NCBI RefSeq assembly: GCF_002160135.1
Contig: NZ_NFJZ01000009.1
Location: 1 to 64,000, forward strand
Length of the DNA: 64,000 bases
Origin: Lachnoclostridium sp. An196
GTDB lineage: Bacteria > Bacillota > Clostridia > Lachnospirales > Lachnospiraceae
Reading direction: 5' to 3'
Both the position numbers and the translations under genes were made by a program. The notes beneath the pieces are model-generated. The model worked only from the letters and a program-made list of their open reading frames with translations. It made no database searches and had not been told where the DNA came from. This document shows, one piece after another, positions 1-64,000 of this stretch (its first letter is position 1; every line of letters begins with the position of its first letter).

Positions 1-2
1 CT

Positions 3-242
3 ACGGTCGGTTCGTGGTTCCTGACAACGTTTCAGACAGCATACACGAACGTCACGAACGTTTTCCGGGGGATCGGACAGTGGTTTTCCGCCCGGTGGAC
101 GGATGTCAAAAACGCGTTGTCATCGGTCGGAACATGGTTTCAGTCTACGTTTCAGACAGCATATAACAACGTCACAAACATATTCAAAAATATAGGTTCG
201 TGGTTTAAGACGAATGTTATCGACAAAATCAAAAGCGTTTTC
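3..242 (+). repeat. Two tandem 120-bp (40-codon) tape measure repeats
   Basis: Copies run 3-122 and 123-242. They share the order G-x-W-F, TFQTAY, NVTN, F, I-G-x-W-F at identical spacing. More copies may lie upstream, outside the window. Confidence 0.85.
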
Positions 243-719
243 GACGGGTTCAGTCTGGCAGACACCGGGAAAAAGATAATGGATTCGTTCGTGAACGCGA
301 TAAAGTCGATACATATTCCGAAGCTGTCGATCGATTGGGGAACGGCGGAAAAGACAATCGCGGGATTTACTATAAAAGTGCCTGTTCCGCATATTTCATG
401 GAACGCGTTGGGCGGTATTATGAGGAATCCGACGATTTTCGGAATGTTAGGCGGGAAGCTGCAGGGCGGCGGAGAAGCCGGGGACGAAGCAATTCTGCCG
501 CTTGATATATTTTATCGCCGGACAGAAGGCTATATTGATGACGCAATCGCGCGGGCAACGGCAGCGGCGAAAGGAAGCAGCGACAGCAGCAGGAGCAGGG
601 GCGACTTTATTCAGAATATCAACATTGAAAGCCCGGATCCCCTATCGCCGTATGAGGTAGCACGTCAGACGAGGAATCAGACGCGGAATCTGGTTCTTCA
701 GTTGCAGGGGGGACGCTGA
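3..719 (+). CDS. Phage tail tape measure protein, C-terminal part (5' end outside window)
   Basis: The frame is open from the left edge, so only the last 238 residues are seen. The opening 80 residues are two copies of a 40-residue unit with regularly spaced Trp and Phe (GSWF, QTAY, NVTN), the periodic aromatic pattern typical of tape measure proteins. The tail end is Gly-rich and then polar and charged. Tape measure proteins set the tail length of siphoviruses and lie just before the distal tail gene, as here: the stop is one base before the next start. An apparent TTG start at 117 is internal, because the same repeat continues upstream of it. Function is by family pattern and context. Confidence 0.85.
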   Translation, partial: TVGSWFLTTFQTAYTNVTNVFRGIGQWFSARWTDVKNALSSVGTWFQSTFQTAYNNVTNIFKNIGSWFKTNVIDKIKSVFDGFSLADTGKKIMDSFVNAIKSIHIPKLSIDWGTAEKTIAGFTIKVPVPHISWNALGGIMRNPTIFGMLGGKLQGGGEAGDEAILPLDIFYRRTEGYIDDAIARATAAAKGSSDSSRSRGDFIQNINIESPDPLSPYEVARQTRNQTRNLVLQLQGGR

Positions 720-720
720 T

Positions 721-1596
721 ATGTCAAAGAAAATTGTATGCAAAAACGAAGATGACGTTCAGATCGAATTCAGCTATGAGGATGACGCCGAATTTTTTCT
801 GATATCATGCGACGGGATCTATTCCGTGTCAAATAATGTTGTGACAAGCGAAAACACGATGACGGACGGATCCACATATCAGGGCAGCACAACGAAGCAG
901 CGGAATATCGTCATCACGGCGGAATTTGATTCCGATTATCAGTCCCGCCGGGATTTTCTGTATAAGTCATTCAAACCAAAATCGCCGGGGACGTTCTTTT
1001 ATTTTGAGAACGAAGAACAGCGACAGATCGATTATTACGTCGAGGGAATCGAAATCGACGAAGCGGGCGTGTGCCGAAATGCTGTCATTTCCCTGATCTG
1101 TCCGGATCCGTTCTTTAAAGATCCCGCTGATACTACTGTCACAATGGCAGGGTGGGAACCGTGTTTTGAATTCGTCCATGAATTCACGGACGAACTGGAA
1201 GAATTCGGCGTCCGAATCGCGGAGTTAGTAAAGAACATTGAAAACGATTCGGCGGCGGATCATATCGGAATAGAAGTCCTTATGGAAGCGTTGGGAGCGG
1301 TCAGAAATCCGGTTTTATACCATATGCAGCAGGATATCCACATTCAGATCGGAACGGACGACTATCCGTTCGACATGGAGCCGGGCGACGTGGTAAAAAT
1401 CACAACCGGGACAAACGAAAAGAACGCCTATTTGATAAAGGGCGGGGAAACACAGAAAATAAACGAATATCTGGACGAAGAAAGCGAATTCATACAGTTG
1501 GTACACGGGGCGAATACGTTCATTTACGACGCCGCGTCCGGCGTTGATTATCTGAACGTGACGATCAAATATCGGTTCCGATATTTAGGAGTATAG
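721..1596 (+). CDS. Distal tail protein (Dit / siphovirus tail component family)
   Basis: A 291-residue protein of the siphovirus distal tail family. These form the hexameric hub joining tail tube and baseplate. The N-terminal half shows the usual layout: a short strand-rich opening, then TTKQRNIVITAEF and the DFLYKSF segment around residues 75-85, then the ICPDPFFKD motif near residue 125, common where the N-terminal Dit domain ends. The C-terminal part (about 150-291) is a galectin-like region by analogy. It sits one base after the tape measure stop and just before a Gp37-like gene, the standard tail order. Recognition is by family pattern. Confidence 0.85.
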   Translation: MSKKIVCKNEDDVQIEFSYEDDAEFFLISCDGIYSVSNNVVTSENTMTDGSTYQGSTTKQRNIVITAEFDSDYQSRRDFLYKSFKPKSPGTFFYFENEEQRQIDYYVEGIEIDEAGVCRNAVISLICPDPFFKDPADTTVTMAGWEPCFEFVHEFTDELEEFGVRIAELVKNIENDSAADHIGIEVLMEALGAVRNPVLYHMQQDIHIQIGTDDYPFDMEPGDVVKITTGTNEKNAYLIKGGETQKINEYLDEESEFIQLVHGANTFIYDAASGVDYLNVTIKYRFRYLGV

Positions 1597-1608
1597 GAGC
1601 GTGAGAAA

Positions 1609-2649
1609 ATGGAAGTCAGGATATACGGACAGAATTTATTCAGAAAAGGGCAGATAGAAAATCAAATATCCCTGATCTGGACGCGAAAATTTTATGAACC
1701 GGGGACGTTTGAACTTCACGCGCCGATTACTGACGAAAATCTGTCTTTGTTGCAGCCGGGAAACATCATCGGAAAAAAAGGTTCAGACGAAGCGGGAATT
1801 ATTGAGGATATCGAAAAAGAAGAAAGCGATATCAAAAACGAGATCACGGCAAAGGGGCGGTTTTTATCGTCCTACATGGATCGCCGTCTGATAAAAAAGA
1901 CCGTGAATTTTTCGGGATATATTGAAGTCGCTATGCGTCAGTTATATTCCGGCGCGGTTCCGCTTCCGCTTGTGGAATTGGGAACACTAAACGGTTTCAC
2001 GGAACGGGCGGAATTTCAAGTCACGATGAAAAATCTTTTGACGTATGAAGAAAAGTTATCGCGGGCGGGCGCAATCGGATTCCGGTTCCGCCCGGATTTC
2101 AAGAATCGGAAAATCGTTTTTGAAACGTACAAAGGAAAAGACCGGACGTTCAGTCAGCACGAAAACAACCGCGTCGTATTCAGTGAAAATTATAATAACC
2201 TGAACAACGCGATCTATCGGTACAACAATCAGAACTTGAAAACGTTCGCGATAGTCGGCGGGCAGGGAGAAGGAGACGCCCGGACATATTACGAATTAGG
2301 CGGCGGGCAGGGGTACGATTTACGCGAAGTATTTGTTGACGCGAAAGACATAAATCCGGACGGGATGACGTCGGCAGCATACAAGGCGGCGTTATTGCAG
2401 AGGGCGCAGGAAACGTTGAACGCGTCGATCGTGTCGGAAACGTTGGAGTGCGAAACGGAAGCAGCGATCAATTTCACATACAAACAAGATTATGATTTAG
2501 GCGACGTTGTAACAGTCAGGAAGAACAAATGGAATCTGTATATGAATCAGAGGATCACGGAATTGTCCGAAGTGTACGAATACGGCGGAATGACCGTCGT
2601 TCCGACGTTCGGCGATCCGCTTCCTGAAACAATAAAATGGGATGAATAG
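1609..2649 (+). CDS. Tail-associated protein, siphovirus ReqiPepy6 Gp37-like family
   Basis: A 346-residue protein with the features of Gp37-like tail proteins: an N-terminal strand-rich domain with ISLIWTRKFYEPGTFELHAP near residue 22, a middle segment (GFRFRPDFKNRKIVFETYKG, about 160-180) and a C-terminal stretch with YDLGDVVTV and the GMTVVPTFGDP end. Members occupy the position of the tail-associated lysin/Tal hub protein after Dit. No peptidase motif was seen, so enzymatic activity is not claimed. The start follows a GGAG-type ribosome site in the 12-base gap after the distal tail gene. Confidence 0.8.
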   Translation: MEVRIYGQNLFRKGQIENQISLIWTRKFYEPGTFELHAPITDENLSLLQPGNIIGKKGSDEAGIIEDIEKEESDIKNEITAKGRFLSSYMDRRLIKKTVNFSGYIEVAMRQLYSGAVPLPLVELGTLNGFTERAEFQVTMKNLLTYEEKLSRAGAIGFRFRPDFKNRKIVFETYKGKDRTFSQHENNRVVFSENYNNLNNAIYRYNNQNLKTFAIVGGQGEGDARTYYELGGGQGYDLREVFVDAKDINPDGMTSAAYKAALLQRAQETLNASIVSETLECETEAAINFTYKQDYDLGDVVTVRKNKWNLYMNQRITELSEVYEYGGMTVVPTFGDPLPETIKWDE

Positions 2650-2664
2650 GAAAGGGGCGGAAAA

Positions 2665-3693
2665 ATGGCAAAAGAAAGAAGCTACGATTATTTTTGGAAT
2701 TCTGAAAACGATCGTTATTATGACGCTGATTCTATGGGGGACTGGCTGCGCCCGTTCTTCTGCAACGGCGTTTTTAACGGTCAAATGCAAGTGACGGCAA
2801 ACAATAATATGTCCGTTACCGTCGCGGCGGGGTATGGCTACATAAACGGAAAACACAGACATTTCCTGCAGCCGACAACGCTTGATCTGGAAACGGCTTC
2901 CGGCACACTGGATAGAATCGACGCTGTTATTTTACGCCGGAACGACACGGAGCGCCGGATCTATTTAACGATTGTAAAAGGCGGAAACGCAAACACGCCG
3001 ACAGCGCCCGCCCCGACGCGCGAAGGGGCTATTTACGATCTGAAACTGGCGGATATCTATATCGCTGCCGGAACGGTTAGGATTACACAGGCAGAAATAA
3101 GCGATACAAGAATGAACGATGCCGTCTGCGGTTGGGTGGCGGCAACCGTAAACGAAATTGACTTTACGCAGATTCAGGCGCAATTTGACAGCTATTTCAC
3201 GGCGTACAAGAAAAATATTTCCGATCAGTATCAAGAATATTTCGCCGCAATTCAGGAATTCAAAGAACAGGCGCAAAGCGACTATAATTTGTTGCTTCAG
3301 GCGTTCCAGACATACGCCGATCAGCAGGAAGCGTTATATCAGGACTGGATCGCTGAACAGGAATCCACGTTTGAGGAATGGAGCGAAGGGCAGCAGTCCA
3401 CGTTTTCACAGTGGCGACAGAATCAGGAAAGCGCGTTCAATAACTGGTATTTGAATAATACGGGACAATGGACTTCCGACTTTCTGAACTGGTTTAACGG
3501 AATCAAGGGTATATTCTCCACGGATCCGGCGGGCGAAATGATTCTGATGATTCAATCGCTGTTCGACATTATCTATTCCGGCACAATCCCGGCTGATCTT
3601 ATCACGTCGGACGGCGACGAACTGATAACAACAGACGGCGATCAGTTGATCGCGTTCTGGACGATAAAAACGTCCGAAACGTGTCACTGTTAG
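2665..3693 (+). CDS. Baseplate/tail fibre protein (BppU-like N-terminal region, coiled-coil middle)
   Basis: A 342-residue structural protein. Residues 1-150 look like the N-terminal domain shared by many Firmicute phage baseplate proteins (ending in LADIYIAAGTVRITQAEI and a DTRMN segment). Residues 165-275 are helical and aromatic-rich, with a degenerate 10-11 residue repeat around QDWIAEQESTFEEW and FSQWRQNQESAFNNW, likely a trimeric stalk. The end has a doubled ITSDGDELI / ITTDGDQLI motif. Lying between the Gp37-like gene and the DGR target, it may be the adaptor for the diversified receptor-binding protein. That role is inferred. Confidence 0.7.
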   Translation: MAKERSYDYFWNSENDRYYDADSMGDWLRPFFCNGVFNGQMQVTANNNMSVTVAAGYGYINGKHRHFLQPTTLDLETASGTLDRIDAVILRRNDTERRIYLTIVKGGNANTPTAPAPTREGAIYDLKLADIYIAAGTVRITQAEISDTRMNDAVCGWVAATVNEIDFTQIQAQFDSYFTAYKKNISDQYQEYFAAIQEFKEQAQSDYNLLLQAFQTYADQQEALYQDWIAEQESTFEEWSEGQQSTFSQWRQNQESAFNNWYLNNTGQWTSDFLNWFNGIKGIFSTDPAGEMILMIQSLFDIIYSGTIPADLITSDGDELITTDGDQLIAFWTIKTSETCHC

Positions 3694-3728
3694 CTATATA
3701 AATAATCAAAAGAAAGGAGTTTTACAAA

Positions 3729-4859
3729 ATGGCGCAGAAGATGTTTAAAGACTTGACGCCTATCGTCAGTATGGGGAATACGGATCTTTTTCCGGTGGAG
3801 CAGTCCGACGGAACAAAAAAGGCGACGTTCGCGCAGATATGCGAAGAAATCAAGCTGCCGGACGTTGCCGAGCAGGTCGGGGATTTCCCGGAACTGGCAG
3901 AGGGCGACACGCTGAAAGTTATCGCCGGAAAAATTATCAAATGGCAGCAGGACGCGATCGAGAAAATCGAAACGTATATCCTGAAGTCGTCTATCATTCA
4001 GGAATTCCCGCAGGAGGTCGATCTGGAAGCAGAGGACGATCCGGGAGCGGAAGCCCTGAAAAAGCAGGTCATTTCCGGCTTACTGGCGTACACGATGAAC
4101 GAGAAGATCCTGCAGGTCATTTCGGATCATGGAACACTGGCGGCAGATTACGCAATCTTAAAGCGGGAACAAATAGCGTCGTATGGATATTACGGCGTCG
4201 AATGGGACATCGACGATCTGATGACGCTTGTTAAAGCGGGAAAATGGGACAAATTCGCGGTCGGAGATTACTTCATTGAGACGAACACATCCGGCGAAAA
4301 AATCCAGTTTGAGATCGCCGGAAAAAATTCATACTTGAATTGCGGCGATACCGCCTTGACGGTTCCCCATATTGTCGCCTGCCCGCGCGATTGCCTGAAT
4401 ACTTATTACAAGTACAACAGCACGAACACAAACGCCGGAGGATATGCGGCGTCGCTCATGCCCGCGAATCTGGAAACGGAAGCAAATAAATTCACGTCGA
4501 AATTGCAGGGGTATATGACGACGATCCGGCGTCTGGAAAATAACAAGGGGACGTGGGCGTGGGCGTCCCGCCGGATCTTCCTTCCGGGCAATCCCGAACT
4601 TGTCGGGTTCCACGGTTGGGCGGATCAGTACGACGGCGGAGCGTTCAATCAGCTTCCGTTATTTGCCGGAGGGAACGCGCACATTCTGAAAGGCGCAGGA
4701 TATAACAAGGGTAAAGCCGCCCGGATGTGGTACTGGACTGCCGATCCGTCCGCCGCGAACACGACGTACTTTTGCCTTTTCTCCGACAACGGCCACAGCA
4801 GCGCCGGCTCCGGAGCGTCCAACGACGGCGGCGTCGCCCCGTTTATCGTTCTGTCATAG
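3729..4859 (+). CDS. DGR variable (target) protein, probable tail-tip receptor-binding protein
   Basis: A 376-residue protein. The N-terminal 60 residues resemble phage tail fibre attachment regions. The C-terminal 150 residues look like a C-type-lectin-fold variable protein: Trp- and Gly-rich (GFHGWADQYDGG, FAGGNAHILKGAGYNKGK), then ARMWYWTADPSAANTT, a variable patch and GGVAPFIVLS at the end. Codons for Y347, L350, S352, D353, H356, S358, A359 and G360 differ from the template repeat only where the template has adenine, and S361 has no template counterpart. The start has a good AGAAAGGAG site. By analogy with Mtd of Bordetella phage BPP-1, the variable patch is expected to bind a host surface receptor. 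The receptor is unknown. Confidence 0.9.
   Translation: MAQKMFKDLTPIVSMGNTDLFPVEQSDGTKKATFAQICEEIKLPDVAEQVGDFPELAEGDTLKVIAGKIIKWQQDAIEKIETYILKSSIIQEFPQEVDLEAEDDPGAEALKKQVISGLLAYTMNEKILQVISDHGTLAADYAILKREQIASYGYYGVEWDIDDLMTLVKAGKWDKFAVGDYFIETNTSGEKIQFEIAGKNSYLNCGDTALTVPHIVACPRDCLNTYYKYNSTNTNAGGYAASLMPANLETEANKFTSKLQGYMTTIRRLENNKGTWAWASRRIFLPGNPELVGFHGWADQYDGGAFNQLPLFAGGNAHILKGAGYNKGKAARMWYWTADPSAANTTYFCLFSDNGHSSAGSGASNDGGVAPFIVLS
4715..4841 (+). repeat. DGR variable repeat (VR), 127 bp
   Basis: Aligns with the template repeat at 5571-5694. The first 52 bases are identical, then 12 substitutions occur, all at template adenines (to T, C or G), then a 30-base identical 3' part ending in the GC-rich GGCGGCGTCGCCCCG (the likely initiation-of-mutagenic-homing element). 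The VR has one more codon (TCC for S361) than the TR. Similarity stops after position 4841, where VR continues TTTATCG and TR continues ATATCG. Confidence 0.95.
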
Positions 4860-4877
4860 ACAGATAATCCGGCAATC

Positions 4878-4900
4878 GCGCCGCCCGGCAGCGGCGGCGC
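4878..4900 (+). promoter_or_regulatory. Perfect 8-bp inverted repeat just downstream of VR
   Basis: GCGCCGCC, 7-base loop, GGCGGCGC, starting 36 bases after the VR end and 18 bases after the stop codon. In BPP-1 and related DGRs a DNA hairpin downstream of the homing element helps target recognition. This is the obvious candidate here, although its loop is 7 rather than 4 bases and it lies further away. No T-run follows, so a terminator is less likely. Confidence 0.6.
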
Positions 4901-4931
4901 ATATGACCGAAACAGAAAAGAGGAATAAATA

Positions 4932-5546
4932 ATGTCTGTCCCGTCATGGAAACAAACGGCGTCAAAACTGGACGCATTTACCGAAGCCGTGAAATTACGG
5001 CACATTGTTACACAAATGATTATGCGGAATTTCGGGTTAAAGCGAACAAAATATGACGCGATTGTCGGGCGGCAAGTCCGCGAGAAATACCCGGAATTAA
5101 AAAGCCTGATTGCAAGAATCGACGAATTTCAAAATGAGGTAGAAAAGGCGCGGATTCTGACGCAATATCCAGAATGGATTATTGAAAAGGTCAGGGACAA
5201 TTTGTTCCGATATTCGTCGGATCTGGTTTCAAATATCGCGGCAGCGAATGAGATTTTATGCCGGACACAAAACGAATTCGTTAAACGGATTTTGTTGGAG
5301 AATGACGCGATCGGCGACATCGCGCGGATCCGGCAGGAGGTTCTTTTCATCGAAGAATTTTTCGATATCGACTTGTCGCGCTACATGGAATTTTCTGAAC
5401 AACTGGAAATGACGAAGAATTATCTGTATAGGTGGAAAAAGTCAACGATCAGGGATTACGACGAATTCCTTCATCCAGAGAAAAAGGCGTCGCGTCTGGA
5501 AAAGGAAAAGGCAAAGAAAAGCCGTAAACAGCAAAGAAAACAATAA
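4932..5546 (+). CDS. avd: Avd-like DGR accessory protein
   Basis: A 204-residue, strongly helical protein between the DGR target and the template repeat, where accessory variability determinant genes lie. The opening MSVPSWKQ matches openings I recall for Firmicute DGR accessory proteins. Avd proteins form a positively charged pentameric four-helix barrel that binds the reverse transcriptase and the TR RNA. This protein is longer than the roughly 125-residue BPP-1 Avd and ends in a very basic tail (KKASRLEKEKAKKSRKQQRKQ, split by few acidic residues), which could bind nucleic acid. It may be a divergent Avd subtype. Assignment rests on position, helical character and charge. Confidence 0.7.
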   Translation: MSVPSWKQTASKLDAFTEAVKLRHIVTQMIMRNFGLKRTKYDAIVGRQVREKYPELKSLIARIDEFQNEVEKARILTQYPEWIIEKVRDNLFRYSSDLVSNIAAANEILCRTQNEFVKRILLENDAIGDIARIRQEVLFIEEFFDIDLSRYMEFSEQLEMTKNYLYRWKKSTIRDYDEFLHPEKKASRLEKEKAKKSRKQQRKQ

Positions 5547-5570
5547 AATATTTTCGGTTATGCGTTGCAC

Positions 5571-5694
5571 AGCCGCCCGGATGTGGTACTGGACTGCCGA
5601 TCCGTCCGCCGCGAACACGACGAACTTTTGCAATTTCAACAACAACGGCAACAGCAACAACAACGGAGCGTCCAACGACGGCGGCGTCGCCCCG
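5571..5694 (+). repeat. DGR template repeat (TR), 124 bp
   Basis: Non-coding copy of the VR. The region matching the variable patch is rich in AAC triplets (AAC TTT TGC AAT TTC AAC AAC..., with two runs of three AAC). AAC is the favoured DGR template codon because changing its two adenines reaches many amino acids and never makes a stop. Identity to VR starts at AGCCGCCCGG and ends at CGCCCCG. It lies 24 bases after the Avd-like gene and 160 bases before the reverse transcriptase. A 63-codon frame runs across it but is not a gene. Confidence 0.95.
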
Positions 5695-5854
5695 ATATCG
5701 TCAGCAAGGCGGACATGATAAGGATTCGCCGGATAAAGAACGATAGGAACGCATGACCGCAGCGGGGAACCGCTGAAATTTACCGCCTGACGCCCGGAAG
5801 TGCTTTAAAGAAACACACTTCGTCGGGCTATCAGCGGGCGTTATTTATGAGGAT
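5695..5854 (+). ncRNA. TR-RT spacer with two RNA hairpins, probable 3' part of the DGR template RNA
   Basis: In BPP-1 the transcript downstream of TR is needed for cDNA priming and Avd/RT binding. Here the spacer can fold into a 6-bp hairpin, CAGCGG-GGAA-CCGCTG at 5760-5775, whose loop is a GNRA tetraloop, and an 11-bp hairpin at 5792-5828 (GCCCGGAAGTG against CACTTC-gt-CGGGC, with a 2-base bulge). The reverse transcriptase start follows at 5855 with only a weak GAGG site. Function as template RNA structure is inferred. Confidence 0.5.
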
Positions 5855-7045
5855 ATGGAGAATTTACCAACTTACAACAAATTATGCGATCCGAACGTCC
5901 TTATGGACGCCGCGAAAGAATGTCTAAACGGCGTTATGTGGAAATATTCATCACAAGCGTATTATTTAGACAGGATCGAACGGACACGGATCACGAAAAA
6001 GCGGCTAGAGAGCCGGGACAGAATGTCGGACGGATTCGTTCAGTTTACAGTTTGTGAACGCGGGAAACGCCGGGAAATACGGTCGATCCACATAAACGAA
6101 CGCGTCGTCCACAGAGCATTAAACGACGTCGTTCTGGTTCCGACGCTTCGCCCGAAATTGATTTATGACAACGCGGCGTCCCTGAAAGACCGGGGAACAC
6201 ATTTCGCGCTGAAACGGTTAAAAGTCCATTTATGGAGATATTACCGGGCGCATGGATCAAATGACGGCTATATTTTAATGGGCGATCTACATTCCTATTT
6301 TGATTCCGTGGATCACGACGTCGTATTCCGGGAATACAAAAAGATTTTCGGATATGATCCGGATATCGTGAATCTGATAATGGATTTCGTGGACGCGTTC
6401 GGCGAAAAGTCGCTAGGATTGGGATCGCAGGTTTCACAAATGACAGCCGTGTTTTATCCGAATCAGATCGATCACTTTATCAAAGAGCAGCTAAAAATAA
6501 AAGGCTACGGACGTTATATGGATGACTTTTATCTGATCCATGAAAGCCGGGAATACCTGCAGGAATGTTTGGAACAGATCCGGCGAATGTATGCTGATAT
6601 CGGAATCGAACTGAACGAAAAGAAAACGCGAATCGTCAAGTTATCGAACGAATTTAAGTTTCTGAAAGCGAAAACGCACCTGACAGAAACAGGACGCGTG
6701 GTTATGCGTCCGGATCACGGAACAATCACGCGGGAACGACGCAAATTGAAAACCCTGCGCCGGAAACTGGACGCCGGGGAAATCGCGTTTGCAGACGTTC
6801 AGCAAGCCTATAATTCATGGCAGGGACACATAAGACATTTTGATTCATACCGCACACGGCGGAATATGGATAAACTATTTCACGAACTGTTTTCGGAAGA
6901 AATCAGAAAAGAAAGGAGCGGCAACAATGGCAGAAAACACAAAAACTATCGCGGAGAGTTCAAACAATACGATTTTCCCGAACGTATCGATCCGGCTGAA
7001 AGACGGCACAGAGTTAGACGCGATCCTGAACGGAACAACGTATGA
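5855..7045 (+). CDS. DGR reverse transcriptase
   Basis: A 396-residue reverse transcriptase. Visible motifs: catalytic Asp at D144 in GDLHSYFDSVDHD (domain 3), LGSQVSQ at 189-195 (domain 4, the DGR-type SQ motif that replaces QG of other bacterial RTs and is linked to adenine infidelity), and YMDD at 221-224 (domain 5). The thumb region follows to about residue 340. The last 40 residues are basic and overlap the next gene in another frame. It copies the TR RNA into mutagenised cDNA for transfer to the VR. It sits immediately downstream of target, Avd and TR, completing the cassette. Confidence 0.95.
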   Translation: MENLPTYNKLCDPNVLMDAAKECLNGVMWKYSSQAYYLDRIERTRITKKRLESRDRMSDGFVQFTVCERGKRREIRSIHINERVVHRALNDVVLVPTLRPKLIYDNAASLKDRGTHFALKRLKVHLWRYYRAHGSNDGYILMGDLHSYFDSVDHDVVFREYKKIFGYDPDIVNLIMDFVDAFGEKSLGLGSQVSQMTAVFYPNQIDHFIKEQLKIKGYGRYMDDFYLIHESREYLQECLEQIRRMYADIGIELNEKKTRIVKLSNEFKFLKAKTHLTETGRVVMRPDHGTITRERRKLKTLRRKLDAGEIAFADVQQAYNSWQGHIRHFDSYRTRRNMDKLFHELFSEEIRKERSGNNGRKHKNYRGEFKQYDFPERIDPAERRHRVRRDPERNNV

Positions 7046-7289
7046 AAGCGGACAGCCGATCCCGGACGGGACATTCACGGACGACAATCTGTCGGAAGTG
7101 GAAATTAACGGGACAATATACCGGGATATGAAATTGATCTGTTCGTACCCGTGGGACGAAGGGACGCGTTTCGCATTACGAGAAATGACGCAGCAGGAGA
7201 TCGAAAACCGGGATTTAAAGGCGCAGCTTCAGGCGGCGCAGTTATCCGTCGCAGAACTGACAATCATCGTTTCCGGGCTTATGATGTAG
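6927..7289 (+). CDS. Phage protein of unknown function, 120 residues
   Basis: The start was chosen at the ATG preceded by AAAGGAG at a 7-base spacing; the frame itself is open further upstream. The gene begins inside the reverse transcriptase gene and overlaps it by 119 bases. The protein has a strand-rich N-terminal part (SIRLKDGTELDAILNGTTYE) and a C-terminal coiled coil (ENRDLKAQLQAAQLSVAELT). Similar small coiled-coil proteins sit between tail and lysis genes in many Firmicute phages. No function is assigned. Confidence 0.75.
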   Translation: MAENTKTIAESSNNTIFPNVSIRLKDGTELDAILNGTTYESGQPIPDGTFTDDNLSEVEINGTIYRDMKLICSYPWDEGTRFALREMTQQEIENRDLKAQLQAAQLSVAELTIIVSGLMM

Positions 7290-7305
7290 AGAGGGGGCGC
7301 ACAAT

Positions 7306-7455
7306 ATGACATTCGATAAAAACAGCGGGCTTGTGATTGTATGGGTTAATATGGTTCAGAACGGGACATATACGCGCGATCAGATTCCGAAAATGTTCAA
7401 TCTGCGGGAGGTCGTGGCGGAGGTTCTGGACGAGCAGGCGGAGGACGCCGCGTAA
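7306..7455 (+). CDS. Small phage protein, 49 residues (CD1375/XkdX-like)
   Basis: ATG preceded by a GAGAGGGGG site, stop TAA at 7453. The product carries the pattern of the tiny proteins found just before phage lysis cassettes: YTRDQIPKMFNLREVVAEVL, that is a short helix, I/V-P, then N-L-R-E. The role of this family is unknown. It follows the previous gene by 16 bases and is followed by two hairpins. Confidence 0.65.
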   Translation: MTFDKNSGLVIVWVNMVQNGTYTRDQIPKMFNLREVVAEVLDEQAEDAA

Positions 7456-7460
7456 TTATG

Positions 7461-7547
7461 CCGGAAGCGGATCCGGCTTCCGGATCTTTTCCTGAATATC
7501 CCCGGCGGGGTGGCAGAAATTAGTCACTTCGTCGGGGTTTTGTTTTG
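7461..7547 (+). terminator. Two hairpins before the lysis genes, the second terminator-like
   Basis: CCGGAAGC / GCTTCCGG (7461-7483, loop 7) followed by ATCTTTT, then CCCCGGCG / CGTCGGGG (7500-7537, one G-T pair, loop 22) followed by TTTTGTTTTG. They mark the end of the tail/DGR transcript or an attenuation point before lysis. Confidence 0.55.
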
Positions 7548-7597
7548 TATCATGGGCGCATAAAGGAAAAACACGCACACGAAAGGAGTTAGAAAAC

Positions 7598-7930
7598 ATG
7601 GATCAGGATTATATCACACGGAGCGAACACGAGGAATTCGCCCGCCGAATGGATTCTGAAAATCAGCGAATCAAAGACGAAAACGAGCGGCAGAACAAGC
7701 GAATTTCGATTGTTGAAGAATCGGTCAGGGAATTTAATAAACTGGCGCTGCAGATCGAACGTCTTGCAACGTCAATCCGGCAAATGGGGGAAGAAATATC
7801 AAAGCAAGGGGAACATCTGGAAAATATCGAATCGAAGCCGGGGAAACGGTGGGAATCCCTGATGACCGGGATAGTCGGGGCGATTGCCGGAGCGGTCGGC
7901 GCTGCAATCGCGGCGGGCTTTTTACACTGA
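7598..7930 (+). CDS. XhlA-like lysis-associated protein
   Basis: A 110-residue protein with a long charged coiled coil (residues 8-85, QRIKDENERQNKRISIVEES) followed by one C-terminal membrane segment (MTGIVGAIAGAVGAAIAAGF). This is the architecture of the haemolysin XhlA family, membrane partners of holins in Bacillus and clostridial phages. It opens the lysis cassette ahead of the holin and endolysin, with a clear GAAAGGAG ribosome site. Confidence 0.75.
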   Translation: MDQDYITRSEHEEFARRMDSENQRIKDENERQNKRISIVEESVREFNKLALQIERLATSIRQMGEEISKQGEHLENIESKPGKRWESLMTGIVGAIAGAVGAAIAAGFLH

Positions 7931-8037
7931 AAACAGGGAACCTAAACAAGTAAGATCACAATATCCGGCGAGGATGACGCGGGGGTTATGTGATAAAGAA
8001 ACAAGGAGAAAACCAAAAAAAGAAAGGACGTGTTTTT

Positions 8038-8445
8038 ATGAATCAGGTAACTATGGAACTTTTAAAATTCGCCGTTATGTTCGTTATGGCGGTCGTTGCG
8101 TATGTCATCCGGCGCGATCTGGTTCCGTTCATCCGGTCAAAAATGACGGCGGATCAGTTGAAAACAGCGCGGGAAATGGCGACAATGTTTGTCTACATGG
8201 CAGAGCAGACATTCGGCGATAAGACGGGAGCGGAGCGAAAGCAGCTTGTAAAGGACGCATTGCGCGAAGCCCTGAAAAGCGCCGGAATCAATATGACAGA
8301 TCAGTTTGTGGACGACATGATTGAAGCGGCGGTTAAGGGAATGAAAATCGCAGAATCTGGCAGCATGATTGAATTTGAAGTTGCGGAAGCGGTTGAGGAC
8401 GAAACGGTCGCAGGGATCCCGGACGCTGCCGAAGGGGGCGTTTGA
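8038..8445 (+). CDS. Phage holin, LLH family
   Basis: A 135-residue protein with one N-terminal membrane helix (LLKFAVMFVMAVVAYVI) and a long helical, charged C-terminal part (MTADQLKTAREMATMFVYMAEQ), as in LLH-type holins. These permeabilise the membrane so the endolysin reaches the wall. The start was set at the ATG after AAAGAAAGGACG rather than at an upstream in-frame start lacking a site. Its stop is one base before the endolysin ATG. Confidence 0.8.
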   Translation: MNQVTMELLKFAVMFVMAVVAYVIRRDLVPFIRSKMTADQLKTAREMATMFVYMAEQTFGDKTGAERKQLVKDALREALKSAGINMTDQFVDDMIEAAVKGMKIAESGSMIEFEVAEAVEDETVAGIPDAAEGGV

Positions 8446-8446
8446 T

Positions 8447-9961
8447 ATGGCGACACAAGCGGAATGTGAGGTTTTTATAAATCAGATCGCGCCGTTATGC
8501 GTAAAGTACGCGGAAGCATACGGATATAAAAATGTGTCCGGGGCGATCGGTATGGCGTGTTTAGAATCCGGCTATGGACTGTCACGTCTGGCGGCGGAAT
8601 TTCATAATTATTTCGGGATGAAATGCGGGACAAAGTGGACGGGCGCGTCCGTGAATATGCGGACAATGGAAGAATACACGCCCGGAACGTTGACGCCCAT
8701 TTCAGACAATTTCCGGGTGTATGACGATATGGAATCCGGCGTCCGGGGATATTATGAATTTCTGGAACTGGCGCGTTATCGGAATGTAAGGGAGCAGGAC
8801 ACGCCGGAAGCCTATCTGTCCGAGATCAAGACGGCAGGATATGCCACGTCGTCAACCTATGTTCAGGACGTTCTGGCGGTCGTTGCGGCGCACAATTTGA
8901 CAGAATGGGACAAATATATGACCGGGCAGGAAAACGCCGCCACGGGGCAGCAGGACGCGCAGAAAGGGGGATATAATATGTATAGCAGACAGAAGGTCGT
9001 TGACTACGCAAACAGTCAGGTGGGGAAAAAGGAATCGGACGGATCCTATAAATCGATCATCGACACATACAACACGCTTCCGACGGATCAGCTTCCGCGA
9101 AAAACGCGTATGCAGTACGGTTGGGCGTGGTGTGCGTGTTTCTGGTCGGCGATTGCGGTCGCGCTGAAATATCTTGCAATCATGCCGATAGAAATTTCCT
9201 GCTATTATCTGATCGAAGCCGCTAAAAAGTTGAAAGTATGGCAGGAAAACGACGCCTATATTCCCGCGCCGGGGGACGCCGTTCTGTATGATTGGGACGA
9301 CAGCGGACAGGGGGATAATACCGGGAATCCGGATCACGTCGGCGCTGTTACATATGTCAACACGGCGTCCGGGTATATGGTCGTGACCGAAGGGAATTAT
9401 GGGAACGCGGTCAAGAAACGGACAATTTCGTTAAATGGTCGGTATATACGCGGGTTCATTACGCCCAAATATGACGACAGCGCGATCGCGGAGCCTGATA
9501 AGACAGGCGGAAAAAGTATTTCGGAAGTCGCCCATGAGGTCATAGCGGGACAGTGGGGCAACGGCGCAGCCCGGAAACGCGATCTGACGGCGGCAGGTTA
9601 TGATTACGACGCTGTTCAGTCCGAAGTCAATCGGATTTTAAACGGCAGCGCGGAGACGGCAAAGAATGAGAATTCCACAGATCAGGCGCAGCCGACGGCG
9701 CGGAAAGTAACGGCGACGTGCTACGCTCACAAATTCGACGGCGGCGTCGCCGGGACATACATCACAACGGCGAATCTGTACTGCAGGAACGACGCCGGGA
9801 CGAATAAAAAGGCGTTGTGCCTGATCCCGGAGGGAACGAAGGTTCAGTGTTACGGATATTATAACGTGTCCGGCGGCGTGAAATGGCTTTACATTCAGTT
9901 TGTAATGGACGGGACACAATACACGGGATTTTCAAGCGCGGCTTATCTGAAAAAAGCGTAA
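8447..9961 (+). CDS. Multidomain endolysin: GH73 glucosaminidase, CHAP, CW_7, SH3b
   Basis: A 504-residue peptidoglycan hydrolase. Residues 8-160 look like a GH73 glucosaminidase (catalytic Glu in ACLESGYGLS, HNYFGMK, late Tyr in YATSSTYV). Residues 180-345 are a CHAP amidase/peptidase (Cys in GWAWCACFWS, His in PDHVGAV, EGNYGN). Residues about 352-398 are a CW_7 wall-binding repeat (EVAHEVIAGQWGNG, LTAAGYDYDAV). Residues about 430-504 form an SH3b-like domain. The start is the ATG one base after the holin stop. Two catalytic activities would cut glycan and peptide parts of the host wall. An internal start between the catalytic domains is described separately. Confidence 0.9.
   Translation: MATQAECEVFINQIAPLCVKYAEAYGYKNVSGAIGMACLESGYGLSRLAAEFHNYFGMKCGTKWTGASVNMRTMEEYTPGTLTPISDNFRVYDDMESGVRGYYEFLELARYRNVREQDTPEAYLSEIKTAGYATSSTYVQDVLAVVAAHNLTEWDKYMTGQENAATGQQDAQKGGYNMYSRQKVVDYANSQVGKKESDGSYKSIIDTYNTLPTDQLPRKTRMQYGWAWCACFWSAIAVALKYLAIMPIEISCYYLIEAAKKLKVWQENDAYIPAPGDAVLYDWDDSGQGDNTGNPDHVGAVTYVNTASGYMVVTEGNYGNAVKKRTISLNGRYIRGFITPKYDDSAIAEPDKTGGKSISEVAHEVIAGQWGNGAARKRDLTAAGYDYDAVQSEVNRILNGSAETAKNENSTDQAQPTARKVTATCYAHKFDGGVAGTYITTANLYCRNDAGTNKKALCLIPEGTKVQCYGYYNVSGGVKWLYIQFVMDGTQYTGFSSAAYLKKA
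8963..8980 (+). promoter_or_regulatory. Internal ribosome site and in-frame ATG inside the endolysin gene
   Basis: AAAGGGGG (8963-8970), a 7-base spacer and ATG (8978-8980), in frame with the endolysin and exactly between the GH73 and CHAP domains. Initiation here would give a 327-residue CHAP-CW_7-SH3b protein. Confidence 0.55.
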
Positions 9962-10048
9962 AGAAAGGAGGGTTCAGCCCGCGAAAGGGCGCGGACATAA
10001 ATTAAAAGCAAACCATTCCTTCAACTGGCGGATAATATGTCACAGATA

Positions 10049-10078
10049 AAGGCGACTGCAAATAGCAGTCGCCTTTTA
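10049..10078 (+). terminator. Rho-independent terminator after the lysis genes
   Basis: AAGGCGACTGC, loop AAATA, GCAGTCGCCTTTT: an 11-bp perfect stem with a T-tract. It ends the phage late transcript. Confidence 0.9.
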
Positions 10079-10084
10079 ATACAA

Positions 10085-10140
10085 AAATACACTCAATGGG
10101 TAAAAAAGAAATTGACAAATACACTCAATGGGTATATTCT
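10085..10140 (+). promoter_or_regulatory. Promoter with two 18-bp direct repeats (operators)
   Basis: AAATACACTCAATGGGTA occurs at 10085-10102 and 10117-10134, start to start 32 bp (about three helical turns). The second copy lies over the spacer of a promoter: TTGACA at 10112-10117, 17 bp, TATTCT at 10135-10140. Each copy is a weak palindrome (ATAC...GTAT). They are likely operators for the small HTH protein encoded just downstream. Confidence 0.65.
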
Positions 10141-10183
10141 TATATAAAGAGCCAAAGAAAACGAAAGGAAAGGGGCGCAGGAT

Positions 10184-10366
10184 ATGACGATTCAGGAAGC
10201 GAGGAAAGAACGCGGATTATCGAGGAAAGCCGTTGCGGAATGGTTGGAAATACCATATCGAACTATATCAAATTGGGAAAATGGCGAACGGCAGTGTCCG
10301 GCATATATTGAAAAGTTGATCGTTGAAAAGATATTGACGTGGCAGACGGGAACGGAAAACGCATAA
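10184..10366 (+). CDS. Small HTH (XRE/Cro-like) regulator, 60 residues
   Basis: A one-domain DNA-binding protein: the helix-turn-helix is ARKERGLSRKAVAEWLEI-PYRTISNWENGER, about residues 5-37, leaving almost no other domain. The start has a GAAAGGGGCG-like site. Placed behind a promoter with two direct-repeat operators and after the lysis operon, it may be a phage regulator controlling itself. Its target is not known. Confidence 0.75.
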   Translation: MTIQEARKERGLSRKAVAEWLEIPYRTISNWENGERQCPAYIEKLIVEKILTWQTGTENA

Positions 10367-10374
10367 AAGAGGGC

Positions 10375-10395
10375 GGGCGGCTATAAAAGCCGCCC
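10375..10395. terminator. Bidirectional stem-loop between convergent genes
   Basis: GGGCGGC, TATAAAA, GCCGCCC, lying between the stop of the small HTH gene and the stop of the convergent exonuclease gene. Confidence 0.6.
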
Positions 10396-10403
10396 TTCGC
10401 CAC

Positions 10404-11399
10404 CTACTGATCCAGAACCATATCATAGAACGCGGATTCAGTTAAAATTTCAAGGTCGTTCCCCTTCAGGATCAGGGCTTCAGCCTTCTTTTGCTTATTG
10501 CTTTTTCCGTCCTTTATGGACGCGCAAAAATCATTGTTGCCGATGACAAGATAATTTGTATGTTTATTTATATTATCGGAGCAGGAGCCGCCGAGATTGA
10601 CGACAAGTTGCATAGCGTCCCGGCGAACCATTTTTTCAAGCGCACCTGTGAAACAGACGTTTTTTCCGAAAAGCGGGTTGTTTTCATCAAAAACCGTCGC
10701 TGTCGCCGTTATATCTTTCGCCGATAGTTTAGTCTTATGAGCGAACGCGGACGAAAGAAAGGCGTCAATGCTGCCGAACTGCCGAAGCGCTTCTTCTTTC
10801 AATCGCAGAAAACATTCGTTGCAAGCCCGGCAATCATCAAGGGATCTATGAGAAGGCGCGGAAGCCTTTAAATGTTTTGCGACGGTAGAAAGTTTATAGT
10901 TATCCAGATCGGGCAGCAGCTTTTTAGAAATCCGCATAACGTCGATAAAATCATTCGAGAGGGGGACGGATTTACACATCATCAAATTATCATATAAGAA
11001 ATTTATATCGAAATTAACATTGTACCCGACGAGCGTTTCACTACCCACGAAATTATAAAAGTCAGAGATCGCGGACGATATGTCCGGGGCAGATTCCAAC
11101 ATTTCATTTGTGATCCCGGTCAACGAAGTTATAAAGTCGTCGATCGGTTCGGTCGGTTTTACAAGTGTGCTGAAGGAATCGGTTTCGGAGCCGGCGCGGT
11201 ACTTGACAGCGGATATTTCAATGATTTCACAGAAACGAACATCAAGCCCGGTTGTTTCGATATCGATCACGATATAATCATCCGGGAATGATACAGAACT
11301 TTTTTTCTTTTCTGGACGCTTGATCGCTTCGGGTTGCCCGGCAACAACGCAGGGACGCCCGTTTTCATCGACGGAAATACTGATATACATATATTGCAC
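10404..11399 (-). CDS. DnaQ-type 3'-5' exonuclease with C-terminal BRCT domain
   Basis: A 331-residue protein. The exonuclease domain (about 42-205) shows the DEDDh motifs: DIETTGLD, then NVNFDINFLYD, then HRSLDDCRA. A BRCT domain follows (about 243-331: NPLFGKNVCFTGALEKM, LGGSCSDNINKHTNYLVIG). Such proteins resemble the proofreading subunit of DNA polymerase III joined to a DNA-end or nick-binding module. It is the only leftward gene in the prophage part and is divergent from an XRE repressor-like gene with a shared operator, so it is an accessory (moron-like) gene. DNA repair or defence functions are possible but unproven. Confidence 0.85.
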   Translation of the reverse strand: MQYMYISISVDENGRPCVVAGQPEAIKRPEKKKSSVSFPDDYIVIDIETTGLDVRFCEIIEISAVKYRAGSETDSFSTLVKPTEPIDDFITSLTGITNEMLESAPDISSAISDFYNFVGSETLVGYNVNFDINFLYDNLMMCKSVPLSNDFIDVMRISKKLLPDLDNYKLSTVAKHLKASAPSHRSLDDCRACNECFLRLKEEALRQFGSIDAFLSSAFAHKTKLSAKDITATATVFDENNPLFGKNVCFTGALEKMVRRDAMQLVVNLGGSCSDNINKHTNYLVIGNNDFCASIKDGKSNKQKKAEALILKGNDLEILTESAFYDMVLDQ

Positions 11400-11455
11400 C
11401 TTCCTTTTTGATATTTTTTAGGTCAGTTTTTGGGGGCTGCTGATCTTTAACACAG

Positions 11456-11505
11456 ATTATCGCATTTAATGTGCTAATGTCAAGAAAAATGCTGAATATT
11501 AGCAC
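11456..11505. promoter_or_regulatory. Divergent control region with inverted-repeat operator
   Basis: On the minus strand TTGACA (11478-11483), 16 bp, GATAAT (11456-11461) is a strong promoter for the exonuclease gene. It overlaps half of an inverted repeat GTGCTAAT (11471-11478) / ATTAGCAC (11498-11505). The repeat lies between the two divergent genes, a natural operator for the XRE protein. Confidence 0.65.
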
Positions 11506-11526
11506 AAAAAGAGGAAATGCGGTAAA

Positions 11527-11778
11527 GTGAAAATATATGATTATGGCGGGAAAAAGAATATATGCGGGAGCAGGATAAAACAGGCGCGGGCGTTGCGGAA
11601 CATTTCGCAGTCTGAACTTGCGGCTAAAATGCAAGTTGAGGGGATCACGATTGAACGGGATAGCATAAGCAGAATTGAGATAGGAACGCGTTTTGTGACT
11701 GATTATGAATTGAAAATATTTGCAAAGGTTTTAAAGGTAAATATCATGTGGTTACTATCTGATGAAGAAACGCCGTGA
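11527..11778 (+). CDS. XRE-family HTH regulator, 83 residues
   Basis: Starts with GTG after a GAGGAAA site. HTH at about residues 15-70: IKQARALRNISQSELAAKMQ, then IERDSISRIEIGTRFVTDYEL, ending in the VNIMWLLSDEE helix common to SinR/Cro-like proteins. It is divergent from the exonuclease gene with an inverted repeat between them, and is probably a repressor of that gene and of itself. It could be the phage repressor, but no second repressor or Cro partner was found beside it. Confidence 0.8.
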   Translation: MKIYDYGGKKNICGSRIKQARALRNISQSELAAKMQVEGITIERDSISRIEIGTRFVTDYELKIFAKVLKVNIMWLLSDEETP

Positions 11779-11804
11779 GGGACGCGCCCGACGGCGTTTC
11801 TTTT
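11767..11804 (+). terminator. Terminator overlapping the stop of the XRE gene
   Basis: GAAACGCCGT, 14-base loop, ACGGCGTTTC then TTTT. The left arm includes the last codons and stop of the XRE gene, so transcription of the following transposase gene would be reduced. Confidence 0.8.
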
Positions 11805-11821
11805 ATGGAGGTAAAACACAT

Positions 11822-12853
11822 ATGAAGAATTTTTCACATATGACATATAACGATCGGCTTCGCCTTGATACTCTTATCAGAGCAGGACACAAACCGAAAG
11901 AAATAGCGGAAATTTTACATAAACACGTCAGCACAATTTACAGAGAGTTAAAACGGGGAAGATATATTCACACGAATAGCGATCTGACAGAGGAAGAACG
12001 ATATAATCCAGACGAAGCGGACAGAAAGGCGCGGGAGAATCTGAAAGAAAAGGGCGCAGGACTGAAAATCGGGAACGATATTAAACTGGCGAACTATCTT
12101 GAAAAATTGGTTTCGGAAGAAAAGTATTCCCCGGACGCTGCACTGGCAAAAGCGCGGGAACATCAGGACGAGTTTTCAACAATGATATGCACAACGACTT
12201 TTTATTCATATATCGAAAAGGGAATATTTTTAAAGCTGACAAATAAGGATCTGCCCGTAAAGAAGAATCAGAAAAAGAAAAAACAAAAAGTGCGTCAATC
12301 ACGCGCAAGCCGCGGGGAGAGCATAGAGAACAGACCGGACGAAATAAATGGGCGCGAAACGTTCGGTCATTGGGAAATGGATACCGTAAAGGGAAAACAG
12401 GGAATAACAAAATCTTGTATGTTGGTTTTGACGGAGCGGAAAACAAGGGCTGAAATTATCGCAAAATTGCCGGATCAAAAATCCGAAAGCGTTATAAGGA
12501 CATTAGACAGAATAGAAAAGAAATGGGGCGATCTGTTTTATCAGGTATTTAAAAGTATAACGGTAGACAATGGATCGGAATTCGCCGACTATGAGGGAAT
12601 GGAGCGTTCCTGCAGAAAAAAGGAAAAGCGGACAACGATATATTACTGTCATCCGTATAGCAGTTACGAGCGGGGAAGCAACGAGAACCAGAACAAAATG
12701 ATCCGCCGCCATATTCCAAAAGGGACGGATATCGACGAAAAGACGGACGAAGATATCGAACGCGTGGAAAACTGGATCAATGAATACCCGCGCCGGAAAT
12801 TGGGCTACTGCAGCAGCCGGGAAATGTTTGAAATGGAGTTAAAAGCAATATAA
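11822..12853 (+). CDS. IS30-family DDE transposase at the prophage end
   Basis: A 343-residue IS30-type transposase. N-terminal HTH (residues 8-40: YNDRLRLDTLIRAGHKPKEI, HVSTIYRELKRG). The catalytic triad is visible in HWEMDTVKG, TVDNGSEF and the late SNENQNKMIRRHIPKG (Glu). Length is usual for the family. The start was set at the ATG after a GGAGG site; the longer frame upstream overlaps the XRE gene. No IS-like terminal inverted repeats were found tight against the gene, and it lies where many prophages carry their integrase. It may be an IS insertion or the phage's own recombinase. Confidence 0.85.
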   Translation: MKNFSHMTYNDRLRLDTLIRAGHKPKEIAEILHKHVSTIYRELKRGRYIHTNSDLTEEERYNPDEADRKARENLKEKGAGLKIGNDIKLANYLEKLVSEEKYSPDAALAKAREHQDEFSTMICTTTFYSYIEKGIFLKLTNKDLPVKKNQKKKKQKVRQSRASRGESIENRPDEINGRETFGHWEMDTVKGKQGITKSCMLVLTERKTRAEIIAKLPDQKSESVIRTLDRIEKKWGDLFYQVFKSITVDNGSEFADYEGMERSCRKKEKRTTIYYCHPYSSYERGSNENQNKMIRRHIPKGTDIDEKTDEDIERVENWINEYPRRKLGYCSSREMFEMELKAI

Positions 12854-12862
12854 TTATTTAAT

Positions 12863-12893
12863 ATGCACAAAAATAGAATGTGTTTTTGTGCAT
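12863..12893. terminator. 11-bp inverted repeat after the transposase gene
   Basis: ATGCACAAAAA, 9-base loop, TTTTTGTGCAT, 10 bases after the stop codon. It could end transcription, with the T-run inside the right arm, or be part of the element end. Confidence 0.5.
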
Positions 12894-12924
12894 TATGTAG
12901 AAAAGAGAAAAAACGAAAATTCTT

Positions 12925-12937
12925 TCGCATTTAATGT
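12925..12937 (+). repeat. 13-bp direct repeat of 11460-11472
   Basis: TCGCATTTAATGT occurs here and in the divergent control region at 11460-11472, flanking the XRE and transposase genes about 1.47 kb apart. A chance 13-mer match over this distance is unlikely but possible. Confidence 0.45.
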
Positions 12938-12974
12938 TGACATTTTTAGTGCTGGATTCGGACGAGCTATTTGG

Positions 12975-13003
12975 TTGAAAAAAATTGGGAATTGTGATAG
13001 AGT
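12975..13003 (+). promoter_or_regulatory. Promoter before pyrH
   Basis: TTGAAA (12975-12980), 17 bp, TAGAGT (12998-13003), about 30 bp before the pyrH start. It would let pyrH be expressed despite separation from rpsB-tsf by the prophage. Confidence 0.6.
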
Positions 13004-13031
13004 AAAAATGACTATACAACCGAGGTGCGAT

Positions 13032-13727
13032 ATGAAACGTGTGCTTTTAAAATTAAGCGGTGAGGCCCTGGCAGGGGATAAACACACCGGGTTTGACGAG
13101 GCGACCTGCCTGAAGGTGGCGGGTCAGGTAAAAAGAATCATGGATGACGGGATCCAGGTAGGGATCGTCATCGGCGGAGGCAATTTCTGGAGGGGACGTA
13201 CAAGTGAGAATATCGACCGTGCGAAATCCGATCAGATCGGTATGCTTGCTACAGTGATGAACTGTATCTATGTCTCGGAGATTTTCCGAAGCACGGGGAT
13301 GAAAACCAGAATCTTTACGCCGTTTACATGCGGCCCTATGGCGGAGATGTTCACGAAGGACGCGGCGATGGAGAGTCTGGAGGCTGGAAAAGCAGTCTTT
13401 TTTGCGGGAGGAACAGGACATCCGTACTTTTCCACGGATACGACCACGACGCTCAGGGCGGTGGAGATCGAAGCGGATGTGATTCTGCTTGCGAAGGCTG
13501 TTGACGGCGTGTATGACAGTGATCCGAAACTGAATCCAGACGCGAAGAAATACGATGAAATTTCCATTCAGTCGGTCATCGACCAGAAGCTTGGCGTGAT
13601 GGATCTGACCGCATCCATCATGTGTATGGAGAACCGTATGCCCATGCTGGTATTCGGGCTGAATGAGGAGGACAGTATTGTCAATACAGTAAACGGAAAA
13701 TTTACAGGAACGAAAATAACGGTATAG
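13032..13727 (+). CDS. pyrH: UMP kinase
   Basis: 231 residues, phosphorylating UMP to UDP with ATP in pyrimidine nucleotide synthesis; a cytoplasmic hexamer. Amino acid kinase motifs: RVLLKLSGEAL at the start, VIGGGNFWRG near residue 50, FFAGGTGHPYFSTDTTT near 130, KAVDGVYDSDP near 155. The start is the ATG after GAGGTGCG; the open frame extends upstream without family similarity. It is first in a run pyrH-frr-uppS-cdsA-dxr-rseP. The usual upstream genes rpsB and tsf are absent, replaced by the prophage end. Confidence 0.97.
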   Translation: MKRVLLKLSGEALAGDKHTGFDEATCLKVAGQVKRIMDDGIQVGIVIGGGNFWRGRTSENIDRAKSDQIGMLATVMNCIYVSEIFRSTGMKTRIFTPFTCGPMAEMFTKDAAMESLEAGKAVFFAGGTGHPYFSTDTTTTLRAVEIEADVILLAKAVDGVYDSDPKLNPDAKKYDEISIQSVIDQKLGVMDLTASIMCMENRMPMLVFGLNEEDSIVNTVNGKFTGTKITV

Positions 13728-13740
13728 GGAGGAACTGAAC

Positions 13741-14295
13741 ATGGAAGAAAGATTACAGCCGTATGAGACCAAGATGGGGAAATCTTACGATGCGCTTCTG
13801 AAGGAGTATGCTTCGATCCGGGCGGGGAGAGCGAATCCGCACGTACTGGACAAGATTCGTGTGGATTATTATGGTACGCCGACGCCGCTGCAGCAGGTAG
13901 GCAATATTTCAGTGCCGGAGGCGAGGGTGATTATGATCCAGCCCTGGGAGAAAAAGATGATCCGTGAGATTGAGAAGGCGATCATGACTTCCGATCTGGG
14001 GATCAATCCTACGAATGACGGCTCATCGATCCGTCTGATATTTCCGGAACTGACGGAGGAACGCCGTAAAGTGCTGGCTAAAGACGTGAAGAAAAAAGGC
14101 GATGAGGCGAAAGTCGCCATCCGCAATATCCGAAGGGACGCCAACGACGCATTTAAGAAAATGAACAAAAATAACGAACTGACCGAGGACGATCAGAAGG
14201 ACCTGGAAGAGAAGATACAGAAACTGACAGACAAGTATGTGAAAGAGATTGATAAGGCGATCGAAGAGAAGACCAAAGAGATCATGACTGTATAA
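13741..14295 (+). CDS. frr: Ribosome recycling factor
   Basis: 184 residues, the full family length. It splits post-termination ribosomes together with EF-G. Recognisable segments: ASIRAGRANPHVLDKIRVDY, TPLQQVGNISVPEAR, ERRKVLAKDVKKKGDEAKVA and NIRRDAND, building the three-helix stem and hinge. GGAGG lies just upstream. It follows pyrH by 13 bases, the standard arrangement. Confidence 0.97.
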   Translation: MEERLQPYETKMGKSYDALLKEYASIRAGRANPHVLDKIRVDYYGTPTPLQQVGNISVPEARVIMIQPWEKKMIREIEKAIMTSDLGINPTNDGSSIRLIFPELTEERRKVLAKDVKKKGDEAKVAIRNIRRDANDAFKKMNKNNELTEDDQKDLEEKIQKLTDKYVKEIDKAIEEKTKEIMTV

Positions 14296-14386
14296 GGTTC
14301 AGTTGGTGGAAGACAGGGCAGGTGCCGGGTGCATCTGCCCGTTTTCCGTAGATTTCCCCGGAAACGGGGCGGAAGGAGATGTGGAA

Positions 14387-15097
14387 ATGAAAATTCCGCA
14401 GCATGTGGCAATTATTCTGGACGGCAATGGAAGATGGGCGAAAGCAAAAGGGATGCCCCGCAATTATGGACATGTGCAGGGCGCGAAAAATGTGGAGCGC
14501 ATTTGTGAAGACGCCTGGAATATGGGAATTAAATATCTGACAGTGTATGCGTTTTCCACTGAGAACTGGAAACGGTCCAAAGATGAGGTGGATGCGCTGA
14601 TGACGCTGCTGCGCAATTATATGAAAACCTGTGTGAAGACTGCGAAAAAGAACCATATGTGTGTACGTGTGATCGGCGACAAGACCGGACTGGCTCCGGA
14701 CATTCAGGAGAGCATCGCAAAACTGGAAAAAGAGTCGGCGAATCAGGACGGCCTGAATTTTACGATCGCGATTAATTACGGCAGCAGAGATGAGATCCGG
14801 CGTGCTGTGCAGAAAATCGTAAAAGAAGGTATTCGTCCGGAAGATATCACGGAGAATGTGATTTCGGATCATCTGGATACGGCGGGGATCCCGGATCCGG
14901 ATCTTCTGATCCGAACCAGCGGGGAACTTCGTCTGTCCAATTATCTGATGTGGCAGCTTGCCTATACGGAATTCTATTTTACGGATGTCCCGTGGCCGGA
15001 TTTCACCAAAGAAGAACTGAAAAAGGCCATTGAGAAATATAATAGTAGAGACCGCCGGTACGGCGGCGTCAAGGAAGAGCCGAAGGAGGAATCCTGA
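14387..15097 (+). CDS. uppS: Undecaprenyl diphosphate synthase (cis-prenyltransferase)
   Basis: 236 residues, making the C55 lipid carrier for cell wall synthesis from isopentenyl and farnesyl diphosphate. Motifs: HVAIILDGNGRWA with the catalytic Asp near residue 12, NWKRSKDEV, INYGSRDEI, DLLIRTSGELRLSNYLMWQ and YFTDVPWPDF. The start is the ATG with AAGGAGATG upstream; the longer frame begins inside the intergenic region. The stop overlaps the cdsA start by one base, indicating translational coupling. Confidence 0.96.
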   Translation: MKIPQHVAIILDGNGRWAKAKGMPRNYGHVQGAKNVERICEDAWNMGIKYLTVYAFSTENWKRSKDEVDALMTLLRNYMKTCVKTAKKNHMCVRVIGDKTGLAPDIQESIAKLEKESANQDGLNFTIAINYGSRDEIRRAVQKIVKEGIRPEDITENVISDHLDTAGIPDPDLLIRTSGELRLSNYLMWQLAYTEFYFTDVPWPDFTKEELKKAIEKYNSRDRRYGGVKEEPKEES

Positions 15098-15912
15098 TGA
15101 AATCATTTATTACGAGGCTCCTTAGCGGGATCGTCCTGGTGGCGGTGATCGTGCTGACCTGCTGGCGCGGCGGCGACGTACTGTGGGCGTTGGTGCTTGC
15201 CATCAGCATGATCGGTTTGCGGGAGTTTTACAAGGTATTCGGCCTGAAGGACCCGGACGATATACTGGCGGCTGCGGGGTACCTTGGCGCGGCGGCGTGG
15301 ATGATCCTGTGCAGAGCCTGTTCCGGAAGCGGACAGACGCTGCAGATGGAAAAGATGTGGCTGGTGCTTCCGGCGCTGTTTATCCTGATCCTTGCCGTCT
15401 ATGTGTTTACTTTTCCCAGATATGAGACTCAGCAGGTAATGGCGGTATTTTTCGGCGTGGTCTATATCCCGGTCATGCTGTCCTTCATCTATCAGACCAG
15501 AATGGGAGACGACGGGTTCTATCTGGTATGGCTGATCTTTCTCTGTTCCTGGGGATGCGATACATTCGCGTACTGTACCGGCATGCTGATCGGAAAACAC
15601 AGGCTTGCTCCTGTCCTGAGTCCGAAAAAATCCATCGAGGGCGCTGTGGGAGGCGTGCTTGGAGCGGCGGCGCTGGGGGCTGTCTATGCGGCTTTCATCG
15701 AGGAACCTCCCGCAGCGTACGCGGCGATCTGCGCGGTGGGCGCAGTGGCGTCGCAGATCGGCGATCTGGCAGCTTCCGCAGTGAAGCGGCAGCATGGAAT
15801 CAAAGATTACGGGAAACTGATACCTGGGCATGGAGGAATTCTGGACCGTTTCGACAGTGTGATCGTGACGGCGCCCATGATCTATACCCTGGCGGTTCTG
15901 TTTGTATCATAG
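15097..15912 (+). CDS. cdsA: Phosphatidate cytidylyltransferase (CDP-diglyceride synthase)
   Basis: 271 residues with 7-8 membrane segments. It makes CDP-diacylglycerol, the precursor of membrane phospholipids. The family signature is present near the C-terminus: SQIGDLAASAVKRQHGIKDY, then GKLIPGHGGILDRFDS. Also SPKKSIEGAVGG near residue 175. It overlaps uppS and is followed by dxr after 44 bases. Confidence 0.96.
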   Translation: MKSFITRLLSGIVLVAVIVLTCWRGGDVLWALVLAISMIGLREFYKVFGLKDPDDILAAAGYLGAAAWMILCRACSGSGQTLQMEKMWLVLPALFILILAVYVFTFPRYETQQVMAVFFGVVYIPVMLSFIYQTRMGDDGFYLVWLIFLCSWGCDTFAYCTGMLIGKHRLAPVLSPKKSIEGAVGGVLGAAALGAVYAAFIEEPPAAYAAICAVGAVASQIGDLAASAVKRQHGIKDYGKLIPGHGGILDRFDSVIVTAPMIYTLAVLFVS

Positions 15913-15956
15913 GAACTTTCCGGCGGGTATATGCCGGAAGAAAAAGGAGAAAATAG

Positions 15957-17099
15957 ATGAAAAAAATAGCGATACTGGGATCTACCGGTTCCATCGGGAC
16001 ACAGACTCTGGAGGTGGCCAGAAATAACGGAGACCTGGAGATCACGGCGTTGGCCGCAGGTTCCAATATTGATCTGCTGGAAAGACAGATCAGGGAATTC
16101 CGTCCGCCGCTGGCGGCCGTGTGGACGGAAGAAAAAGCAAAAGAACTGAGGATCCGGACAGCGGATCTGGATGTAAAGATCGTATCCGGGATGGAGGGAC
16201 TTCTGGAAGTGGCAGCGCAGCCGGAATCCGAGATTCTGGTAACGGCCATTGTGGGAATGATAGGAATCCGTCCTACCATTGCGGCAATGAAGGCAGGAAA
16301 AGATATCGCGCTGGCAAACAAGGAGACGCTGGTAACTGCGGGGCATATTATTATGCCGCTGGCAAAGGAGAAAGGGGTACGTATTCTGCCGGTAGACAGC
16401 GAGCACAGCGCAATTTTTCAGTGCCTGAACGGAGAGAACAGGGTTCAGCTGAAAAAGATTCTTCTGACTGCGTCCGGCGGACCTTTCCGCGGCAAGAAAA
16501 AGGAAGAACTGAAAAATGTACAGGTGGAAGACGCGCTGAAACACCCGAACTGGCATATGGGACGCAAGATTACCATCGATTCTGCGACATTGGTAAACAA
16601 AGGCCTGGAGATGATGGAAGCCCGGTGGCTGTTCGGCGTGGAACCGGATAATATCCAGATCGTGGTTCAGCCGAAGAGCATCATTCATTCCATGGTGGAA
16701 TTTGTAGACGGGGCTGTGATTGCTCAGCTGGGGACTCCGGACATGAAGCTGCCGATCCAGTATGCGCTTTATTATCCGGAACGAAGATATCTGCCGGGAG
16801 ACCGGCTGGATTTCTGGACACTGGGACAGATTACTTTCGAGAAACCGGATATGGAGAATTTCCCCGGACTGCGGCTGGCGTTTGACGCGGCAGCGGCAGG
16901 AGGGAGCCTTCCGACTGTATACAATGCGGCTAATGAACGCGCGGTAGCCATGTTTCTGGAGAAAAAGATCGGTTTCCTGGAGATTCCGGAGATCATTCAG
17001 AGCTGTATGGAGGCCCATCGCGTGATCCCGGAGCCGACGGTGGAGCAGATCCTGGAGACGGAAGAGGAAACCTATGAAATGATTAAAGGCAGGTGGTAA
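15957..17099 (+). CDS. dxr: 1-deoxy-D-xylulose 5-phosphate reductoisomerase
   Basis: 380 residues. It converts DXP to MEP with NADPH in the non-mevalonate isoprenoid pathway, feeding uppS upstream. Motifs: IAILGSTGSIGTQTLEV (NADPH-binding), ALANKETLV, PVDSEHSAIFQCL (metal-binding Asp/Glu), TASGGPFR and HPNWHMGRKITIDSATLVNK. AAAGGAG precedes the ATG. Its stop is one base before the rseP start. Confidence 0.97.
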   Translation: MKKIAILGSTGSIGTQTLEVARNNGDLEITALAAGSNIDLLERQIREFRPPLAAVWTEEKAKELRIRTADLDVKIVSGMEGLLEVAAQPESEILVTAIVGMIGIRPTIAAMKAGKDIALANKETLVTAGHIIMPLAKEKGVRILPVDSEHSAIFQCLNGENRVQLKKILLTASGGPFRGKKKEELKNVQVEDALKHPNWHMGRKITIDSATLVNKGLEMMEARWLFGVEPDNIQIVVQPKSIIHSMVEFVDGAVIAQLGTPDMKLPIQYALYYPERRYLPGDRLDFWTLGQITFEKPDMENFPGLRLAFDAAAAGGSLPTVYNAANERAVAMFLEKKIGFLEIPEIIQSCMEAHRVIPEPTVEQILETEEETYEMIKGRW

Positions 17100-17100
17100 A

Positions 17101-18132
17101 TTGAGCATCATACTGGCGCTTATTATATTCAGCCTGATCGTGATCGTTCACGAACTGGGGCATTTTTTACTTGCAAAATGGAATGGAATCACGGTGACAG
17201 AATTTTCTGTGGGTATGGGACCCAGGCTGCTGAGCCATGAATGGGGAGGCACCCGGTATTCTCTGAAGCTTTTTCCCTTCGGCGGTTCCTGTATGATGGT
17301 AGGGGAAGATGAAGAGAGCAGCGAAGAAGGTTCTTTCGGAAGCAAATCTGTGTGGGCGCGGATCGCCGTAGTGGCGGCAGGGCCGGTTTTTAATTTCCTG
17401 CTGGGATTTGTGCTGTCGGTGATTTTGGTGTCCTGTCTGGGATACGACCGCCCGGTGATTAACGTAACGCCGGGATATCCGGCAGAAGCGGCCGGGATGC
17501 AGGACGGGGACGAGATCATCCGCCTGAATGGAAGACGTGTATATCTGTACAGGGAGATCACGTTGTTCAATAATCTGCATCAGGGCGAGACTCTGGAGGT
17601 GACTTACCGCAGGGACGGTGAGACGCATGCCGTGGTTCTGACTCCGATGAAAGACGAGGAAACCGGCTGGTATTATTATGGCTTCGGCGCAGCGGAGGCC
17701 AGGACACATGGAAATGTATTCCAGACACTGGGCTACAGCGCGGCGGAGATGAGATACTGGCTGAAAGCGACGGTCGAAAGTCTGGCGGAACTGGTACAGG
17801 GAAATGTTGGGTTGGATGACATGTCGGGACCTGTTGGAATCGTGGATGCCATCGGACAGACATACGAGGCTAACCGGGCGGACGGCTGGTATTATGTGAC
17901 CCTGAGTATGGTGATGATGTCGGTGCTTCTGACGGTAAACCTGGGTGTCATGAACCTTTTGCCTATTCCGGCATTGGATGGCGGACGGCTTGTTTTCCTG
18001 ATCCTTGAGGCGGTTCGGGGAAAGGCGATCCCGCAGGAGAAAGAGGGAATGGTACATTTTGTGGGATTCATGCTGCTCATGTGCCTGATGGTAGTGATCC
18101 TGTTCAATGATGTGAAAAATGTATTCTTCTGA
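17101..18132 (+). CDS. rseP: Site-2 intramembrane zinc metalloprotease RseP
   Basis: 343 residues, starting at TTG one base after dxr. HELGH at residues 18-22 in the first membrane segment is the zinc motif. A PDZ domain covers about 115-195 (GYPAEAAGMQDGDEIIRLNG). The NLLPIPALDGGR motif near residue 285 supplies the third zinc ligand. It cleaves membrane-bound anti-sigma factors and signal-peptide remnants. Last gene of the pyrH run, followed by a strong terminator. Confidence 0.95.
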   Translation: MSIILALIIFSLIVIVHELGHFLLAKWNGITVTEFSVGMGPRLLSHEWGGTRYSLKLFPFGGSCMMVGEDEESSEEGSFGSKSVWARIAVVAAGPVFNFLLGFVLSVILVSCLGYDRPVINVTPGYPAEAAGMQDGDEIIRLNGRRVYLYREITLFNNLHQGETLEVTYRRDGETHAVVLTPMKDEETGWYYYGFGAAEARTHGNVFQTLGYSAAEMRYWLKATVESLAELVQGNVGLDDMSGPVGIVDAIGQTYEANRADGWYYVTLSMVMMSVLLTVNLGVMNLLPIPALDGGRLVFLILEAVRGKAIPQEKEGMVHFVGFMLLMCLMVVILFNDVKNVFF

Positions 18133-18142
18133 TGAAAAGCTG

Positions 18143-18177
18143 AAGGGGCAGGCTCTTGGAAAAGAGCTGCCCCTTTT
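18143..18177. terminator. Bidirectional terminator between rseP and the convergent membrane gene
   Basis: AAGGGGCAG-g-CTCTT, short loop, AAGAG-CTGCCCCTT then TTTT. It is symmetrical enough (AAGG...CCTT) to act on both strands. Confidence 0.85.
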
Positions 18178-18178
18178 T

Positions 18179-20086
18179 TCAGATTTGTCCGTCGGTCTTT
18201 TGCCCGGAGGAAATATAGAGTCCTGTCAGAATAACGCACGGCAGACATAGAGATATGGCAAACAGATACCGGAAATACCAGCCGTATGCCGGACCGGCAA
18301 TGCAGACCAGCAGGGCGACCAGCAGAGGCGTCGTGACGGACAGGGAATCGCGTTTCCGTCTTGCGAGACAGTAAAAAGCCCACAGCAGCAGTCCCCATAC
18401 ATAGAAAGCAGGCATCCGCAGAAGGGAGAGCACCGGAAGAGAGAAAAGAGCGTCCCGGAAAGTCTCATATGTATTTCGTATACTCTGCAGAAAAGACGGA
18501 TAATGGAAATCCGCTCCGTATGTTTCCAGAGAGTCATTCAGTTTCTCCATATGCTCTTCGCTTTCGGCGTAGGAATTGACGCTGTTCAGGTAGCCGTCAG
18601 GGTAAAAATAGCCGTATATATTATTCATGGTGGCCTGGACATATATATCGGGGCGCTTTAGCAGCATTTGGAACCACACGCGGAAATATGCTGCGAGATC
18701 CTCGCCGGTGGCATCGTCGTTGAAGGTGCCTTTTACCTGATCCGACAGATTGGGATTATAAAGTTCGCCCAGATTTTCATAGTCAAGAATGGCGGAAATG
18801 GCTTCCGCCTCTTCTTCGGTAACCTGATCGCCTGCGTCCCGTATATAACGCGCGGTCTGCTGAAACGGGATCGACAGCATTTCCCTCCGACTGGAAGGTC
18901 TTACCTGAAAGGCCGGGAGCAGGATGTTGTTCCAGACAATAAACAGGCACAGGAAAACGATTCCCATATTTCTCCATAATTTTCTGCTTTTCCGATTGGC
19001 GGCCAGCAGTACCAGGAAGGTAATCAGCAACTGATAAATGCCGTCCTGCCGGAAAAAGAACATACCCAGAGCTGAGACGGTCAGCAGGATCTGATGAAAT
19101 ACCCGTTGTCGGTTTTCACCGCATCTTCCGGTGACGATACGAAAAAGCTGGACCAGAAAAACCATCAAAAATGCACAGAACGGGACGTCTTTAATACAGG
19201 TAAACATATAGTTCTGTGTCGTGGGTGACAGAAGAAAGAGAAGCATCAGCGGGATGACAGCCCGGCAGGGAGCTTTCAGTTCCATGAGAAGCTTTACGGT
19301 CCAGGACATGGCTGCCACAAGCAGCAGGAGCTGAAAAAGAGCGTAAAGGAACATGCCGGTGTTCATGGAGGAAAAGAGGATCCGTCCCAGTTCGGTGAAA
19401 AAATACATGGTCAGGGAATGGACGATCGGATGCTGGTTGCGCAGCGTTGCGGTTTCTTTCAGACCCTGGTACATATTGACGAGTTGTGTCCGCGTATCAT
19501 GCGTAAATATTGCCGGATATGAGAGAACCATATAGGGAAAGCAGGCAATCAGGAGAGTGAGAAAGCAGGTCCTGAAAGGATGTGTTTCCAGCGCGCCGAG
19601 ATAGCGGCGGATCACATAAGGAACCTGTTTTTTTTCAAAATGCATGAACGGAAGCCTGTCTGCAAAATCGAAAAGGCAGACGGTGCAGCAGAAAAAGAGC
19701 GCATACCATCCCGACAGAGCGATGCAGGATTTCAGAAGCTGCATGCTGCTCTCGAAAACCAGATTCCAGCTGTTGTCTGCGTAAAAGGAGTGTCCGAGAA
19801 TCATAAATACAGCAAAAAGAGCTGCCGGAATATGACAGCATAATTTTGCACGAACCGACAGAAAGCTGGTTTTGTATACGGTAAGCGCATGACGGTAAAA
19901 ATAAAGCAGAAACAAAAACAGAATAATATCCGTGATATGGACGCTTTGAAAAGATTCGATCACGGATAAAAGACTTTCGCCGCTTTCCGGAGGATTCAGA
20001 TCGGCGGAAAGTGCCAGGAGGGTAAGAGCACTGGCGATGAAATACAGAAATCTGAAAGGTGTCTTACCTGAAGCAGTTTGGTACAT
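18179..20086 (-). CDS. Polytopic membrane protein, DUF6020-like (GT-C glycosyltransferase-like)
   Basis: 635 residues with about 13-14 membrane segments. A loop after the middle helices carries FTHDTRTQLVNMYQG followed by NQHPIVHSL, resembling the Asp-containing first loop of GT-C glycosyltransferases. Large soluble regions lie at about 395-480. Such proteins in Lachnospiraceae are annotated as DUF6020 and are thought to act in cell-surface glycan assembly. Substrate unknown. It is transcribed alone from a promoter at 20126-20154, convergent to rseP. Confidence 0.65.
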   Translation of the reverse strand: MYQTASGKTPFRFLYFIASALTLLALSADLNPPESGESLLSVIESFQSVHITDIILFLFLLYFYRHALTVYKTSFLSVRAKLCCHIPAALFAVFMILGHSFYADNSWNLVFESSMQLLKSCIALSGWYALFFCCTVCLFDFADRLPFMHFEKKQVPYVIRRYLGALETHPFRTCFLTLLIACFPYMVLSYPAIFTHDTRTQLVNMYQGLKETATLRNQHPIVHSLTMYFFTELGRILFSSMNTGMFLYALFQLLLLVAAMSWTVKLLMELKAPCRAVIPLMLLFLLSPTTQNYMFTCIKDVPFCAFLMVFLVQLFRIVTGRCGENRQRVFHQILLTVSALGMFFFRQDGIYQLLITFLVLLAANRKSRKLWRNMGIVFLCLFIVWNNILLPAFQVRPSSRREMLSIPFQQTARYIRDAGDQVTEEEAEAISAILDYENLGELYNPNLSDQVKGTFNDDATGEDLAAYFRVWFQMLLKRPDIYVQATMNNIYGYFYPDGYLNSVNSYAESEEHMEKLNDSLETYGADFHYPSFLQSIRNTYETFRDALFSLPVLSLLRMPAFYVWGLLLWAFYCLARRKRDSLSVTTPLLVALLVCIAGPAYGWYFRYLFAISLCLPCVILTGLYISSGQKTDGQI

Positions 20087-20125
20087 GAAATAGATTCCCT
20101 TCTTTCTGGTATAAAATTAAATGGG

Positions 20126-20154
20126 ATTATAGCACGCATGAATCAGGGATGCAA
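20126..20154 (-). promoter_or_regulatory. Promoter of the membrane protein gene (minus strand)
   Basis: Read on the minus strand: TTGCAT (20149-20154), 17 bp, TATAAT (20126-20131), 40 bases before the gene start. Confidence 0.65.
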
Positions 20155-20194
20155 GAAGAGCGGAAGTTATTTTCGGAAGAATTGCCGGTTGCGA

Positions 20195-20223
20195 TTGAAA
20201 AAAAGAGGCCTTTGTGCTAAACT
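20195..20223 (+). promoter_or_regulatory. Promoter of ychF
   Basis: TTGAAA (20195-20200), 17 bp, TAAACT (20218-20223). The leader to the ATG at 20326 is about 95 bases. Nothing else is evident in it. Confidence 0.6.
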
Positions 20224-20325
20224 TTGTAATTGCGCCGGACTCTTTTGGACTGAGGGCGTAAAAAGGGCGTAGAAGCAAATTGAAAAGCCTGAAAACACTG
20301 ATAAATAAAGGAGATGTGAAGATAT

Positions 20326-21426
20326 ATGAAATTAGGTATCGTGGGACTCCCCAATGTGGGCAAGAGCACCCTTTTTAATTCTTTGACCAAGGCCGGCGCA
20401 GAGTCGGCAAACTATCCCTTCTGTACCATTGATCCCAATGTGGGCGTGGTTGCTGTACCGGATGAAAGACTGGGCAGGCTGGCGGATCTGTATCATTCCG
20501 CGAAAGTGACGCCGGCGGTGATTGAATTTGTGGATATTGCGGGACTGGTAAAAGGCGCTTCCAAGGGAGAGGGCCTCGGCAATCAGTTTCTTGCGAATAT
20601 CCGGGAAGTGGATGCGATCATCCATGTGGTGAGATGTTTCGAGGATCCTAATGTGGTTCATGTAGACGGCAGTGTGGATCCGCTGCGCGATATTGAGACG
20701 ATCAATCTGGAACTGATTTTTTCTGATATTGAGATTCTGGAGAGAAGGATCGCCAAGACCTCCAGGGGAGCCAGAAACGATAAGACACTTGCCAAAGAAC
20801 TGGATCTGATGCAGCGGATTAAAGCACATCTGGAAGAAGGCAAGACTGCCAAAACTTTTGGCGGGCTGGATGACGAGGAAGAGCAGGCGTGGTTTGCCTC
20901 CTACAATCTGCTGACGGCAAAGCCGGTGATCTATGCTGCGAATGTGTCGGAAGATGATCTGGCAGATGATGGAGCTTCCAATCCCAATGTACAGAAGGTG
21001 CGTGAGTTTGCCGCGTCGGAACACAGCGAAGTATTTGTGATCTGTGCCCAGATCGAGGAAGAGATTTCGGAACTGGAAGAAGATGAAAAGAAAATGTTTC
21101 TGGAAGATCTGGGAATCAAGACTTCCGGTCTGGACAAATTGATCCAGGCAAGCTACCGTATTCTGGGGCTGATCAGCTATCTGACAGCAGGAGAAAAAGA
21201 GACCAGGGCATGGACAATTAAAGTGGGGACCAAGGCGCCCCAGGCGGCAGGTAAGATTCATTCAGATTTTGAGAGAGGATTTATCCGCGCAGAAGTAGTG
21301 AACTATCAGGATCTGCTGGATTGCGGTTCCATCGCGGCCGCCAGAGCAAAAGGGCTGGTTGGCTCGGAGGGGAAAGAATATGTGGTTAAGGACGGAGATG
21401 TGATTGAATTCCTGTTCAATGTGTAA
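20326..21426 (+). CDS. ychF: Redox-regulated P-loop ATPase YchF/EngD
   Basis: 366 residues, Obg-family. P-loop GLPNVGKST at residues 6-14, switch II DIAGLVKGASKGEGLGNQFL near 65-84, and NVSEDDLADDG in place of the usual NKxD. The C-terminal TGS domain (about 280-366) ends in EGKEYVVKDGDVIEFLFNV. YchF proteins hydrolyse ATP rather than GTP, bind ribosomes and respond to oxidative stress. AAAGGAGATG precedes the start. Single-gene unit by its own promoter. Confidence 0.96.
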   Translation: MKLGIVGLPNVGKSTLFNSLTKAGAESANYPFCTIDPNVGVVAVPDERLGRLADLYHSAKVTPAVIEFVDIAGLVKGASKGEGLGNQFLANIREVDAIIHVVRCFEDPNVVHVDGSVDPLRDIETINLELIFSDIEILERRIAKTSRGARNDKTLAKELDLMQRIKAHLEEGKTAKTFGGLDDEEEQAWFASYNLLTAKPVIYAANVSEDDLADDGASNPNVQKVREFAASEHSEVFVICAQIEEEISELEEDEKKMFLEDLGIKTSGLDKLIQASYRILGLISYLTAGEKETRAWTIKVGTKAPQAAGKIHSDFERGFIRAEVVNYQDLLDCGSIAAARAKGLVGSEGKEYVVKDGDVIEFLFNV

Positions 21427-21461
21427 GAACATGTTTGTCGAATTCTGTCGACAACATTCGG

Positions 21462-21490
21462 TTGAAAAATGTCGTAAATAGAAATAAAAT
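21462..21490 (+). promoter_or_regulatory. Promoter of lgt
   Basis: TTGAAA (21462-21467), 17 bp, TAAAAT (21485-21490). Just upstream is an inverted repeat TTGTCGA / TCGACAA after the ychF stop. Confidence 0.6.
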
Positions 21491-21538
21491 AGAGACGTAA
21501 GCCGTACAGGGCGGTTTGCATGGAAAGGACTTTCAACA

Positions 21539-22432
21539 ATGAACACATCAATCAACTTTCCACATCTGGGAATCTACCTGGAGCATGTGGGGAAATCCAT
21601 CTCTGTATTTGGATTCGATATCGCCTATTACGGAATTATCATAGGATGTTCCATCCTGCTGGGGCTGTACCTGGCGCAGAGAGAGGCGAAAAGGACCGGT
21701 CAGAATCCGGATACATACACAGATATGGTGATTTACGCCATTATTGTATCTGTTATTTGTGCGAGAGCATATTATGTGATTTTCTCATGGGATCATTACA
21801 AGGACAACCTGCTCAGTATTTTTAACCTGAGGCAGGGAGGCCTCGCCATCTATGGAGGGATCATTGGAGCAGTGGCTACGGTTTATGTCTACAGCCGTGT
21901 AAAGAAACTTTCTTTTCCGCTGCTTCTGGATACAGCCTGTATCGGACTGGTAGCCGGTCAGATTTTGGGACGCTGGGGAAATTTTTTCAACAGAGAAGCA
22001 TTTGGAGGATATACGGACAGCCTGTTTGCCATGCAGCTTCCGGTAAGCGCTGTTCGAGTCAATGAGATTACGGAAGAAATGTGGGCGCATGTACAGGTGA
22101 TTGGAGGAGAACAGTTTATTCAGGTACATCCGACATTCCTGTATGAGTCCATCTGGAATCTGGGTGTTCTCTGTTTTCTGTACTGGTATCGTGACCGGAA
22201 AAAATTCCGGGGCGAACTTTTCCTGACATATGTGTTGGGATACGGCCTTGGCAGGGTCTGGATTGAAGGCCTTCGGACAGACCAGCTGCAGATCGGCAGT
22301 ACGGGTATTCCGGTATCACAGTTGTTGGCGGGCGTGCTGATTCTTGTTTCCCTGTTTTTGATCATCATGGGTAGGCGCAGAGCGGTCAGGGAGGAACATG
22401 GACAGACAGAAGAGGATCAAGCTGGCGATTGA
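21539..22432 (+). CDS. lgt: Prolipoprotein diacylglyceryl transferase
   Basis: 297 residues, 7 membrane segments. It transfers diacylglycerol from phosphatidylglycerol to the lipobox Cys of prolipoproteins, including substrate-binding proteins such as those encoded later in this window. Motifs: RQGGLAIYGGIIGA near residue 95 and GRWGNFFNREAFGG near 145 (the Lgt signature), HPTFLYESIWNLG near 197. The end is charged and overlaps the next small gene by 35 bases. Confidence 0.96.
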   Translation: MNTSINFPHLGIYLEHVGKSISVFGFDIAYYGIIIGCSILLGLYLAQREAKRTGQNPDTYTDMVIYAIIVSVICARAYYVIFSWDHYKDNLLSIFNLRQGGLAIYGGIIGAVATVYVYSRVKKLSFPLLLDTACIGLVAGQILGRWGNFFNREAFGGYTDSLFAMQLPVSAVRVNEITEEMWAHVQVIGGEQFIQVHPTFLYESIWNLGVLCFLYWYRDRKKFRGELFLTYVLGYGLGRVWIEGLRTDQLQIGSTGIPVSQLLAGVLILVSLFLIIMGRRRAVREEHGQTEEDQAGD

Positions 22433-22559
22433 ACGTCAGCGCATAAAGCTGGAGTATCTGGTGGAGAAGGACAGCAGCCTGGAAGGCCTGCTGGCAGAGT
22501 CACAGAAGCTGGATCGGCTGATCGAACGTTACGAAGCGGAAAATACAACTTCATATTGA
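22398..22559 (+). CDS. Spo0E-like sporulation regulatory protein, 53 residues
   Basis: A very small gene that begins inside lgt (35-base overlap, other frame) behind GGGAGGAAC. The product is two short helices: RIKLAIERQRIKLEYLVE and LLAESQKLDRLIERYE. The SQKLD motif matches the SQ-x-LD signature of Spo0E-type aspartyl phosphatases, which dephosphorylate Spo0A~P and delay sporulation. Size, two-helix layout and motif all fit. Which phosphoprotein it acts on cannot be told from the sequence. Confidence 0.75.
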   Translation: MDRQKRIKLAIERQRIKLEYLVEKDSSLEGLLAESQKLDRLIERYEAENTTSY

Positions 22560-22573
22560 CAGACAGAAGAAAA

Positions 22574-22620
22574 GAGACTCTTATAGGACTGCTGCTGCGG
22601 CCCTATGAGGGTTCTTTTTT
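22574..22620 (+). terminator. Terminator after lgt and the Spo0E-like gene
   Basis: GACTCTTATAGG, loop, CCTATGAGGGTTC with two bulged bases, then TTTTTT. Confidence 0.75.
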
Positions 22621-22685
22621 TGTGCATTTTCACCGGAAAATGAAGGAAAAACAAAGAGTTTCTGAAGAATCCCTTAAGAAACCTA

Positions 22686-22714
22686 TTGCAATTTTGGCAA
22701 ATCCGGGGTATGAT
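22686..22714 (+). promoter_or_regulatory. Promoter of the mraZ division cluster
   Basis: TTGCAA (22686-22691), 17 bp, TATGAT (22709-22714). The transcription start would fall near 22721, at the edge of the MraZ boxes. Confidence 0.75.
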
Positions 22715-22725
22715 TAACAAGTAAG

Positions 22726-22750
22726 TGGTGAAAAGTGGTTTTTAGTGGTT
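22726..22750 (+). promoter_or_regulatory. MraZ operator: three TGGNN boxes at 10-bp period
   Basis: TGGTG-aaaag-TGGTT-tttag-TGGTT: three TGG boxes spaced exactly 10 bp, the arrangement of known MraZ binding sites, with a further TGGGG about two turns downstream. It sits just after the predicted start of transcription, fitting autorepression by MraZ. Confidence 0.75.
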
Positions 22751-22799
22751 CCAAAAGGTATAAAAGTGGGGCCATTCAGGCGGAAGAGGGTGCATATCG

Positions 22800-23231
22800 A
22801 TGTTCATGGGCGAGTACAGACATACGGTAGATCCCAAGGGCAGGCTGATTATACCCTCGAAGTTCCGGGAACTGCTCGGCGGCGAGTTTGTTGTGACAAG
22901 AGGACTGGATGGCTGCCTTTTCGTGTATCCTATGAACAGTTGGGAAGCTTATGTGCAGCAGCTTCAGAAACTGCCTCTTACCGATAAAAATGCCAGACTT
23001 TTTACCAGATTTATCATCGCAGGAGCGACTACCTGTGAACTGGACAAGCAGGGAAGAATACTGCTTCCGGTGACGCTCAGAGAATTCGCTCATATAGAAA
23101 AAGATGTGCTGTTGGCAGGGATGCTGGATCATATTGAGATCTGGAATGAAGAGCTTTGGAAAGAAAATGCAGATTTCAGCAATATGGATGTGATCGCGGA
23201 GCATCTGAACGGGCTGGGCAGCAGAGAGTAA
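22800..23231 (+). CDS. mraZ: Transcriptional regulator MraZ
   Basis: 143 residues with two AbrB-like SpoVT domains: N-terminal [20 protein letters not shown] and C-terminal [19 protein letters not shown], each with the D-x-K/Q-GR-I/L-x-P core. It forms a ring that binds repeated TGG boxes and represses its own division and cell wall operon. Such boxes lie upstream. First gene of the cluster, 11 bases before rsmH. Confidence 0.96.
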
Positions 23232-23242
23232 GGAGACGGCTC

Positions 23243-24178
23243 ATGGAGTTCAGACATTATTCCGTCATGTTGGAGGAGACGATCGAGCAGCTGAAGATCC
23301 GCCCGGACGGGATCTATGTGGATGGAACCCTGGGCGGAGGAGGACATGCCTTTGAGGTGTGCAGAAGACTTTCCGAGAAAGGACATTTCTATGGGATTGA
23401 TCAGGATGAAGCGGCTATAAAAGCTGCCGGGGAACGCCTTGCAGAATTCAAAGACAAGGTGACGATCATCCGGAGCAATTACTGCCATATGAAAGAGGAG
23501 CTGAAGAACCGGGAAGTCGGGCAGGTGGATGGTATTCTGCTGGATCTGGGGGTCTCTTCTTATCAGCTGGATGAAGCGGAAAGAGGTTTTACCTACAGGG
23601 AAGATGTACCGCTGGACATGCGTATGGATCAGAGACAGGATAAGACAGCAAGAGATATTGTCAATGCCTACAGCGAGACAGAGCTGTACCGTATCATCAG
23701 AGACTACGGAGAAGATAAATTTGCAAAAAACATTGCCAGACATATTGTACAGGCGAGAGAGATAAAACCGATTGAGACTACAGGGGAACTGGTGGAGATT
23801 ATCAAGTCAGCCATCCCCATGAAGATACGGATGCAGAAAGGGCATCCGGCAAAACAGACATTTCAGGCAATCCGGATTGAACTGAATCAGGAACTGGAAG
23901 TTCTCAAGGATTCTCTGGAAGACATGGCGGACATGCTCCGGCCGGGAGGGAGACTGTGCATCATTACCTTCCATTCCCTGGAAGACCGGATTGTAAAAAA
24001 TGCGTTCCGTACTTTTGAACATCCCTGCACATGTCCCAGTTCTTTTCCGGTATGTGTGTGCGGGAAGATTCCAAAAGGCAAAGTAGTTACCAAAAAACCG
24101 ATTCTTCCCTCGGAGAAAGAACTGGAAGAAAACAGCCGTTCCAAGAGCGCGAAGCTTCGGGTTTTTGAAAGGGAGTAA
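23243..24178 (+). CDS. rsmH: 16S rRNA (cytosine(1402)-N(4))-methyltransferase
   Basis: 311 residues. N4-methylates C1402 in the decoding centre. Motifs: [13 protein letters not shown] at the start, [12 protein letters not shown] (SAM-binding), [33 protein letters not shown] and the end [13 protein letters not shown]. The start was set at the ATG after AAGGAGACGG. The open frame extends further up but overlaps mraZ. It is the constant second gene of the mraZ cluster. Confidence 0.96.
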
Positions 24179-24198
24179 AGAAAAAGGAAAGAAAGCGG

Positions 24199-24693
24199 GT
24201 GTTGGCGATGGCCTCAAAAAAGAAATATGGATATGTAGAGGGAAATACTGTACGAAAGATACAGCCGGCGGAACGTCCGAGAAGGGAACGGCGTTCTGCA
24301 GAACATCGAAACAGACAAGCTGGGAAAGAAAAGGTGCAGTATACCAATCTTCTCTATACTTTTTTTCTTGCTGCAGCGGCCTGTATGGTTCTGTGGTCTT
24401 GTGTACGGTATCTGCAGCTGCAAGCAGAAACGACCAGCCATGTGAAGAACATTGCGTCTATGGAGACTCAGCTGGAAGAGCTGAGAAAAGAAAATGATGA
24501 CAATTATACCCGAATTATGACTTCTATGGATCTGGATTATATTCGCGATGTGGCGATCAACGAGCTGGGCATGGTCTATGCGGAACCGGATCAGGTCATT
24601 CTGTATGACAACGGAACCCAGGATTATGTAAGACAGAGCGGGGAGTTGCCGGAGGAAGAGAGTTCATTGGCAGATCAGATACTTGGAAAATAA
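24199..24693 (+). CDS. ftsL: FtsL-like cell division protein
   Basis: 164 residues: a basic cytoplasmic segment (about 1-48), one membrane helix (LLYTFFLAAAACMVLWSCV, about 51-69) and an extracytoplasmic coiled coil (MTSMDLDYIRDVAINELGM region). That is the FtsL/DivIC layout, and it lies at the FtsL position between rsmH and the penicillin-binding protein. It would bridge FtsW/FtsI and DivIB in the divisome. The start may be GTG 24199 or ATG 24208. Sequence conservation in this family is weak, so the call relies on topology and position. Confidence 0.75.
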   Translation: MLAMASKKKYGYVEGNTVRKIQPAERPRRERRSAEHRNRQAGKEKVQYTNLLYTFFLAAAACMVLWSCVRYLQLQAETTSHVKNIASMETQLEELRKENDDNYTRIMTSMDLDYIRDVAINELGMVYAEPDQVILYDNGTQDYVRQSGELPEEESSLADQILGK

Positions 24694-24717
24694 CCAGAAT
24701 ACAGACAGGAGCATTAA

Positions 24718-26889
24718 GTGGCTGCATATCGAAGACGTATATCGAAAAGAAAACAGATAACACTGAAGATCAAGAGAAAGCTGGCGCTGACGTTTTCCGT
24801 TATAGTTCTGGCGCTGGTAGGTATCATGATACGTCTGGTCTATATTAACCGGGTCAGCGGAGACCAGTATACCATGAAGGTGCTTGCGCAGCAGGATACG
24901 AACAGTATTACGCTTCCCTATAAAAGGGGAGATATTTATGACCGCAACGGAACTGTTCTTGCCACCAGTGAGAAAGTATATAATCTGATACTGGATCCGG
25001 GTGTGCTCTGGGAATATCACAGCGACGATGCCACCAAAGACTGCGTGGAACCGACCCTGCAGGCGCTGGTTAATTATTTTGGACAGGATCGGGCCGAACT
25101 GGACAGGATCATGCAGGAAAACGCGGACAGTCATTATGTGGTACTGGAGAAGCAGCTGACCAAGGACGAAGTGGAAGAATTTGAGACCGCGATGGAAGAT
25201 TCCGCGAACCGGATCGAAGGTGTCTGGCTGGAAGAGGATTATATCCGGAGGTATCCCTACGATACGCTGGCATGTAATGTGATCGGATACACGGTATCCG
25301 GCAATGTGGGACAATATGGTATCGAACAGGAGTACAGCGAGACTCTGAATGGGGAAAACGGAAGAAGTTACAATTATCTGAATGAAGATCTGGAGCAGGA
25401 AAAGTCTGTACGCGCAGCTACGGACGGCAACAGCGTTGTGTCCACTATTGATATTACGCTTCAGCAGATTGTGGAGAACGCGATTGCAGAGTTCCAGGAA
25501 AAATATACGGATGCTTACCGGGAAGGAGACGGCAGCAAGACCGCGGCGGCGATCATGATGGATCCCAATACAGGAGAGATCCTGGCTATGGCCAGCAACC
25601 GGGTCTATGATCTGAATAACCCCTATGATGTGGTGATCAACGGTCTTTATACGGAAGAAGAAGCGGAGAATCTTACCGAGGAAGAACGGCTGAATGCACT
25701 CAATGAGCTGTGGAGAAATTTCTGCGTGAGCGATACCTATGAACCGGGATCCACTGCGAAGCCGATCACAATCGCGGCGGCTCTGGAGACCGGCGCAGTT
25801 CATGACGGCGATACTTTCCTGTGCGACGGCAATCAGACAGTAGGAAGTCACACAATCTGGTGCTCCAAGAGAGTCGGGCATGGCATCATTGATCTGCAGG
25901 GGTCGCTGATGTTCTCCTGCAATGACGCATTGATGCAGATCGCGGCGAAGGTAGGAGAAGAAGATTTCTCCAAGTATCAGAATATGTTCAATCTGGGACT
26001 GCGCACCGGGATCGATCTGCCGGGAGAAGCCCGTACGGACAGTCTTCTTTATTATTCGGAAGACACGGCACCCAGCGAGAATCTGGTGATGGGATCCACA
26101 GATCTGGCGACTAATTCTTTCGGGCAGAACTATAATGTGACGATGATACAGATGGCTGCGGCATTTTCTGCCTGCATCAACGGGGGCTATTACTATCAGC
26201 CCCATGTGGTGAAAAGGATTTTGGACAGCAATGGAGGAACTGTACAGAACATTGAGCCTGTGGTTTTAAGAGAGCCGGTCTCTTCAAAAACATCATCTCT
26301 GATTTGTCAGTACCTGTACAACACTATGTATGGAGAGACAGACGCCAATGGCAATAACGCTACCGGAAAAGCCGCGCGTATAGCGGGATACGCTATGGGA
26401 GGCAAGACCGGTACGGCGGAGAAGATCCCAAGAGATAAAACCAATTATCTGGTATCCTTTATCGGATTCGCGCCGGCGGAGAATCCGGAAGTCGTGCTCT
26501 ATGTGGTGGTGGATGAACCAAACGCAGAAAAGCAGTCCTCCAGTTCTTTCGCAATGGAGATCTGGAAAAACATCATGGAAGAAGCTCTTCCGTATCTGAA
26601 TATCTATCCGACTGAGGAGATTCCGGAAGACATGGTGGATGAAGTGGAAGCTGCGCAGGAAGAAGAAGCTGCAGAGGAGACGCCTGCGGAAGAAGAGGAA
26701 GAAGAGACTCCGGAAGATGGAACTCTCGTAGATCCGCAGACCGGGGAGACCGTGCAGATGCCGGATCCGGAAAGTGTGGACGAGGAGGACGATTCTGTTC
26801 TGGGAGATACTCCAGTCAATCAGAATCTGGTAGACGTGCAGCCGGAGATTGCGACGGAAGAAGATCCCGATGCGGATCCGACAGAATAA
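24718..26889 (+). CDS. Class B penicillin-binding protein (FtsI/PBP2-like)
   Basis: 723 residues, GTG start with AGGAG at 6 bases. A single N-terminal membrane helix (about 20-42), dimerisation domain with RGDIYDRNGTVLA near 63, and a transpeptidase domain with S-x-x-K in GSTAKP, S-x-N in SCN and KTG in GGKTGTAEK. It cross-links septal peptidoglycan with FtsW. The last 100 residues are an acidic, Pro/Glu-rich extension (EEEAAEETPAEEEEEETPE) beyond the usual family end, of unknown role. It could be the vegetative FtsI, with the next gene sporulation-specific. Confidence 0.9.
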   Translation: MAAYRRRISKRKQITLKIKRKLALTFSVIVLALVGIMIRLVYINRVSGDQYTMKVLAQQDTNSITLPYKRGDIYDRNGTVLATSEKVYNLILDPGVLWEYHSDDATKDCVEPTLQALVNYFGQDRAELDRIMQENADSHYVVLEKQLTKDEVEEFETAMEDSANRIEGVWLEEDYIRRYPYDTLACNVIGYTVSGNVGQYGIEQEYSETLNGENGRSYNYLNEDLEQEKSVRAATDGNSVVSTIDITLQQIVENAIAEFQEKYTDAYREGDGSKTAAAIMMDPNTGEILAMASNRVYDLNNPYDVVINGLYTEEEAENLTEEERLNALNELWRNFCVSDTYEPGSTAKPITIAAALETGAVHDGDTFLCDGNQTVGSHTIWCSKRVGHGIIDLQGSLMFSCNDALMQIAAKVGEEDFSKYQNMFNLGLRTGIDLPGEARTDSLLYYSEDTAPSENLVMGSTDLATNSFGQNYNVTMIQMAAAFSACINGGYYYQPHVVKRILDSNGGTVQNIEPVVLREPVSSKTSSLICQYLYNTMYGETDANGNNATGKAARIAGYAMGGKTGTAEKIPRDKTNYLVSFIGFAPAENPEVVLYVVVDEPNAEKQSSSSFAMEIWKNIMEEALPYLNIYPTEEIPEDMVDEVEAAQEEEAAEETPAEEEEEETPEDGTLVDPQTGETVQMPDPESVDEEDDSVLGDTPVNQNLVDVQPEIATEEDPDADPTE

Positions 26890-26910
26890 CTGGATTTGAA
26901 TGATTTAACG

Positions 26911-26971
26911 CCTCATAAGACAAGAAAATGTTTCATAGATTTGGAACAAAAAAGTCTTATGAGGTGTTTTT
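26911..26971 (+). promoter_or_regulatory. Stem-loop whose 3' arm contains the ribosome site of the second PBP
   Basis: CCTCATAAGAC (26911-26921) pairs perfectly with GTCTTATGAGG (26954-26964), loop 32 bases. The GAGG at the end of the right arm is the ribosome site for the GTG start at 26972. The hairpin would hide it. TTTTT follows the stem, so partial termination is also possible. Confidence 0.55.
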
Positions 26972-28732
26972 GTGCATTGTATGACTTTTCACAAAAAAAA
27001 GATACTGATCGTATTTTTTGCCTGTTTTGGCATGATGGCCGTCCTTGCGGGGAGACTGGTTTATCTTATGATATTTGAGTCAGAATATTACCAGGAACTG
27101 GCGCAGGATCTTCATGAGAGAGAGCGGAGCATCAAAGCGGCCAGGGGACGGATCGTTGACCGGACCGGCACGGTACTGGCCGATAACCGGACTGTCTGCA
27201 CCATCTCCGTGATACACAGCCAGATCGAGGATCCGGAAGCGGTGATCCAGATGCTCTGCAAGGAACTGGGACTGTCAGAGGAAACAGTGCGCAGCAGGGT
27301 GGAAAAAGTAAGTTCGATTGAGCGGATTCAGTCCAATGTGGACAAAGAGGTGGGGGATGCTATCCGGGCTTATCACTATGCCGGGGTGAAGGTGGACGAA
27401 GATTTTAAGCGTTATTATCCGTATGACGAACTGGCTTCCAAGGTATTGGGATTTACGGGGAGCGACAATCAGGGAATCATCGGCCTGGAGGTCATGTATG
27501 ACGAGTATCTGGAAGGAATTCCGGGAACGATTCTGACATTGACGGACGCCAGAGGCATCGAGATCGAGAACGCCAAAGAGGAGCGGGTGGAGTCGGTGCC
27601 CGGCAATGATCTTGTGGTCAGCCTGGATTATAACATTCAGTCCTACGCGCAGCAAGAAGCGCTGAAGGTCATGGAAGCAAAACAGGCGGACTACGTCTCT
27701 ATATTGATTATGAATCCGCAGAACGGAGAAATCTATGCCTGCGTAAATGTGCCGGAATTTGACCTGAATGATCCGTTTACTTTGAATACGGGAGTAGATG
27801 ATTCTCTGATGACAGAAGAACAAAAACAGGACGCATTGAACCAGATGTGGCGGAATCAGAGCGTCAATGACACTTATGAGCCTGGGTCCACGTTTAAGAT
27901 TTTTACTTCTTCCGCAGCGCTGCTGACCGGGACCTGCACGCTGGAAGACCATTTTAACTGTCCCGGGTATAAGATTGTGGAAGACCGGAGGATCCGCTGC
28001 CATAAGGTTGGTGGGCATGGGGATCAGGATTTTACCCACGCAATTATGAATTCCTGTAATCCGGCCCTGATGACGATGGGCCTTGCCATGGGTACGGATC
28101 TGTTTTATGACACGTTTGTGGACTATGGACTCCTCACCGAAACCGGCATCGATATCCCGGGGGAAGCGTCCACGATCATGCATCAAAAAGAGAATATCGG
28201 CGAAGTGGAGCTGGCGACGATGACATTTGGCCAGTCGTTTCAGATCACGCCGGTACAGCTTGCAACGATGGCAAGTTCCGTAATTAACGGAGGAAGAAGG
28301 ATCACGCCGCACTTCGCTGTGGCGGTTCAGGAACGTTCTTCGGGGCAGGTTCTGAAAGAATTTGATTATGAAGTACAGGAAGGAATCGTGACCGAAGAAG
28401 TTTCCGCGCAGATGAGGGAGATTCTGGAGAAAGTAGTATCCGAGGGCTCCGGAAATAAAGCTTATCTGGAAGGGTACCGAATCGGGGGCAAGACGGCCAC
28501 ATCCCAGACGCTTCCCAGAAGCGCCAACAAATACATCTCTTCATTTCTGGGATTTGCTCCGGCCAACGACCCGCAGGTACTGGCGGTCTGTATCGTTCAT
28601 GATCCGCAGGGCGTCTACTATGGCGGCACCGTGTGCGCTCCGGTGGTAAAGGAGATTTTCGCGAATATTCTGCCATATCTGGGGATTGAGAAGGATGAAA
28701 GTCTGATAAAAGGTACAGAAGAACAGGAGTAA
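26972..28732 (+). CDS. Second class B penicillin-binding protein (SpoVD-like)
   Basis: 586 residues. GTG start with GAGGTG 5 bases upstream; an ATG at 26981 is a weaker alternative. Membrane helix at about 10-32, RGRIVDRTGTVLADN near 58, transpeptidase motifs S-x-x-K in GSTFKI and S-x-N in SCN. The third motif reads GGKTATSQ, Ala instead of Gly after KT, unlike the usual KTGTAQ. No C-terminal PASTA domain is visible. Two PBPs in tandem in this cluster are common in spore formers, where the second (SpoVD) builds the spore cortex with SpoVE. That role is inferred. Confidence 0.85.
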   Translation: MHCMTFHKKKILIVFFACFGMMAVLAGRLVYLMIFESEYYQELAQDLHERERSIKAARGRIVDRTGTVLADNRTVCTISVIHSQIEDPEAVIQMLCKELGLSEETVRSRVEKVSSIERIQSNVDKEVGDAIRAYHYAGVKVDEDFKRYYPYDELASKVLGFTGSDNQGIIGLEVMYDEYLEGIPGTILTLTDARGIEIENAKEERVESVPGNDLVVSLDYNIQSYAQQEALKVMEAKQADYVSILIMNPQNGEIYACVNVPEFDLNDPFTLNTGVDDSLMTEEQKQDALNQMWRNQSVNDTYEPGSTFKIFTSSAALLTGTCTLEDHFNCPGYKIVEDRRIRCHKVGGHGDQDFTHAIMNSCNPALMTMGLAMGTDLFYDTFVDYGLLTETGIDIPGEASTIMHQKENIGEVELATMTFGQSFQITPVQLATMASSVINGGRRITPHFAVAVQERSSGQVLKEFDYEVQEGIVTEEVSAQMREILEKVVSEGSGNKAYLEGYRIGGKTATSQTLPRSANKYISSFLGFAPANDPQVLAVCIVHDPQGVYYGGTVCAPVVKEIFANILPYLGIEKDESLIKGTEEQE

Positions 28733-28788
28733 ATGCGAACTTTGAAAGGGGTTCCTTATTTCCTGCCGCAGGGGTCCTGGCCATGTTT

Positions 28789-28818
28789 CCCGCCGCTGTT
28801 CGGCGGCGGGGTCCTTTT
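28789..28818 (+). terminator. Terminator after the PBP genes
   Basis: CCCGCCG, short loop, CGGCGGG then GTCCTTTTCT. A tandem 13-bp repeat (ATAAGTTTACAGG twice, 28848-28873) follows downstream without obvious role. Confidence 0.65.
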
Positions 28819-28883
28819 CTGTTTTGTCGTATTCCGGGAAATCTATGATAAGTTTACAGGATAAGTTTACAGGGAAAATTTTC

Positions 28884-28912
28884 TTGCTTTTTTGAATTCA
28901 TTGTTGTATAAT
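28884..28912 (+). promoter_or_regulatory. Promoter of tRNA-Gly
   Basis: TTGCTT (28884-28889), 17 bp, TATAAT (28907-28912), 10 bases before the tRNA. Confidence 0.7.
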
Positions 28913-28922
28913 ATTTTCGTTC

Positions 28923-28993
28923 GCAGGTATAGTTCATCGGTAGAACGCCAGCTTCCCAAGCTGGAGAGGTGGGTTCGATTCCCATTACCTGCT
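28923..28993 (+). tRNA. tRNA-Gly (anticodon CCC)
   Basis: 71 bases. Acceptor GCAGGTA / TACCTGC, anticodon stem CCAGC / GCTGG with loop TTCCCAA, so anticodon CCC reading GGG. T arm GTGGG-TTCGATT-CCCAT. The CCA end is not encoded. T-rich sequence follows (TTTTTC). It lies inside the division cluster between the second PBP and mraY. Confidence 0.95.
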
Positions 28994-29117
28994 TTTTCTT
29001 ATGCCCTTCGGCGATCTTATATCCTATAAAAATATTTGATTCAGGTTGATAATCAGCCGTAAAAGACGTATACTCTTAAAGAATGAAAACGAAAGAATGA
29101 ATGTTGAGGTGTGAAAA

Positions 29118-30077
29118 ATGATGGATTTTGGCGTGGCTGTTCCGGTACTTCTGTCTTTTGTTATCAGTGCGGCGGCAGGACCGGTGATCATTCCCATACT
29201 GAGAAAACTGAAAGTGGGACAGACAGTGCGTGACGACGGACCGCAAACCCACCTGAAAAAGAATGGCACACCCACCATGGGAGGGATCATCTTCCTGCTG
29301 GGTGTGGTAGTGACGTCTCTCTTTTATGTGAAAGATTTTCCAAAGATTATTCCGGTTCTGTTTATGACGGTAGGTTTCGGTGTGGTGGGATTTCTGGACG
29401 ATTTTATCAAAGTAGTGCTGCGCCGCTCAGAGGGACTGACGCCTGCGCAGAAGATGGCAGGGCAGCTGGTGGTCACGGCAGTATTTGCATATTATATGGT
29501 GCAGATATCGGATGTAGGACTGACAATGCTGATTCCTTTTAGCGGAGGAAAATATCTGGATATCGGCTGGCTGGCGGTTCCGCTTCTGTTCTTCGCAGTG
29601 ATAGGTACGGTGAACGGTACAAATTTTACGGACGGCCTGGACGGTCTGGCGGCCAGTGTAACAGTGATGGTGGCGGTGTTTTTTACTGTGGTGGCTGTGG
29701 GAACGAACAGCGGCATCGCTCCGGTGACCTGTGCGGTGACAGGGGGCCTTCTGGGGTTTTTACTGTTTAACGTATATCCCGCCAGTGTATTTATGGGAGA
29801 TACGGGTTCACTGGCGCTGGGAGGCTTTGTGGCGTCCGCGGCATATATGATGCGGCTTCCGCTGTTTCTTCTGATTGTGGGGCTGATCTATCTGGTTGAG
29901 GTGCTCTCGGTGATTATTCAGGTTACTTATTTTAAAGCGACACATGGAAAAAGATTTTTTAAGATGGCGCCGATTCATCATCATTTTGAAAAATGCGGAT
30001 GGTCGGAAACCCGTGTGGTGACGGTGTTTTCTATTATAACCGCTCTGTGCTGCCTGGTGGCGCTTGCGGCGATCTGA
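29118..30077 (+). CDS. mraY: Phospho-N-acetylmuramoyl-pentapeptide transferase
   Basis: 319 residues, about 10 membrane segments. It transfers phospho-MurNAc-pentapeptide to undecaprenyl phosphate, making lipid I. Motifs: DDGPQTHLKKNGTPTMGG near residue 35, FLDDFIKV near 95 (Asp-Asp), NFTDGLDGLAASV near 172 and GDTGSLALGGF plus PIHHHFE near the end. MATP codons 29118 and 29121 are both possible starts. The next cluster gene is ftsW; murD and murG, which often flank mraY, are missing. Confidence 0.96.
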   Translation: MMDFGVAVPVLLSFVISAAAGPVIIPILRKLKVGQTVRDDGPQTHLKKNGTPTMGGIIFLLGVVVTSLFYVKDFPKIIPVLFMTVGFGVVGFLDDFIKVVLRRSEGLTPAQKMAGQLVVTAVFAYYMVQISDVGLTMLIPFSGGKYLDIGWLAVPLLFFAVIGTVNGTNFTDGLDGLAASVTVMVAVFFTVVAVGTNSGIAPVTCAVTGGLLGFLLFNVYPASVFMGDTGSLALGGFVASAAYMMRLPLFLLIVGLIYLVEVLSVIIQVTYFKATHGKRFFKMAPIHHHFEKCGWSETRVVTVFSIITALCCLVALAAI

Positions 30078-30164
30078 GGAGAAGAATCCTGCGGAAGCGG
30101 GATTCTTTTTTTGCGGGTACGCGCATAAACTAAATAAGAGACGCATGAGAAGCCGGAGGAAAAC

Positions 30165-31268
30165 ATGGCGAATCAGAGGCAGGCAGATACGAAAGAATCT
30201 GTAGATTATGTACTCCTGATCCTGGTTCTGATCCTGGCTGTATTCGGGCTGGTCATTCTCTACAGTACGAGCGCGTATAATGGCAGGGTCAAATTCGCAG
30301 ATCCTGCCTATTATTTTAAAAAGCAGCTTTTTGCCAGCAGTATCGGCCTGATGGCAATGTATCTGGTGTCGCAGATAGATTATCATATCTGGATCCGAGC
30401 GGCTGTCCCCGGATATCTGCTGTCTTTGCTCTTGTCTACAGCGGTATTGTTTGTGGGGCAGGAGTATAACGGATCCAAAAGATGGCTGGCGCTGGGACCG
30501 CTTTCTTTTCAGCCTTCGGAATTTGCCAAACTGGCTGTAGTAGTATTGCTGGCGGCGATCGTCAGCCGTCAGGCGTCGCATATGAGATCCTGGAAATATA
30601 TGTTTCTGGTGATCCTGGCGGTGCTGCCCATTGTAGGACTGGTGGGGACCAATAATCTGAGCACGGCAGTCATTATCCTGGGAATCGCGGTGATTCTGAT
30701 CTTTGTGGCGAATCCAAGATATCTTCCTTTTATATGGATGGGACTTCTGGGAACCGGATTTATCAGCATTTTCCTGAGCGTAGAGTCCTATCGTCTGGAG
30801 CGTCTGGCTATCTGGCGAAACCCGGAACTTTACGAAAAGGGATATCAGACCATGCAGGGACTTTATGCTATCGGATCAGGAGGAATCTTTGGGGTGGGGC
30901 TGGGCAACAGCATGCAGAAACTGGGATTTGTGCCGGAGGCGCAGAATGACATGATCTTTTCCATCATCTGTGAGGAACTGGGGCTGTCCGGCGCGGTTGG
31001 GGTGATTCTGCTTTTCGGACTTCTGATCTGGAGGCTGATGGTGATCAGCACGCACGTGCAGGATTTGTTCGGTTCCCTCCTGGCGGCTGGAATTATGGGA
31101 CATATCATGATCCAGGTAATCCTGAATATTGCTGTAGTGACCAATACCATACCCAATACCGGCATTACGCTTCCTTTTATCAGCTATGGAGGCACGTCCG
31201 TGGTTTTTCTGCTGGCAGAGATCGGTCTGGCTCTGAGTGTATCCAGAGAGGTGAAAAAGGAACATTGA
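30165..31268 (+). CDS. ftsW: SEDS peptidoglycan polymerase FtsW
   Basis: 367 residues, 10 membrane segments. A SEDS-family glycosyltransferase that polymerises lipid II, paired with a class B PBP. Motifs: DYVLLILVLILAVFGLVILYS in helix 1 region, GSKRWLALGPLSFQPSEFAKL, GLYAIGSGGIFGVGLGNS, PEAQNDMIFSIICEELG and TLPFISYGGTSV (written here in pieces of the known signature). It has a GGAGG site and sits between mraY and murA. FtsW is favoured over RodA or SpoVE by cluster position. Confidence 0.9.
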   Translation: MANQRQADTKESVDYVLLILVLILAVFGLVILYSTSAYNGRVKFADPAYYFKKQLFASSIGLMAMYLVSQIDYHIWIRAAVPGYLLSLLLSTAVLFVGQEYNGSKRWLALGPLSFQPSEFAKLAVVVLLAAIVSRQASHMRSWKYMFLVILAVLPIVGLVGTNNLSTAVIILGIAVILIFVANPRYLPFIWMGLLGTGFISIFLSVESYRLERLAIWRNPELYEKGYQTMQGLYAIGSGGIFGVGLGNSMQKLGFVPEAQNDMIFSIICEELGLSGAVGVILLFGLLIWRLMVISTHVQDLFGSLLAAGIMGHIMIQVILNIAVVTNTIPNTGITLPFISYGGTSVVFLLAEIGLALSVSREVKKEH

Positions 31269-31318
31269 GAGGAAAGAACGCATATACTGGTATATAGCGG
31301 CAGACCCGCGAGACGGGC

Positions 31319-32584
31319 GTGGAGGGAATGGATTTGGACGGGAATGAACTGTATATCAAAGGTCCCCAGAGAATGCATGGGGAATTGCTGATACAAGGAT
31401 CCAAAAATGCGGCCTTGCCGATTCTGGCGGCCATGGTACTGGGATCGGGAGTATTTTTGCTGCATCACTGCCCGCATATTTCTGATGTGGACCATATGCT
31501 GGAAATGCTGGAAATGGCGGGGTGCAGATCCCGCTGGGAAGGACATATGCTGATCGTGGATACCCGGCAGCTGGGCAATCACCGGATCACGGGAACTGGA
31601 GGAGGCAAGATGCGTTCGACGCTGGTGCTTCTGGGAAGTCTGCTGGGACGTCTGCATCGGGCGGAACTTCCATATCCCGGCGGATGCACTATCGGCAAAC
31701 GTCCTATTGATCTGCATCTGAAGGCGCTTCAGCAGATGGGCGTGATCTTCGGACACCGGGAAGACGCCCTGGTAGGAGAAGTACAGAAGTTACGCGGAGC
31801 AGAGATTTATCTGGATTTTCCCAGTGTGGGAGCTACGGAGAACATTCTGCTGGCAGCCGTGCTGGCGGAAGGCAGAACGGCGATCCATGGTGCGGCTATG
31901 GAGCCGGAGATAGTGGAACTGGCAAGCTTTTTGAAAAAAATGGGAGCCAGGATCCGTGGGGAGGGTACTTCTCTTGTAGAGATTGAAGGGGTGAAAAAGC
32001 TCCATGCGGCAGAATATATCGTCCCGGCAGACCGGATCGTAGCCGGGACGTATCTGTTCGGGGCGCTTCTTACACAAGGGGATATCCGGCTCCTGCATGT
32101 GCCTGTGGCGCATCTGGGAGGAATTCCCACACTTTTGGAGAAACTGGGGGCCCATGTGGAATCGGAAGATGACTGGATTTATGTACGTATGGACCGCCAG
32201 TGCAGTCCGGTTCCCTATGTGGTGACGGCGCCCTATCCGGGATTCCCCACAGATCTGCAGTCGGTGCTGCTGGCAGTACTGTCTGTGGCGTCCGGTATGA
32301 GCTTTATCGAGGAGAGAGTCTTTGAGGCACGTTTCCAGATCGTGCCGGAACTGCGGCGCATGGGGGCGGACATCGAGGGGGAAGAGTCTTTTGTCCTGAT
32401 GGAAGGAAACTCCAGACTGCACGGCGCTCAGGTGGAGGCAAAAGAACTGCGCGGCGGGGCAGCCCTGATTATGGCGGCGCTGGCAGCAGAAGGGGAGACC
32501 TGTGTCCGGGGAATGGAATATGTGAAGCGCGGTTATGAAGATATAATTGGGGATTTGAAAAAACTGGGGATTATGGTACAATAA
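31319..32584 (+). CDS. murA: UDP-N-acetylglucosamine 1-carboxyvinyltransferase (MurA type)
   Basis: Up to 421 residues. Adds enolpyruvate from PEP to UDP-GlcNAc, the first committed step to peptidoglycan. Key residues: Lys in GSKNAALPI, the PEP-binding Cys in PGGCTIGKRPIDLH (target of fosfomycin), Asp in GFPTDLQ, Arg in LRGGAALIM. The start is unclear: GTG 31319 and ATG 31328 have no well-placed site, whereas TTG 31334 has GGAGG 8 bases upstream. Many Firmicutes have two copies (murA/murZ). This one lies where murG is often found. Confidence 0.93.
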   Translation: MEGMDLDGNELYIKGPQRMHGELLIQGSKNAALPILAAMVLGSGVFLLHHCPHISDVDHMLEMLEMAGCRSRWEGHMLIVDTRQLGNHRITGTGGGKMRSTLVLLGSLLGRLHRAELPYPGGCTIGKRPIDLHLKALQQMGVIFGHREDALVGEVQKLRGAEIYLDFPSVGATENILLAAVLAEGRTAIHGAAMEPEIVELASFLKKMGARIRGEGTSLVEIEGVKKLHAAEYIVPADRIVAGTYLFGALLTQGDIRLLHVPVAHLGGIPTLLEKLGAHVESEDDWIYVRMDRQCSPVPYVVTAPYPGFPTDLQSVLLAVLSVASGMSFIEERVFEARFQIVPELRRMGADIEGEESFVLMEGNSRLHGAQVEAKELRGGAALIMAALAAEGETCVRGMEYVKRGYEDIIGDLKKLGIMVQ

Positions 32585-32615
32585 GCAGAAAAGCAAAGGA
32601 AATGATCTGGGACAG

Positions 32616-33350
32616 ATGCGGTATCATGAGAAGAAAAAAGGTATCAAAAAAGTGATTCTGGCAACAGCGGTACTGGCAGTTGTAGCGGTACTGCTTTTGT
32701 CTGTTGCGGGCTTTTTTCAGATCCGCCAGGTGACCGTGATCGGGAATGAGTATTATACAAAAGAAGAAATTGCGGATTTTGTGATACAGGACGGGTATAA
32801 AAGAAATTCTTTGTATCTTTATTTTCAGTATCACTACATGGAACAGCCGGAAATTCCCTTCATTGATACGATGGAAGTGACGATCGATTCGCCCGGCAGC
32901 GTCACGATCCGGGTATATGAAAAAAGTATCGTGGCGTATGTACGGTATCTGGGGAAAAATGTGTACTTTGACAAGGATGGAATCGTGGTGGAGATTTCAG
33001 AGGAAGTGATGGAGGATGTGCCGCTGATCAGCGGATTATCTTTTAAAGAGCTGACTCTGTATCAGACTCTGCGTGTGGAGGACGAAAGTATCTTTGACAC
33101 AATTCTGGATGTGACACAGCTGCTTTCCAAATATGATCTGAAGCCGGATGAAATCCGGTTCGGCAGTGCGGGAGAATTGTATTTCCAGATGGGAGGCGTC
33201 AGGGTGGCTCTTGGAGAAGGAGACAATCTGGATGAGAAGGTGGCCAGGCTTAAACAGCTGGAGCCGGATCTTGAAGATAAGACCGGAACACTACATATGG
33301 AAAATTATACCGATGAGAGTACCCACATCTCGTTGGAAGCAGCCAAATAA
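32616..33350 (+). CDS. divIB: Cell division protein DivIB/FtsQ
   Basis: 244 residues: a short basic cytoplasmic tail, one membrane helix (about 12-33), a POTRA domain starting FQIRQVTVIGNEYYTKEEI, then a beta domain with VRYLGKNVYFDKDGIVVE and DVPLISG. It recruits and stabilises the FtsL/FtsI part of the divisome. It lies immediately before ftsZ, the usual ftsQ place. Confidence 0.9.
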   Translation: MRYHEKKKGIKKVILATAVLAVVAVLLLSVAGFFQIRQVTVIGNEYYTKEEIADFVIQDGYKRNSLYLYFQYHYMEQPEIPFIDTMEVTIDSPGSVTIRVYEKSIVAYVRYLGKNVYFDKDGIVVEISEEVMEDVPLISGLSFKELTLYQTLRVEDESIFDTILDVTQLLSKYDLKPDEIRFGSAGELYFQMGGVRVALGEGDNLDEKVARLKQLEPDLEDKTGTLHMENYTDESTHISLEAAK

Positions 33351-33385
33351 GCCTGAAAAAAATGCATAAAACCGCAAAAATGTAG

Positions 33386-33414
33386 TTGCGTATTTATGCA
33401 AAAGGGGCTAGAAT
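33386..33414 (+). promoter_or_regulatory. Promoter of ftsZ
   Basis: TTGCGT (33386-33391), 17 bp, TAGAAT (33409-33414) in the 116-base gap after divIB. It gives ftsZ a separate transcript. Confidence 0.6.
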
Positions 33415-33466
33415 AATAGTATTGTAAGATAGCGTGGGATATCGTGTTTGAAGGAGGATAATTGCC

Positions 33467-34615
33467 TTGTTGGAAATCATGACGAATGAAACTGAAGCAG
33501 CTGCCCGTATCATCGTGATCGGTGTAGGCGGAGCAGGAAATAATGCTGTAAATAGAATGGTAGATGAGCAGATCGGTGGAGTAGAGTTTATCGGGGTTAA
33601 TACGGACAAGCAGGCTCTGAAGCTTTGTAAAGCTCCGACTGCCATCCAGATCGGCGAGAAGCTGACCAAGGGACTTGGAGCAGGCGCGAAGCCTGAAATT
33701 GGAGAGAAGGCGGCAGAAGAGAGCATTGAGGAACTGAAGGAAGCCATTCAGGGAGCGGATATGGTATTTGTGACCTGCGGCATGGGCGGCGGAACCGGTA
33801 CGGGAGCTACTCCGGTACTTGCAAAAGCAGCCAAAGAGATGGGCATCCTGACGGTGGGAGTTGTGACGAAGCCTTTCCGTTTTGAGGCAAAACAGCGCAT
33901 GAATAATGCGCTGTTGGGGATCGAAAAGTTAAAAGAGTCTGTGGATACGCTGATTGTGATTCCTAATGACAAACTTCTGGAGATTGTGGATCGCAGGACG
34001 ACCATGCCTGAAGCTTTAAAGAAAGCGGATGAGGTGCTGCAGCAGGCAGTACAGGGGATCACGGATCTGATCAATATGCCTGCCCTGATCAATCTTGACT
34101 TCGCAGATGTACAGACAGTCATGACTGACAAGGGTATTGCGCATATCGGTATCGGTACGGCAAGAGGGGACGACAAGGCGCTGGAGGCGGTAAAACAGGC
34201 TGTAACCAGTCCTCTTCTGGAGACTACTATCGCCGGAGCGACTCATGTCATCATCAATGTATCCGGTGATATCTCTCTGATTGATGCCAACGAGGCGGCA
34301 AGCTATGTACAGGAGCAGGTAGGCGAGGACGCGAATGTGATCTTTGGAGCCATGTATGATTCCAGTCATACAGATGAAGTCAGCATTACCGTGATCGCTA
34401 CCGGCCTTCAGGATACCGCCGGAGCGAAATCTGTTCTGCCGGCTTACCGACCGGTAGGCCAGAAGACACAGACACCTGTGTCCGGTTTGAAGAAACCAGA
34501 GCTTAAGAAGACATCAGTTCAGCCTCTTCCAGGCCTGAAGACCTTTAAGAAGCCGGAGAGTTCTGTGGAGGAACAGGAGATTAAAATTCCGCAGTTTTTC
34601 CAGAAGAACAGGTAA
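33467..34615 (+). CDS. ftsZ: Cell division GTPase FtsZ
   Basis: 382 residues from a TTG start with AAGGAGG 9 bases upstream; ATG 33479 is an alternative. Tubulin-like GTPase that builds the division ring. Motifs: [29 protein letters not shown] (the tubulin signature), [18 protein letters not shown] and [12 protein letters not shown] linker of about 45 residues leads to the C-terminal peptide [12 protein letters not shown], the tail that binds FtsA/SepF-type tethers. Terminator downstream. Confidence 0.97.
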
Positions 34616-34629
34616 AAACGAAGATAGGG

Positions 34630-34680
34630 GAAGCCATCGCGGAGCGGTATGAGAGAACTGTCACGCGAGGGCTTCTTTTT
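34630..34680 (+). terminator. Terminator after ftsZ
   Basis: GAAGCC-at-CGCG ... CGCG-ag-GGCTTC followed by TTTTT. Confidence 0.8.
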
Positions 34681-34707
34681 GCGCATACAGTAAATGGAGG
34701 AGAAAAA

Positions 34708-35577
34708 ATGAGAGAATTGCCCATTACCGGATATACGGGCCTGACCTGTCTGCTGGGGCACCCGGCGAAACACAGTATCTCTCCGGCCATGCATAATGAA
34801 GCGTTTCACTATCATGGACTGGATTATGTGTATCTGGCGTTTGATGTGGAAGAGGACCGTTTTGAGCAGGCTGTAGACGGATTGATCGCCATGAATGCCA
34901 GGGGATGGAACTGTACGATGCCTTTTAAACGGGCCATGTGCGAACGCGTGGACGTGCTGTCCGAGGAGGCCCGGCTGACCGGGTCTGTGAATACGGTGGT
35001 GCAGGAGAACGGAGTGCTTACCGGATACAATACAGACGGGAAAGGCTACATGCGCGCGGTAAAGGACGCAGGATACCAGATCATTGGAGGGAAGATGACA
35101 CTGTTCGGGGCCGGGGGAGCGGCCGCTTCCATCATCGCGCAGGCGGCGCTGGACGGCGTGCGCGGGATCGATCTCTTTGCCAGGCCGGGAGCGTCCTGGG
35201 ATGCGGTATCCCAGGTGGTGAGCCGGGTCAATGAGAGTACGGACTGCCGGATCTGCATGTATGAATTGAGGGATACGGATCAGATGAGAAAAAGTATCGA
35301 AGACAGCGCAATACTGGTCAACGCTTCCTCGGTGGGTATGAGTCCCAGGGAAGACGGATGCCTTCTCCCGGATGCTTCTTACCTGCGTCCGGAGCTGATC
35401 GTATCAGATGTGATCTACAATCCCAGAGAGACGCGCTTTTTGAAGATGGCGAAAGAAGCAGGATGCCCCGCGTTCAACGGACTGTATATGCTCCTGTATC
35501 AGGGAGCCTATGCTTTTTCTCTCTGGACCGGGAAAGAGATGCCGGTGGAACTGATCAAAGAGAAATATTTCAGGTAA
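34708..35577 (+). CDS. aroE: Shikimate (or quinate/shikimate) dehydrogenase
   Basis: 289 residues. NAD(P)-dependent reduction of 3-dehydroshikimate to shikimate. Substrate site: LLGHPAKHSISPAMHNEAF near residue 15, NCTMPFK with the catalytic Lys near 77 (usually NVTxPxK, so V is replaced by C), and NTDGKGY near 111. Cofactor site: FGAGGAAAS near 135. No clear NADP-type NRT motif follows (LFARPGA instead), so NAD use is possible. It is paired with aroD, as in E. coli ydiB-aroD, hence either biosynthesis or use of quinate/shikimate. Confidence 0.9.
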   Translation: MRELPITGYTGLTCLLGHPAKHSISPAMHNEAFHYHGLDYVYLAFDVEEDRFEQAVDGLIAMNARGWNCTMPFKRAMCERVDVLSEEARLTGSVNTVVQENGVLTGYNTDGKGYMRAVKDAGYQIIGGKMTLFGAGGAAASIIAQAALDGVRGIDLFARPGASWDAVSQVVSRVNESTDCRICMYELRDTDQMRKSIEDSAILVNASSVGMSPREDGCLLPDASYLRPELIVSDVIYNPRETRFLKMAKEAGCPAFNGLYMLLYQGAYAFSLWTGKEMPVELIKEKYFR

Positions 35578-35584
35578 GGTGCGG

Positions 35585-36337
35585 ATGATGAAAAAGACTT
35601 GGTTGACAGCAGAAGATACTTTCGGAAAAGTACGCCCCGGCATCTGCGTGCCGATCGTAGAGACAGAGCAGGAAAAGATCTGGCAGGAGGCAGAACGGAT
35701 CCGCAGTCTTTCTGTGGATCTCGCGGAGTGGAGGGCAGATTTTTATGAGCGCGCGGACAGTCCGGAAGATGTGATCATGACCCTGCAGGGGATAAAGGAA
35801 CGGCTGGGAGAGAAAAGGCTTCTGTTTACCTGCCGGACGGCTGCAGAGGGCGGGCAGTACACGGCGGATCAGAAAGCATATCTGCGCCTCTGCCAGGCGG
35901 CGGCCGCTTCGGGATGCGCGGACATGGTGGATCTGGAGGTCTTTCGGCTTGGCGAGCATGCTTCTTCGGCAATCCGGCTGCTGCAGCTGCACGGATGCCG
36001 GGTGATCGCGTCCAGCCATGATTTTGAAAGCACGCCCTCTGTGGAGGATATGAGGAATCGGCTGCTCAGCATGGAAGAGTTGGGGGCGGACGCGGCCAAA
36101 CTGGCGGTGATGCCTTGTGAAGAGCAGGAAGTGCTGAACCTTATGCAGGCCACATTACAGGCGGACCGGGAGATGCGGATCCCGGTGATAACCATGTCCA
36201 TGGGAGAGCTGGGCGCGGTCAGCAGGATGAGCGGCAGGCTGACCGGATCGGCAGTGACCTTCGCTTCCGCCGGTACCGCGTCGGCTCCCGGACAGATCCC
36301 GGTGGAAAAGATGTCGGAGCTGCTGGAAATACTATAA
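35585..36337 (+). CDS. aroD: Type I 3-dehydroquinate dehydratase
   Basis: About 250 residues. Schiff-base enzyme turning 3-dehydroquinate into 3-dehydroshikimate, the substrate of the adjacent aroE product. Residues seen: EWRADF (Glu of the active site), SSHDF (His) and AAKLAVMP (Schiff-base Lys). GTG 35579 lies before AAGG-spaced ATG codons at 35585 and 35588. The first ATG was chosen. It is 7 bases after aroE, clearly co-transcribed. Confidence 0.92.
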   Translation: MMKKTWLTAEDTFGKVRPGICVPIVETEQEKIWQEAERIRSLSVDLAEWRADFYERADSPEDVIMTLQGIKERLGEKRLLFTCRTAAEGGQYTADQKAYLRLCQAAAASGCADMVDLEVFRLGEHASSAIRLLQLHGCRVIASSHDFESTPSVEDMRNRLLSMEELGADAAKLAVMPCEEQEVLNLMQATLQADREMRIPVITMSMGELGAVSRMSGRLTGSAVTFASAGTASAPGQIPVEKMSELLEIL

Positions 36338-36356
36338 TATTTAAGAGAACCTTAAG

Positions 36357-36385
36357 TTGTGCTCCGGGCAGATTTGAAATATAAT
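36357..36385 (+). promoter_or_regulatory. Promoter of the AIM24/TetR pair
   Basis: TTGTGC (36357-36362), 17 bp, TATAAT (36380-36385). Confidence 0.65.
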
Positions 36386-36420
36386 GAGATTATAGAGTTA
36401 ATTCCAAGGAGGAGGGTATT

Positions 36421-37182
36421 ATGTTTCAGATCAAGAATTTTACAGACAACGACGATATTCGGATATTGGAGAACCGCGGAGCTTTTACGACTGTGGAATA
36501 TCTCCGGGATTTGAGCGTCACGCCGTCCAGCGCGCAGAACGCGTATTTCTGCAATGAGATGAATGTGCGCAGACGTCAGGTGATCTGCGATCTGAGCAAG
36601 GCGAACGTTACCATACAGGCAGGGGCCATGCAGTGGATGGCGGGCAATGTGAACGCTACGACCGGGATCAAAGGTGTGGGGGATCTGTTCGGCAAAGCCG
36701 TAAGAGGCAAGGTGACGGGCGAATCCGCGATCAAACCGGAATACACCGGAGACGGCGTCCTGGTGCTTGAACCGACTTACCGATATCTTCTTCTGGAAGA
36801 TGTAAGCGATTGGAATGGGTCGATCGTATTGGACGACGGTCTTTTTCTGGCATGTGAATCCAGCCTGAAGCATAAAGCAGTGATGCGATCCAATATTTCG
36901 TCCGCAGTGGCGGGAGGAGAAGGCCTGTTCAATCTGGGCCTGAGCGGATCGGGAGTAGTGTGTCTGGAGTCTGTGAGTCCCCGTGAGGAGCTGATCGAGA
37001 TCACGCTGAATAATGATGTATTGAAAGTGGACGGCAATATGGCGATTGCCTGGAGCGGAAGTCTGGAATTTACAGTGGAACGTTCCGGAAAATCTCTGAT
37101 CGGTTCCGCAGCATCCGGAGAAGGTCTGGTCAACGTATATCGCGGAACAGGAAAAGTTTTGCTTGCGCCTGTGGCAAAATAG
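36421..37182 (+). CDS. AIM24 family protein
   Basis: 253 residues, strand-rich, with the internal symmetry of AIM24/TRAP-like jelly-roll proteins: VTIQAGAMQWMAGNV, GLFGKAVRGKVTGES-like segment, YTGDGVLVLEPTY, GEGLFNLGLSGSGVVCLES and SGEGLVNVYRGTGKVLL. Bacterial members are of unknown biochemical role; the yeast mitochondrial relative is linked to membrane organisation. It precedes a TetR regulator by 20 bases, likely one transcript. Confidence 0.85.
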   Translation: MFQIKNFTDNDDIRILENRGAFTTVEYLRDLSVTPSSAQNAYFCNEMNVRRRQVICDLSKANVTIQAGAMQWMAGNVNATTGIKGVGDLFGKAVRGKVTGESAIKPEYTGDGVLVLEPTYRYLLLEDVSDWNGSIVLDDGLFLACESSLKHKAVMRSNISSAVAGGEGLFNLGLSGSGVVCLESVSPREELIEITLNNDVLKVDGNMAIAWSGSLEFTVERSGKSLIGSAASGEGLVNVYRGTGKVLLAPVAK

Positions 37183-37202
37183 ACGCGCTCAGGAGAAATA
37201 AG

Positions 37203-37745
37203 ATGACGGAGCATACGACGGACAAAAAAATAGAGACAATGACGAAAGAGTGCCTGTATACGGCACTCTTACTTTTAATGGAAAAGAAGCCATATGAAGA
37301 TATTACGATCACGGAGATCGCAAAAAAAGCGGGAGTTTCCCGTATGTCGTATTATCGGCTTTATAAGTCGAAAGACGATATCCTGGAACAATATGCCGAT
37401 GAAGTATTCCGGAATCTTTTAAACCGGATCCGGGAGATGCAAAATCCTGACAAAAAATGGCTGGCAGAAGAACTCTTCCGCATCTGCGGGGAGAATCACC
37501 TGCTTCTGAAAAATGTGTATCATGCCAAGCTGTATGACCGGATCATGAAAAACCTGATCCAGTACTGCGGGTATCTGGCGGAACATGTTTTCGGAATGGA
37601 ACAATCCCCGGAGACCGAATACTGGATTTATGGAGAAGCCGGAAAGTTTGGCATGCTTATCTTATGCTGGATGGAAAACGGAATGAAAGAATCTCCGGGA
37701 CAGATGGCGGATCTCCTTCTGAAAAATGAGACTCCGGAACTTTGA
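37203..37745 (+). CDS. TetR/AcrR-family regulator
   Basis: 180 residues. N-terminal HTH: ITITEIAKKAGVSRMSYYRLYKSKDDILEQY (residues 36-66, shown in part). The C-terminal ligand domain is helical with several aromatic residues. It lies directly upstream of an MMPL-type exporter whose promoter has a perfect palindrome, so it is a good candidate repressor of that exporter and the surface protein behind it. Ligand unknown. Confidence 0.88.
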   Translation: MTEHTTDKKIETMTKECLYTALLLLMEKKPYEDITITEIAKKAGVSRMSYYRLYKSKDDILEQYADEVFRNLLNRIREMQNPDKKWLAEELFRICGENHLLLKNVYHAKLYDRIMKNLIQYCGYLAEHVFGMEQSPETEYWIYGEAGKFGMLILCWMENGMKESPGQMADLLLKNETPEL

Positions 37746-37810
37746 CCGGCGTCAAGAATAATCTTTAGAAAACAAACAGGGCGGTTTTGTCACAATCCGG
37801 TTCTGCGCGC

Positions 37811-37867
37811 TTGTCTCGCATCGTGTTTTGTATTATGATACCTGACACGGGTGTTACACTTGTAACA
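37811..37867 (+). promoter_or_regulatory. Promoter and TetR-like operator of the MMPL operon
   Basis: TTGTCT (37811-37816), 17 bp, TATGAT (37834-37839), followed by palindrome TGTTAC-actt-GTAACA at 37852-37867, just past the expected transcription start. A bound repressor there would block the start of transcription. Confidence 0.65.
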
Positions 37868-37888
37868 TCGAAGCAAGGAGGAAGAGAC

Positions 37889-40246
37889 TTGAGGAAGACA
37901 GCAGAATGGATTGTAGGCAGGAGAAACCAGATTTTTGCAGGTTTCATGGTCCTGTTTGTTTTTTGTCTTTTTATGATCCCAAGAGTAGAAGTGGAAAATG
38001 AACTGACCAGTTATCTGGCAGAGGACACGGAGACGCGGCAGGGGCTCGATCTGATGGAGGAACAGTTTGTTACGCTGGGAACCGCGAAGGTGATGGTGGA
38101 TAATATTGATTTCCGTGCCGCGCAGGAGCTGGCAGACCGTCTGAGGGAGATCCGTGGTGTCTCCGAAGTGGAGTTTTATGAGGAAAGTGATGAAGAGGCA
38201 GAGGAACTTGGAGAGGTCACGGACGAAGAAGCGCTCCGGGATGTGTACCGTGATCTGTCCGCCCTGTACAGCATCACATTTGAGGGCGAAGAGGAAGAAG
38301 CAGCTGTTCAGCATGCCATGGCGGAAATCCGGGATCTTCTGGAAGATTACGACGCCTGGGTTTACACTACGGTGGATAAAGATGACAGCGCGGAACTGCA
38401 GAGGGAGATGGGAGTGATCCTGGTCATCGCGGTGGTGATCATCGTTCTGGTTCTGTGGTTCACTTCGGGCACGTATGCAGAGATCCCGATTTTTATGCTG
38501 ACGTTCGGTATGGCCGCTGTGCTGAACATGGGAACGAATTTTATCTTCGGAACGGTTTCATTCATCACAAACGCGGTGGGCGTTGTACTTCAGCTGGCTC
38601 TCGCGATCGATTACGCGATTATCCTCTTCCATCGTTATATGGAAGAAAAAGCGCTGGTCAGCAGTGAAGAAGCCCTGATCCGTGCGCTGACAAAAGGGAT
38701 CCCGGAGATCGCCTCCAGTTCCCTGACCACGATTGCCGGAATGGTGGCGCTGATGTTCATGCAGTTCGGCATAGGGATGGACCTGGGAAGGGTGATGGCA
38801 AAGGCGATTGTTATGAGCATGCTTTCTGTGTTCGGGTTTATGCCTTCCCTGATTATGTTTGGAGAACGGTATATAGAAAGGACGATGCACAAAAGCTTTG
38901 TTCCCAGGATCGACGGGTGGGGAAGACTGGTCGTCGATGTGCGGAAAGTAACGCTGCCCGTTTTTGTGTGTGCGGCGGCGCTGGGTATCTGGCTGTCGGG
39001 AAACTGTCCGTACATATATGATGTCAATTCTGTAGAATCTGCAAAGATGAATGAATATCTGACTTCCAAAAAGGAGATTTCGGAAAAATTTGAACTGGAT
39101 AACAGTATGGCAGTGGTAGTGCCGAAAGGAGACTATGAAAGAGAAGCCGCCGTTATGGCGGAGATCGAAGAGCTGGATCAGGTGGAATCGACGATGGGAC
39201 TGGCGAACATTGCGGTCGACGAGGATGAGAAATACGTCCTGACTGACCGTCTGAACCCCCGCGAGATGGCGGAGGTCACAGGTATGGATATGGAGACAGT
39301 CAGGCTTCTGTACCGGTTCTATGCCTGGAAAGAGGAAAAATACGGCGCGTTTCTGGACTCCATTGACGAATTTGAGATTCCGCTCATCTCCATGATCGAT
39401 TTCCTTTATGGAGAAGAAGAAAATGAGACGTTTGATTTCCCGGAGGATTTGTCGCAGGATATTCAGGACATGCACAAACAGATCAGCGAAGCGAGGAACC
39501 AGCTGGAAGGAGAAGAATATTCCCGTCTCTTATTCACCATGTCCGGCCCGGTAGAAGGCGATGAGACATTTGCGACGATTGACAGGGTGAGAGAAATCGC
39601 GGCGAAATATTATAATGAAGTCTATGTGGTCGGGGATTCTACCAGTGATTATGATCTGAGCAAATCATTTCTGACCGATAATGTGATGATCAGCATATTG
39701 ACGGCTGTTTTTGTGCTGGTAATCCTGTTTTTTACATTCCGTTCGTACAGTCTTCCGATTATCATGGTGGCGACTATACAGAGCAGTATCTGGATTAATT
39801 TTTCAATGCCGACGGTCACGGGAACGCCAATGTTTTTTCTTAGCTATCTGATCGTCAGTTCGATACAGATGGGAGCCACGATCGACTACGCGATCGTCAT
39901 TACCAACCGTTACGTGGAATTGAGAAAAACGATAAAGGATAAGAAAACCGCGGTGGTAGAAACCCTGAGTCAGTGTTTCGCAACGATTATTACTTCCGGA
40001 AGTATCCTGACCGTGGCAGGATTTCTGATCGGACAGATGACTTCCAACTCCGTGATCGCTTCTCTGGGGACAACACTGGGAACCGGAACGCTGACTTCGA
40101 TTGTCCTGGTCATGCTGGTGCTGCCGCAGCTCTTGTATGTTTTTGACGGCCTGATACAGAAGAGCAGCGTAAAATGGAATATACGGAGAATGAGAAGAAT
40201 ACACGGACATCAGAGACAGAACGCGCGGCCGACGGAGGGACGTTGA
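37889..40246 (+). CDS. MMPL/RND-family exporter
   Basis: 785 residues, 12 predicted membrane segments in two six-helix halves, each preceded by an extracytoplasmic domain (first: about 35-180, second: about 385-600). Typical RND segments: LALAIDYAIILFHRYMEE in the first half and MGATIDYAIVITNRYVE in the second (proton-relay Asp). The start was set at TTG with AAGGAGG 7 bases upstream. The open frame continues up through the promoter and operator. It is likely a lipid or drug exporter. It is 2 bases from the next gene, a surface protein. Confidence 0.88.
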   Translation: MRKTAEWIVGRRNQIFAGFMVLFVFCLFMIPRVEVENELTSYLAEDTETRQGLDLMEEQFVTLGTAKVMVDNIDFRAAQELADRLREIRGVSEVEFYEESDEEAEELGEVTDEEALRDVYRDLSALYSITFEGEEEEAAVQHAMAEIRDLLEDYDAWVYTTVDKDDSAELQREMGVILVIAVVIIVLVLWFTSGTYAEIPIFMLTFGMAAVLNMGTNFIFGTVSFITNAVGVVLQLALAIDYAIILFHRYMEEKALVSSEEALIRALTKGIPEIASSSLTTIAGMVALMFMQFGIGMDLGRVMAKAIVMSMLSVFGFMPSLIMFGERYIERTMHKSFVPRIDGWGRLVVDVRKVTLPVFVCAAALGIWLSGNCPYIYDVNSVESAKMNEYLTSKKEISEKFELDNSMAVVVPKGDYEREAAVMAEIEELDQVESTMGLANIAVDEDEKYVLTDRLNPREMAEVTGMDMETVRLLYRFYAWKEEKYGAFLDSIDEFEIPLISMIDFLYGEEENETFDFPEDLSQDIQDMHKQISEARNQLEGEEYSRLLFTMSGPVEGDETFATIDRVREIAAKYYNEVYVVGDSTSDYDLSKSFLTDNVMISILTAVFVLVILFFTFRSYSLPIIMVATIQSSIWINFSMPTVTGTPMFFLSYLIVSSIQMGATIDYAIVITNRYVELRKTIKDKKTAVVETLSQCFATIITSGSILTVAGFLIGQMTSNSVIASLGTTLGTGTLTSIVLVMLVLPQLLYVFDGLIQKSSVKWNIRRMRRIHGHQRQNARPTEGR

Positions 40247-40248
40247 TT

Positions 40249-43200
40249 ATGAAAAGAAAAGTTACACAGAAAATAAAAATGATGCTGGCTGCCATATTGA
40301 CGGCATCGATTTTAACAGCACAGACAGGAATACATGTACAGGCGGAGGAGCCACAGCCCATCCCGGTCTCCAGTGAGGATGAACTCCTGATTCTGGCGGA
40401 TCAATGCAGGGAAGAAACGTTTTCCACCGGGAAAATTTTCCGTCTGGAGGCGGATCTGGATCTGAGCGGGTATCAGGATATCTGTATACCTGTGATGAAT
40501 GGGACGTTTGACGGAAACGGTCATCAGATCACGGGACTGGTTCTGGAGGAAGGGACGTCGGACTACGGGCTGTTCCGGTATGTGGGAGAAGATGGCTCGA
40601 TTCTTAATCTGACGGTGGAAGCAGAGATACTGGGCGGTGAAGACCAGGAACATGTGGGGATCATAGCCGGGAACAACGCAGGTACTATACGAAACTGCGT
40701 CAGCCGCGGGACGCTGAACGGGCAGAACCAGACCGGAGGAATCGCCGGGGTGAATCAGGAGACCGGGAAAATACAGCGGTGTACGAATGAGGCGCTGATC
40801 GACGGAAGGGAGAGTACCGGAGGGATCGCCGGCTGTAATGAGGGAATTGTCACCGACTGTGTCAATACCGGAGGAATCAATACCAGCCAGGAAGTAAAAA
40901 AGGAGATGGACGGGGACGGCAGAATGGAAGTCTCTATTCCGAATGCTGTGACAGGCCTTGCAAAGGATGAGCGCTCGGATCGTACCGGAGGAATCGCCGG
41001 CGTGTCGTCCGGTACGATCGCGTACTGTGTCAACCAGGGTACCGTGGGATACGAGCATCTAGGAAAAGCTGTGGGAGGAATTGCCGGAAGCCAGAGCGGC
41101 AGCCTGACTTACAGCCGGAATGAGGGCGTCGTGTCCGGCGGAGAATGCGTAGGAGGAATAGCAGGATATTTTGAGCCTTACGAAGCGGCTGCCTATGACC
41201 GGGAGTACCGCGGGGAACTGGAAGACGAGCTGGACGCCTTGTCCGACGCGGCGGATGCTTTTGCGGACGCCGCGGAGCAGACCGGGGACCATCTGTGGGA
41301 TAATGTGGATGCGCTGTCGGACCAGCTGGAAAGCCTCCGCGCGTCGGTCAGCGGTTATCTGGATGATTATGGAAATCTTGCGGAAGAAGGACGGGATGAA
41401 CTGCAGGACCGGATCGACGCGCTGGAAGATACGATCGACGGTATGCAGCTCGGCATGGATCTGGAAGCCCTGACAGAACGGACGGCTCAGATCAGAAACG
41501 ACATGCAGCGCATGCAGGAGATCCTGGAACTGCTGAAACCGTATGCGGAGCAGACCGGAGGGGAGCTCCAGACAGTTCTGGAGCAGTATCAGGCTCAGAT
41601 GGGTGAGCTTGAAGAAAAACTAAAGGCACTGGAGGGGTATCTGCAGAGCGCCGGAGCCGGGGAGGAAGACCCGGGAGAAACCGACGATGTCCCGGCGGAG
41701 GAAGGAACTGCCGACGAACAGGAGACGTCTGACGCGGGGCCAGAGGAATCCGGGGAGGAGCCGGAGACACCCGCCGCTGAGACAGAGGGACCTGCCGCTG
41801 ATGCGGAGGGATCTGCCGCGGCGCAGGAGGAGCCTGCCGGGGAGGCAGGGAAATCCGGGGAGGAGCCGGAGGCACCCGCCGTTGAGACAGGGGAATCTGC
41901 CGCTGATGCAGAGGAACCCGCCGCGGCGCAGGAGGAGCCCGCCGTGGAGACAGAAACGTCCGATGTAGAGACTGCGGAACCTGCCGCAGAACCGGAGGAG
42001 TCTGCGGAGGAAGAAGAGGGGGCGGATACCGCCTCCGCCGCAGGCAGGATGATTCGGGTGGCATATGTGCAGACAACGGAAGGATCCCTGCTTCCGGGAG
42101 AAGCGGAGGCTGCCCAGGCGGCTGCTCTGATACAGGAACTAAAAGAGCTCGGTGAAGATATCCGCGTCCAGCTGCAGGGAATCGTGGAAACCCTCGGCAC
42201 GCTGCCTGGAAGAGCGGAGAGCCTGCGTCAGGATTTTATCACAATGGACGATCAGATTCAGGCGCTGATTTCATCTGTCCAGGACACGCTGGATGATTTC
42301 GGGGACGAACTGGATGGGATGAGAGAAGATCTGCAGAGCCGGGGTGACGGCGTTTCCGACCGGGCGGATCTGACAGGAGAGACTCTGGAGAGCGATCTGG
42401 ATACGCTCTTGGACCGCATGGATGATATGAAACAGTGTTTTAAAAATATCCGGGGAATTTTATCCGACGGTCTGGACGATCTGTCGCGCAGGATCGAAGA
42501 CCGGTCCGTTTACGTGGATATGTCGGAACTGATGGACGGGACGGAAGAAAACGGGAAGATCGTATCCTGTGATAATTCCGGAGAGATCCGGGCGGACAGC
42601 CAGGGCGGCGGAATCGTCGGAAGTATTTCAAAAGACGGGTCCGGGGACATCTCCGGATGGATGTCGGATCTTCTGGGCGAAAAAGACGAGGATGAAAATG
42701 ATGAAGAAGAGACGATCACCAGACATGTCCAGGCGCTTGTCATGGACTGTGTCAATACGGCGGCGGTGCTGGTGGAGAAAGACTATGCCGGAGGCATTGC
42801 GGGAAAGGCAGATTATGGCGTGATTGCTTCCTGCGAGAGTTATGAGGATGTACAGGCAGAGGACGGAAGCTATGTGGGCGGAATTGCCGGACGGTCGGAA
42901 CTTTTGATCCGGGACTGTTATTTCCTGGGAGGCGTTGGCGGCAAATCCTATCTGGGAGGCGCGGCAGGAAAGGGAGAAGATATCAGCGGATGCTATATCT
43001 GTGCCTATCTGGAACCCGATGAAGAAGGCGCGTACAGAGGAGCCGTCGCGGGAGATGCAAAAGGAACTGTGAATGACAACTATTTTGTAGATAACGGCAG
43101 CGGGGCCGTGGACGGAGTGACCAGGCAGAGCGAAGCCGCGTCGGTAAGCTATGAGGAAATGCTGTCGATAAATGACATGCCCGGGAATTTCCGGGAATTT

Positions 43201-43872
43201 ACCGTGCGCTTTGTGGATGGAGACGATGTCGTATGGCAGGGCAGTTTTTCTTATGGGGACAGTCTGCCGGAGGAAGACTATCCGCAGCTTGACGCTCCTG
43301 AAGGGGAATATGTTTTCTGGGAGAGCAAGGATCTGAGCTCTGTCAGGAGGAATCTGTCGGTGCATTCCATATACCGTGCGTATATTCCTTCTCTGTCGGC
43401 AGGTACGGAAGATGGGAATGTACAGATCCTGCTGGGAGGAGAATTTTATCCGGACAGCTCGCTGGAAGTCAGAGAAGTGTCCGAGGAAAAATCAGCGAGT
43501 TTCGAGCAGATGCTGGAAGAACAGGGGCTGTCCGGCGCTTATCGGTTAAAAGGCGTTTACGTTTATCAGATTGATCAGGAGGAGAACCTGAGATCAGAGG
43601 TTTCCCTGAGAGTGAAAAGCTCCCGTAGGGGGAACTGTCTGGCTGTGATTTCCGGAGAAACTGCGTTGGCGGACGGTATGCCGGAGACTGAAAAGACAGG
43701 CAGTTTTCTGGCCGCTGATCTGCACATGGAAAAAAGCGGGTACATTTTAGAACTGGAAAAAGTTCCAGCATGGGAGGGCGCCGCTGCCGCAGCAGTTTTG
43801 TGCGCTGCCGCGGCGGGACTGTTCCGGTACGTGAGAAAAAACCGGAAAAAAACTGAGAAAAAAACTTCCTGA
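40249..43872 (+). CDS. Large GLUG-motif surface protein with acidic Pro/Ala/Glu repeats
   Basis: 1207 residues. Signal peptide (IKMMLAAILTASILTAQ), then beta-helix-like GLUG repeats (TGGIAGVNQETG, STGGIAGCNEG, AVGGIAGSQSG, VGGIAGYFEPY) to about residue 300. A coiled coil covers about 310-465 (LEDELDALSDAADAFADAA). An acidic low-complexity stretch of about 130 residues follows with repeated EEPAAAQEEPA and GEEPEAPA units. A second coiled coil, more GLUG motifs (YVGGIAGRSE), a beta domain and one C-terminal membrane helix before KNRKKTEKK complete it. No LPxTG. It is coupled to the MMPL exporter, so it may be an extracellular scaffold for it. Confidence 0.75.
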   Translation: MKRKVTQKIKMMLAAILTASILTAQTGIHVQAEEPQPIPVSSEDELLILADQCREETFSTGKIFRLEADLDLSGYQDICIPVMNGTFDGNGHQITGLVLEEGTSDYGLFRYVGEDGSILNLTVEAEILGGEDQEHVGIIAGNNAGTIRNCVSRGTLNGQNQTGGIAGVNQETGKIQRCTNEALIDGRESTGGIAGCNEGIVTDCVNTGGINTSQEVKKEMDGDGRMEVSIPNAVTGLAKDERSDRTGGIAGVSSGTIAYCVNQGTVGYEHLGKAVGGIAGSQSGSLTYSRNEGVVSGGECVGGIAGYFEPYEAAAYDREYRGELEDELDALSDAADAFADAAEQTGDHLWDNVDALSDQLESLRASVSGYLDDYGNLAEEGRDELQDRIDALEDTIDGMQLGMDLEALTERTAQIRNDMQRMQEILELLKPYAEQTGGELQTVLEQYQAQMGELEEKLKALEGYLQSAGAGEEDPGETDDVPAEEGTADEQETSDAGPEESGEEPETPAAETEGPAADAEGSAAAQEEPAGEAGKSGEEPEAPAVETGESAADAEEPAAAQEEPAVETETSDVETAEPAAEPEESAEEEEGADTASAAGRMIRVAYVQTTEGSLLPGEAEAAQAAALIQELKELGEDIRVQLQGIVETLGTLPGRAESLRQDFITMDDQIQALISSVQDTLDDFGDELDGMREDLQSRGDGVSDRADLTGETLESDLDTLLDRMDDMKQCFKNIRGILSDGLDDLSRRIEDRSVYVDMSELMDGTEENGKIVSCDNSGEIRADSQGGGIVGSISKDGSGDISGWMSDLLGEKDEDENDEEETITRHVQALVMDCVNTAAVLVEKDYAGGIAGKADYGVIASCESYEDVQAEDGSYVGGIAGRSELLIRDCYFLGGVGGKSYLGGAAGKGEDISGCYICAYLEPDEEGAYRGAVAGDAKGTVNDNYFVDNGSGAVDGVTRQSEAASVSYEEMLSINDMPGNFREFTVRFVDGDDVVWQGSFSYGDSLPEEDYPQLDAPEGEYVFWESKDLSSVRRNLSVHSIYRAYIPSLSAGTEDGNVQILLGGEFYPDSSLEVREVSEEKSASFEQMLEEQGLSGAYRLKGVYVYQIDQEENLRSEVSLRVKSSRRGNCLAVISGETALADGMPETEKTGSFLAADLHMEKSGYILELEKVPAWEGAAAAAVLCAAAAGLFRYVRKNRKKTEKKTS

Positions 43873-43890
43873 GATTTCCCGAAATAGGTC

Positions 43891-43948
43891 TTGCCAAAGA
43901 ATTTCTACACTGTTATCATAATTTAATGGAGTGCCGCCGGCGCTCCAT
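43891..43948 (+). promoter_or_regulatory. suf promoter and 5' leader hairpin
   Basis: TTGCCA (43891-43896), 17 bp, TATCAT (43914-43919). Then a 10-bp hairpin ATGGAGTGCC-GCC-GGCGCTCCAT (43926-43948, one T-G pair) at the very 5' end of the transcript, which may protect the mRNA or bind a regulator. No Fur or IscR-type box was recognised. Confidence 0.55.
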
Positions 43949-43975
43949 GGAAAATGATACACAGGAGGCGGATAT

Positions 43976-44701
43976 ATGCTCGAGTTACAGGATATCTGTT
44001 ATCAGGTTACAGAAGATTCCAAAGAAAAAGGAATTCTGAAACATGTAAATTTGAAGATAGAAGACAGTTTTGTAGCGGTCACGGGACCGAACGGCGGCGG
44101 AAAATCCACGATGGCAAAGATCATCGCCGGTATCGTGAAGCCAACGTCGGGACGTATTTTGTTCAACGGAGAGGACATTACAGAGTTGTCTATCACAGAC
44201 CGTGCGAAGAAAGGAATCAGTTTCGCATTCCAGCAGCCGGTGCGTTTTAAAGGACTGACGGTACTGGATCTGATCAATCTGGCGCACGGGGAGCCGTTAT
44301 CGCTGAACAGAGCGTGCAAATACCTGTCGGAAGTGGGACTCTGCGCGAAAGATTACATTAACAGGGAGGTCAACGCGTCCCTGTCAGGCGGAGAACTGAA
44401 GCGGATAGAGATCGCCATGGTGATCGCGAGAGGCACAAAGCTCTCCATCTTTGACGAGCCGGAGGCAGGGATCGACCTCTGGAGCTTCAACAATCTGATC
44501 CGTGTATTTGAAGGGATGAGAGAATCCATTAACGGATCGATCCTTATCATCTCTCATCAGGAACGGATCCTGAACATTGCGGACAGCATCGTCGTGATTG
44601 CGGACGGGGAAGTGACCATGCAGGGGAGCCGGGAAGAGATCCTGCCGAAGCTTCTGACTTCCTCAGAGGCGTGCAGCACATTGATGGACAAGATTGTATA
44701 G
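43976..44701 (+). CDS. sufC: SufC-type ATPase of the Fe-S cluster assembly system
   Basis: 241 residues, ABC ATPase fold: Walker A GPNGGGKST near residue 38, Q-loop FQQPVRFKG, signature SLSGGELKR near 137, Walker B LSIFDEPEAGIDLW and H-loop ISHQ. The signature E-A-G-I-D-L after Walker B is typical of SufC rather than of transporter ATPases. It drives conformational change of SufB during Fe-S assembly. GGAGG precedes the ATG. Next gene is sufB, 15 bases downstream. Confidence 0.9.
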   Translation: MLELQDICYQVTEDSKEKGILKHVNLKIEDSFVAVTGPNGGGKSTMAKIIAGIVKPTSGRILFNGEDITELSITDRAKKGISFAFQQPVRFKGLTVLDLINLAHGEPLSLNRACKYLSEVGLCAKDYINREVNASLSGGELKRIEIAMVIARGTKLSIFDEPEAGIDLWSFNNLIRVFEGMRESINGSILIISHQERILNIADSIVVIADGEVTMQGSREEILPKLLTSSEACSTLMDKIV

Positions 44702-44716
44702 AAGGAGGGACAGAAG

Positions 44717-45646
44717 ATGGAGCAGAAAATAGATCAGCTGCAGATGCACATGCTGGAGAAGATCGCGGATCTCCACGGCGTGCCGGAAGGCGCATACAAT
44801 ATCCGTTCCAACGGATCCCTTGCCGGACGCAATACGACTGCCAATATCGATATTGTAAGCAAAGAAGATAAACCGGGCATCGACATTATCATCAAGCCGG
44901 GCACCAAAAACGAGAGCGTGCATATCCCTGTGATCGTCAGCCAGAACGGACTGAAAGATCTTGTATATAATGATTTTTACATCGGAGAAGACGCGGATGT
45001 GACGATTGTGGCCGGATGCGGTATCCACTGCGGCGGAGACGATACGACGGAGCATGACGGTATCCATACATTCCACATTGGCAAAAACGCCAAAGTAAAA
45101 TACGTAGAGAAACATTATGGAGAAGGAGAAGGAACCGGAGAAAGGATTCTGAATCCTACCACAGTCATTCATATGGACGCGGACAGCTACATGGAGATGG
45201 AGACGACCCAGATTAAGGGTGTGGATTCCACGATCCGTGAGACGGAAGCCGACCTGGATGACGGAGCCACACTGATCATTAAAGAAAAAATCATGACTCA
45301 CGGAAAGCAGTACGCGGAGACGAATTTCCAGGTGGATCTGAACGGTAAGGGATCCACGGCCAATGTAGTGTCCCGTTCTGTGGCGAAGGGCGAATCGACT
45401 CAGGTTTTCAATTCCAAGATCTGCGGAAATAATGAGTGCTACGGACATACAGAATGCGACGCGATCCTGATGGATCAGGGACATGTGAACGCAGTGCCCT
45501 CTCTGGACGCCAACCATCTGGATGCCAGCCTGATCCACGAGGCAGCCATCGGCAAGATCGCCGGAGACCAGATCATCAAGCTGATGACGCTGGGGCTGAC
45601 GGAGAAGGAAGCGGAAGAACAGATCGTAAGCGGTTTCCTGAAATAA
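44717..45646 (+). CDS. sufB: SufB/SufD-family Fe-S scaffold
   Basis: 309 residues, shorter than the 470-residue SufB of E. coli. Beta-helix core with GCGIHCGGDDTTEHDGIHTF, MEMETTQIKGVDSTIRET, SRSVAKGES, GNNECYGHTECDAILMD and the C-terminal LDASLIHEAAIGKI, where SufB/D dimerise and contact SufC. With only sufC beside it and no sufD, sufS or sufU, it matches the minimal SmsCB-type systems described in archaea and anaerobes. Confidence 0.88.
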   Translation: MEQKIDQLQMHMLEKIADLHGVPEGAYNIRSNGSLAGRNTTANIDIVSKEDKPGIDIIIKPGTKNESVHIPVIVSQNGLKDLVYNDFYIGEDADVTIVAGCGIHCGGDDTTEHDGIHTFHIGKNAKVKYVEKHYGEGEGTGERILNPTTVIHMDADSYMEMETTQIKGVDSTIRETEADLDDGATLIIKEKIMTHGKQYAETNFQVDLNGKGSTANVVSRSVAKGESTQVFNSKICGNNECYGHTECDAILMDQGHVNAVPSLDANHLDASLIHEAAIGKIAGDQIIKLMTLGLTEKEAEEQIVSGFLK

Positions 45647-45665
45647 CAGATGCAGCCAAAAGTAT

Positions 45666-45707
45666 CCCCCCACCCGGCTTGTGTGTGTTTCTGGCGTATG
45701 ATAAACT
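45666..45707 (+). promoter_or_regulatory. Promoter P1 with C-run/G-run element (methyltransferase 1)
   Basis: TTGTGT (45679-45684), 17 bp, TAAACT (45702-45707). Directly before the -35 box is CCCCCCACCCGGC. The same layout recurs at 47479-47525 and 53410-53451. Confidence 0.6.
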
Positions 45708-45739
45708 TTTTCTGATGTTGAAAATCGGAGGAAGATCAT

Positions 45740-46489
45740 ATGATTTTATCACAGATAGAGCACTACTGGACAGGAAGGGCCGAGGGCTATTCTCAGGTAA
45801 ATCAGCATGAACTGTCCACAGGGCAGGATCGGGTGTGGCTTCGGGAAATTTCCCGGTATCTGCCGGAAGGGAAGGCGCTGAAAATCCTGGATGTGGGTAC
45901 GGGCCCCGGATTTTTTGCCATTCTGCTTGCCCGGCAGGGATATGATGTGACGGCGGTGGATTATACGGAAGCCATGCTGGAAGAGGCGAGAAAGAATGCG
46001 GGCGCTCTGGCAGAAAAGATACATTTCTGCAGGATGGACGCCCAGCATCTGACATTTCCCGATCACACGTTCGACGTGGTCATCTCCAGGAATCTGACCT
46101 GGAATCTGGAAGAGCCGGAGAGAGCCTATGCGGAATGGATGCGGGTCCTGAAAGAAGGAGGCCGTCTCCTGAATTTTGACGCCAATTGGTACCATCATCT
46201 GTTCGACGAGGAAAAGCGTCGGGAGTACGAGAAGGACCGCCGGGCGGTGGAAGCGCTTCATCTGGACGATCATTATACCTGCACAGATATTGACGCCATG
46301 GAAGAGATCGCCAGACAAGTACCCATGAGCCGGACCATGCGTCCCGCATGGGATCTGAAGACGCTGCGCGCCTGCAGCGGAGCGCAGGTCTGGGCAGATG
46401 AACAGGTATGGAAAAGGGTCTGGGATCAGGAAGAAAAAGTAAACTATGCATCGACTCCCATGTTTCTGGTGAGCGCGGTGAAAAGCTGA
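45740..46489 (+). CDS. Class I SAM-dependent methyltransferase (paralogue 1)
   Basis: 249 residues. SAM site: KILDVGTGPGFFAILLA near residue 48-64, then DYTEAML (acidic loop), FDVVISRNLTWNLEEPE (motif IV) and VLKEGGRLLNFDANWY. It is clearly paralogous to the gene at 47555: both share LKILDVGTGPGFF, VTAVD, SRN-x-x-WN and the unusual FDANWY. Substrate unknown. It stands alone behind promoter P1, with its own terminator, but next to the LysR gene and the ABC importers. GGAGG site. Confidence 0.85.
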   Translation: MILSQIEHYWTGRAEGYSQVNQHELSTGQDRVWLREISRYLPEGKALKILDVGTGPGFFAILLARQGYDVTAVDYTEAMLEEARKNAGALAEKIHFCRMDAQHLTFPDHTFDVVISRNLTWNLEEPERAYAEWMRVLKEGGRLLNFDANWYHHLFDEEKRREYEKDRRAVEALHLDDHYTCTDIDAMEEIARQVPMSRTMRPAWDLKTLRACSGAQVWADEQVWKRVWDQEEKVNYASTPMFLVSAVKS

Positions 46490-46512
46490 GGGTATCGTCC
46501 CCCGGCTTTTTT
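46485..46512 (+). terminator. Terminator after methyltransferase 1
   Basis: GCTG-a-GGG, loop TATCGT, CCCCCGGC then TTTTTT. One mismatch. Confidence 0.6.
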
Positions 46513-46539
46513 CACATAGAGTCATCTTTGGAGGATATT

Positions 46540-47445
46540 ATGATAGAGACAAAGCAGCTGCAGTACCTGGTGGTCTGTGCCGACCTGAAATCATTCAGCA
46601 GAGCGGCGGAGGTGCTGTATACGACGCAGCCCAATGTAAGCAAAGTGATCCGGTCTCTGGAGGAAGAACTGGGATTTCCGATCTTCGCGCGGGAGACCAG
46701 AGGGATCCGCCTTACGGCCAGGGGAGAGCAGGTCTATGAATATGCATGCAGAGTCATGGACAACATGGAAGAGATGATGTCTTTGTCCAGAACCGACAGC
46801 GCGGAAGAACTGCATGTCTCTTTTAACCCCAGTTCCTGGATCTCTGCCTGTTTTGCGGATTTCTACAATGCGAACCAGCAGGAAAACGTCTGCTTTCATG
46901 TGGTCACAGCCAGTACGGAGGAAGTGATCCGCAGGTGTGCCAGAGGAATCGACGAACTGGGATTTGTCTATGTGATGGAAGATCAGATGCCTTTTTTTGA
47001 GTATCAGCTGGAACGGGGCCATCTGGCGTTTACAGAGTTAAAAAGAGTGCGCGCGATGCTGTATCCGGGGGATGGTTCCGGAGAGAAAGAACCGGATTCG
47101 GCCGGACAGGACCTGCGCAGGCCCGTTAGACTGGTGCAGTGCTATGAGGATGAATTTTCTCTGGACCGGTCCTGGGGCATGACGGGAGGAAAAGACGGCA
47201 GGAATAACATCCAGGTGGCTGTGATAACCAACAGCGATTATGTGATGAATGATCTTCTCTGCCGTACAGGCCTCGGAAATATCAGCGGCGATTATCTGGA
47301 CGCGGGAGAAGAGCCGGGGCGGCGTCAGGGAATCTCTCTCAGTGGAGAGGACAGGCCGGTCTGCTTCGGATATATCCGGAAAGATGGGGAGATTCCCGGG
47401 AAATGGGCAGACAAGTTTTTGCGTTTCATCCAGGAGCATATCTGA
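46540..47445 (+). CDS. LysR-family regulator
   Basis: 301 residues. N-terminal winged HTH: LQYLVVCADLKSFSRAAEVL, TTQPNVSKVIRSLEEELG (residues 7-48), ending with LTARGEQV. The C-terminal effector domain is divergent and contains an insert near residues 180-205. The start was set at the ATG after TTGGAGG. It lies between the two methyltransferase genes in the same direction, so it probably controls the methyltransferase/ABC region. The three promoters with the shared C/G-run element are its candidate targets. Confidence 0.85.
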   Translation: MIETKQLQYLVVCADLKSFSRAAEVLYTTQPNVSKVIRSLEEELGFPIFARETRGIRLTARGEQVYEYACRVMDNMEEMMSLSRTDSAEELHVSFNPSSWISACFADFYNANQQENVCFHVVTASTEEVIRRCARGIDELGFVYVMEDQMPFFEYQLERGHLAFTELKRVRAMLYPGDGSGEKEPDSAGQDLRRPVRLVQCYEDEFSLDRSWGMTGGKDGRNNIQVAVITNSDYVMNDLLCRTGLGNISGDYLDAGEEPGRRQGISLSGEDRPVCFGYIRKDGEIPGKWADKFLRFIQEHI

Positions 47446-47478
47446 TTGGAATAAATGGATAAAAAAATGGAATGGATA

Positions 47479-47525
47479 CGCAACCCCCCGGCGGGGTTGC
47501 GGTATTATTTTCTGGTTCGTATAAT
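47479..47525 (+). promoter_or_regulatory. Promoter P2 with palindromic C-run/G-run element (methyltransferase 2 operon)
   Basis: CGCAACCCC-ccggc-GGGGTTGCG, a perfect 9-bp inverted repeat (47479-47501), whose right arm contains the -35 box TTGCGG (47497-47502). 17 bp later is TATAAT (47520-47525). The hairpin could be read as a terminator of the LysR gene, but overlap with a perfect-spacing promoter favours an operator. Confidence 0.65.
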
Positions 47526-47554
47526 AGGTAGCGTAAAGTGAGGTAGAATAAAGT

Positions 47555-48397
47555 ATGAGTAAACAGGGAACAGCAGCCGTCTGTCAGGAAATTTCCGTGA
47601 CTGTGTGCGGTGATGGCAAAAAAGAAGTTCTGGATGGACTTAAATCATACTGGGGCGTGCGCTCTGAGAGCTATTCCCGTCAGAATGTGGCGGAGATGAA
47701 CGACTGGCGCAGGGATGTATGGAGAGATATGATCCTGGAATATGCGCCGGAAGGAGAGAGTCTCAAGATCCTGGATGTGGGTACGGGACCCGGCTTTTTT
47801 GCCATGAACCTGGCTCTGGCAGGACATCATGTGACAGCCGTGGATGTGACGGAGGAGATGCTCCGACACGCCGAAGAAAATGCGGAGGCATATGGCGCGC
47901 AGATCCGTTTCCTTTCCTACGACGGGAAACATCTTCCGCTGGAGTCGGAGAGTTTTGATCTGGTGGTTTCCAGGAATGTGCTCTGGAACATGGAGGATCC
48001 CGAAGGCGCTCTGAAAGAGTGGAAAAGGGTGCTTCGTCCGGGCGGACGCATGGTGTATTTTGACGCCAACTGGTATCTGTATCTTTTCGACAAAGAGCAG
48101 AAAAAACGCCACGACGCGGCGCATGCCAGATATCATGAACTGTATCCGGGGATTGTCCATGACCAGCTGGGAGGAAAACGGGCAAAATATCTGGAGAATC
48201 TGGCAAGAGAACTGCCTCTTTCCAGGAAACACCGTCCGGAATGGGACGCGGAGGCTTTGAGGGAGACAGACCTGGAGCTTGTGGCCCTGATCTCCAATGC
48301 GGGTGAACGTGTGTGGGAAGAGTGGGAAAAGGTACACTATGAGGCGACGCCTCTGTTCCAGATCTGCGCGGAGAAAAAGAGCAGGACACAGGTATGA
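47555..48397 (+). CDS. Class I SAM-dependent methyltransferase (paralogue 2), coupled to an ABC importer
   Basis: 280 residues. SAM site KILDVGTGPGFFAMNLAL near 70-88, VDVTEEMLRHAEENA, FDLVVSRNVLWNMEDPEG and RPGGRMVYFDANWY. Compared with paralogue 1 it has 25 extra N-terminal residues. Its stop overlaps the start of the first permease (ATGA), so it is translationally coupled to the importer, suggesting that the methylated compound or enzyme product relates to the imported ligand. Substrate unknown. Confidence 0.85.
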   Translation: MSKQGTAAVCQEISVTVCGDGKKEVLDGLKSYWGVRSESYSRQNVAEMNDWRRDVWRDMILEYAPEGESLKILDVGTGPGFFAMNLALAGHHVTAVDVTEEMLRHAEENAEAYGAQIRFLSYDGKHLPLESESFDLVVSRNVLWNMEDPEGALKEWKRVLRPGGRMVYFDANWYLYLFDKEQKKRHDAAHARYHELYPGIVHDQLGGKRAKYLENLARELPLSRKHRPEWDAEALRETDLELVALISNAGERVWEEWEKVHYEATPLFQICAEKKSRTQV

Positions 48398-49338
48398 AAA
48401 GATATATATTGAAAAGAGTACTGCAGCTGGTTCCGATTTTGTTCGGAATCACGCTGCTGTCTTTTATTCTTATGAATGTAGGAACGGCAGATGTCATCGA
48501 CGTGATGGAATCTTCCACAGGGAGCGCGCTGACGGAGGAAGAAAAGCAGGAGATGAGAGAAGAACTGGGGCTTGACCGTCCTCTTCCGGAGCAGTATGGG
48601 AGATGGCTGCTGCGGGCGCTGCAGGGAGATATGGGAGAGTCCTTCGTATCCGGCCGTCCGGTGTTTCCGGAATTTGTCTCGAAACTCCCGGCGACGATCA
48701 GTCTGACTGTTTCATCGGTGCTGGTTACGATCTTGATTTCTGTCCCGCTAGGGATACTGTCGGCAGTGCGGCAGAATCATTTCACAGACTATCTGATCCG
48801 TTTCCTGAGCTTTATCGGCAATTCTCTTCCGAACTTTTTCGTATCACTTCTGCTGATCTATTTCTTTTCCCTGAAATTAGGGCTTTTTCCGGTTATGGGC
48901 AGCAGCGGGGGATGGAAAAGCATTGTCCTTCCCACTTTGACTCTGGCCATTGCCATGGCGTCAAAGTATACGAGACAAGTCCGGGCGGCGGTCCTGGAAG
49001 AACTGAAGAAAGATTACGTGACAGGGGCAAGAGCGAGAGGCGTCAGGGAAAGAAAGATCCTTTTTGGAAGCGTTTTGAAAACATCCATGCTGACGATTAT
49101 CACGCTGCTGGCGCTTTCTGTCGGATCCCTTCTGGGAGGGACTGCCATCGTAGAATCCATCTTCATGTGGGACGGCGTGGGCAAGATGGCAGTGGACGCC
49201 ATTGCCATGCGGGACTATCCGGTGATTCAGGCCTACGTGATCTGGATGGCAGTGATCTATGTGGTCATTAACCTGGCCACAGATCTGATCTATCATTATC
49301 TGGATCCGCGGATCCGCCTGGGGCAGGAGGAAGCGTGA
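48394..49338 (+). CDS. ABC importer permease 1 (nickel/oligopeptide type, NikB/DppB-like)
   Basis: 314 residues, 6 membrane segments. Opening KRVLQLVPILFGITLLSFIL and the periplasmic loop with LGLDRPLPEQYGRWLLRAL are typical of DppB/NikB. The permease EAA loop is EELKKDYVTGARARGVRERKILF, about residues 205-228. Pairs with the next permease. ATGA overlap with the methyltransferase and TGATG overlap with the next gene show one operon. Confidence 0.92.
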   Translation: MKRYILKRVLQLVPILFGITLLSFILMNVGTADVIDVMESSTGSALTEEEKQEMREELGLDRPLPEQYGRWLLRALQGDMGESFVSGRPVFPEFVSKLPATISLTVSSVLVTILISVPLGILSAVRQNHFTDYLIRFLSFIGNSLPNFFVSLLLIYFFSLKLGLFPVMGSSGGWKSIVLPTLTLAIAMASKYTRQVRAAVLEELKKDYVTGARARGVRERKILFGSVLKTSMLTIITLLALSVGSLLGGTAIVESIFMWDGVGKMAVDAIAMRDYPVIQAYVIWMAVIYVVINLATDLIYHYLDPRIRLGQEEA

Positions 49339-50189
49339 TGGCAGGACGAAAAAGAAAGGCGGGAAGAGCCGCAGGATATAAACTTTTGATCTTTGGAATA
49401 TTGACTCTCTGTGTCATCTTGATTGCTGTTTTTGCTCCTTATCTGACGCCGTATGATCCTTACGCGCAGGATCTGTCAAATGCGCTGCAGCCTCCGGGGC
49501 CGGATCACCTGCTCGGCACGGACCGGTACGGGCGGGATATGCTGTCCAGGGTGATCATGGGGTCCCGGACCACGATCTTTTCTGCGCTGCTTCTGGTGGC
49601 AATCATTACTCTGGCAGGCGGTGCGGTAGGGATCGTCTGCGGATATTACGGCGGGAAGCTGGATTCTTTCCTGATGAGAGTCTCGGATGTGTTTCTGGCT
49701 TTTCCGGGGATGGTATTTGCCATCGCGGCGGCGAGCGTGTTAAACGGGGGCGTGCTGAATGCGGTGATCGCGCTGGCGTGTATTTCCTGGCCCCGATATG
49801 CCCGTATCACCAGGAGCCAGGTGCTGGCTGTGAAGGACGCTCCGTATATTATGGCGGCCAGACTGTCCGGTTCCGGTACGTGGAAAATCATCCGGAAGCA
49901 TATCATTCCCAATATCGCCGGGCAGGTCATTGTGACCGCGGTTCTGGATATCGGGACGATGATCATGGAGATATCAGGACTTTCTTTCCTGGGGCTGGGA
50001 GCGGCTCCGCCCACGGCAGAATGGGGATCCATGATGAGCAACGGAAGAAGCATGCTCCAGACCGCGCCCTGGGTGATCCTTTCGCCGGGATGCGCGATCT
50101 TTCTGACGGTTATGGTTTTTAACCTGACCGGAGATACAGTACGGGATTTCCTGGATCCCAGATACCGCGGAAAAAGGAGGAGAGAGTGA
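49338..50189 (+). CDS. ABC importer permease 2 (NikC/DppC-like)
   Basis: 283 residues. The NikC/DppC opening is visible: APYLTPYDPYAQDL, PPGPDHLLGTDRYGRDMLSRV, then five to six membrane segments and the EAA loop VKDAPYIMAARLSGSGTWKII. The end LDPRYRGKRR matches the family. The ATG at 49338 overlaps the previous stop (TGATG). An in-frame GTG one codon earlier is less likely. Confidence 0.92.
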   Translation: MAGRKRKAGRAAGYKLLIFGILTLCVILIAVFAPYLTPYDPYAQDLSNALQPPGPDHLLGTDRYGRDMLSRVIMGSRTTIFSALLLVAIITLAGGAVGIVCGYYGGKLDSFLMRVSDVFLAFPGMVFAIAAASVLNGGVLNAVIALACISWPRYARITRSQVLAVKDAPYIMAARLSGSGTWKIIRKHIIPNIAGQVIVTAVLDIGTMIMEISGLSFLGLGAAPPTAEWGSMMSNGRSMLQTAPWVILSPGCAIFLTVMVFNLTGDTVRDFLDPRYRGKRRRE

Positions 50190-50190
50190 T

Positions 50191-50982
50191 ATGAGTCAGC
50201 CGCTGTTGGATATGAGGCATGTCAGTATCTCCTATGACGGAGAAACAGTTGTCCGGGATGTGTCCCTGCAGATGAATCCCGGAGAGATCCTGGGGATCGT
50301 AGGAGAATCCGGCAGCGGGAAGAGCACGCTGCTGCGGTCGGTGATGGGCCTTCTGGGAAGCGGGGGATCGGTCACAGGAGGAGAGATCTTCTATAAGGGG
50401 CAGAATATAACTCATAGGAAGGGCGAGGAAGCCCGGAAGCTGAGAGGACCCGGTATGGGCATGATATTCCAGAATACCGGAGCGGCGCTTTGTCCGGTGC
50501 GGACGGTAGGAGACCAGCTGTGTGAGTGTGTCCGGGAACATACAGATATGGGCCGGGAGGAGATTCGGGGACAGGCAAAGGAGCTTCTGGGGAAACTGGG
50601 CCTTTCCGACGGAGACAGGATCCTGGACAGTTATCCTTTTGAACTGTCCGGGGGAATGAGCCAGAGGGCAGGAATCCTGATGGCGATGATTCTGAAACCG
50701 GATCTGTTGCTGGCGGATGAACCTACCAGCGCGCTGGATGTGACGGTACAGAAACAGGCCGTGCGGGAAATGATGCGGATGAGAGATCTGTACGGGACAG
50801 GCATCGTGGTCGTCACCCACAACATCGGCGTGGTGGAATATATGGCAGATAAGATCGCGGTAATGTATCAGGGAAAGCTGGTGGAATATGGAGATGCCGG
50901 GACGGTGATCCGCAGCCCTCAGGATCCGTATACCAGGAAACTGACGGACGCCGTACTGCGCGTGCGCAGAAGACAGGCCTGA
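50191..50982 (+). CDS. ABC importer ATPase 1 (NikD/DppD-like)
   Basis: 263 residues. Walker A GESGSGKST near residue 37, signature ELSGGMSQRAGI near 152, Walker B LLLADEPTSALD and H-loop VVTHN. The C-terminal oligopeptide domain is short (DPYTRKLTDAVLRVRR), lacking the usual Cys-rich end. Energises uptake together with ATPase 2. Confidence 0.92.
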   Translation: MSQPLLDMRHVSISYDGETVVRDVSLQMNPGEILGIVGESGSGKSTLLRSVMGLLGSGGSVTGGEIFYKGQNITHRKGEEARKLRGPGMGMIFQNTGAALCPVRTVGDQLCECVREHTDMGREEIRGQAKELLGKLGLSDGDRILDSYPFELSGGMSQRAGILMAMILKPDLLLADEPTSALDVTVQKQAVREMMRMRDLYGTGIVVVTHNIGVVEYMADKIAVMYQGKLVEYGDAGTVIRSPQDPYTRKLTDAVLRVRRRQA

Positions 50983-51002
50983 CAGGCAGGCCGGGAGGCA
51001 GT

Positions 51003-51710
51003 ATGCAGAATATTCTGGAAGCAAAAGATCTGAAAAAAGTATTTTATAAAAACAGAGTGCCTTTTGAAGCGGTGGACGGAGTATCCTTCCATATCGGAAA
51101 AGGCGAATGTCTGGGACTGGCGGGAGAAAGCGGATGCGGAAAAAGCACCATCGCAAAGATCATAACCCGTCTGATCATGCCTGAGGAGGGAAGCGTCCGT
51201 CTGGACGGAAAAGTACAGATGGTATTTCAGACACCGCAGGATTCCTTTGACCCCAGGCGCACGCTGGGAGACGGAATCATGGAGGGTATGTGCAATCAGG
51301 GAATGGGAAAGAAGCAGGCAAAGGAAAGGGCCTGTGAGATGCTGGATCTGGTGGAACTGGACAGAAGATTTTTTTACAGATATCCCCATGAAGCAAGCGG
51401 AGGAGAATGCCAGCGGGCGGCGATCGCCAGGGCGCTGGCAGTAGAACCTCAGCTGCTGATCTGCGATGAAGCGACCAGCGCGCTGGACGTGACCGTACAG
51501 GCACAAATTGCCGCGCTTCTGAAACGCCTTCAGGAAGAGAACGGCATGTCTCTTCTGCTGATCAGCCATGATCTTGCGTTGGTGCAGTATCTTTGCAGCC
51601 GGGTACTGATCATGTATCAGGGAAAGATCATAGAGGAGGGCATTCCGGATGAGGTGATCCAGAATCCCAGGGAATCTTATACCAGACTGCTGGTAGAAGC
51701 TATATTGTGA
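51003..51710 (+). CDS. ABC importer ATPase 2 (NikE/DppF-like)
   Basis: 235 residues. Walker A GESGCGKST near 39, EASGGECQRAAIARAL, Walker B LLICDEATSALDVTVQ, H-loop LISHD. The Q-loop MVFQTPQDSFDPRRTL is typical of the DppF/NikE branch. It ends without the C-terminal Cys cluster. A stem-loop and then the substrate-binding protein gene follow. Confidence 0.92.
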   Translation: MQNILEAKDLKKVFYKNRVPFEAVDGVSFHIGKGECLGLAGESGCGKSTIAKIITRLIMPEEGSVRLDGKVQMVFQTPQDSFDPRRTLGDGIMEGMCNQGMGKKQAKERACEMLDLVELDRRFFYRYPHEASGGECQRAAIARALAVEPQLLICDEATSALDVTVQAQIAALLKRLQEENGMSLLLISHDLALVQYLCSRVLIMYQGKIIEEGIPDEVIQNPRESYTRLLVEAIL

Positions 51711-51725
51711 TGATACCAGGGTCAA

Positions 51726-51774
51726 AAGGCCGGAAATCCGATGCAAGCTTGCCTGCAGGAGGATTTTCGGCCTT
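51726..51774 (+). promoter_or_regulatory. Intercistronic stem-loop before the binding protein gene
   Basis: AAGGCCGGAAATCC / GGATTTTCGGCCTT, 14 bp with one G-T pair and a 21-base loop, no T-run. Such structures often stabilise one side of a polycistronic mRNA and raise the level of the binding protein relative to the membrane parts. Confidence 0.55.
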
Positions 51775-51819
51775 GGGACCCCAACATCATTGTAATGAAA
51801 AGCATGGAGGAATATATCG

Positions 51820-53370
51820 ATGAAAAAAAGATCCGGTATTTTGACCGTCTGTCTTCTGGCTGTCTGCCTTTTGTCCGGCTGCGGTTCGCCGGAGCAGGGG
51901 ACAGCGGAGAGCACGGGCGAAAAGGTGTTTTATTACGGCGATACCACGTTTAACGCGGAAAATGACGAGAAAGACGTCAATCCGCATAATGGTTATTCCG
52001 GATGGGCGTGCATCCGGTACGGGATTGGGGAAACTTTATTCAAGTATTCTGATTCCATGGAACTGGAACCGTGGCTGGCCACGGGGTATGAACTGGTGGA
52101 CGAAAATACCTGGGTCGTCACGCTGCGGGACGGAGTGACATTTACCAGTGGAAGAGCCATGGACGCGGAGGCGGTAAAGGAATGCCTGGATCACCTGGTC
52201 GAGGTGCATGAACGCGCGAAAGGAGATCTGAAGATCCGGGAGATTACAGCAGACGGACAGACGCTGACGATCCGCACGCAGGAGCCGGTCCCGGCGTTGA
52301 TGAATTATTTGGCCGACCCTTATGGCTGCATCATCGATATGCAGGCGGGCATCACCGAAGACGGGAATGTGTCGGGCACGGGCCCGTACCGTGCGACAGA
52401 AGTGGAGACGGACGTGGGACTGACACTGGTGAAAAACGAGAATTTCTGGAACGGGACGCCCAAACTGGATACGATCTACGTCCGGACGATCACGGACGGC
52501 GATACGATGACGATGGCCATGCAGACCGGAGAACTGGACGCGGCATACGGACTCCCTTATTCCAGTCTGTCCCTGTTCGCAAATGATCCTTATACCATCT
52601 CTTCCGTGGAGACGTCCAGATCGTTTTTCGCGCAGATGAACTACGCGACGGAGGCGCTGCAGGATCCCAATGTGCGTGCGGCCATTGCCGGGGCCATTGA
52701 TAAAGAGGGATTCACACAGGTATTGCTGGAAGGCAACGGAAGCGCGGCCAATGGGCCGTTTCCGGAGAGCTTCGCGTTCGGCGATGCTTCTGTGACTGCG
52801 CAGCCTTATGATCCGGAGGAATCCAGAAGGCTCCTGGCCGCTTCCGGATGGACTGATACGGACGGCGACGGCTATGTGGACAAGGACGGCGAGATCCTCT
52901 CGATCCGCTGGCTGACTTATCCCAGCAGACAGGAGCTGCCGCTTCTGGCAGAGAGCGTACAGGCGTCGCTGAAAGAGATCGGTATCCTGGTAGAGGTGAA
53001 CTGTACCGCCAATCATCTGGATTTTATCGAAAACGGTGAATGGGACATCTATGCGAGCGCTTTTGTCTGCGCCCCCACCGGAGACCCGGAATATTTCTTT
53101 ACCACTCACTGCCTGGATGATTCTACCAAGAACCGGGGCGGATATCACAGCGACCGGCTGGAAGAACTGGAAGAGCAGATGAGCGGCACCTTCGACCCCG
53201 AGGAACGCGCGGTGCTGGCTACGAAGATGACGCAGACGATCCTGGACGACAACGCATTTGTCTTTGCTTCCCATCTGAAGATGTCGATCGTTTCAGGAGA
53301 AGGGGTAACCGGACTGACGGCGCATCCTTGCGATTATTATGAGATCACGGTAGATCTGGATAAAAACTGA
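51820..53370 (+). CDS. ABC importer substrate-binding lipoprotein 1 (NikA/peptide family 5)
   Basis: 516 residues. Lipoprotein signal: KKRSGILTVCLLAVCLLSGC with the lipobox LSGC. Family 5 binding-protein features: NPHNGYSGWACIRYGIGETL, ENTWVVTLRDGVTFTSGR, GTGPYRATEVE, NVRAAIAGAIDKEGF and ASGWTDTDGDGYVDKDGE. The first segment, with early placement of Y-S-G-W and R-Y-G, resembles NikA/CntA-type metal-complex binders more than peptide binders, but ligand residues cannot be assigned. Lgt is encoded in this window. Confidence 0.88.
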   Translation: MKKRSGILTVCLLAVCLLSGCGSPEQGTAESTGEKVFYYGDTTFNAENDEKDVNPHNGYSGWACIRYGIGETLFKYSDSMELEPWLATGYELVDENTWVVTLRDGVTFTSGRAMDAEAVKECLDHLVEVHERAKGDLKIREITADGQTLTIRTQEPVPALMNYLADPYGCIIDMQAGITEDGNVSGTGPYRATEVETDVGLTLVKNENFWNGTPKLDTIYVRTITDGDTMTMAMQTGELDAAYGLPYSSLSLFANDPYTISSVETSRSFFAQMNYATEALQDPNVRAAIAGAIDKEGFTQVLLEGNGSAANGPFPESFAFGDASVTAQPYDPEESRRLLAASGWTDTDGDGYVDKDGEILSIRWLTYPSRQELPLLAESVQASLKEIGILVEVNCTANHLDFIENGEWDIYASAFVCAPTGDPEYFFTTHCLDDSTKNRGGYHSDRLEELEEQMSGTFDPEERAVLATKMTQTILDDNAFVFASHLKMSIVSGEGVTGLTAHPCDYYEITVDLDKN

Positions 53371-53409
53371 ATCAGTTATGGCTTCATTCTGACTTGGAAT
53401 GGCCGGAAT

Positions 53410-53451
53410 CCCCCACCGGGGCTTGTGATGAAAAAAGCGGATTGCTACACT
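53410..53451 (+). promoter_or_regulatory. Promoter P3 with C-run/G-run element (second importer)
   Basis: CCCCCACCGGGGC directly followed by TTGTGA (53423-53428), 17 bp, TACACT (53446-53451). The stretch CCCCCACC-GG-GCTTGTG is nearly the same as at P1. Confidence 0.6.
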
Positions 53452-53479
53452 CTTGTCAAACTTATGAAGGAGGGAGATT

Positions 53480-55159
53480 ATGAAGAGAAAAGCAGCCGCT
53501 TTTTTGTGCGCGGTGATATGGGTTTCAGGTGTATTTGCAGGATGCGGCCGGGGAGAGGTCGGGACACAGGAGACACAGCAGACGCAGACAGCGGATACGC
53601 AGGAGGGCGGAGATGAGACGGATGCCCAGGGGGCAGCGGCAGAAGAGACCGCAGTGAAGGACGAGGTCGTCGTCACCATGCCGCCCACATCGGAGCCCTC
53701 TTCCGGATTTGATCCGGCGTACGGATGGGGAGCGGGAGAGCATGTGCATGAACCGCTGATCCAGAGCACATTGACCGTGACCACGCAGGATCTCCAGATC
53801 GATACCGATCTGGCGACGGAATACAGTGTGAGCGGGGACGGCCTGACCTGGACCGTGAAGATCCGTGACGATGTGAAATTTACGGACGGAGAGCCGCTGA
53901 CGGCGGAGGATGTGGCGTTTACATACAATAACTGCAAAGAAAAGAGCTCGGTCAACGATTTTACCATGATGGAAGAAGCGGTGGCAGTGGACGATACGAC
54001 GGTGGAATTTCATATGACGAGGCCTTACTCCATCTGGCCGTACACCATGGCGATCGTGGGAATCGTCCCGGAGCATGCGTATGCTGAGAACTACGGGATG
54101 AACCCCATCGGCTCCGGCCGTTATATCATGGCGCAGTGGGATCAGGGCCAGCAGGTGATCTTTGAGGCTAACCCGGATTATTACGGGGAAGAGCCGAAGA
54201 TCAAAAAAGTGACGGTGCTGTTCATGGAAGAAGATGCGGCGCTGGCGGCAGCCATGGCGGGACAGGTGGACGTGGCGCACACGGCGGCCTCTTACAGCGA
54301 CCAGGAGATAGACGGATACGGGCTGCTGAGCGTCCAGACGGTGGACAACCGCGGCTTCAATCTCCCGTGTACGGAACCGGAGGAAGCAGACGGGATCGTA
54401 TATGGGAACGCGTTTACTTCGGACGTAAATGTGAGACGGGCTATCAATATCGGCATTGACCGCCAGGAGATGATCGACAATGTGCTGAACGGTTATGGTA
54501 TGGCGGCGTACAGCGTATGCGACAAGATGCCGTGGTACAACAGTGGCGCCGAGGTGGAATATGACCTGGAAGAAGCGAAAAGGATCCTGGACGAAGCAGG
54601 ATGGACGGAAGGCAGCGACGGAATCCGTGAGAAGGACGGCGTGCGCGCAGAGTTTACGCTGATGTTCAGTACCGGCGATTCTGTCCGTCAGGCTCTTGCG
54701 GAGGATACGGCCAACCAGCTCCGGGAGCTGGGCATCGAAGTGACGACAGAAGGCGTGGGCTGGGACGTGGCTTATGACCGCGCGCAGTCGGACCCTCTGG
54801 TATGGGGCTGGGGAGCGCATACGCCGATGGAACTGTACAATATTTACCATACGCTTTCCGATACGGGAATCGGTCTGGCAGAGTATTCGCCGTACGGCAA
54901 CGAGACCGTGGACGCTTATATGGACGCGGCCCTGGAGGCAGACTCCCTGGAAGAGTCGTATGAGCTGTGGCAGCAGGCCCAGTGGGACGGCACGACCGGC
55001 GTCACGCAGGACGGAGATATCCCGTGGATCTGGCTGTGCAATGTGGATCATCTGTATTTTGTGAGGGACGGCCTTCAGGTTGCGGAGCAGAAAATCCATC
55101 CGCACGGCCACGGCTGGTCCATCGTAAACAACGTAGATCAGTGGTCCTGGGAAGGGTAA
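53480..55159 (+). CDS. ABC importer substrate-binding lipoprotein 2 (peptide/nickel family 5)
   Basis: 559 residues. Signal peptide with lipobox FAGC, then a Gln/Thr/Asp-rich linker (about 25-55). Family 5 body: GLTWTVKIRDDVKFTDGEPL, EDVAFTYNNCKE, NPIGSGRYIMAQWDQGQ, NPDYYGEEPKIKKV, VRRAINIGIDRQEMID and AKRILDEAGWTEGSDGI. It lacks the NikA-like opening of lipoprotein 1 and is closer to dipeptide binders, so the two importers may differ in ligand. Strong GAAGGAGGG site. Confidence 0.88.
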   Translation: MKRKAAAFLCAVIWVSGVFAGCGRGEVGTQETQQTQTADTQEGGDETDAQGAAAEETAVKDEVVVTMPPTSEPSSGFDPAYGWGAGEHVHEPLIQSTLTVTTQDLQIDTDLATEYSVSGDGLTWTVKIRDDVKFTDGEPLTAEDVAFTYNNCKEKSSVNDFTMMEEAVAVDDTTVEFHMTRPYSIWPYTMAIVGIVPEHAYAENYGMNPIGSGRYIMAQWDQGQQVIFEANPDYYGEEPKIKKVTVLFMEEDAALAAAMAGQVDVAHTAASYSDQEIDGYGLLSVQTVDNRGFNLPCTEPEEADGIVYGNAFTSDVNVRRAINIGIDRQEMIDNVLNGYGMAAYSVCDKMPWYNSGAEVEYDLEEAKRILDEAGWTEGSDGIREKDGVRAEFTLMFSTGDSVRQALAEDTANQLRELGIEVTTEGVGWDVAYDRAQSDPLVWGWGAHTPMELYNIYHTLSDTGIGLAEYSPYGNETVDAYMDAALEADSLEESYELWQQAQWDGTTGVTQDGDIPWIWLCNVDHLYFVRDGLQVAEQKIHPHGHGWSIVNNVDQWSWEG

Positions 55160-55165
55160 GCGGAT

Positions 55166-56161
55166 ATGAACAGACGATGGCCTGTTTTTCTGTTAAAAAA
55201 TCTGGTGCGGATGACCTTGCTGGTCATCTGCATCAGTATTGTTACGTTTGGGCTGATGAAAGCTTCCCCGGTAGACCCTCTGCAGGCGAATGTGGGTCAG
55301 GCGGCCCTGGGAAGCATGAGCCAGGAACAGAGGGAAAAGCTGGAAGAGTATTGGGGCGTGAATACGTCCCCGGTGGAACAATATCTGTCGTGGGCAGGAG
55401 ATTTTATCCGGGGAGATATGGGTACTTCCCTGCTTTACCGCCAGCCGGTGACGAGGGTGATCGCGGTCAAACTGTCCAATTCGCTGTTTTTGATGGTGAT
55501 GGCCTGGATATTGTCCGGAATCCTGGGGTTTGCCCTGGGCGCTCTGGCCGGTATGAACCAGGGCAGGCTGGTCGATAAATGCATCAAAGGATACTGCCTG
55601 GTGATCTCCAGTACGCCGGCTTTCTGGCTGGCGCTGCTTCTGCTGATGGTCTTCGCCGTCTGGCTGGGATGGTTCCCCATAGGCCTGAGCGTTCCCATCG
55701 GAGTGGAGGCCAGCGGGGTGACTCTGGCGGACCGGATCTACCATGCGGTGCTCCCGGCGCTTACGCTCAGTATTACGGGAATCTCCAATATTGCGCTGCA
55801 TACCAGGGAGAAGATGATCGAGGTCATGGGAAGCGACTATATTCTTTTTGCAAGGATGCGGGGGGAGAAAGGTCTCAGACTGCTCCGGCGCTATGCTCTG
55901 CGCGGAGTCCTGCTCCCTGCGGTTACGCTCCATTTCGCGTCGATCAGCGAGATATTCGGCGGCTCCGTGCTGGTGGAGCAGGTCTTTTCCTATCCCGGCC
56001 TGGGGCAGGCGGCGGTTGCGGCGGGTCTGGGAAGCGACATGCCGCTTCTGATGGCGATCACGATTGTCAGCGCGCTGTTTGTTTTCGGAGGAAATCTGGC
56101 CGCCAATATTCTGTATGGGGTCATTGATCCCCGGATACGGAGAGGGGGGACGGCAGAATGA
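55166..56161 (+). CDS. Second importer permease 1 (DppB-like)
   Basis: 331 residues, 6 membrane segments. Periplasmic loop SMSQEQREKLEEYWGVNTSP and RGDMGTSLLYRQPV fit DppB/OppB. EAA loop HTREKMIEVMGSDYILFARMRGEKG. Starts 6 bases after the binding protein gene; the stop overlaps the next permease by 4 bases. Confidence 0.92.
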   Translation: MNRRWPVFLLKNLVRMTLLVICISIVTFGLMKASPVDPLQANVGQAALGSMSQEQREKLEEYWGVNTSPVEQYLSWAGDFIRGDMGTSLLYRQPVTRVIAVKLSNSLFLMVMAWILSGILGFALGALAGMNQGRLVDKCIKGYCLVISSTPAFWLALLLLMVFAVWLGWFPIGLSVPIGVEASGVTLADRIYHAVLPALTLSITGISNIALHTREKMIEVMGSDYILFARMRGEKGLRLLRRYALRGVLLPAVTLHFASISEIFGGSVLVEQVFSYPGLGQAAVAAGLGSDMPLLMAITIVSALFVFGGNLAANILYGVIDPRIRRGGTAE

Positions 56162-56982
56162 AAATGGGCAACCGCAGAATCCGGGTGCTGGCAGGACTGG
56201 GCTTTTCACTTACCTTTCTTGCGGTGGTATGCATATGGGGCAGCCTGAGCACAGAAACTGCCAGAGTGACGGATTTTTCCCGTGTGAATATCCCGCCCTG
56301 CCTCCGGTATCCCTTCGGAACGGACTGGCTGGGCAGAGACATGCTGGCGCGGACATTGAAGGGGCTTTCCATGAGCATATGGATCGGAATCCTCTCCGCG
56401 GCGGTCAGCGCGGCCGTAGCCCTGGTTCTGGGGATCACATCCGCCACGATGGGAAAGGCGGCGGACAGCGTGATCAGTTTCCTGATCGACCTGATCATGG
56501 GAGTGCCGCATATCCTGCTGCTGATCCTGATATCCGTGGCTCTGGGAAAGGGTCTGCGGGGTGTGATCATCGGTGTGTCCCTGACCCACTGGCCTTCTCT
56601 TGCGCGTCTGATCCGCGCGGAAGTCATCCAGCTGAGGGAAAGCCCTTATATCCAGATCGCCCGCAGGCTGGGAAAAGGCAGATGGTATATCGCGGGAAAA
56701 CATATGCTTCCCCATCTTATCCCCCAGTTTATCGTCGGACTGGTGCTGCTCTTTCCTCATGCCATCCTGCATGAATCCAGCGTTACTTTTTTAGGGTTCG
56801 GCCTTTCTACGGAACAGCCCGCCATCGGCATCGTCCTTTCGGAAGCCATGAAGTACCTGGTGACGGGAAAATGGTGGCTGGCTCTCTTCCCGGGGCTCCT
56901 GCTGGTATTTACAGTCGTCATGTTCTACGTGATGGGCGAGAGCCTGAGAAAACTGCTGGATCCGAACAGCGTGCATCAGTAG
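56158..56982 (+). CDS. Second importer permease 2 (DppC-like)
   Basis: 274 residues. RYPFGTDWLGRDMLARTL is the DppC opening signature. EAA loop RAEVIQLRESPYIQIARRLG, family end LRKLLDP. ATGA overlap with permease 1 shows coupling. Confidence 0.92.
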   Translation: MKMGNRRIRVLAGLGFSLTFLAVVCIWGSLSTETARVTDFSRVNIPPCLRYPFGTDWLGRDMLARTLKGLSMSIWIGILSAAVSAAVALVLGITSATMGKAADSVISFLIDLIMGVPHILLLILISVALGKGLRGVIIGVSLTHWPSLARLIRAEVIQLRESPYIQIARRLGKGRWYIAGKHMLPHLIPQFIVGLVLLFPHAILHESSVTFLGFGLSTEQPAIGIVLSEAMKYLVTGKWWLALFPGLLLVFTVVMFYVMGESLRKLLDPNSVHQ

Positions 56983-57022
56983 GCGCATGATCCGGGATAT
57001 TACGGGAGGAGGACAGACCAAG

Positions 57023-57946
57023 ATGAAAGTTCCGGTTCTGAAAATCGAACATATGAATATATCGTTTACACAGTACGACAGAGGCATGCGTCAGGTGGAG
57101 CTTCCTACGATCCGGGATCTTAATGTGGAAGTGCATGAAGGCGAAATCGTGGCGGTAGTAGGCTCCAGCGGATCGGGGAAAAGTCTTCTTGCCCACGGCG
57201 TGATGGGCGTCCTGCCTTATAACGCGTCCATGGGAGGAAAGATCGTTTATCGCGGAGAAGAACTGACCGCGGACCGGATCGCGCGTCTCCGGGGAAATGA
57301 GATTGTCCTGGTGCCGCAGAGTCTTTCTTATCTGAACCCGTTCGCGAAGGTGGGATACCAGATCAGAAAAGGCCGGAAAGACGCGCAGACCAGGCAGAGA
57401 CTGGATGATATATTCAAAAGATATGACTTAAAAAAAGAAGTGGAGGATCTGTATCCGTTTGAACTGTCGGGAGGCATGAACCGGCGGGTGCTGATCGCCA
57501 CGGCCATGATCGAGAATCCCCGACTGGTGATCGCGGACGAACCCACGCCGGGGCTGGATCTGAAGGTGGCCAAACGCGCCATGCGGCATTTTCGGGAACT
57601 GGCGGATATGGGAGCCGCAGTGCTGATCATCACGCACGATCTGGAGCTGGCCCTGGAGACGGTGGACCGGATTGCCGTCTTTTATGCGGGCACCACCATA
57701 GAAGAAGCCGGGGTCGGAGATTTTGAGAAAGAAGAAACACTTCGCCATCCTTATACAAAGGCGTTGTGGCGGGCCATGCCGAAAAACGGATTCCAGTTCA
57801 TACCGGGCAGCCAGCCTTATGTGAAAAATATGCCGGAAGGATGTCCGTTCATGCCCAGGTGCGGACAATGCACGGAAGCCTGCCGGGGGCAGATTCCTTA
57901 TAAAGAAATACGGGGAGGCAGGGTGCGCTGCCTGTATGCGGAATGA
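57023..57946 (+). CDS. Second importer ATPase 1 (DppD-like)
   Basis: 307 residues. The start was chosen at the ATG behind GGGAGGAGG; ATG 56987 lies upstream without a site. Walker A GSSGSGKSL (Leu rather than Thr/Ser at the last place), signature LSGGMNRRVLIA, Walker B LVIADEPTPGLDLKV. The C-terminal oligopeptide domain has the Cys cluster CPFMPRCGQCTEACRG, which may bind a metal or Fe-S cluster. Confidence 0.9.
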   Translation: MKVPVLKIEHMNISFTQYDRGMRQVELPTIRDLNVEVHEGEIVAVVGSSGSGKSLLAHGVMGVLPYNASMGGKIVYRGEELTADRIARLRGNEIVLVPQSLSYLNPFAKVGYQIRKGRKDAQTRQRLDDIFKRYDLKKEVEDLYPFELSGGMNRRVLIATAMIENPRLVIADEPTPGLDLKVAKRAMRHFRELADMGAAVLIITHDLELALETVDRIAVFYAGTTIEEAGVGDFEKEETLRHPYTKALWRAMPKNGFQFIPGSQPYVKNMPEGCPFMPRCGQCTEACRGQIPYKEIRGGRVRCLYAE

Positions 57947-57987
57947 ACCCGGCTTCTGATCCCCGGACAGGATATGGAGAATAGGAT

Positions 57988-58590
57988 ATGACACTGGAGA
58001 TAAAAAATGTTTCTTACCAGTATGAAGAAAAAGGACGGCAGATCCTGGACCATTTCAGCCTGAGCATAGACAGCCGGGAAAGAGTCGGTCTGGAGGCCCC
58101 CAGCGGCTTTGGGAAAACGACCCTGTGCAAACTGCTGTCCGGATATCTGGAGCCGGACGAGGGGGAGATCCTGCTGGACGGCAGGCCGCTGTCTTCTTAC
58201 AAAGGGTACTGTCCGGTGCAGATGATCTGGCAGCAGCCGGAATTTGCGGTTAATCCGAGACTGCGCATGAAAGAAGTGATCCTGGAAGGAGACCAGGTGG
58301 AAGAGCGGATTGTGCGGGAACTGGGGATTGAAGACGACTGGATGAGGCGTTTCCCGGGAGAGCTTTCGGGAGGGGAGCTGCAGAGATTCAGCATCGCGCG
58401 GGCGCTGGGAAAGAGGACATGTTTCCTGCTGGCAGACGAGATATCCACCATGCTGGATCTGATTACTCAGAGTCAGATCTGGGATTTTCTTCTGAGAGAG
58501 ACAGAGCAGAGAGAGATCGGCCTGGTGGCGGTGAGCCACGACCGGGAACTGCTAGACCGCATATGTACCAGGGTTGTGCGGCTGTCCTGA
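57988..58590 (+). CDS. Second importer ATPase 2, short form
   Basis: 200 residues, shorter than the usual 270-320 of DppF-like ATPases. Walker A EAPSGFGKTT, Q-loop MIWQQPEFAVNPRLRM, signature ELSGGELQRFSIARAL, Walker B CFLLADEISTMLDLITQ and H-loop VSHD are all present, so the nucleotide-binding core is complete. The C-terminal oligopeptide domain is absent. GGAGA-type site. Confidence 0.88.
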   Translation: MTLEIKNVSYQYEEKGRQILDHFSLSIDSRERVGLEAPSGFGKTTLCKLLSGYLEPDEGEILLDGRPLSSYKGYCPVQMIWQQPEFAVNPRLRMKEVILEGDQVEERIVRELGIEDDWMRRFPGELSGGELQRFSIARALGKRTCFLLADEISTMLDLITQSQIWDFLLRETEQREIGLVAVSHDRELLDRICTRVVRLS

Positions 58591-58629
58591 AAGAACTGAA
58601 CACAGAGCAGACGTAACAGATGCAATACA

Positions 58630-58685
58630 CCCCGAGGAGATTCCGGTCTCATATCAATACACCGGAATCGTCTCGAGGTTTTTGA
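58630..58685. terminator. Bidirectional terminator between the importer operon and bioY
   Basis: CCCCGAGGAGATTCCGGT, loop, ACCGGAATCGTCTCGAGG with three mismatches, then TTTTT. Confidence 0.8.
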
Positions 58686-58688
58686 CTT

Positions 58689-59255
58689 TTACAGGATTGT
58701 GATCCCGGCGCGATTCATGGTTTTTCTGAGGATCAGAGCGGCCACCAGGGCTCCGGCCACAGACAGGACGTCCTTGATCAGATAGGGCAGGGAAACCAGA
58801 AGAAAAGCCTGCCATACACCGCAGTCTGCCACTATGGAATAGTGGACGGCGCCCAGAAGGTGGCATATTGCCAGCCCCAGAAGACCGGAAAGAAATGCTG
58901 CCGCAGGATGATGCGCGCGGGAGCCGAGTCCGCAGGCCAGAGCCAGAGGAAGAAAACCATAGAGAAATCCTCCGGTGAATCCGAAGATCCGCCCGATTCC
59001 GGCAGTCATGCCTGTGAATACGGGCAAGCCGATGATGCCTAACAGCAGATAAAGAGCTACACAGAGCGTCCCCCTTCTGGCCCCGAGCACATATCCGCAG
59101 AGGGAGACGGCAAAAGTCTGGAGCGTGACCGGTACGCCGGAGGGCATGGGGATCTGAAGGATGGACAGTACGGCGAGGACAGCAGTAAACATGCCGGTTA
59201 TGGCGAGCGCCTGTACCGATGTGCGGGAACCTGCCGCAGATGAAGAGAATGTCAT
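58689..59255 (-). CDS. bioY: Biotin transporter substrate-binding component BioY
   Basis: 188 residues, 6 membrane segments. BioY signatures: MPSGVPVTLQTFAVSLCG, LGARRGTLCVALYLLLG, GLPVFTGMTAGIGRIFG and PYLIKDVLS. It captures biotin as the S component of an ECF transporter. A BirA-like operator overlaps its promoter, pointing to biotin-dependent repression. The ATPase and T components are not intact here; a broken ATPase lies divergently next to it. Confidence 0.93.
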   Translation of the reverse strand: MTFSSSAAGSRTSVQALAITGMFTAVLAVLSILQIPMPSGVPVTLQTFAVSLCGYVLGARRGTLCVALYLLLGIIGLPVFTGMTAGIGRIFGFTGGFLYGFLPLALACGLGSRAHHPAAAFLSGLLGLAICHLLGAVHYSIVADCGVWQAFLLVSLPYLIKDVLSVAGALVAALILRKTMNRAGITIL

Positions 59256-59312
59256 AGTAAATACCTTCTTTCTTTGGTACCGGAAAAGATTGCCGGTGTA
59301 TGTTATGGAGTC

Positions 59313-59355
59313 AGTATAACTAAAATATCAACCAATGTCAATAATTGGTTGACAA
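59313..59355 (-). promoter_or_regulatory. bioY promoter with BirA-like operator
   Basis: On the minus strand TTGACA (59336-59341), 17 bp, TATACT (59313-59318). Around the -35 box is the inverted repeat TTGTCAACC (59347-59355) / GGTTGATAT (59325-59333), 13 bases between the half-sites, close to the BirA box consensus of Firmicutes (usually 14-16 between half-sites). Confidence 0.6.
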
Positions 59356-59485
59356 TCATAACAACATGTATGAACGCCGCAGACGGGAGAAAATATGTTT
59401 GCAGAGAAGGAGGCGCGGCCTTTGCGATCATTGTACTGGGCGCGCCTCTGTTTCTGCATCTTCTGTTCAAAGGAGGGAAGCAGAA

Positions 59486-59700
59486 ATGCTGAGTGTAGAG
59501 AATCTGCAGTTTCATTATCAGGGCGGGCCGAAGGTTCTGAAGAAGATCAATTTCACACTGGAGGTCGGAGAATTTCTGGCGATTCTGGGGGATGGCGGAT
59601 CCGGAAAAAGCGGGAAATCTGTGCGTCTGGTGTCAAAGCCAAAGCCCGAGGGCATGACAAAGGAGGTTTGCTGTGTAAATTATGAAGCGGTAGTTGGCGT
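59486..59700 (+). pseudogene. Remnant of an ABC (ECF-type) ATPase gene
   Basis: After an AAAGGAGGG site, an ATG opens a normal ABC ATPase N-terminus: MLSVENLQFHYQGG, KVLKKINFTLEVGEFLAILG and Walker A GDGGSGKS ending near 59613. From there similarity stops abruptly. No Q-loop, signature or Walker B follows, although the frame stays open to 60025, partly antisense to the next gene. Just upstream, a frame ending at 59492 encodes a hydrophobic tail (FAIIVLGAPLFLHLLF), perhaps the end of a lost membrane partner. Best read as a deletion remnant of an operon next to bioY. Confidence 0.65.
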
Positions 59701-59725
59701 GAAAACAGTGAAATCGAGGTGCCTT

Positions 59726-60103
59726 TCACTTGTTTTCCGCAAACCGGTATGCGTCGTCGACCCATCCAAGCAGTTCCTGATCGATATTTTCTGTTTTTTC
59801 AATCACAATGTGGGTTGTCCACCGTCCGGGATAAGGCTCCGTTTTGACCGCTGCGCGGGGCGATTCCAATGGGTAGGACAACCCCAGTGTGATTACCAGA
59901 TATGGATTCGGCAATTCTTTCTTTTTTCTTACACGAAGAAAAGAAGCGCAGGCGAAGATATGCCTGTTTGTAAATGTAATTTGTGTTTTCTGCACTTTGA
60001 TTTTTGTATCCGGATATCGTTTTAATACTGCCTCCGAAAAAGTTTCATATAACGGCAGCGCATCCGGCTGCTGTTCAAAAAACATCAGAGTATCGGCATC
60101 CAT
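59726..60103 (-). CDS. DUF5655 domain protein
   Basis: 125 residues. Segments typical of the DUF5655 family: LYETFSEAVLKRYPDTKIKVQKTQITFTNRH (shown in part, residues 18-48) and ASFLRVRKKK. Family function unknown; members are widespread in gut Firmicutes, sometimes linked to nucleic acid contexts. Monocistronic, running towards the ATPase remnant. Nothing else is seen in the 230 bases between it and trxB apart from the trxB promoter. Confidence 0.7.
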   Translation of the reverse strand: MDADTLMFFEQQPDALPLYETFSEAVLKRYPDTKIKVQKTQITFTNRHIFACASFLRVRKKKELPNPYLVITLGLSYPLESPRAAVKTEPYPGRWTTHIVIEKTENIDQELLGWVDDAYRFAENK

Positions 60104-60212
60104 TTATCTTCATCCTCCAATAAAAATATTCCGATTTTCTATTTTAAAGTATAGCATAAATCCTGTGAGTGTATCCATACTATTTCCGTCTCCGGCGTTG
60201 AAAGATGCCCCC

Positions 60213-60241
60213 TGTACATAACATGAAACTTAGGGTATAAT
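60213..60241 (+). promoter_or_regulatory. Promoter of trxB
   Basis: TGTACA (60213-60218), 17 bp, TATAAT (60236-60241), with a 92-base leader. Confidence 0.55.
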
Positions 60242-60333
60242 GTTCATATGCCAATGAGCAGTGCGGAATCGAGCGTGCACTGCGGGGAAAACCTGCCGGT
60301 GCGATAATATGACAGAAACAGGGAGAAAAATAG

Positions 60334-61200
60334 ATGGCGGATGTGATCGTGATTGGCTCCGGACCGGCCGGAGTCTCTGCTTCGCTGTACACAGCGAGGG
60401 GCGGTCTTGCGACCAGAGTGATTTCCAAAGGAAGCGGAGCTCTGGGTAAGACGGACAAGATACAGAATTATTATGGATTTCCGGATCTGATCTCGGGAGA
60501 GGAACTGGAACGGAACGGGATCGAGGGCGCGAAAAAAGTCGGCGTAGAATTTCTGGATGCGGAAGTTCTGAGTCTTGGATATGAGGAAAAATTGACCGTG
60601 GAGACCACAAAGGGAGTTTTTGCCGCAGATTATGTGGTGCTTGCCACCGGAGTGCAGAGAAAGACGGCAAAGATTCCGGGACTTCGGGAGCTGGAAGGAA
60701 AAGGCGTCAGTTACTGTGCAATCTGCGATGCGTTCTTTTACCGTCAGAAGCCGGTTGCAGTGTTGGGAAGCGGAGAATACGCTCTTCATGAAGCGGAAGT
60801 ACTGCTTCCCACATCGTCTTCCGTGACGCTTCTGACCGACGGCGCGGAACTGACTGCGGATTTTCCGGAAGAGATCACGGTGATTGACAAGAAAATTCAG
60901 AAGATTGAAGGAACAGACTGCGTAGAATCTGTGTCCTTTAAGGATGGAAGTCAGGTCAGGATATCCGGCGTATTTGTTGCGTACGGGACAGCCGGAGGAA
61001 GCGATCTGGCGAAAAAAATCGGCGCGCAGACAGAAGATAATCATGTGGTGACAGATGAGAAAATGAGAACCACGGTTCCCGGACTTTATGCTGCAGGAGA
61101 CTGCAACGGAGGCATGCTCCAGATCGCGAAAGCGGTCTACGAGGGTGCCGTCGCGGGAACCGATATTGTGAAACAGGCGAGAAAACAGGCAGGAGTTTAG
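60334..61200 (+). CDS. trxB: Thioredoxin reductase-like flavoprotein with atypical cofactor site
   Basis: 288 residues. FAD motif VIGSGPAGVSASLYTARGG at the start, ATG motif VVLATGVQRKT, redox pair CAIC near residue 130 and C-terminal GLYAAGDCNGGMLQIAKAV. The second nucleotide motif reads VLGSGEYALHEA (usual GGGDSA) and the HRRxxxR signature that binds NADPH phosphate is absent (LLTDGAEL instead). It may therefore not use NADPH, as in ferredoxin-dependent clostridial relatives. Convergent and overlapping by 4 bases with trxA. Confidence 0.85.
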   Translation: MADVIVIGSGPAGVSASLYTARGGLATRVISKGSGALGKTDKIQNYYGFPDLISGEELERNGIEGAKKVGVEFLDAEVLSLGYEEKLTVETTKGVFAADYVVLATGVQRKTAKIPGLRELEGKGVSYCAICDAFFYRQKPVAVLGSGEYALHEAEVLLPTSSSVTLLTDGAELTADFPEEITVIDKKIQKIEGTDCVESVSFKDGSQVRISGVFVAYGTAGGSDLAKKIGAQTEDNHVVTDEKMRTTVPGLYAAGDCNGGMLQIAKAVYEGAVAGTDIVKQARKQAGV

Positions 61201-61514
61201 AGTCCAAGCTCCTGCTTGATCATCTGTTTCGGCATATTTCCCATGGTTCGTGCGGAAACTTGTCCGTTTTTAAATAAAATCAATGTGGGGATGCTCATGA
61301 CCTGGTAGTCCTGTGCCAGAGACATCTCCTCGTCAATGTTGATTTTGCAGACTTTCAGTTCCGGCATCTCGTCCGCAATCTGCTGAATCGTAGGCGCGAG
61401 CATCTTGCATGGAACGCACCAGGATGCCCAGAAATCTACCAGGACAGGTTTTGAAGACTGCAGTACTTCCTGTCGGAAATTATCTTTGGTTATAGTCGTT
61501 ATAGTTATATTCAT
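61197..61514 (-). CDS. trxA: Thioredoxin
   Basis: 105 residues. Active site WCVPC (Val replaces the usual Gly) in VDFWASWCVPCKMLAP, cis-Pro in SIPTLILFKNG, and the end KQMIKQELGL. Small disulfide-reducing protein, likely the partner of the convergent reductase. AAAGGAG precedes the start; a strong minus-strand promoter lies upstream. Confidence 0.95.
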   Translation of the reverse strand: MNITITTITKDNFRQEVLQSSKPVLVDFWASWCVPCKMLAPTIQQIADEMPELKVCKINIDEEMSLAQDYQVMSIPTLILFKNGQVSARTMGNMPKQMIKQELGL

Positions 61515-61549
61515 AATGAAAGACTCCTTTCTGGATATTAATATATTTT

Positions 61550-61596
61550 ATTATAGTTTATCTTTAAAAGATTGCAAGGGCAGTAACAAATGTTAC
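61550..61596. promoter_or_regulatory. trxA promoter and a 14-bp palindrome before the ZIP gene
   Basis: On the minus strand TTGCAA (61572-61577), 16 bp, TATAAT (61550-61555) drives trxA. Beside it, GTAACAAATGTTAC (61583-61596) is a near-perfect palindrome, 18 bases before the ZIP start, a candidate operator. Confidence 0.55.
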
Positions 61597-61613
61597 GCGA
61601 AAGGATGGAATGT

Positions 61614-62396
61614 ATGACTTTAGAGGTTTTTCGAGGATTAATGATTCCCTTTTTGGGGACTGCGCTGGGAGCAGGCTGTGTTTTTTTCATGAAAGGGAAT
61701 ATGAACCGGCTGGTGCAGAAAGCTCTGACCGGATTTGCAGCCGGGGTGATGGTCGCAGCTTCCATCTGGAGCCTTCTGATTCCTGCCATGGATCAGGCGG
61801 AGGGGATGGGAAAGCTGGCATTTGTACCGGCGGCAGCAGGATTCTGGCTGGGAATCCTTTTTCTGCTTTTGCTGGATCATATTGTGCCTCATCTGCATAT
61901 GAACTGCGATCAGGCAGAGGGTCCGTGCACACAGCTGAAAAAGACGACAATGCTGGTATTGGCGGTCACTCTGCATAATATTCCGGAAGGAATGGCGGTG
62001 GGAGTGGTGTATGCAGGCTGGATGGCCGGTGAGGCAGAATTAAGCCTTATGGGCGCGCTGGCGTTGTCTCTGGGCATTGCGATTCAGAATTTCCCGGAGG
62101 GAGCGATCATTTCCATGCCGCTTCGTTCTGAGGGAGTTGGAAAAGGGAGAGCGTTTCTTTACGGCGCTCTTTCCGGGATCGTGGAGCCGGCTGGAGCATT
62201 TCTCACAATAATGGCAGCAGGGATAGTGGTTCCGGCACTCCCGTACCTGCTCAGCTTCGCGGCCGGAGCCATGATGTATGTGGTAGTGGAAGAACTGATT
62301 CCGGAGATGTCGGAGGGAGAACATTCCAATATCGGTCCGGTGCTTTTCGCGCTGGGATTTACAGTGATGATGGCGCTTGATGTGGCGTTGGGATAG
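61614..62396 (+). CDS. ZIP-family metal transporter
   Basis: 260 residues, 8 membrane segments. The family metal site appears in VTLHNIPEGMAVGV and IQNFPEGAIISMPL (helices 4 and 5). A loop with HIVPHLHMNCD lies between helices 3 and 4. Imports zinc or iron by family. The start was set at the ATG with AAAGGA 8 bases upstream. Upstream lies a palindrome that may bind a metal or redox regulator. Confidence 0.92.
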   Translation: MTLEVFRGLMIPFLGTALGAGCVFFMKGNMNRLVQKALTGFAAGVMVAASIWSLLIPAMDQAEGMGKLAFVPAAAGFWLGILFLLLLDHIVPHLHMNCDQAEGPCTQLKKTTMLVLAVTLHNIPEGMAVGVVYAGWMAGEAELSLMGALALSLGIAIQNFPEGAIISMPLRSEGVGKGRAFLYGALSGIVEPAGAFLTIMAAGIVVPALPYLLSFAAGAMMYVVVEELIPEMSEGEHSNIGPVLFALGFTVMMALDVALG

Positions 62397-62423
62397 GATG
62401 ATATGACAGGAGGGATAAGTGAA

Positions 62424-63335
62424 ATGATTCAGAAGATCGGAATCGTCGGCCTGGGAGCGCTGGGTATTATGTATGCGGAATTGTTCCAGGATGCTCTGGG
62501 GAAAGGACATGTGTATGTGATCGCGGACAGGGATCGGATACAGCGTTACCAGAAAGACGGTGTGTATGCCAATGGGGAACGCTGCGATTTCCTCTATATG
62601 GATGCCGGTGAAGCAGAAGAGATGGACCTTCTGATCTTTGCCACAAAATATCACGGACTTGCAGATGCTGCAGGAAACGCGGCAAAAGCGTGCGGGAAGG
62701 ATACGATTGTCTTGTCGGTACTCAACGGGGTTACCTCGGAAGAAGTGCTGGAGCAGATCCTGCATCCGGCGCATCTGCTGTACTGTACCGTACAGGGTAT
62801 GGATGCCACCCGTACCGGAAACCAACTGACTTATACCCGGGCGGGGTCCATTGCTTTCGGAGAAAAAGAAAATGGACGGACAGAAGCTACCGCGCGTCTG
62901 GAAGAATTATTTCTCCAGACCGGTATTCCATATGTGATCCCGGATGATATTATTCATCAGCAGTGGAGCAAATGGATGCTGAATGTGGGCGTCAATCAGG
63001 TCTGTGCCGTATGCGGCATCAGCTACGGCGGAGTCCAACAGGAGGGAGAGCACCGGGACGCCATGCTGGCAGCTATGGAGGAAGCGAGACAGGCCGCGTG
63101 CGCGGAGGGCATCCCTCTGACCACGGCAGAGATCCGGGAATGGGTGAAACTGATCGATTCTCTTTCTCCGGAAGGAGAGCCGTCCATGAGACAGGATACC
63201 AGAGAAGGACGGCCGACAGAAGTGGATCTGTTCGCGGGACTGGTCTGCAGCCTGGGCAGAAAGCATGGACTGGATACACCACAGAACGACCATTTTTATG
63301 AAGTACTGACCGGACATCCGTTTGACGGACAGTAA
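62424..63335 (+). CDS. Ketopantoate reductase family protein
   Basis: 303 residues. Rossmann motif IGIVGLGALGIMYAELF at the N-terminus, then FATKYHGLADAAG, SVLNGVTSEEVLEQI, CTVQGMDATRTGN, and the catalytic WSKWMLNVGVNQVCAV segment (Lys). C-terminal domain with PSMRQDTREGRPTEVD. PanE reduces ketopantoate with NADPH for pantothenate synthesis, but paralogues act on other 2-keto acids, so the exact substrate is open. The start follows GGAGGG at 9 bases; an ATG 7 codons earlier has no site. Confidence 0.88.
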   Translation: MIQKIGIVGLGALGIMYAELFQDALGKGHVYVIADRDRIQRYQKDGVYANGERCDFLYMDAGEAEEMDLLIFATKYHGLADAAGNAAKACGKDTIVLSVLNGVTSEEVLEQILHPAHLLYCTVQGMDATRTGNQLTYTRAGSIAFGEKENGRTEATARLEELFLQTGIPYVIPDDIIHQQWSKWMLNVGVNQVCAVCGISYGGVQQEGEHRDAMLAAMEEARQAACAEGIPLTTAEIREWVKLIDSLSPEGEPSMRQDTREGRPTEVDLFAGLVCSLGRKHGLDTPQNDHFYEVLTGHPFDGQ

Positions 63336-63363
63336 AAATCCGCCTCCGGAAAACCGGAGGCGG
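63335..63363 (-). terminator. Terminator of hsp20 (minus strand)
   Basis: CCGCCTCCGG-TTTT-CCGGAGGCGG followed by ATTTTTACT on the minus strand, ten-bp perfect stem. It probably also stops the plus-strand gene. Confidence 0.85.
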
Positions 63364-63401
63364 GGCAGAAGATATAGGAGTTACATAATATATATGAAAG
63401 G

Positions 63402-63866
63402 TCAACCTTCGATGGAAATGTATTTACTTTGTTCCACTGCCGGTTTGGCCTCTTTTTTCGGAATCGTCAGCTTCAGTACGCCGTGATGGAATTCTCCTTT
63501 GATGTCGTCCTGGGTCAGATCATCGCCCACATAGAAGGATCTCTCACAGGCTCCGGCATACCGTTCCTGACGGATATATCTGCCGGTCTTTTTCTCCTGT
63601 TCGTCCTTGTCTACGCCTCTTGCGGCCTGAACGGTCAGATAACCGTTTTCCAGGGACACCTGAATCTCGTCTTTTTTGAATCCCGGAAGATCCATCTCCA
63701 GAATGTAGCTGTCGCCTTTTTCTTTGATATCGGTCTTCATCAGGTTTTTAGCCCTGTGTCCATACAGTTTCCTTTCTGCTTTTTTCATATCCCTGTCATT
63801 ATAGAACGGGAAATCATTAAAGAAATCATCAAATAAGTTTTCACCAAAAATGCTGGGCATTAACAT
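63402..63866 (-). CDS. Small heat-shock protein Hsp20
   Basis: 154 residues. Alpha-crystallin domain at about 40-145: ETYILEMDLPGFKKDEIQVSLENGYLTVQA (in part), YAGACERSFYVGDDLTQDDIKGEFHHGVLKLTIPK. N-terminal MLMPSIFGENLFDDFF is typical of clostridial Hsp20. Holdase for unfolding proteins. It lies downstream of, and in line with, another hsp20 copy. Confidence 0.93.
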   Translation of the reverse strand: MLMPSIFGENLFDDFFNDFPFYNDRDMKKAERKLYGHRAKNLMKTDIKEKGDSYILEMDLPGFKKDEIQVSLENGYLTVQAARGVDKDEQEKKTGRYIRQERYAGACERSFYVGDDLTQDDIKGEFHHGVLKLTIPKKEAKPAVEQSKYISIEG

Positions 63867-63928
63867 AAATCATTCCTCCTTGTCGATTCATTGAACCAAT
63901 CAAAAACTGTACATGTCAGATTATCCGC

Positions 63929-63950
63929 CCCTCCGGATGACTCCGGAGGG
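63929..63950. terminator. Inverted repeat between the two hsp20 genes
   Basis: CCCTCCGGA-TGAC-TCCGGAGGG, 9 bp. No T-run on either side, so pausing, processing or protein binding is possible. Confidence 0.45.
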
Positions 63951-63958
63951 AAAATGTA

Positions 63959-64000
63959 TTATTCGATCGAGATATATTTCTTCTGCTCTACAGCAGGTTT
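63959..64000 (-). CDS. Second Hsp20, C-terminal end only (gene continues beyond window)
   Basis: The last 13 codons before a TAA stop read KPAVEQKKYISIE, matching KPAVEQSKYISIEG at the end of the hsp20 product at 63402-63866. Its start lies beyond the right edge. A tandem duplicate. Confidence 0.85.
   Translation of the reverse strand, partial: KPAVEQKKYISIE

Follow-up and report, generated by a model that had tools for sequence, protein, structure and literature searches.

Known DGRs and the system described here

Diversity-generating retroelements (DGRs) have mainly been viewed as host-range machines. In the DGR of Bordetella phage BPP-1, a target gene, an accessory gene, a template repeat (TR), and a reverse transcriptase (RT) gene follow one another in that order, change is adenine specific, a hairpin lies after the variable repeat (VR), and there is one target. 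The BPP-1 elements are named bRT, avd, TR, and stem-loop (PMC12875486).

DGRs with more than one target have also been described. A large survey restricted to the vicinity of the RT could not, by its own admission, detect remote VRs (PMC8144416). Four gut prophage species are reported in which a second VR lies away from the RT cassette (PMC12629997). Most of the DGR phages in that report are from Bacteroidota, and we liken them to our phage by their published description. Second targets at a distance, some of them close to methyltransferase genes, have already been published (PMC12629997, PMC11792537). The Faecalibacterium phages Lelie, CP11, and Lagaffe are described as having two targets each, with DUF6273 in the targets of Lelie and CP11; in Lagaffe the integrase is an IS30-family transposase, and the targets resemble Mtd (PMC11792537, PMC5883640). 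The RT of Lelie is 32% identical to ours. In phages nd4 and nd12 (tentaclin plus target 2), two targets are reported per TR, and their target 2, like ours, is a DUF6273 protein whose VR lies at the 3′ end; their target 1 has N-terminal C-lec and Ig domains (PMC10743442), whereas ours belongs to the tail module and carries its VR C-terminally.

Roseburia phage Shimadzu (LR596903) has a tail fiber target and a distal DUF6273 gene adjoining a methylase, and both of its VRs fit one TR; the targets have been reported as a tail protein and a protein of unknown function (PMC11792537). It differs from our phage in several ways: its baseplate genes are of the myovirus type, its integrase gene is annotated as broken, its Avd-annotated gene is shorter (411 nt), and its second target is without the first ∼110 residues present in ours. 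Dulem virus 34 follows the same two-target plan.

The system described here, from Lachnoclostridium sp. An196, is one more DGR of this known kind. It very probably belongs to a temperate phage whose tail module is of the siphovirus type, and edits two target genes from one template.

The cassette and its prophage

A complete DGR lies at positions 3729 to 7045 of the window, by which we mean the whole 64,000-nt stretch of DNA that was analyzed. Its parts are as follows (G067 is a second genome with nearly the same prophage, described below).

3729 to 4859, + strand: DGR target 1, 376 aa, the last ORF of the tail module, with a C-terminal DUF6273-like stretch
4715 to 4841, + strand: VR1, 127 nt, one codon longer than the TR
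4878 to 4900, + strand: hairpin after VR1, with an 8-bp stem and a 7-nt loop
4932 to 5546, + strand: accessory protein ORF, 204 aa, predicted to form a helical bundle and located where Avd would be
5571 to 5694, + strand: TR, 124 nt, 124/124 identical in the G067 prophage
5695 to 5854, + strand: TR-RT spacer, conserved, a predicted structured RNA (RNAalifold)
5855 to 7045, + strand: DGR-type RT, 396 aa, with RVT_1 and PHROG 1423 matches

Other genes and features of the same region are the following.

721 to 1596, + strand: Dit-type distal tail protein (Pfam Sipho_tail, E = 4.5e-10; SPP1_Dit, 3.6e-6; PHROG 33, Dit)
1609 to 2649, + strand: Gp37-like tail protein (Pfam Sipho_Gp37, E = 3.9e-72; PHROG 538, minor tail protein)
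2665 to 3693, + strand: further virion structural protein, encoded ahead of target 1 (PHROG 1220, head protein, E = 2e-57; also matched by related structural families)
8447 to 9961, + strand: endolysin of the same prophage (Glucosaminidase, CW_7, and CHAP)
11762 to 12853, + strand: IS30-type transposase near the prophage right end (HTH_38 and rve domains)
12925 to 12949, + strand: right terminal inverted repeat, the prophage right end; a 16-bp direct repeat starts at 12950

The original prediction, made from the letters of the window, had placed the target, accessory ORF, TR, and RT in this order, and all four were found where it put them. The motifs that it read in the RT, LGSQVSQ and YMDD, are both present, the former within LGLGSQVSQ, and the AAC richness that it saw in the TR amounts to 10 AAC. 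Its assignment of the DGR to a prophage tail-module target is also supported, and because the Dit, Gp37-like, and structural genes precede target 1, a receptor-binding role for that protein can fairly be inferred.

Family searches placed the RT in PHROG 1423 (E = 4e-80) and in Pfam RVT_1 (E = 1.7e-17); the best phage match was the Shimadzu RT (46% identical). The top PDB match was 8ub7 (E = 1.6e-15), which we take to be the BPP-1 RT, and the second was a group II maturase, 6me0 (E = 7.3e-13). None of the NCBIfam retron, DRT, or group II models reached its cutoff with the RT. In PADLOC a general RT model was best, and many DRT and CRISPR-associated RTs matched less well. Our RT tree was built without a non-DGR outgroup, and placement in the DGR clade is not readable from it.

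The accessory protein is longer than that of BPP-1 and is not recognized as Avd by sequence; there was no Pfam or PHROG match at an E value of 0.01 and no NCBIfam match at 0.1. Its AlphaFold model is helical (pLDDT, 81.8), and its fold matches to 2gsc and 2rld were nonsignificant (Foldseek; for 2gsc, TMt of 0.76 to 0.82 and E = 0.14 or worse). A PDB search with its profile gave six matches, the best of which, a ferritin (E = 0.0068), was taken as chance.

One template and two variable repeats

The TR has 32 A in 124 nt. As originally predicted, all 12 substitutions between the TR and VR1 are at TR adenines (hypergeometric P = 1.4e-8), but that account missed a 3-nt insertion in VR1, a single codon within an AAC run of the TR/VR1 alignment. 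Its picture of a single target held for the tail-module gene and was incomplete, in that this TR serves a remote gene as well. The second repeat, VR2, lies outside the window at C7:15996-16106, on a separate contig from the same isolate; the gene that holds it encodes a DUF6273 protein and is part of an early (DNA replication) region. VR2 is identical to the TR at 101 of 111 positions, and the 10 substitutions are all at TR adenines (P = 5.8e-7). Judged by sequence comparison, VR1 and VR2 follow the same TR, with changes confined to its adenines.

The same pattern was found in other systems. Among 17 TR/VR pairs from nine systems, including our own and the near-copy in G067, 214/214 mismatches were at TR adenines. 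Adding Shimadzu (17/18 and 15/15 for its two targets) and Dulem virus 34 (13/13 and 15/15) gave 274/275 in 21 pairs. These counts exclude the TR rows themselves (>99.5% identity) and matches weaker than an E value of 1e-6. L014 (IMGVR_UViG_3300006204_000151) was omitted from the TR/VR and carriage counts, yet it remains among the rows of alignments A1, A2, A6, A7, A10, and A11. Also omitted was IMGVR_UViG_2882687645_000006 (G018), a likely copy of G020; the L023 record is a fragment and was uncounted, and G030 (L020), with target 2, a partial RT, and no TR in the available sequence, gave no TR/VR count. The 3′ end of VR-TR homology is TR base 124 in 16/17 pairs, and the remaining VR is truncated at a contig end.

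Both target proteins have a DUF6273-type C terminus. For target 2 the domain is above the Pfam cutoff of 23.5 bits (E = 3e-10, 40.7 bits) and for target 1 it is below it (E = 0.0011, 19.4 bits); target 1 matches the target 2 profile at 8.4e-23, with the shared VR included in the match. VR2 might, then, be passive, part of a DUF6273 paralogue of common descent with the tail target to which the DGR does not write. The near-identity of VR2 to the TR, with every difference at an adenine, argues strongly against this. So do the non-adenine markers of each TR, which recur in the VRs of the same genome: VRs had 0 non-adenine mismatches to their own TRs (15 ungapped pairs) versus a mean of 10.1 and a minimum of 1 to the TRs of other systems (117 comparisons). 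Since the differences between the VR2s of our prophage and G067 also fall at TR adenines (see below), passive descent is already contradicted, and we give it almost no weight.

Two other matches were considered. The portal gene holds a 25-nt TR-like stretch (C7:7792-7816), which we do not regard as a VR, since it is short and has the repeat end alone in common with the TR, and a 39-nt match on C22 was taken as chance.

Recent change in both targets

G067 is a single-contig genome of another genus that carries nearly the same prophage at a different insertion site. Because of this copy, and of relatives with both targets on one contig, C7 and the window's contig (C30) can be joined as one prophage, and the VR2 gene almost certainly belongs to the same prophage as the DGR in the window. 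In the inferred prophage order, VR2 is ∼22 kb from VR1.

Between our prophage and that of G067 there are 0 substitutions in the TR, the RT, the accessory gene, and target 1 outside its VR. VR1, in contrast, has 11 substitutions in 124 aligned positions plus one codon, versus 27 substitutions in 9,523 positions for the remainder of window positions 250 to 9900; VR2 differs at 12 of 111 positions, all TR adenines. The comparison excludes window positions 1 to 249 (tape measure repeats) and 9901 to 12949 (where the regulators diverge), as well as the initial 799 bases of the C7 part; with these included, there are 181 differing columns, counting gaps, on the C30 side and 102 on the C7 side. VR1 and VR2 were both rewritten at TR-adenine sites after the two prophages split. 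The claim that the DGR has been active since TR and VR were last equal now stands on firmer footing, and we conclude from these two snapshots that the DGR was very probably active in the recent past.

The alternative that the DGR is now dead, with VR1 and VR2 as relics of a TR that no longer writes, appears very unlikely. In both our genome and G067 a frame change interrupts the methylase ORF beside the VR2 gene, so parts of the prophage may decay, but the RT retains its YMDD, and neither the RT and accessory genes nor the TR changed over the time in which the two VRs were rewritten. The unchanged cassette and the changed VRs are why we favor a recently active two-target DGR.

The extra VR1 codon could have arisen by slippage while VR1 was being written or could be a relic of a longer TR that later lost an AAC. 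In a single genome the two look the same, and the TRs of relatives do vary within the same AAC run. Yet the TR is identical in our prophage and G067, and the codon is absent from our VR2 and from G067 VR1; a change in the TR would therefore need a gain and then an exact loss. A longer former TR is unlikely, and we prefer slippage.

Hairpins, spacer RNA, and proposed mechanism

The hairpin after VR1 has a match after VR2. A perfect stem of at least 7 bp with a loop of 3 to 8 nt was present in 17/20 VR flanks versus 0/11 TR flanks (one additional VR flank was too short and is outside the 20 testable), and 3′ of our own TR there was no stem of at least 7 bp. The RNAalifold structure of the spacer (8 sequences) has 51 pairs, 10 of them with at least one double-sided change and 11 of them disrupted or gapped in one or more of the 8 sequences; covariation contributes little to the energy (−1.47 of −45.99 kcal/mol). 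At gathering scores, a single tRNA was the only Rfam match in the window.

In the mechanism we propose, the RT, the helical accessory protein, and the structured TR-spacer RNA would copy the TR into cDNA, with misincorporation opposite template adenines during copying, and the mutated cDNA would replace the homologous VR sequence. If known DGRs are a guide, priming would occur as it does in them, homing polarity would be set by the VR 3′ end and the hairpin behind the VR, and slippage in the AAC run would supply the extra VR1 codon. VR1 would vary the receptor-binding tip, and VR2 would vary another binding surface, one that is probably produced early in infection or during lysogeny.

Possible roles of the second target

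Our VR2 gene is flanked by a repressor-type HTH gene and the methylase, with genes for a Dam-type methylase and a Rep-type protein nearby. Genes related to target 2 lie between family A DNA polymerase and ThyX genes (L177, L181, and L182), after family A DNA polymerase (L176), after a methylase (L183 and Dulem virus 34), or between a methylase and Erf (Shimadzu). The N-terminal part of target 2 recurs without DUF6273 beside methylases. The sole PHROG match of our target 2 is phrog_21980, a family of unknown function; a PDB search with its profile gave two matches (best E = 0.28), and its AlphaFold model is poor (pLDDT, 58.7) and gave no fold match.

A virion or receptor-binding role has been suggested for target 2 of nd4 and nd12, and DUF6273 domains of other targets have been modeled as C-type lectins (PMC10743442). 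The DUF6273 part of some target 2 relatives matches a Hoc-like head decoration PHROG (E = 3.3e-10 for L177; ∼3e-4 for L018 and L179), and L184, a weak relative of target 2, is a tail fiber protein. That our VR2 protein is such a component, encoded away from the other virion genes, is nonetheless rather doubtful: its own gene neighbors and those of its relatives, the phrog_21980 match, and the N-terminal part found next to methylases all count against it. We tentatively suggest that it may instead be an intracellular binding protein made early, directed at something variable inside the host, such as a defense component or the repressor of a competing phage. PADLOC gave no match for target 1 or the three target 2 proteins scanned, by which an antidefense role is neither supported nor excluded. 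An early-region second target refreshed from the template of a tail gene points to a second fast-changing phage-host interaction. Our prophage and that of G067, nearly the same but in two genera and at two insertion sites, are a clean natural case for the role of each target.

Two loci among the relatives need comment. In L014, a VR2-type gene is directly upstream of the accessory gene and RT, but the switch falls inside the VR, and so this record is most likely an assembly chimera. In L179 and its like, L180, an RVT_1 gene that the RT profile missed is just upstream of a DUF6273 gene; it has FADD and no SQ motif, a search of the locus turned up the VR end just once, and on these grounds we do not count it as a DGR.

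A second, early-region target was present in 6/8 close relatives, which had been found via the RT alone. Among more distant DGR genomes, 12/49 had a match, with tail-type targets and target 2 pooled.

The DGR and its first target

The original prediction of a complete diversity-generating retroelement (DGR) in the window was borne out. ORF searches, repeat searches, and translations placed its parts at the positions listed here, next to prophage tail genes.

Components of the DGR and neighboring genes (window coordinates)
Upstream of target 1: tape-measure-like end, Dit, Gp37-like protein, virion structural protein
3729-4859: target 1 (ORF search and translation)
4715-4841: variable repeat of target 1, VR1 (repeat search)
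4932-5546: accessory ORF, in the position of Avd (ORF search and translation)
5571-5694: template repeat, TR (repeat search)
5855-7045: reverse transcriptase, RT (ORF search and translation)
Downstream of the DGR: small ORFs, endolysin

All 12 substitutions between TR and VR1 fall on TR adenines, as had been claimed (12/12; P = 1.4e-8 versus random placement). The RT has an RVT_1 domain and a PHROG RT match at 4e-80; the best match among phage records is the RT of Roseburia phage Shimadzu (46% identical). To this sound reading we add two things: a second target far from the first, and a codon-length change in VR1, which exceeds the TR by one codon, having four NNC codons in the AAC run where the TR has three AAC. 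Because the TR translated in the VR frame reads AARMWYWTADPSAANTTNFCNFNNNGNSNNNGASNDGGVAP, its AAC sites are asparagine codons. The next ORF, in a different frame, begins before the RT gene has ended (window 6927-7045), an overlap also found in locus L012 and others.

The accessory protein had no family match in Pfam, PHROG, or NCBIfam. Its AlphaFold model is a helical bundle (pLDDT, 81.8), and the PDB entry best matching it in shape is 2gsc, with a TMt of up to 0.82 yet an E value of 0.14 or worse. We call the protein Avd-like in position and shape, not a proven Avd.

As a kind, this DGR is already known; the value here is in comparing it between two genera and in the question of what its early target does. 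Our statements on published work rest on portions of PMC11792537, PMC10743442, PMC8144416, PMC5883640, PMC12875486, and PMC12629997.

A second target on another contig

Searching the host's own genome with the TR returned the TR, VR1, and a strong match on contig C7 (15983-16106), as well as a weak match in another DGR (140.9 kb on C30, the contig whose first 64,000 bases are the window) and a short match on contig C22. The strong match lies in a 331-amino-acid (aa) minus-strand ORF, target 2, with a DUF6273 domain (E = 3e-10). Its variable repeat, VR2, spans TR positions 14 to 124 with unchanged length, and 10/10 substitutions are at adenines. The prophage genes on C7 include an HTH repressor-type gene, methylases, a Rep-type protein, terminase, and portal; the methylase was identified through an intact relative in locus L018. 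The end stretch of C7 aligns to the tape-measure end on C30 as well.

Near-identical prophages in two genera

Searching 397 genomes from the family turned up G067, which belongs to another genus, consists of one contig, and has a nearly identical prophage. Aligned pieces of the C7 part are 98.8 to 99.9% identical to it; window positions 1 to 10137 are 99.0 to 99.1% and positions 10157 to 12279 are 96.3 to 96.8% identical, and a few short stretches could not be aligned. The C7 and C30 parts join where the G067 record starts and ends; we infer this record to be circular.

The original prediction had proposed comparing the VR among relatives. Outside VR1, only 27 of 9,523 aligned positions differ in window 250-9900, and none differ in the TR, the RT, the accessory gene, or the rest of target 1, whereas VR1 differs at 11/124 positions plus one codon. 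Likewise, the C7 side minus VR2 differs at 87 of about 18,300 positions, and VR2 differs at 12/111, all 12 at TR adenines. Thus, both targets have been rewritten since the two prophages diverged. Most C30-side differences are in window 9901-10300 and 10601-10900, near small HTH ORFs and the beginning of an exonuclease-BRCT gene, as if an immunity region had been exchanged.

The shared stretch stops near C7:19221 and at window 12949, and the flanks beyond it gave no match at an E value of 1e-20. The direct repeats (16 bp in our genome, 14 bp in G067) are at unrelated sites, and the terminal inverted repeats are imperfect. At the right end (window 11762-12949) is a transposase that we take to be of the IS30 type; a scan of regulator and early ORFs, a subset of the prophage's ORFs, showed no integrase. 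A close relative of the transposase (89.8%) occurs in locus L031 and was not found in the examined stretches of L029, L030, L033, and L034. An IS30-family integrase has been described for phage Lagaffe (PMC5883640).

Two targets among relatives

Relatives were gathered from IMG/VR scans, one genome-contig scan (80 of 124 loci kept), and per-genome searches. The close set found through the RT (at least 59% identical) comprises eight distinct genomes or records: our own, G017, and G019 to G024. Target 2 is present in six and was not seen in the drafts G022 and G024. Four others (G067, G030, G031, and G032) were retrieved through target 2 itself and so are uninformative about its frequency. In genomes with the two targets on a single contig (G017, G019, G020, G023, and G031), their match starts are 21.6 to 23.6 kb apart.

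Every TR/VR mismatch in 17 pairs is at a TR adenine (214/214), from nine systems that are not nine independent cases because ours and G067's are near-copies. Each of the 15 ungapped pairs has zero non-adenine mismatches between a VR and its own TR; against the TRs of other systems the mean is 10.1 and the minimum is 1 (117 comparisons, excluding ours versus G067). Therefore, non-adenine changes in a TR recur in both VRs, and by their sequences both are written from that system's TR. Two of the 17 VRs differ from the TR in length, by one codon each within AAC runs (our VR1, +1; G023 VR2, −1). Slippage by multiples of three in AAC repeats has been proposed before (PMC12875486).

One contig (L014, IMGVR_UViG_3300006204_000151) fuses the target 2 gene to the tail-side DGR with the switch inside the VR; it is either an assembly chimera or a rare VR-VR recombinant. 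In loci L020 (from G030) and L022, target 2 is downstream of the RT and lysin genes. This is opposite to the order in the prophage and would be expected if the phage genome were excised, circular, or permuted.

Hairpins and spacer

In the BPP-1 DGR, a hairpin and a spacer are known. A perfect stem of at least 7 bp with a 3- to 8-nt loop lies 3′ of 17/20 testable VRs and 0/11 TRs; only 1.9% of 4,000 shuffled flanks reach a 7-bp stem. The stem letters vary on both sides across systems, e.g., in G023 VR1 and Shimadzu. The TR-RT spacer is conserved, and RNAalifold on eight sequences predicted 51 pairs, 10 with double-sided changes and 11 broken or gapped somewhere among the eight. Our VR hairpin and spacer, the latter with its predicted fold, fit those of BPP-1. 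In our genome and G067 (L006:9928-9985), the target 2 stop codon of relatives is absent, which adds 17 residues and places the VR2 hairpin within the reading frame.

What target 2 may do

By gene order, the location of target 2 looks early, not structural. Ours follows the HTH gene and precedes the methylase, and a Dam-type methylase and the Rep-type protein share its strand. Relatives lie between family A DNA polymerase and ThyX (L177, L181, and L182), after that polymerase (L176), or after a methylase (L183). By annotation, target 2 is between a methylase and Erf in Shimadzu and after a methylase in Dulem virus 34; in L179, the gene upstream is an unrelated RT. The first ∼60 residues recur in ORFs of 67 to 233 aa without DUF6273; in the three such loci that were tested (L166 to L168), a D12 or C5 methylase adjoins the ORF. 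That the protein is instead a virion component seems rather improbable to us, although it gains a little weight from some relatives whose DUF6273 part also has a match to a Hoc-like head-decoration family (L177, E = 3.3e-10); for our target 2, the only match is to a family whose function is unknown. The methylase adjoining target 2 (C7, about 15.2 to 15.9 kb) is intact in L018 and L021 and is shortened by frame changes, at sites not all identical, in our genome, G067, L019, and L020.

More distant DGRs

Shimadzu and Dulem virus 34 have the same two-target plan, with adenine mismatches of 17/18 and 15/15 and of 13/13 and 15/15, respectively. In ten further IMG/VR records with a target 2 relative, the RT profile detected an RT in three, where VR2 versus the AAC-rich copy beside the RT gave adenine mismatches of 10/11, 17/20, and 15/16. 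The other seven gave no sign of a DGR; among these, L184 and L185 encode 430-aa proteins, and L184, the one tested, is tail-fiber-like. Proteins resembling target 2 are not a general feature of DGR genomes further afield: even with tail-type targets counted in, 12/49 had any match. The host genome holds two more DGRs, at C30:139.3-142.4 kb (L007) and on contig C4 at 5.1 to 7.4 kb (L028), in which 11/12 and 13/13 TR/VR mismatches, respectively, are at TR adenines.
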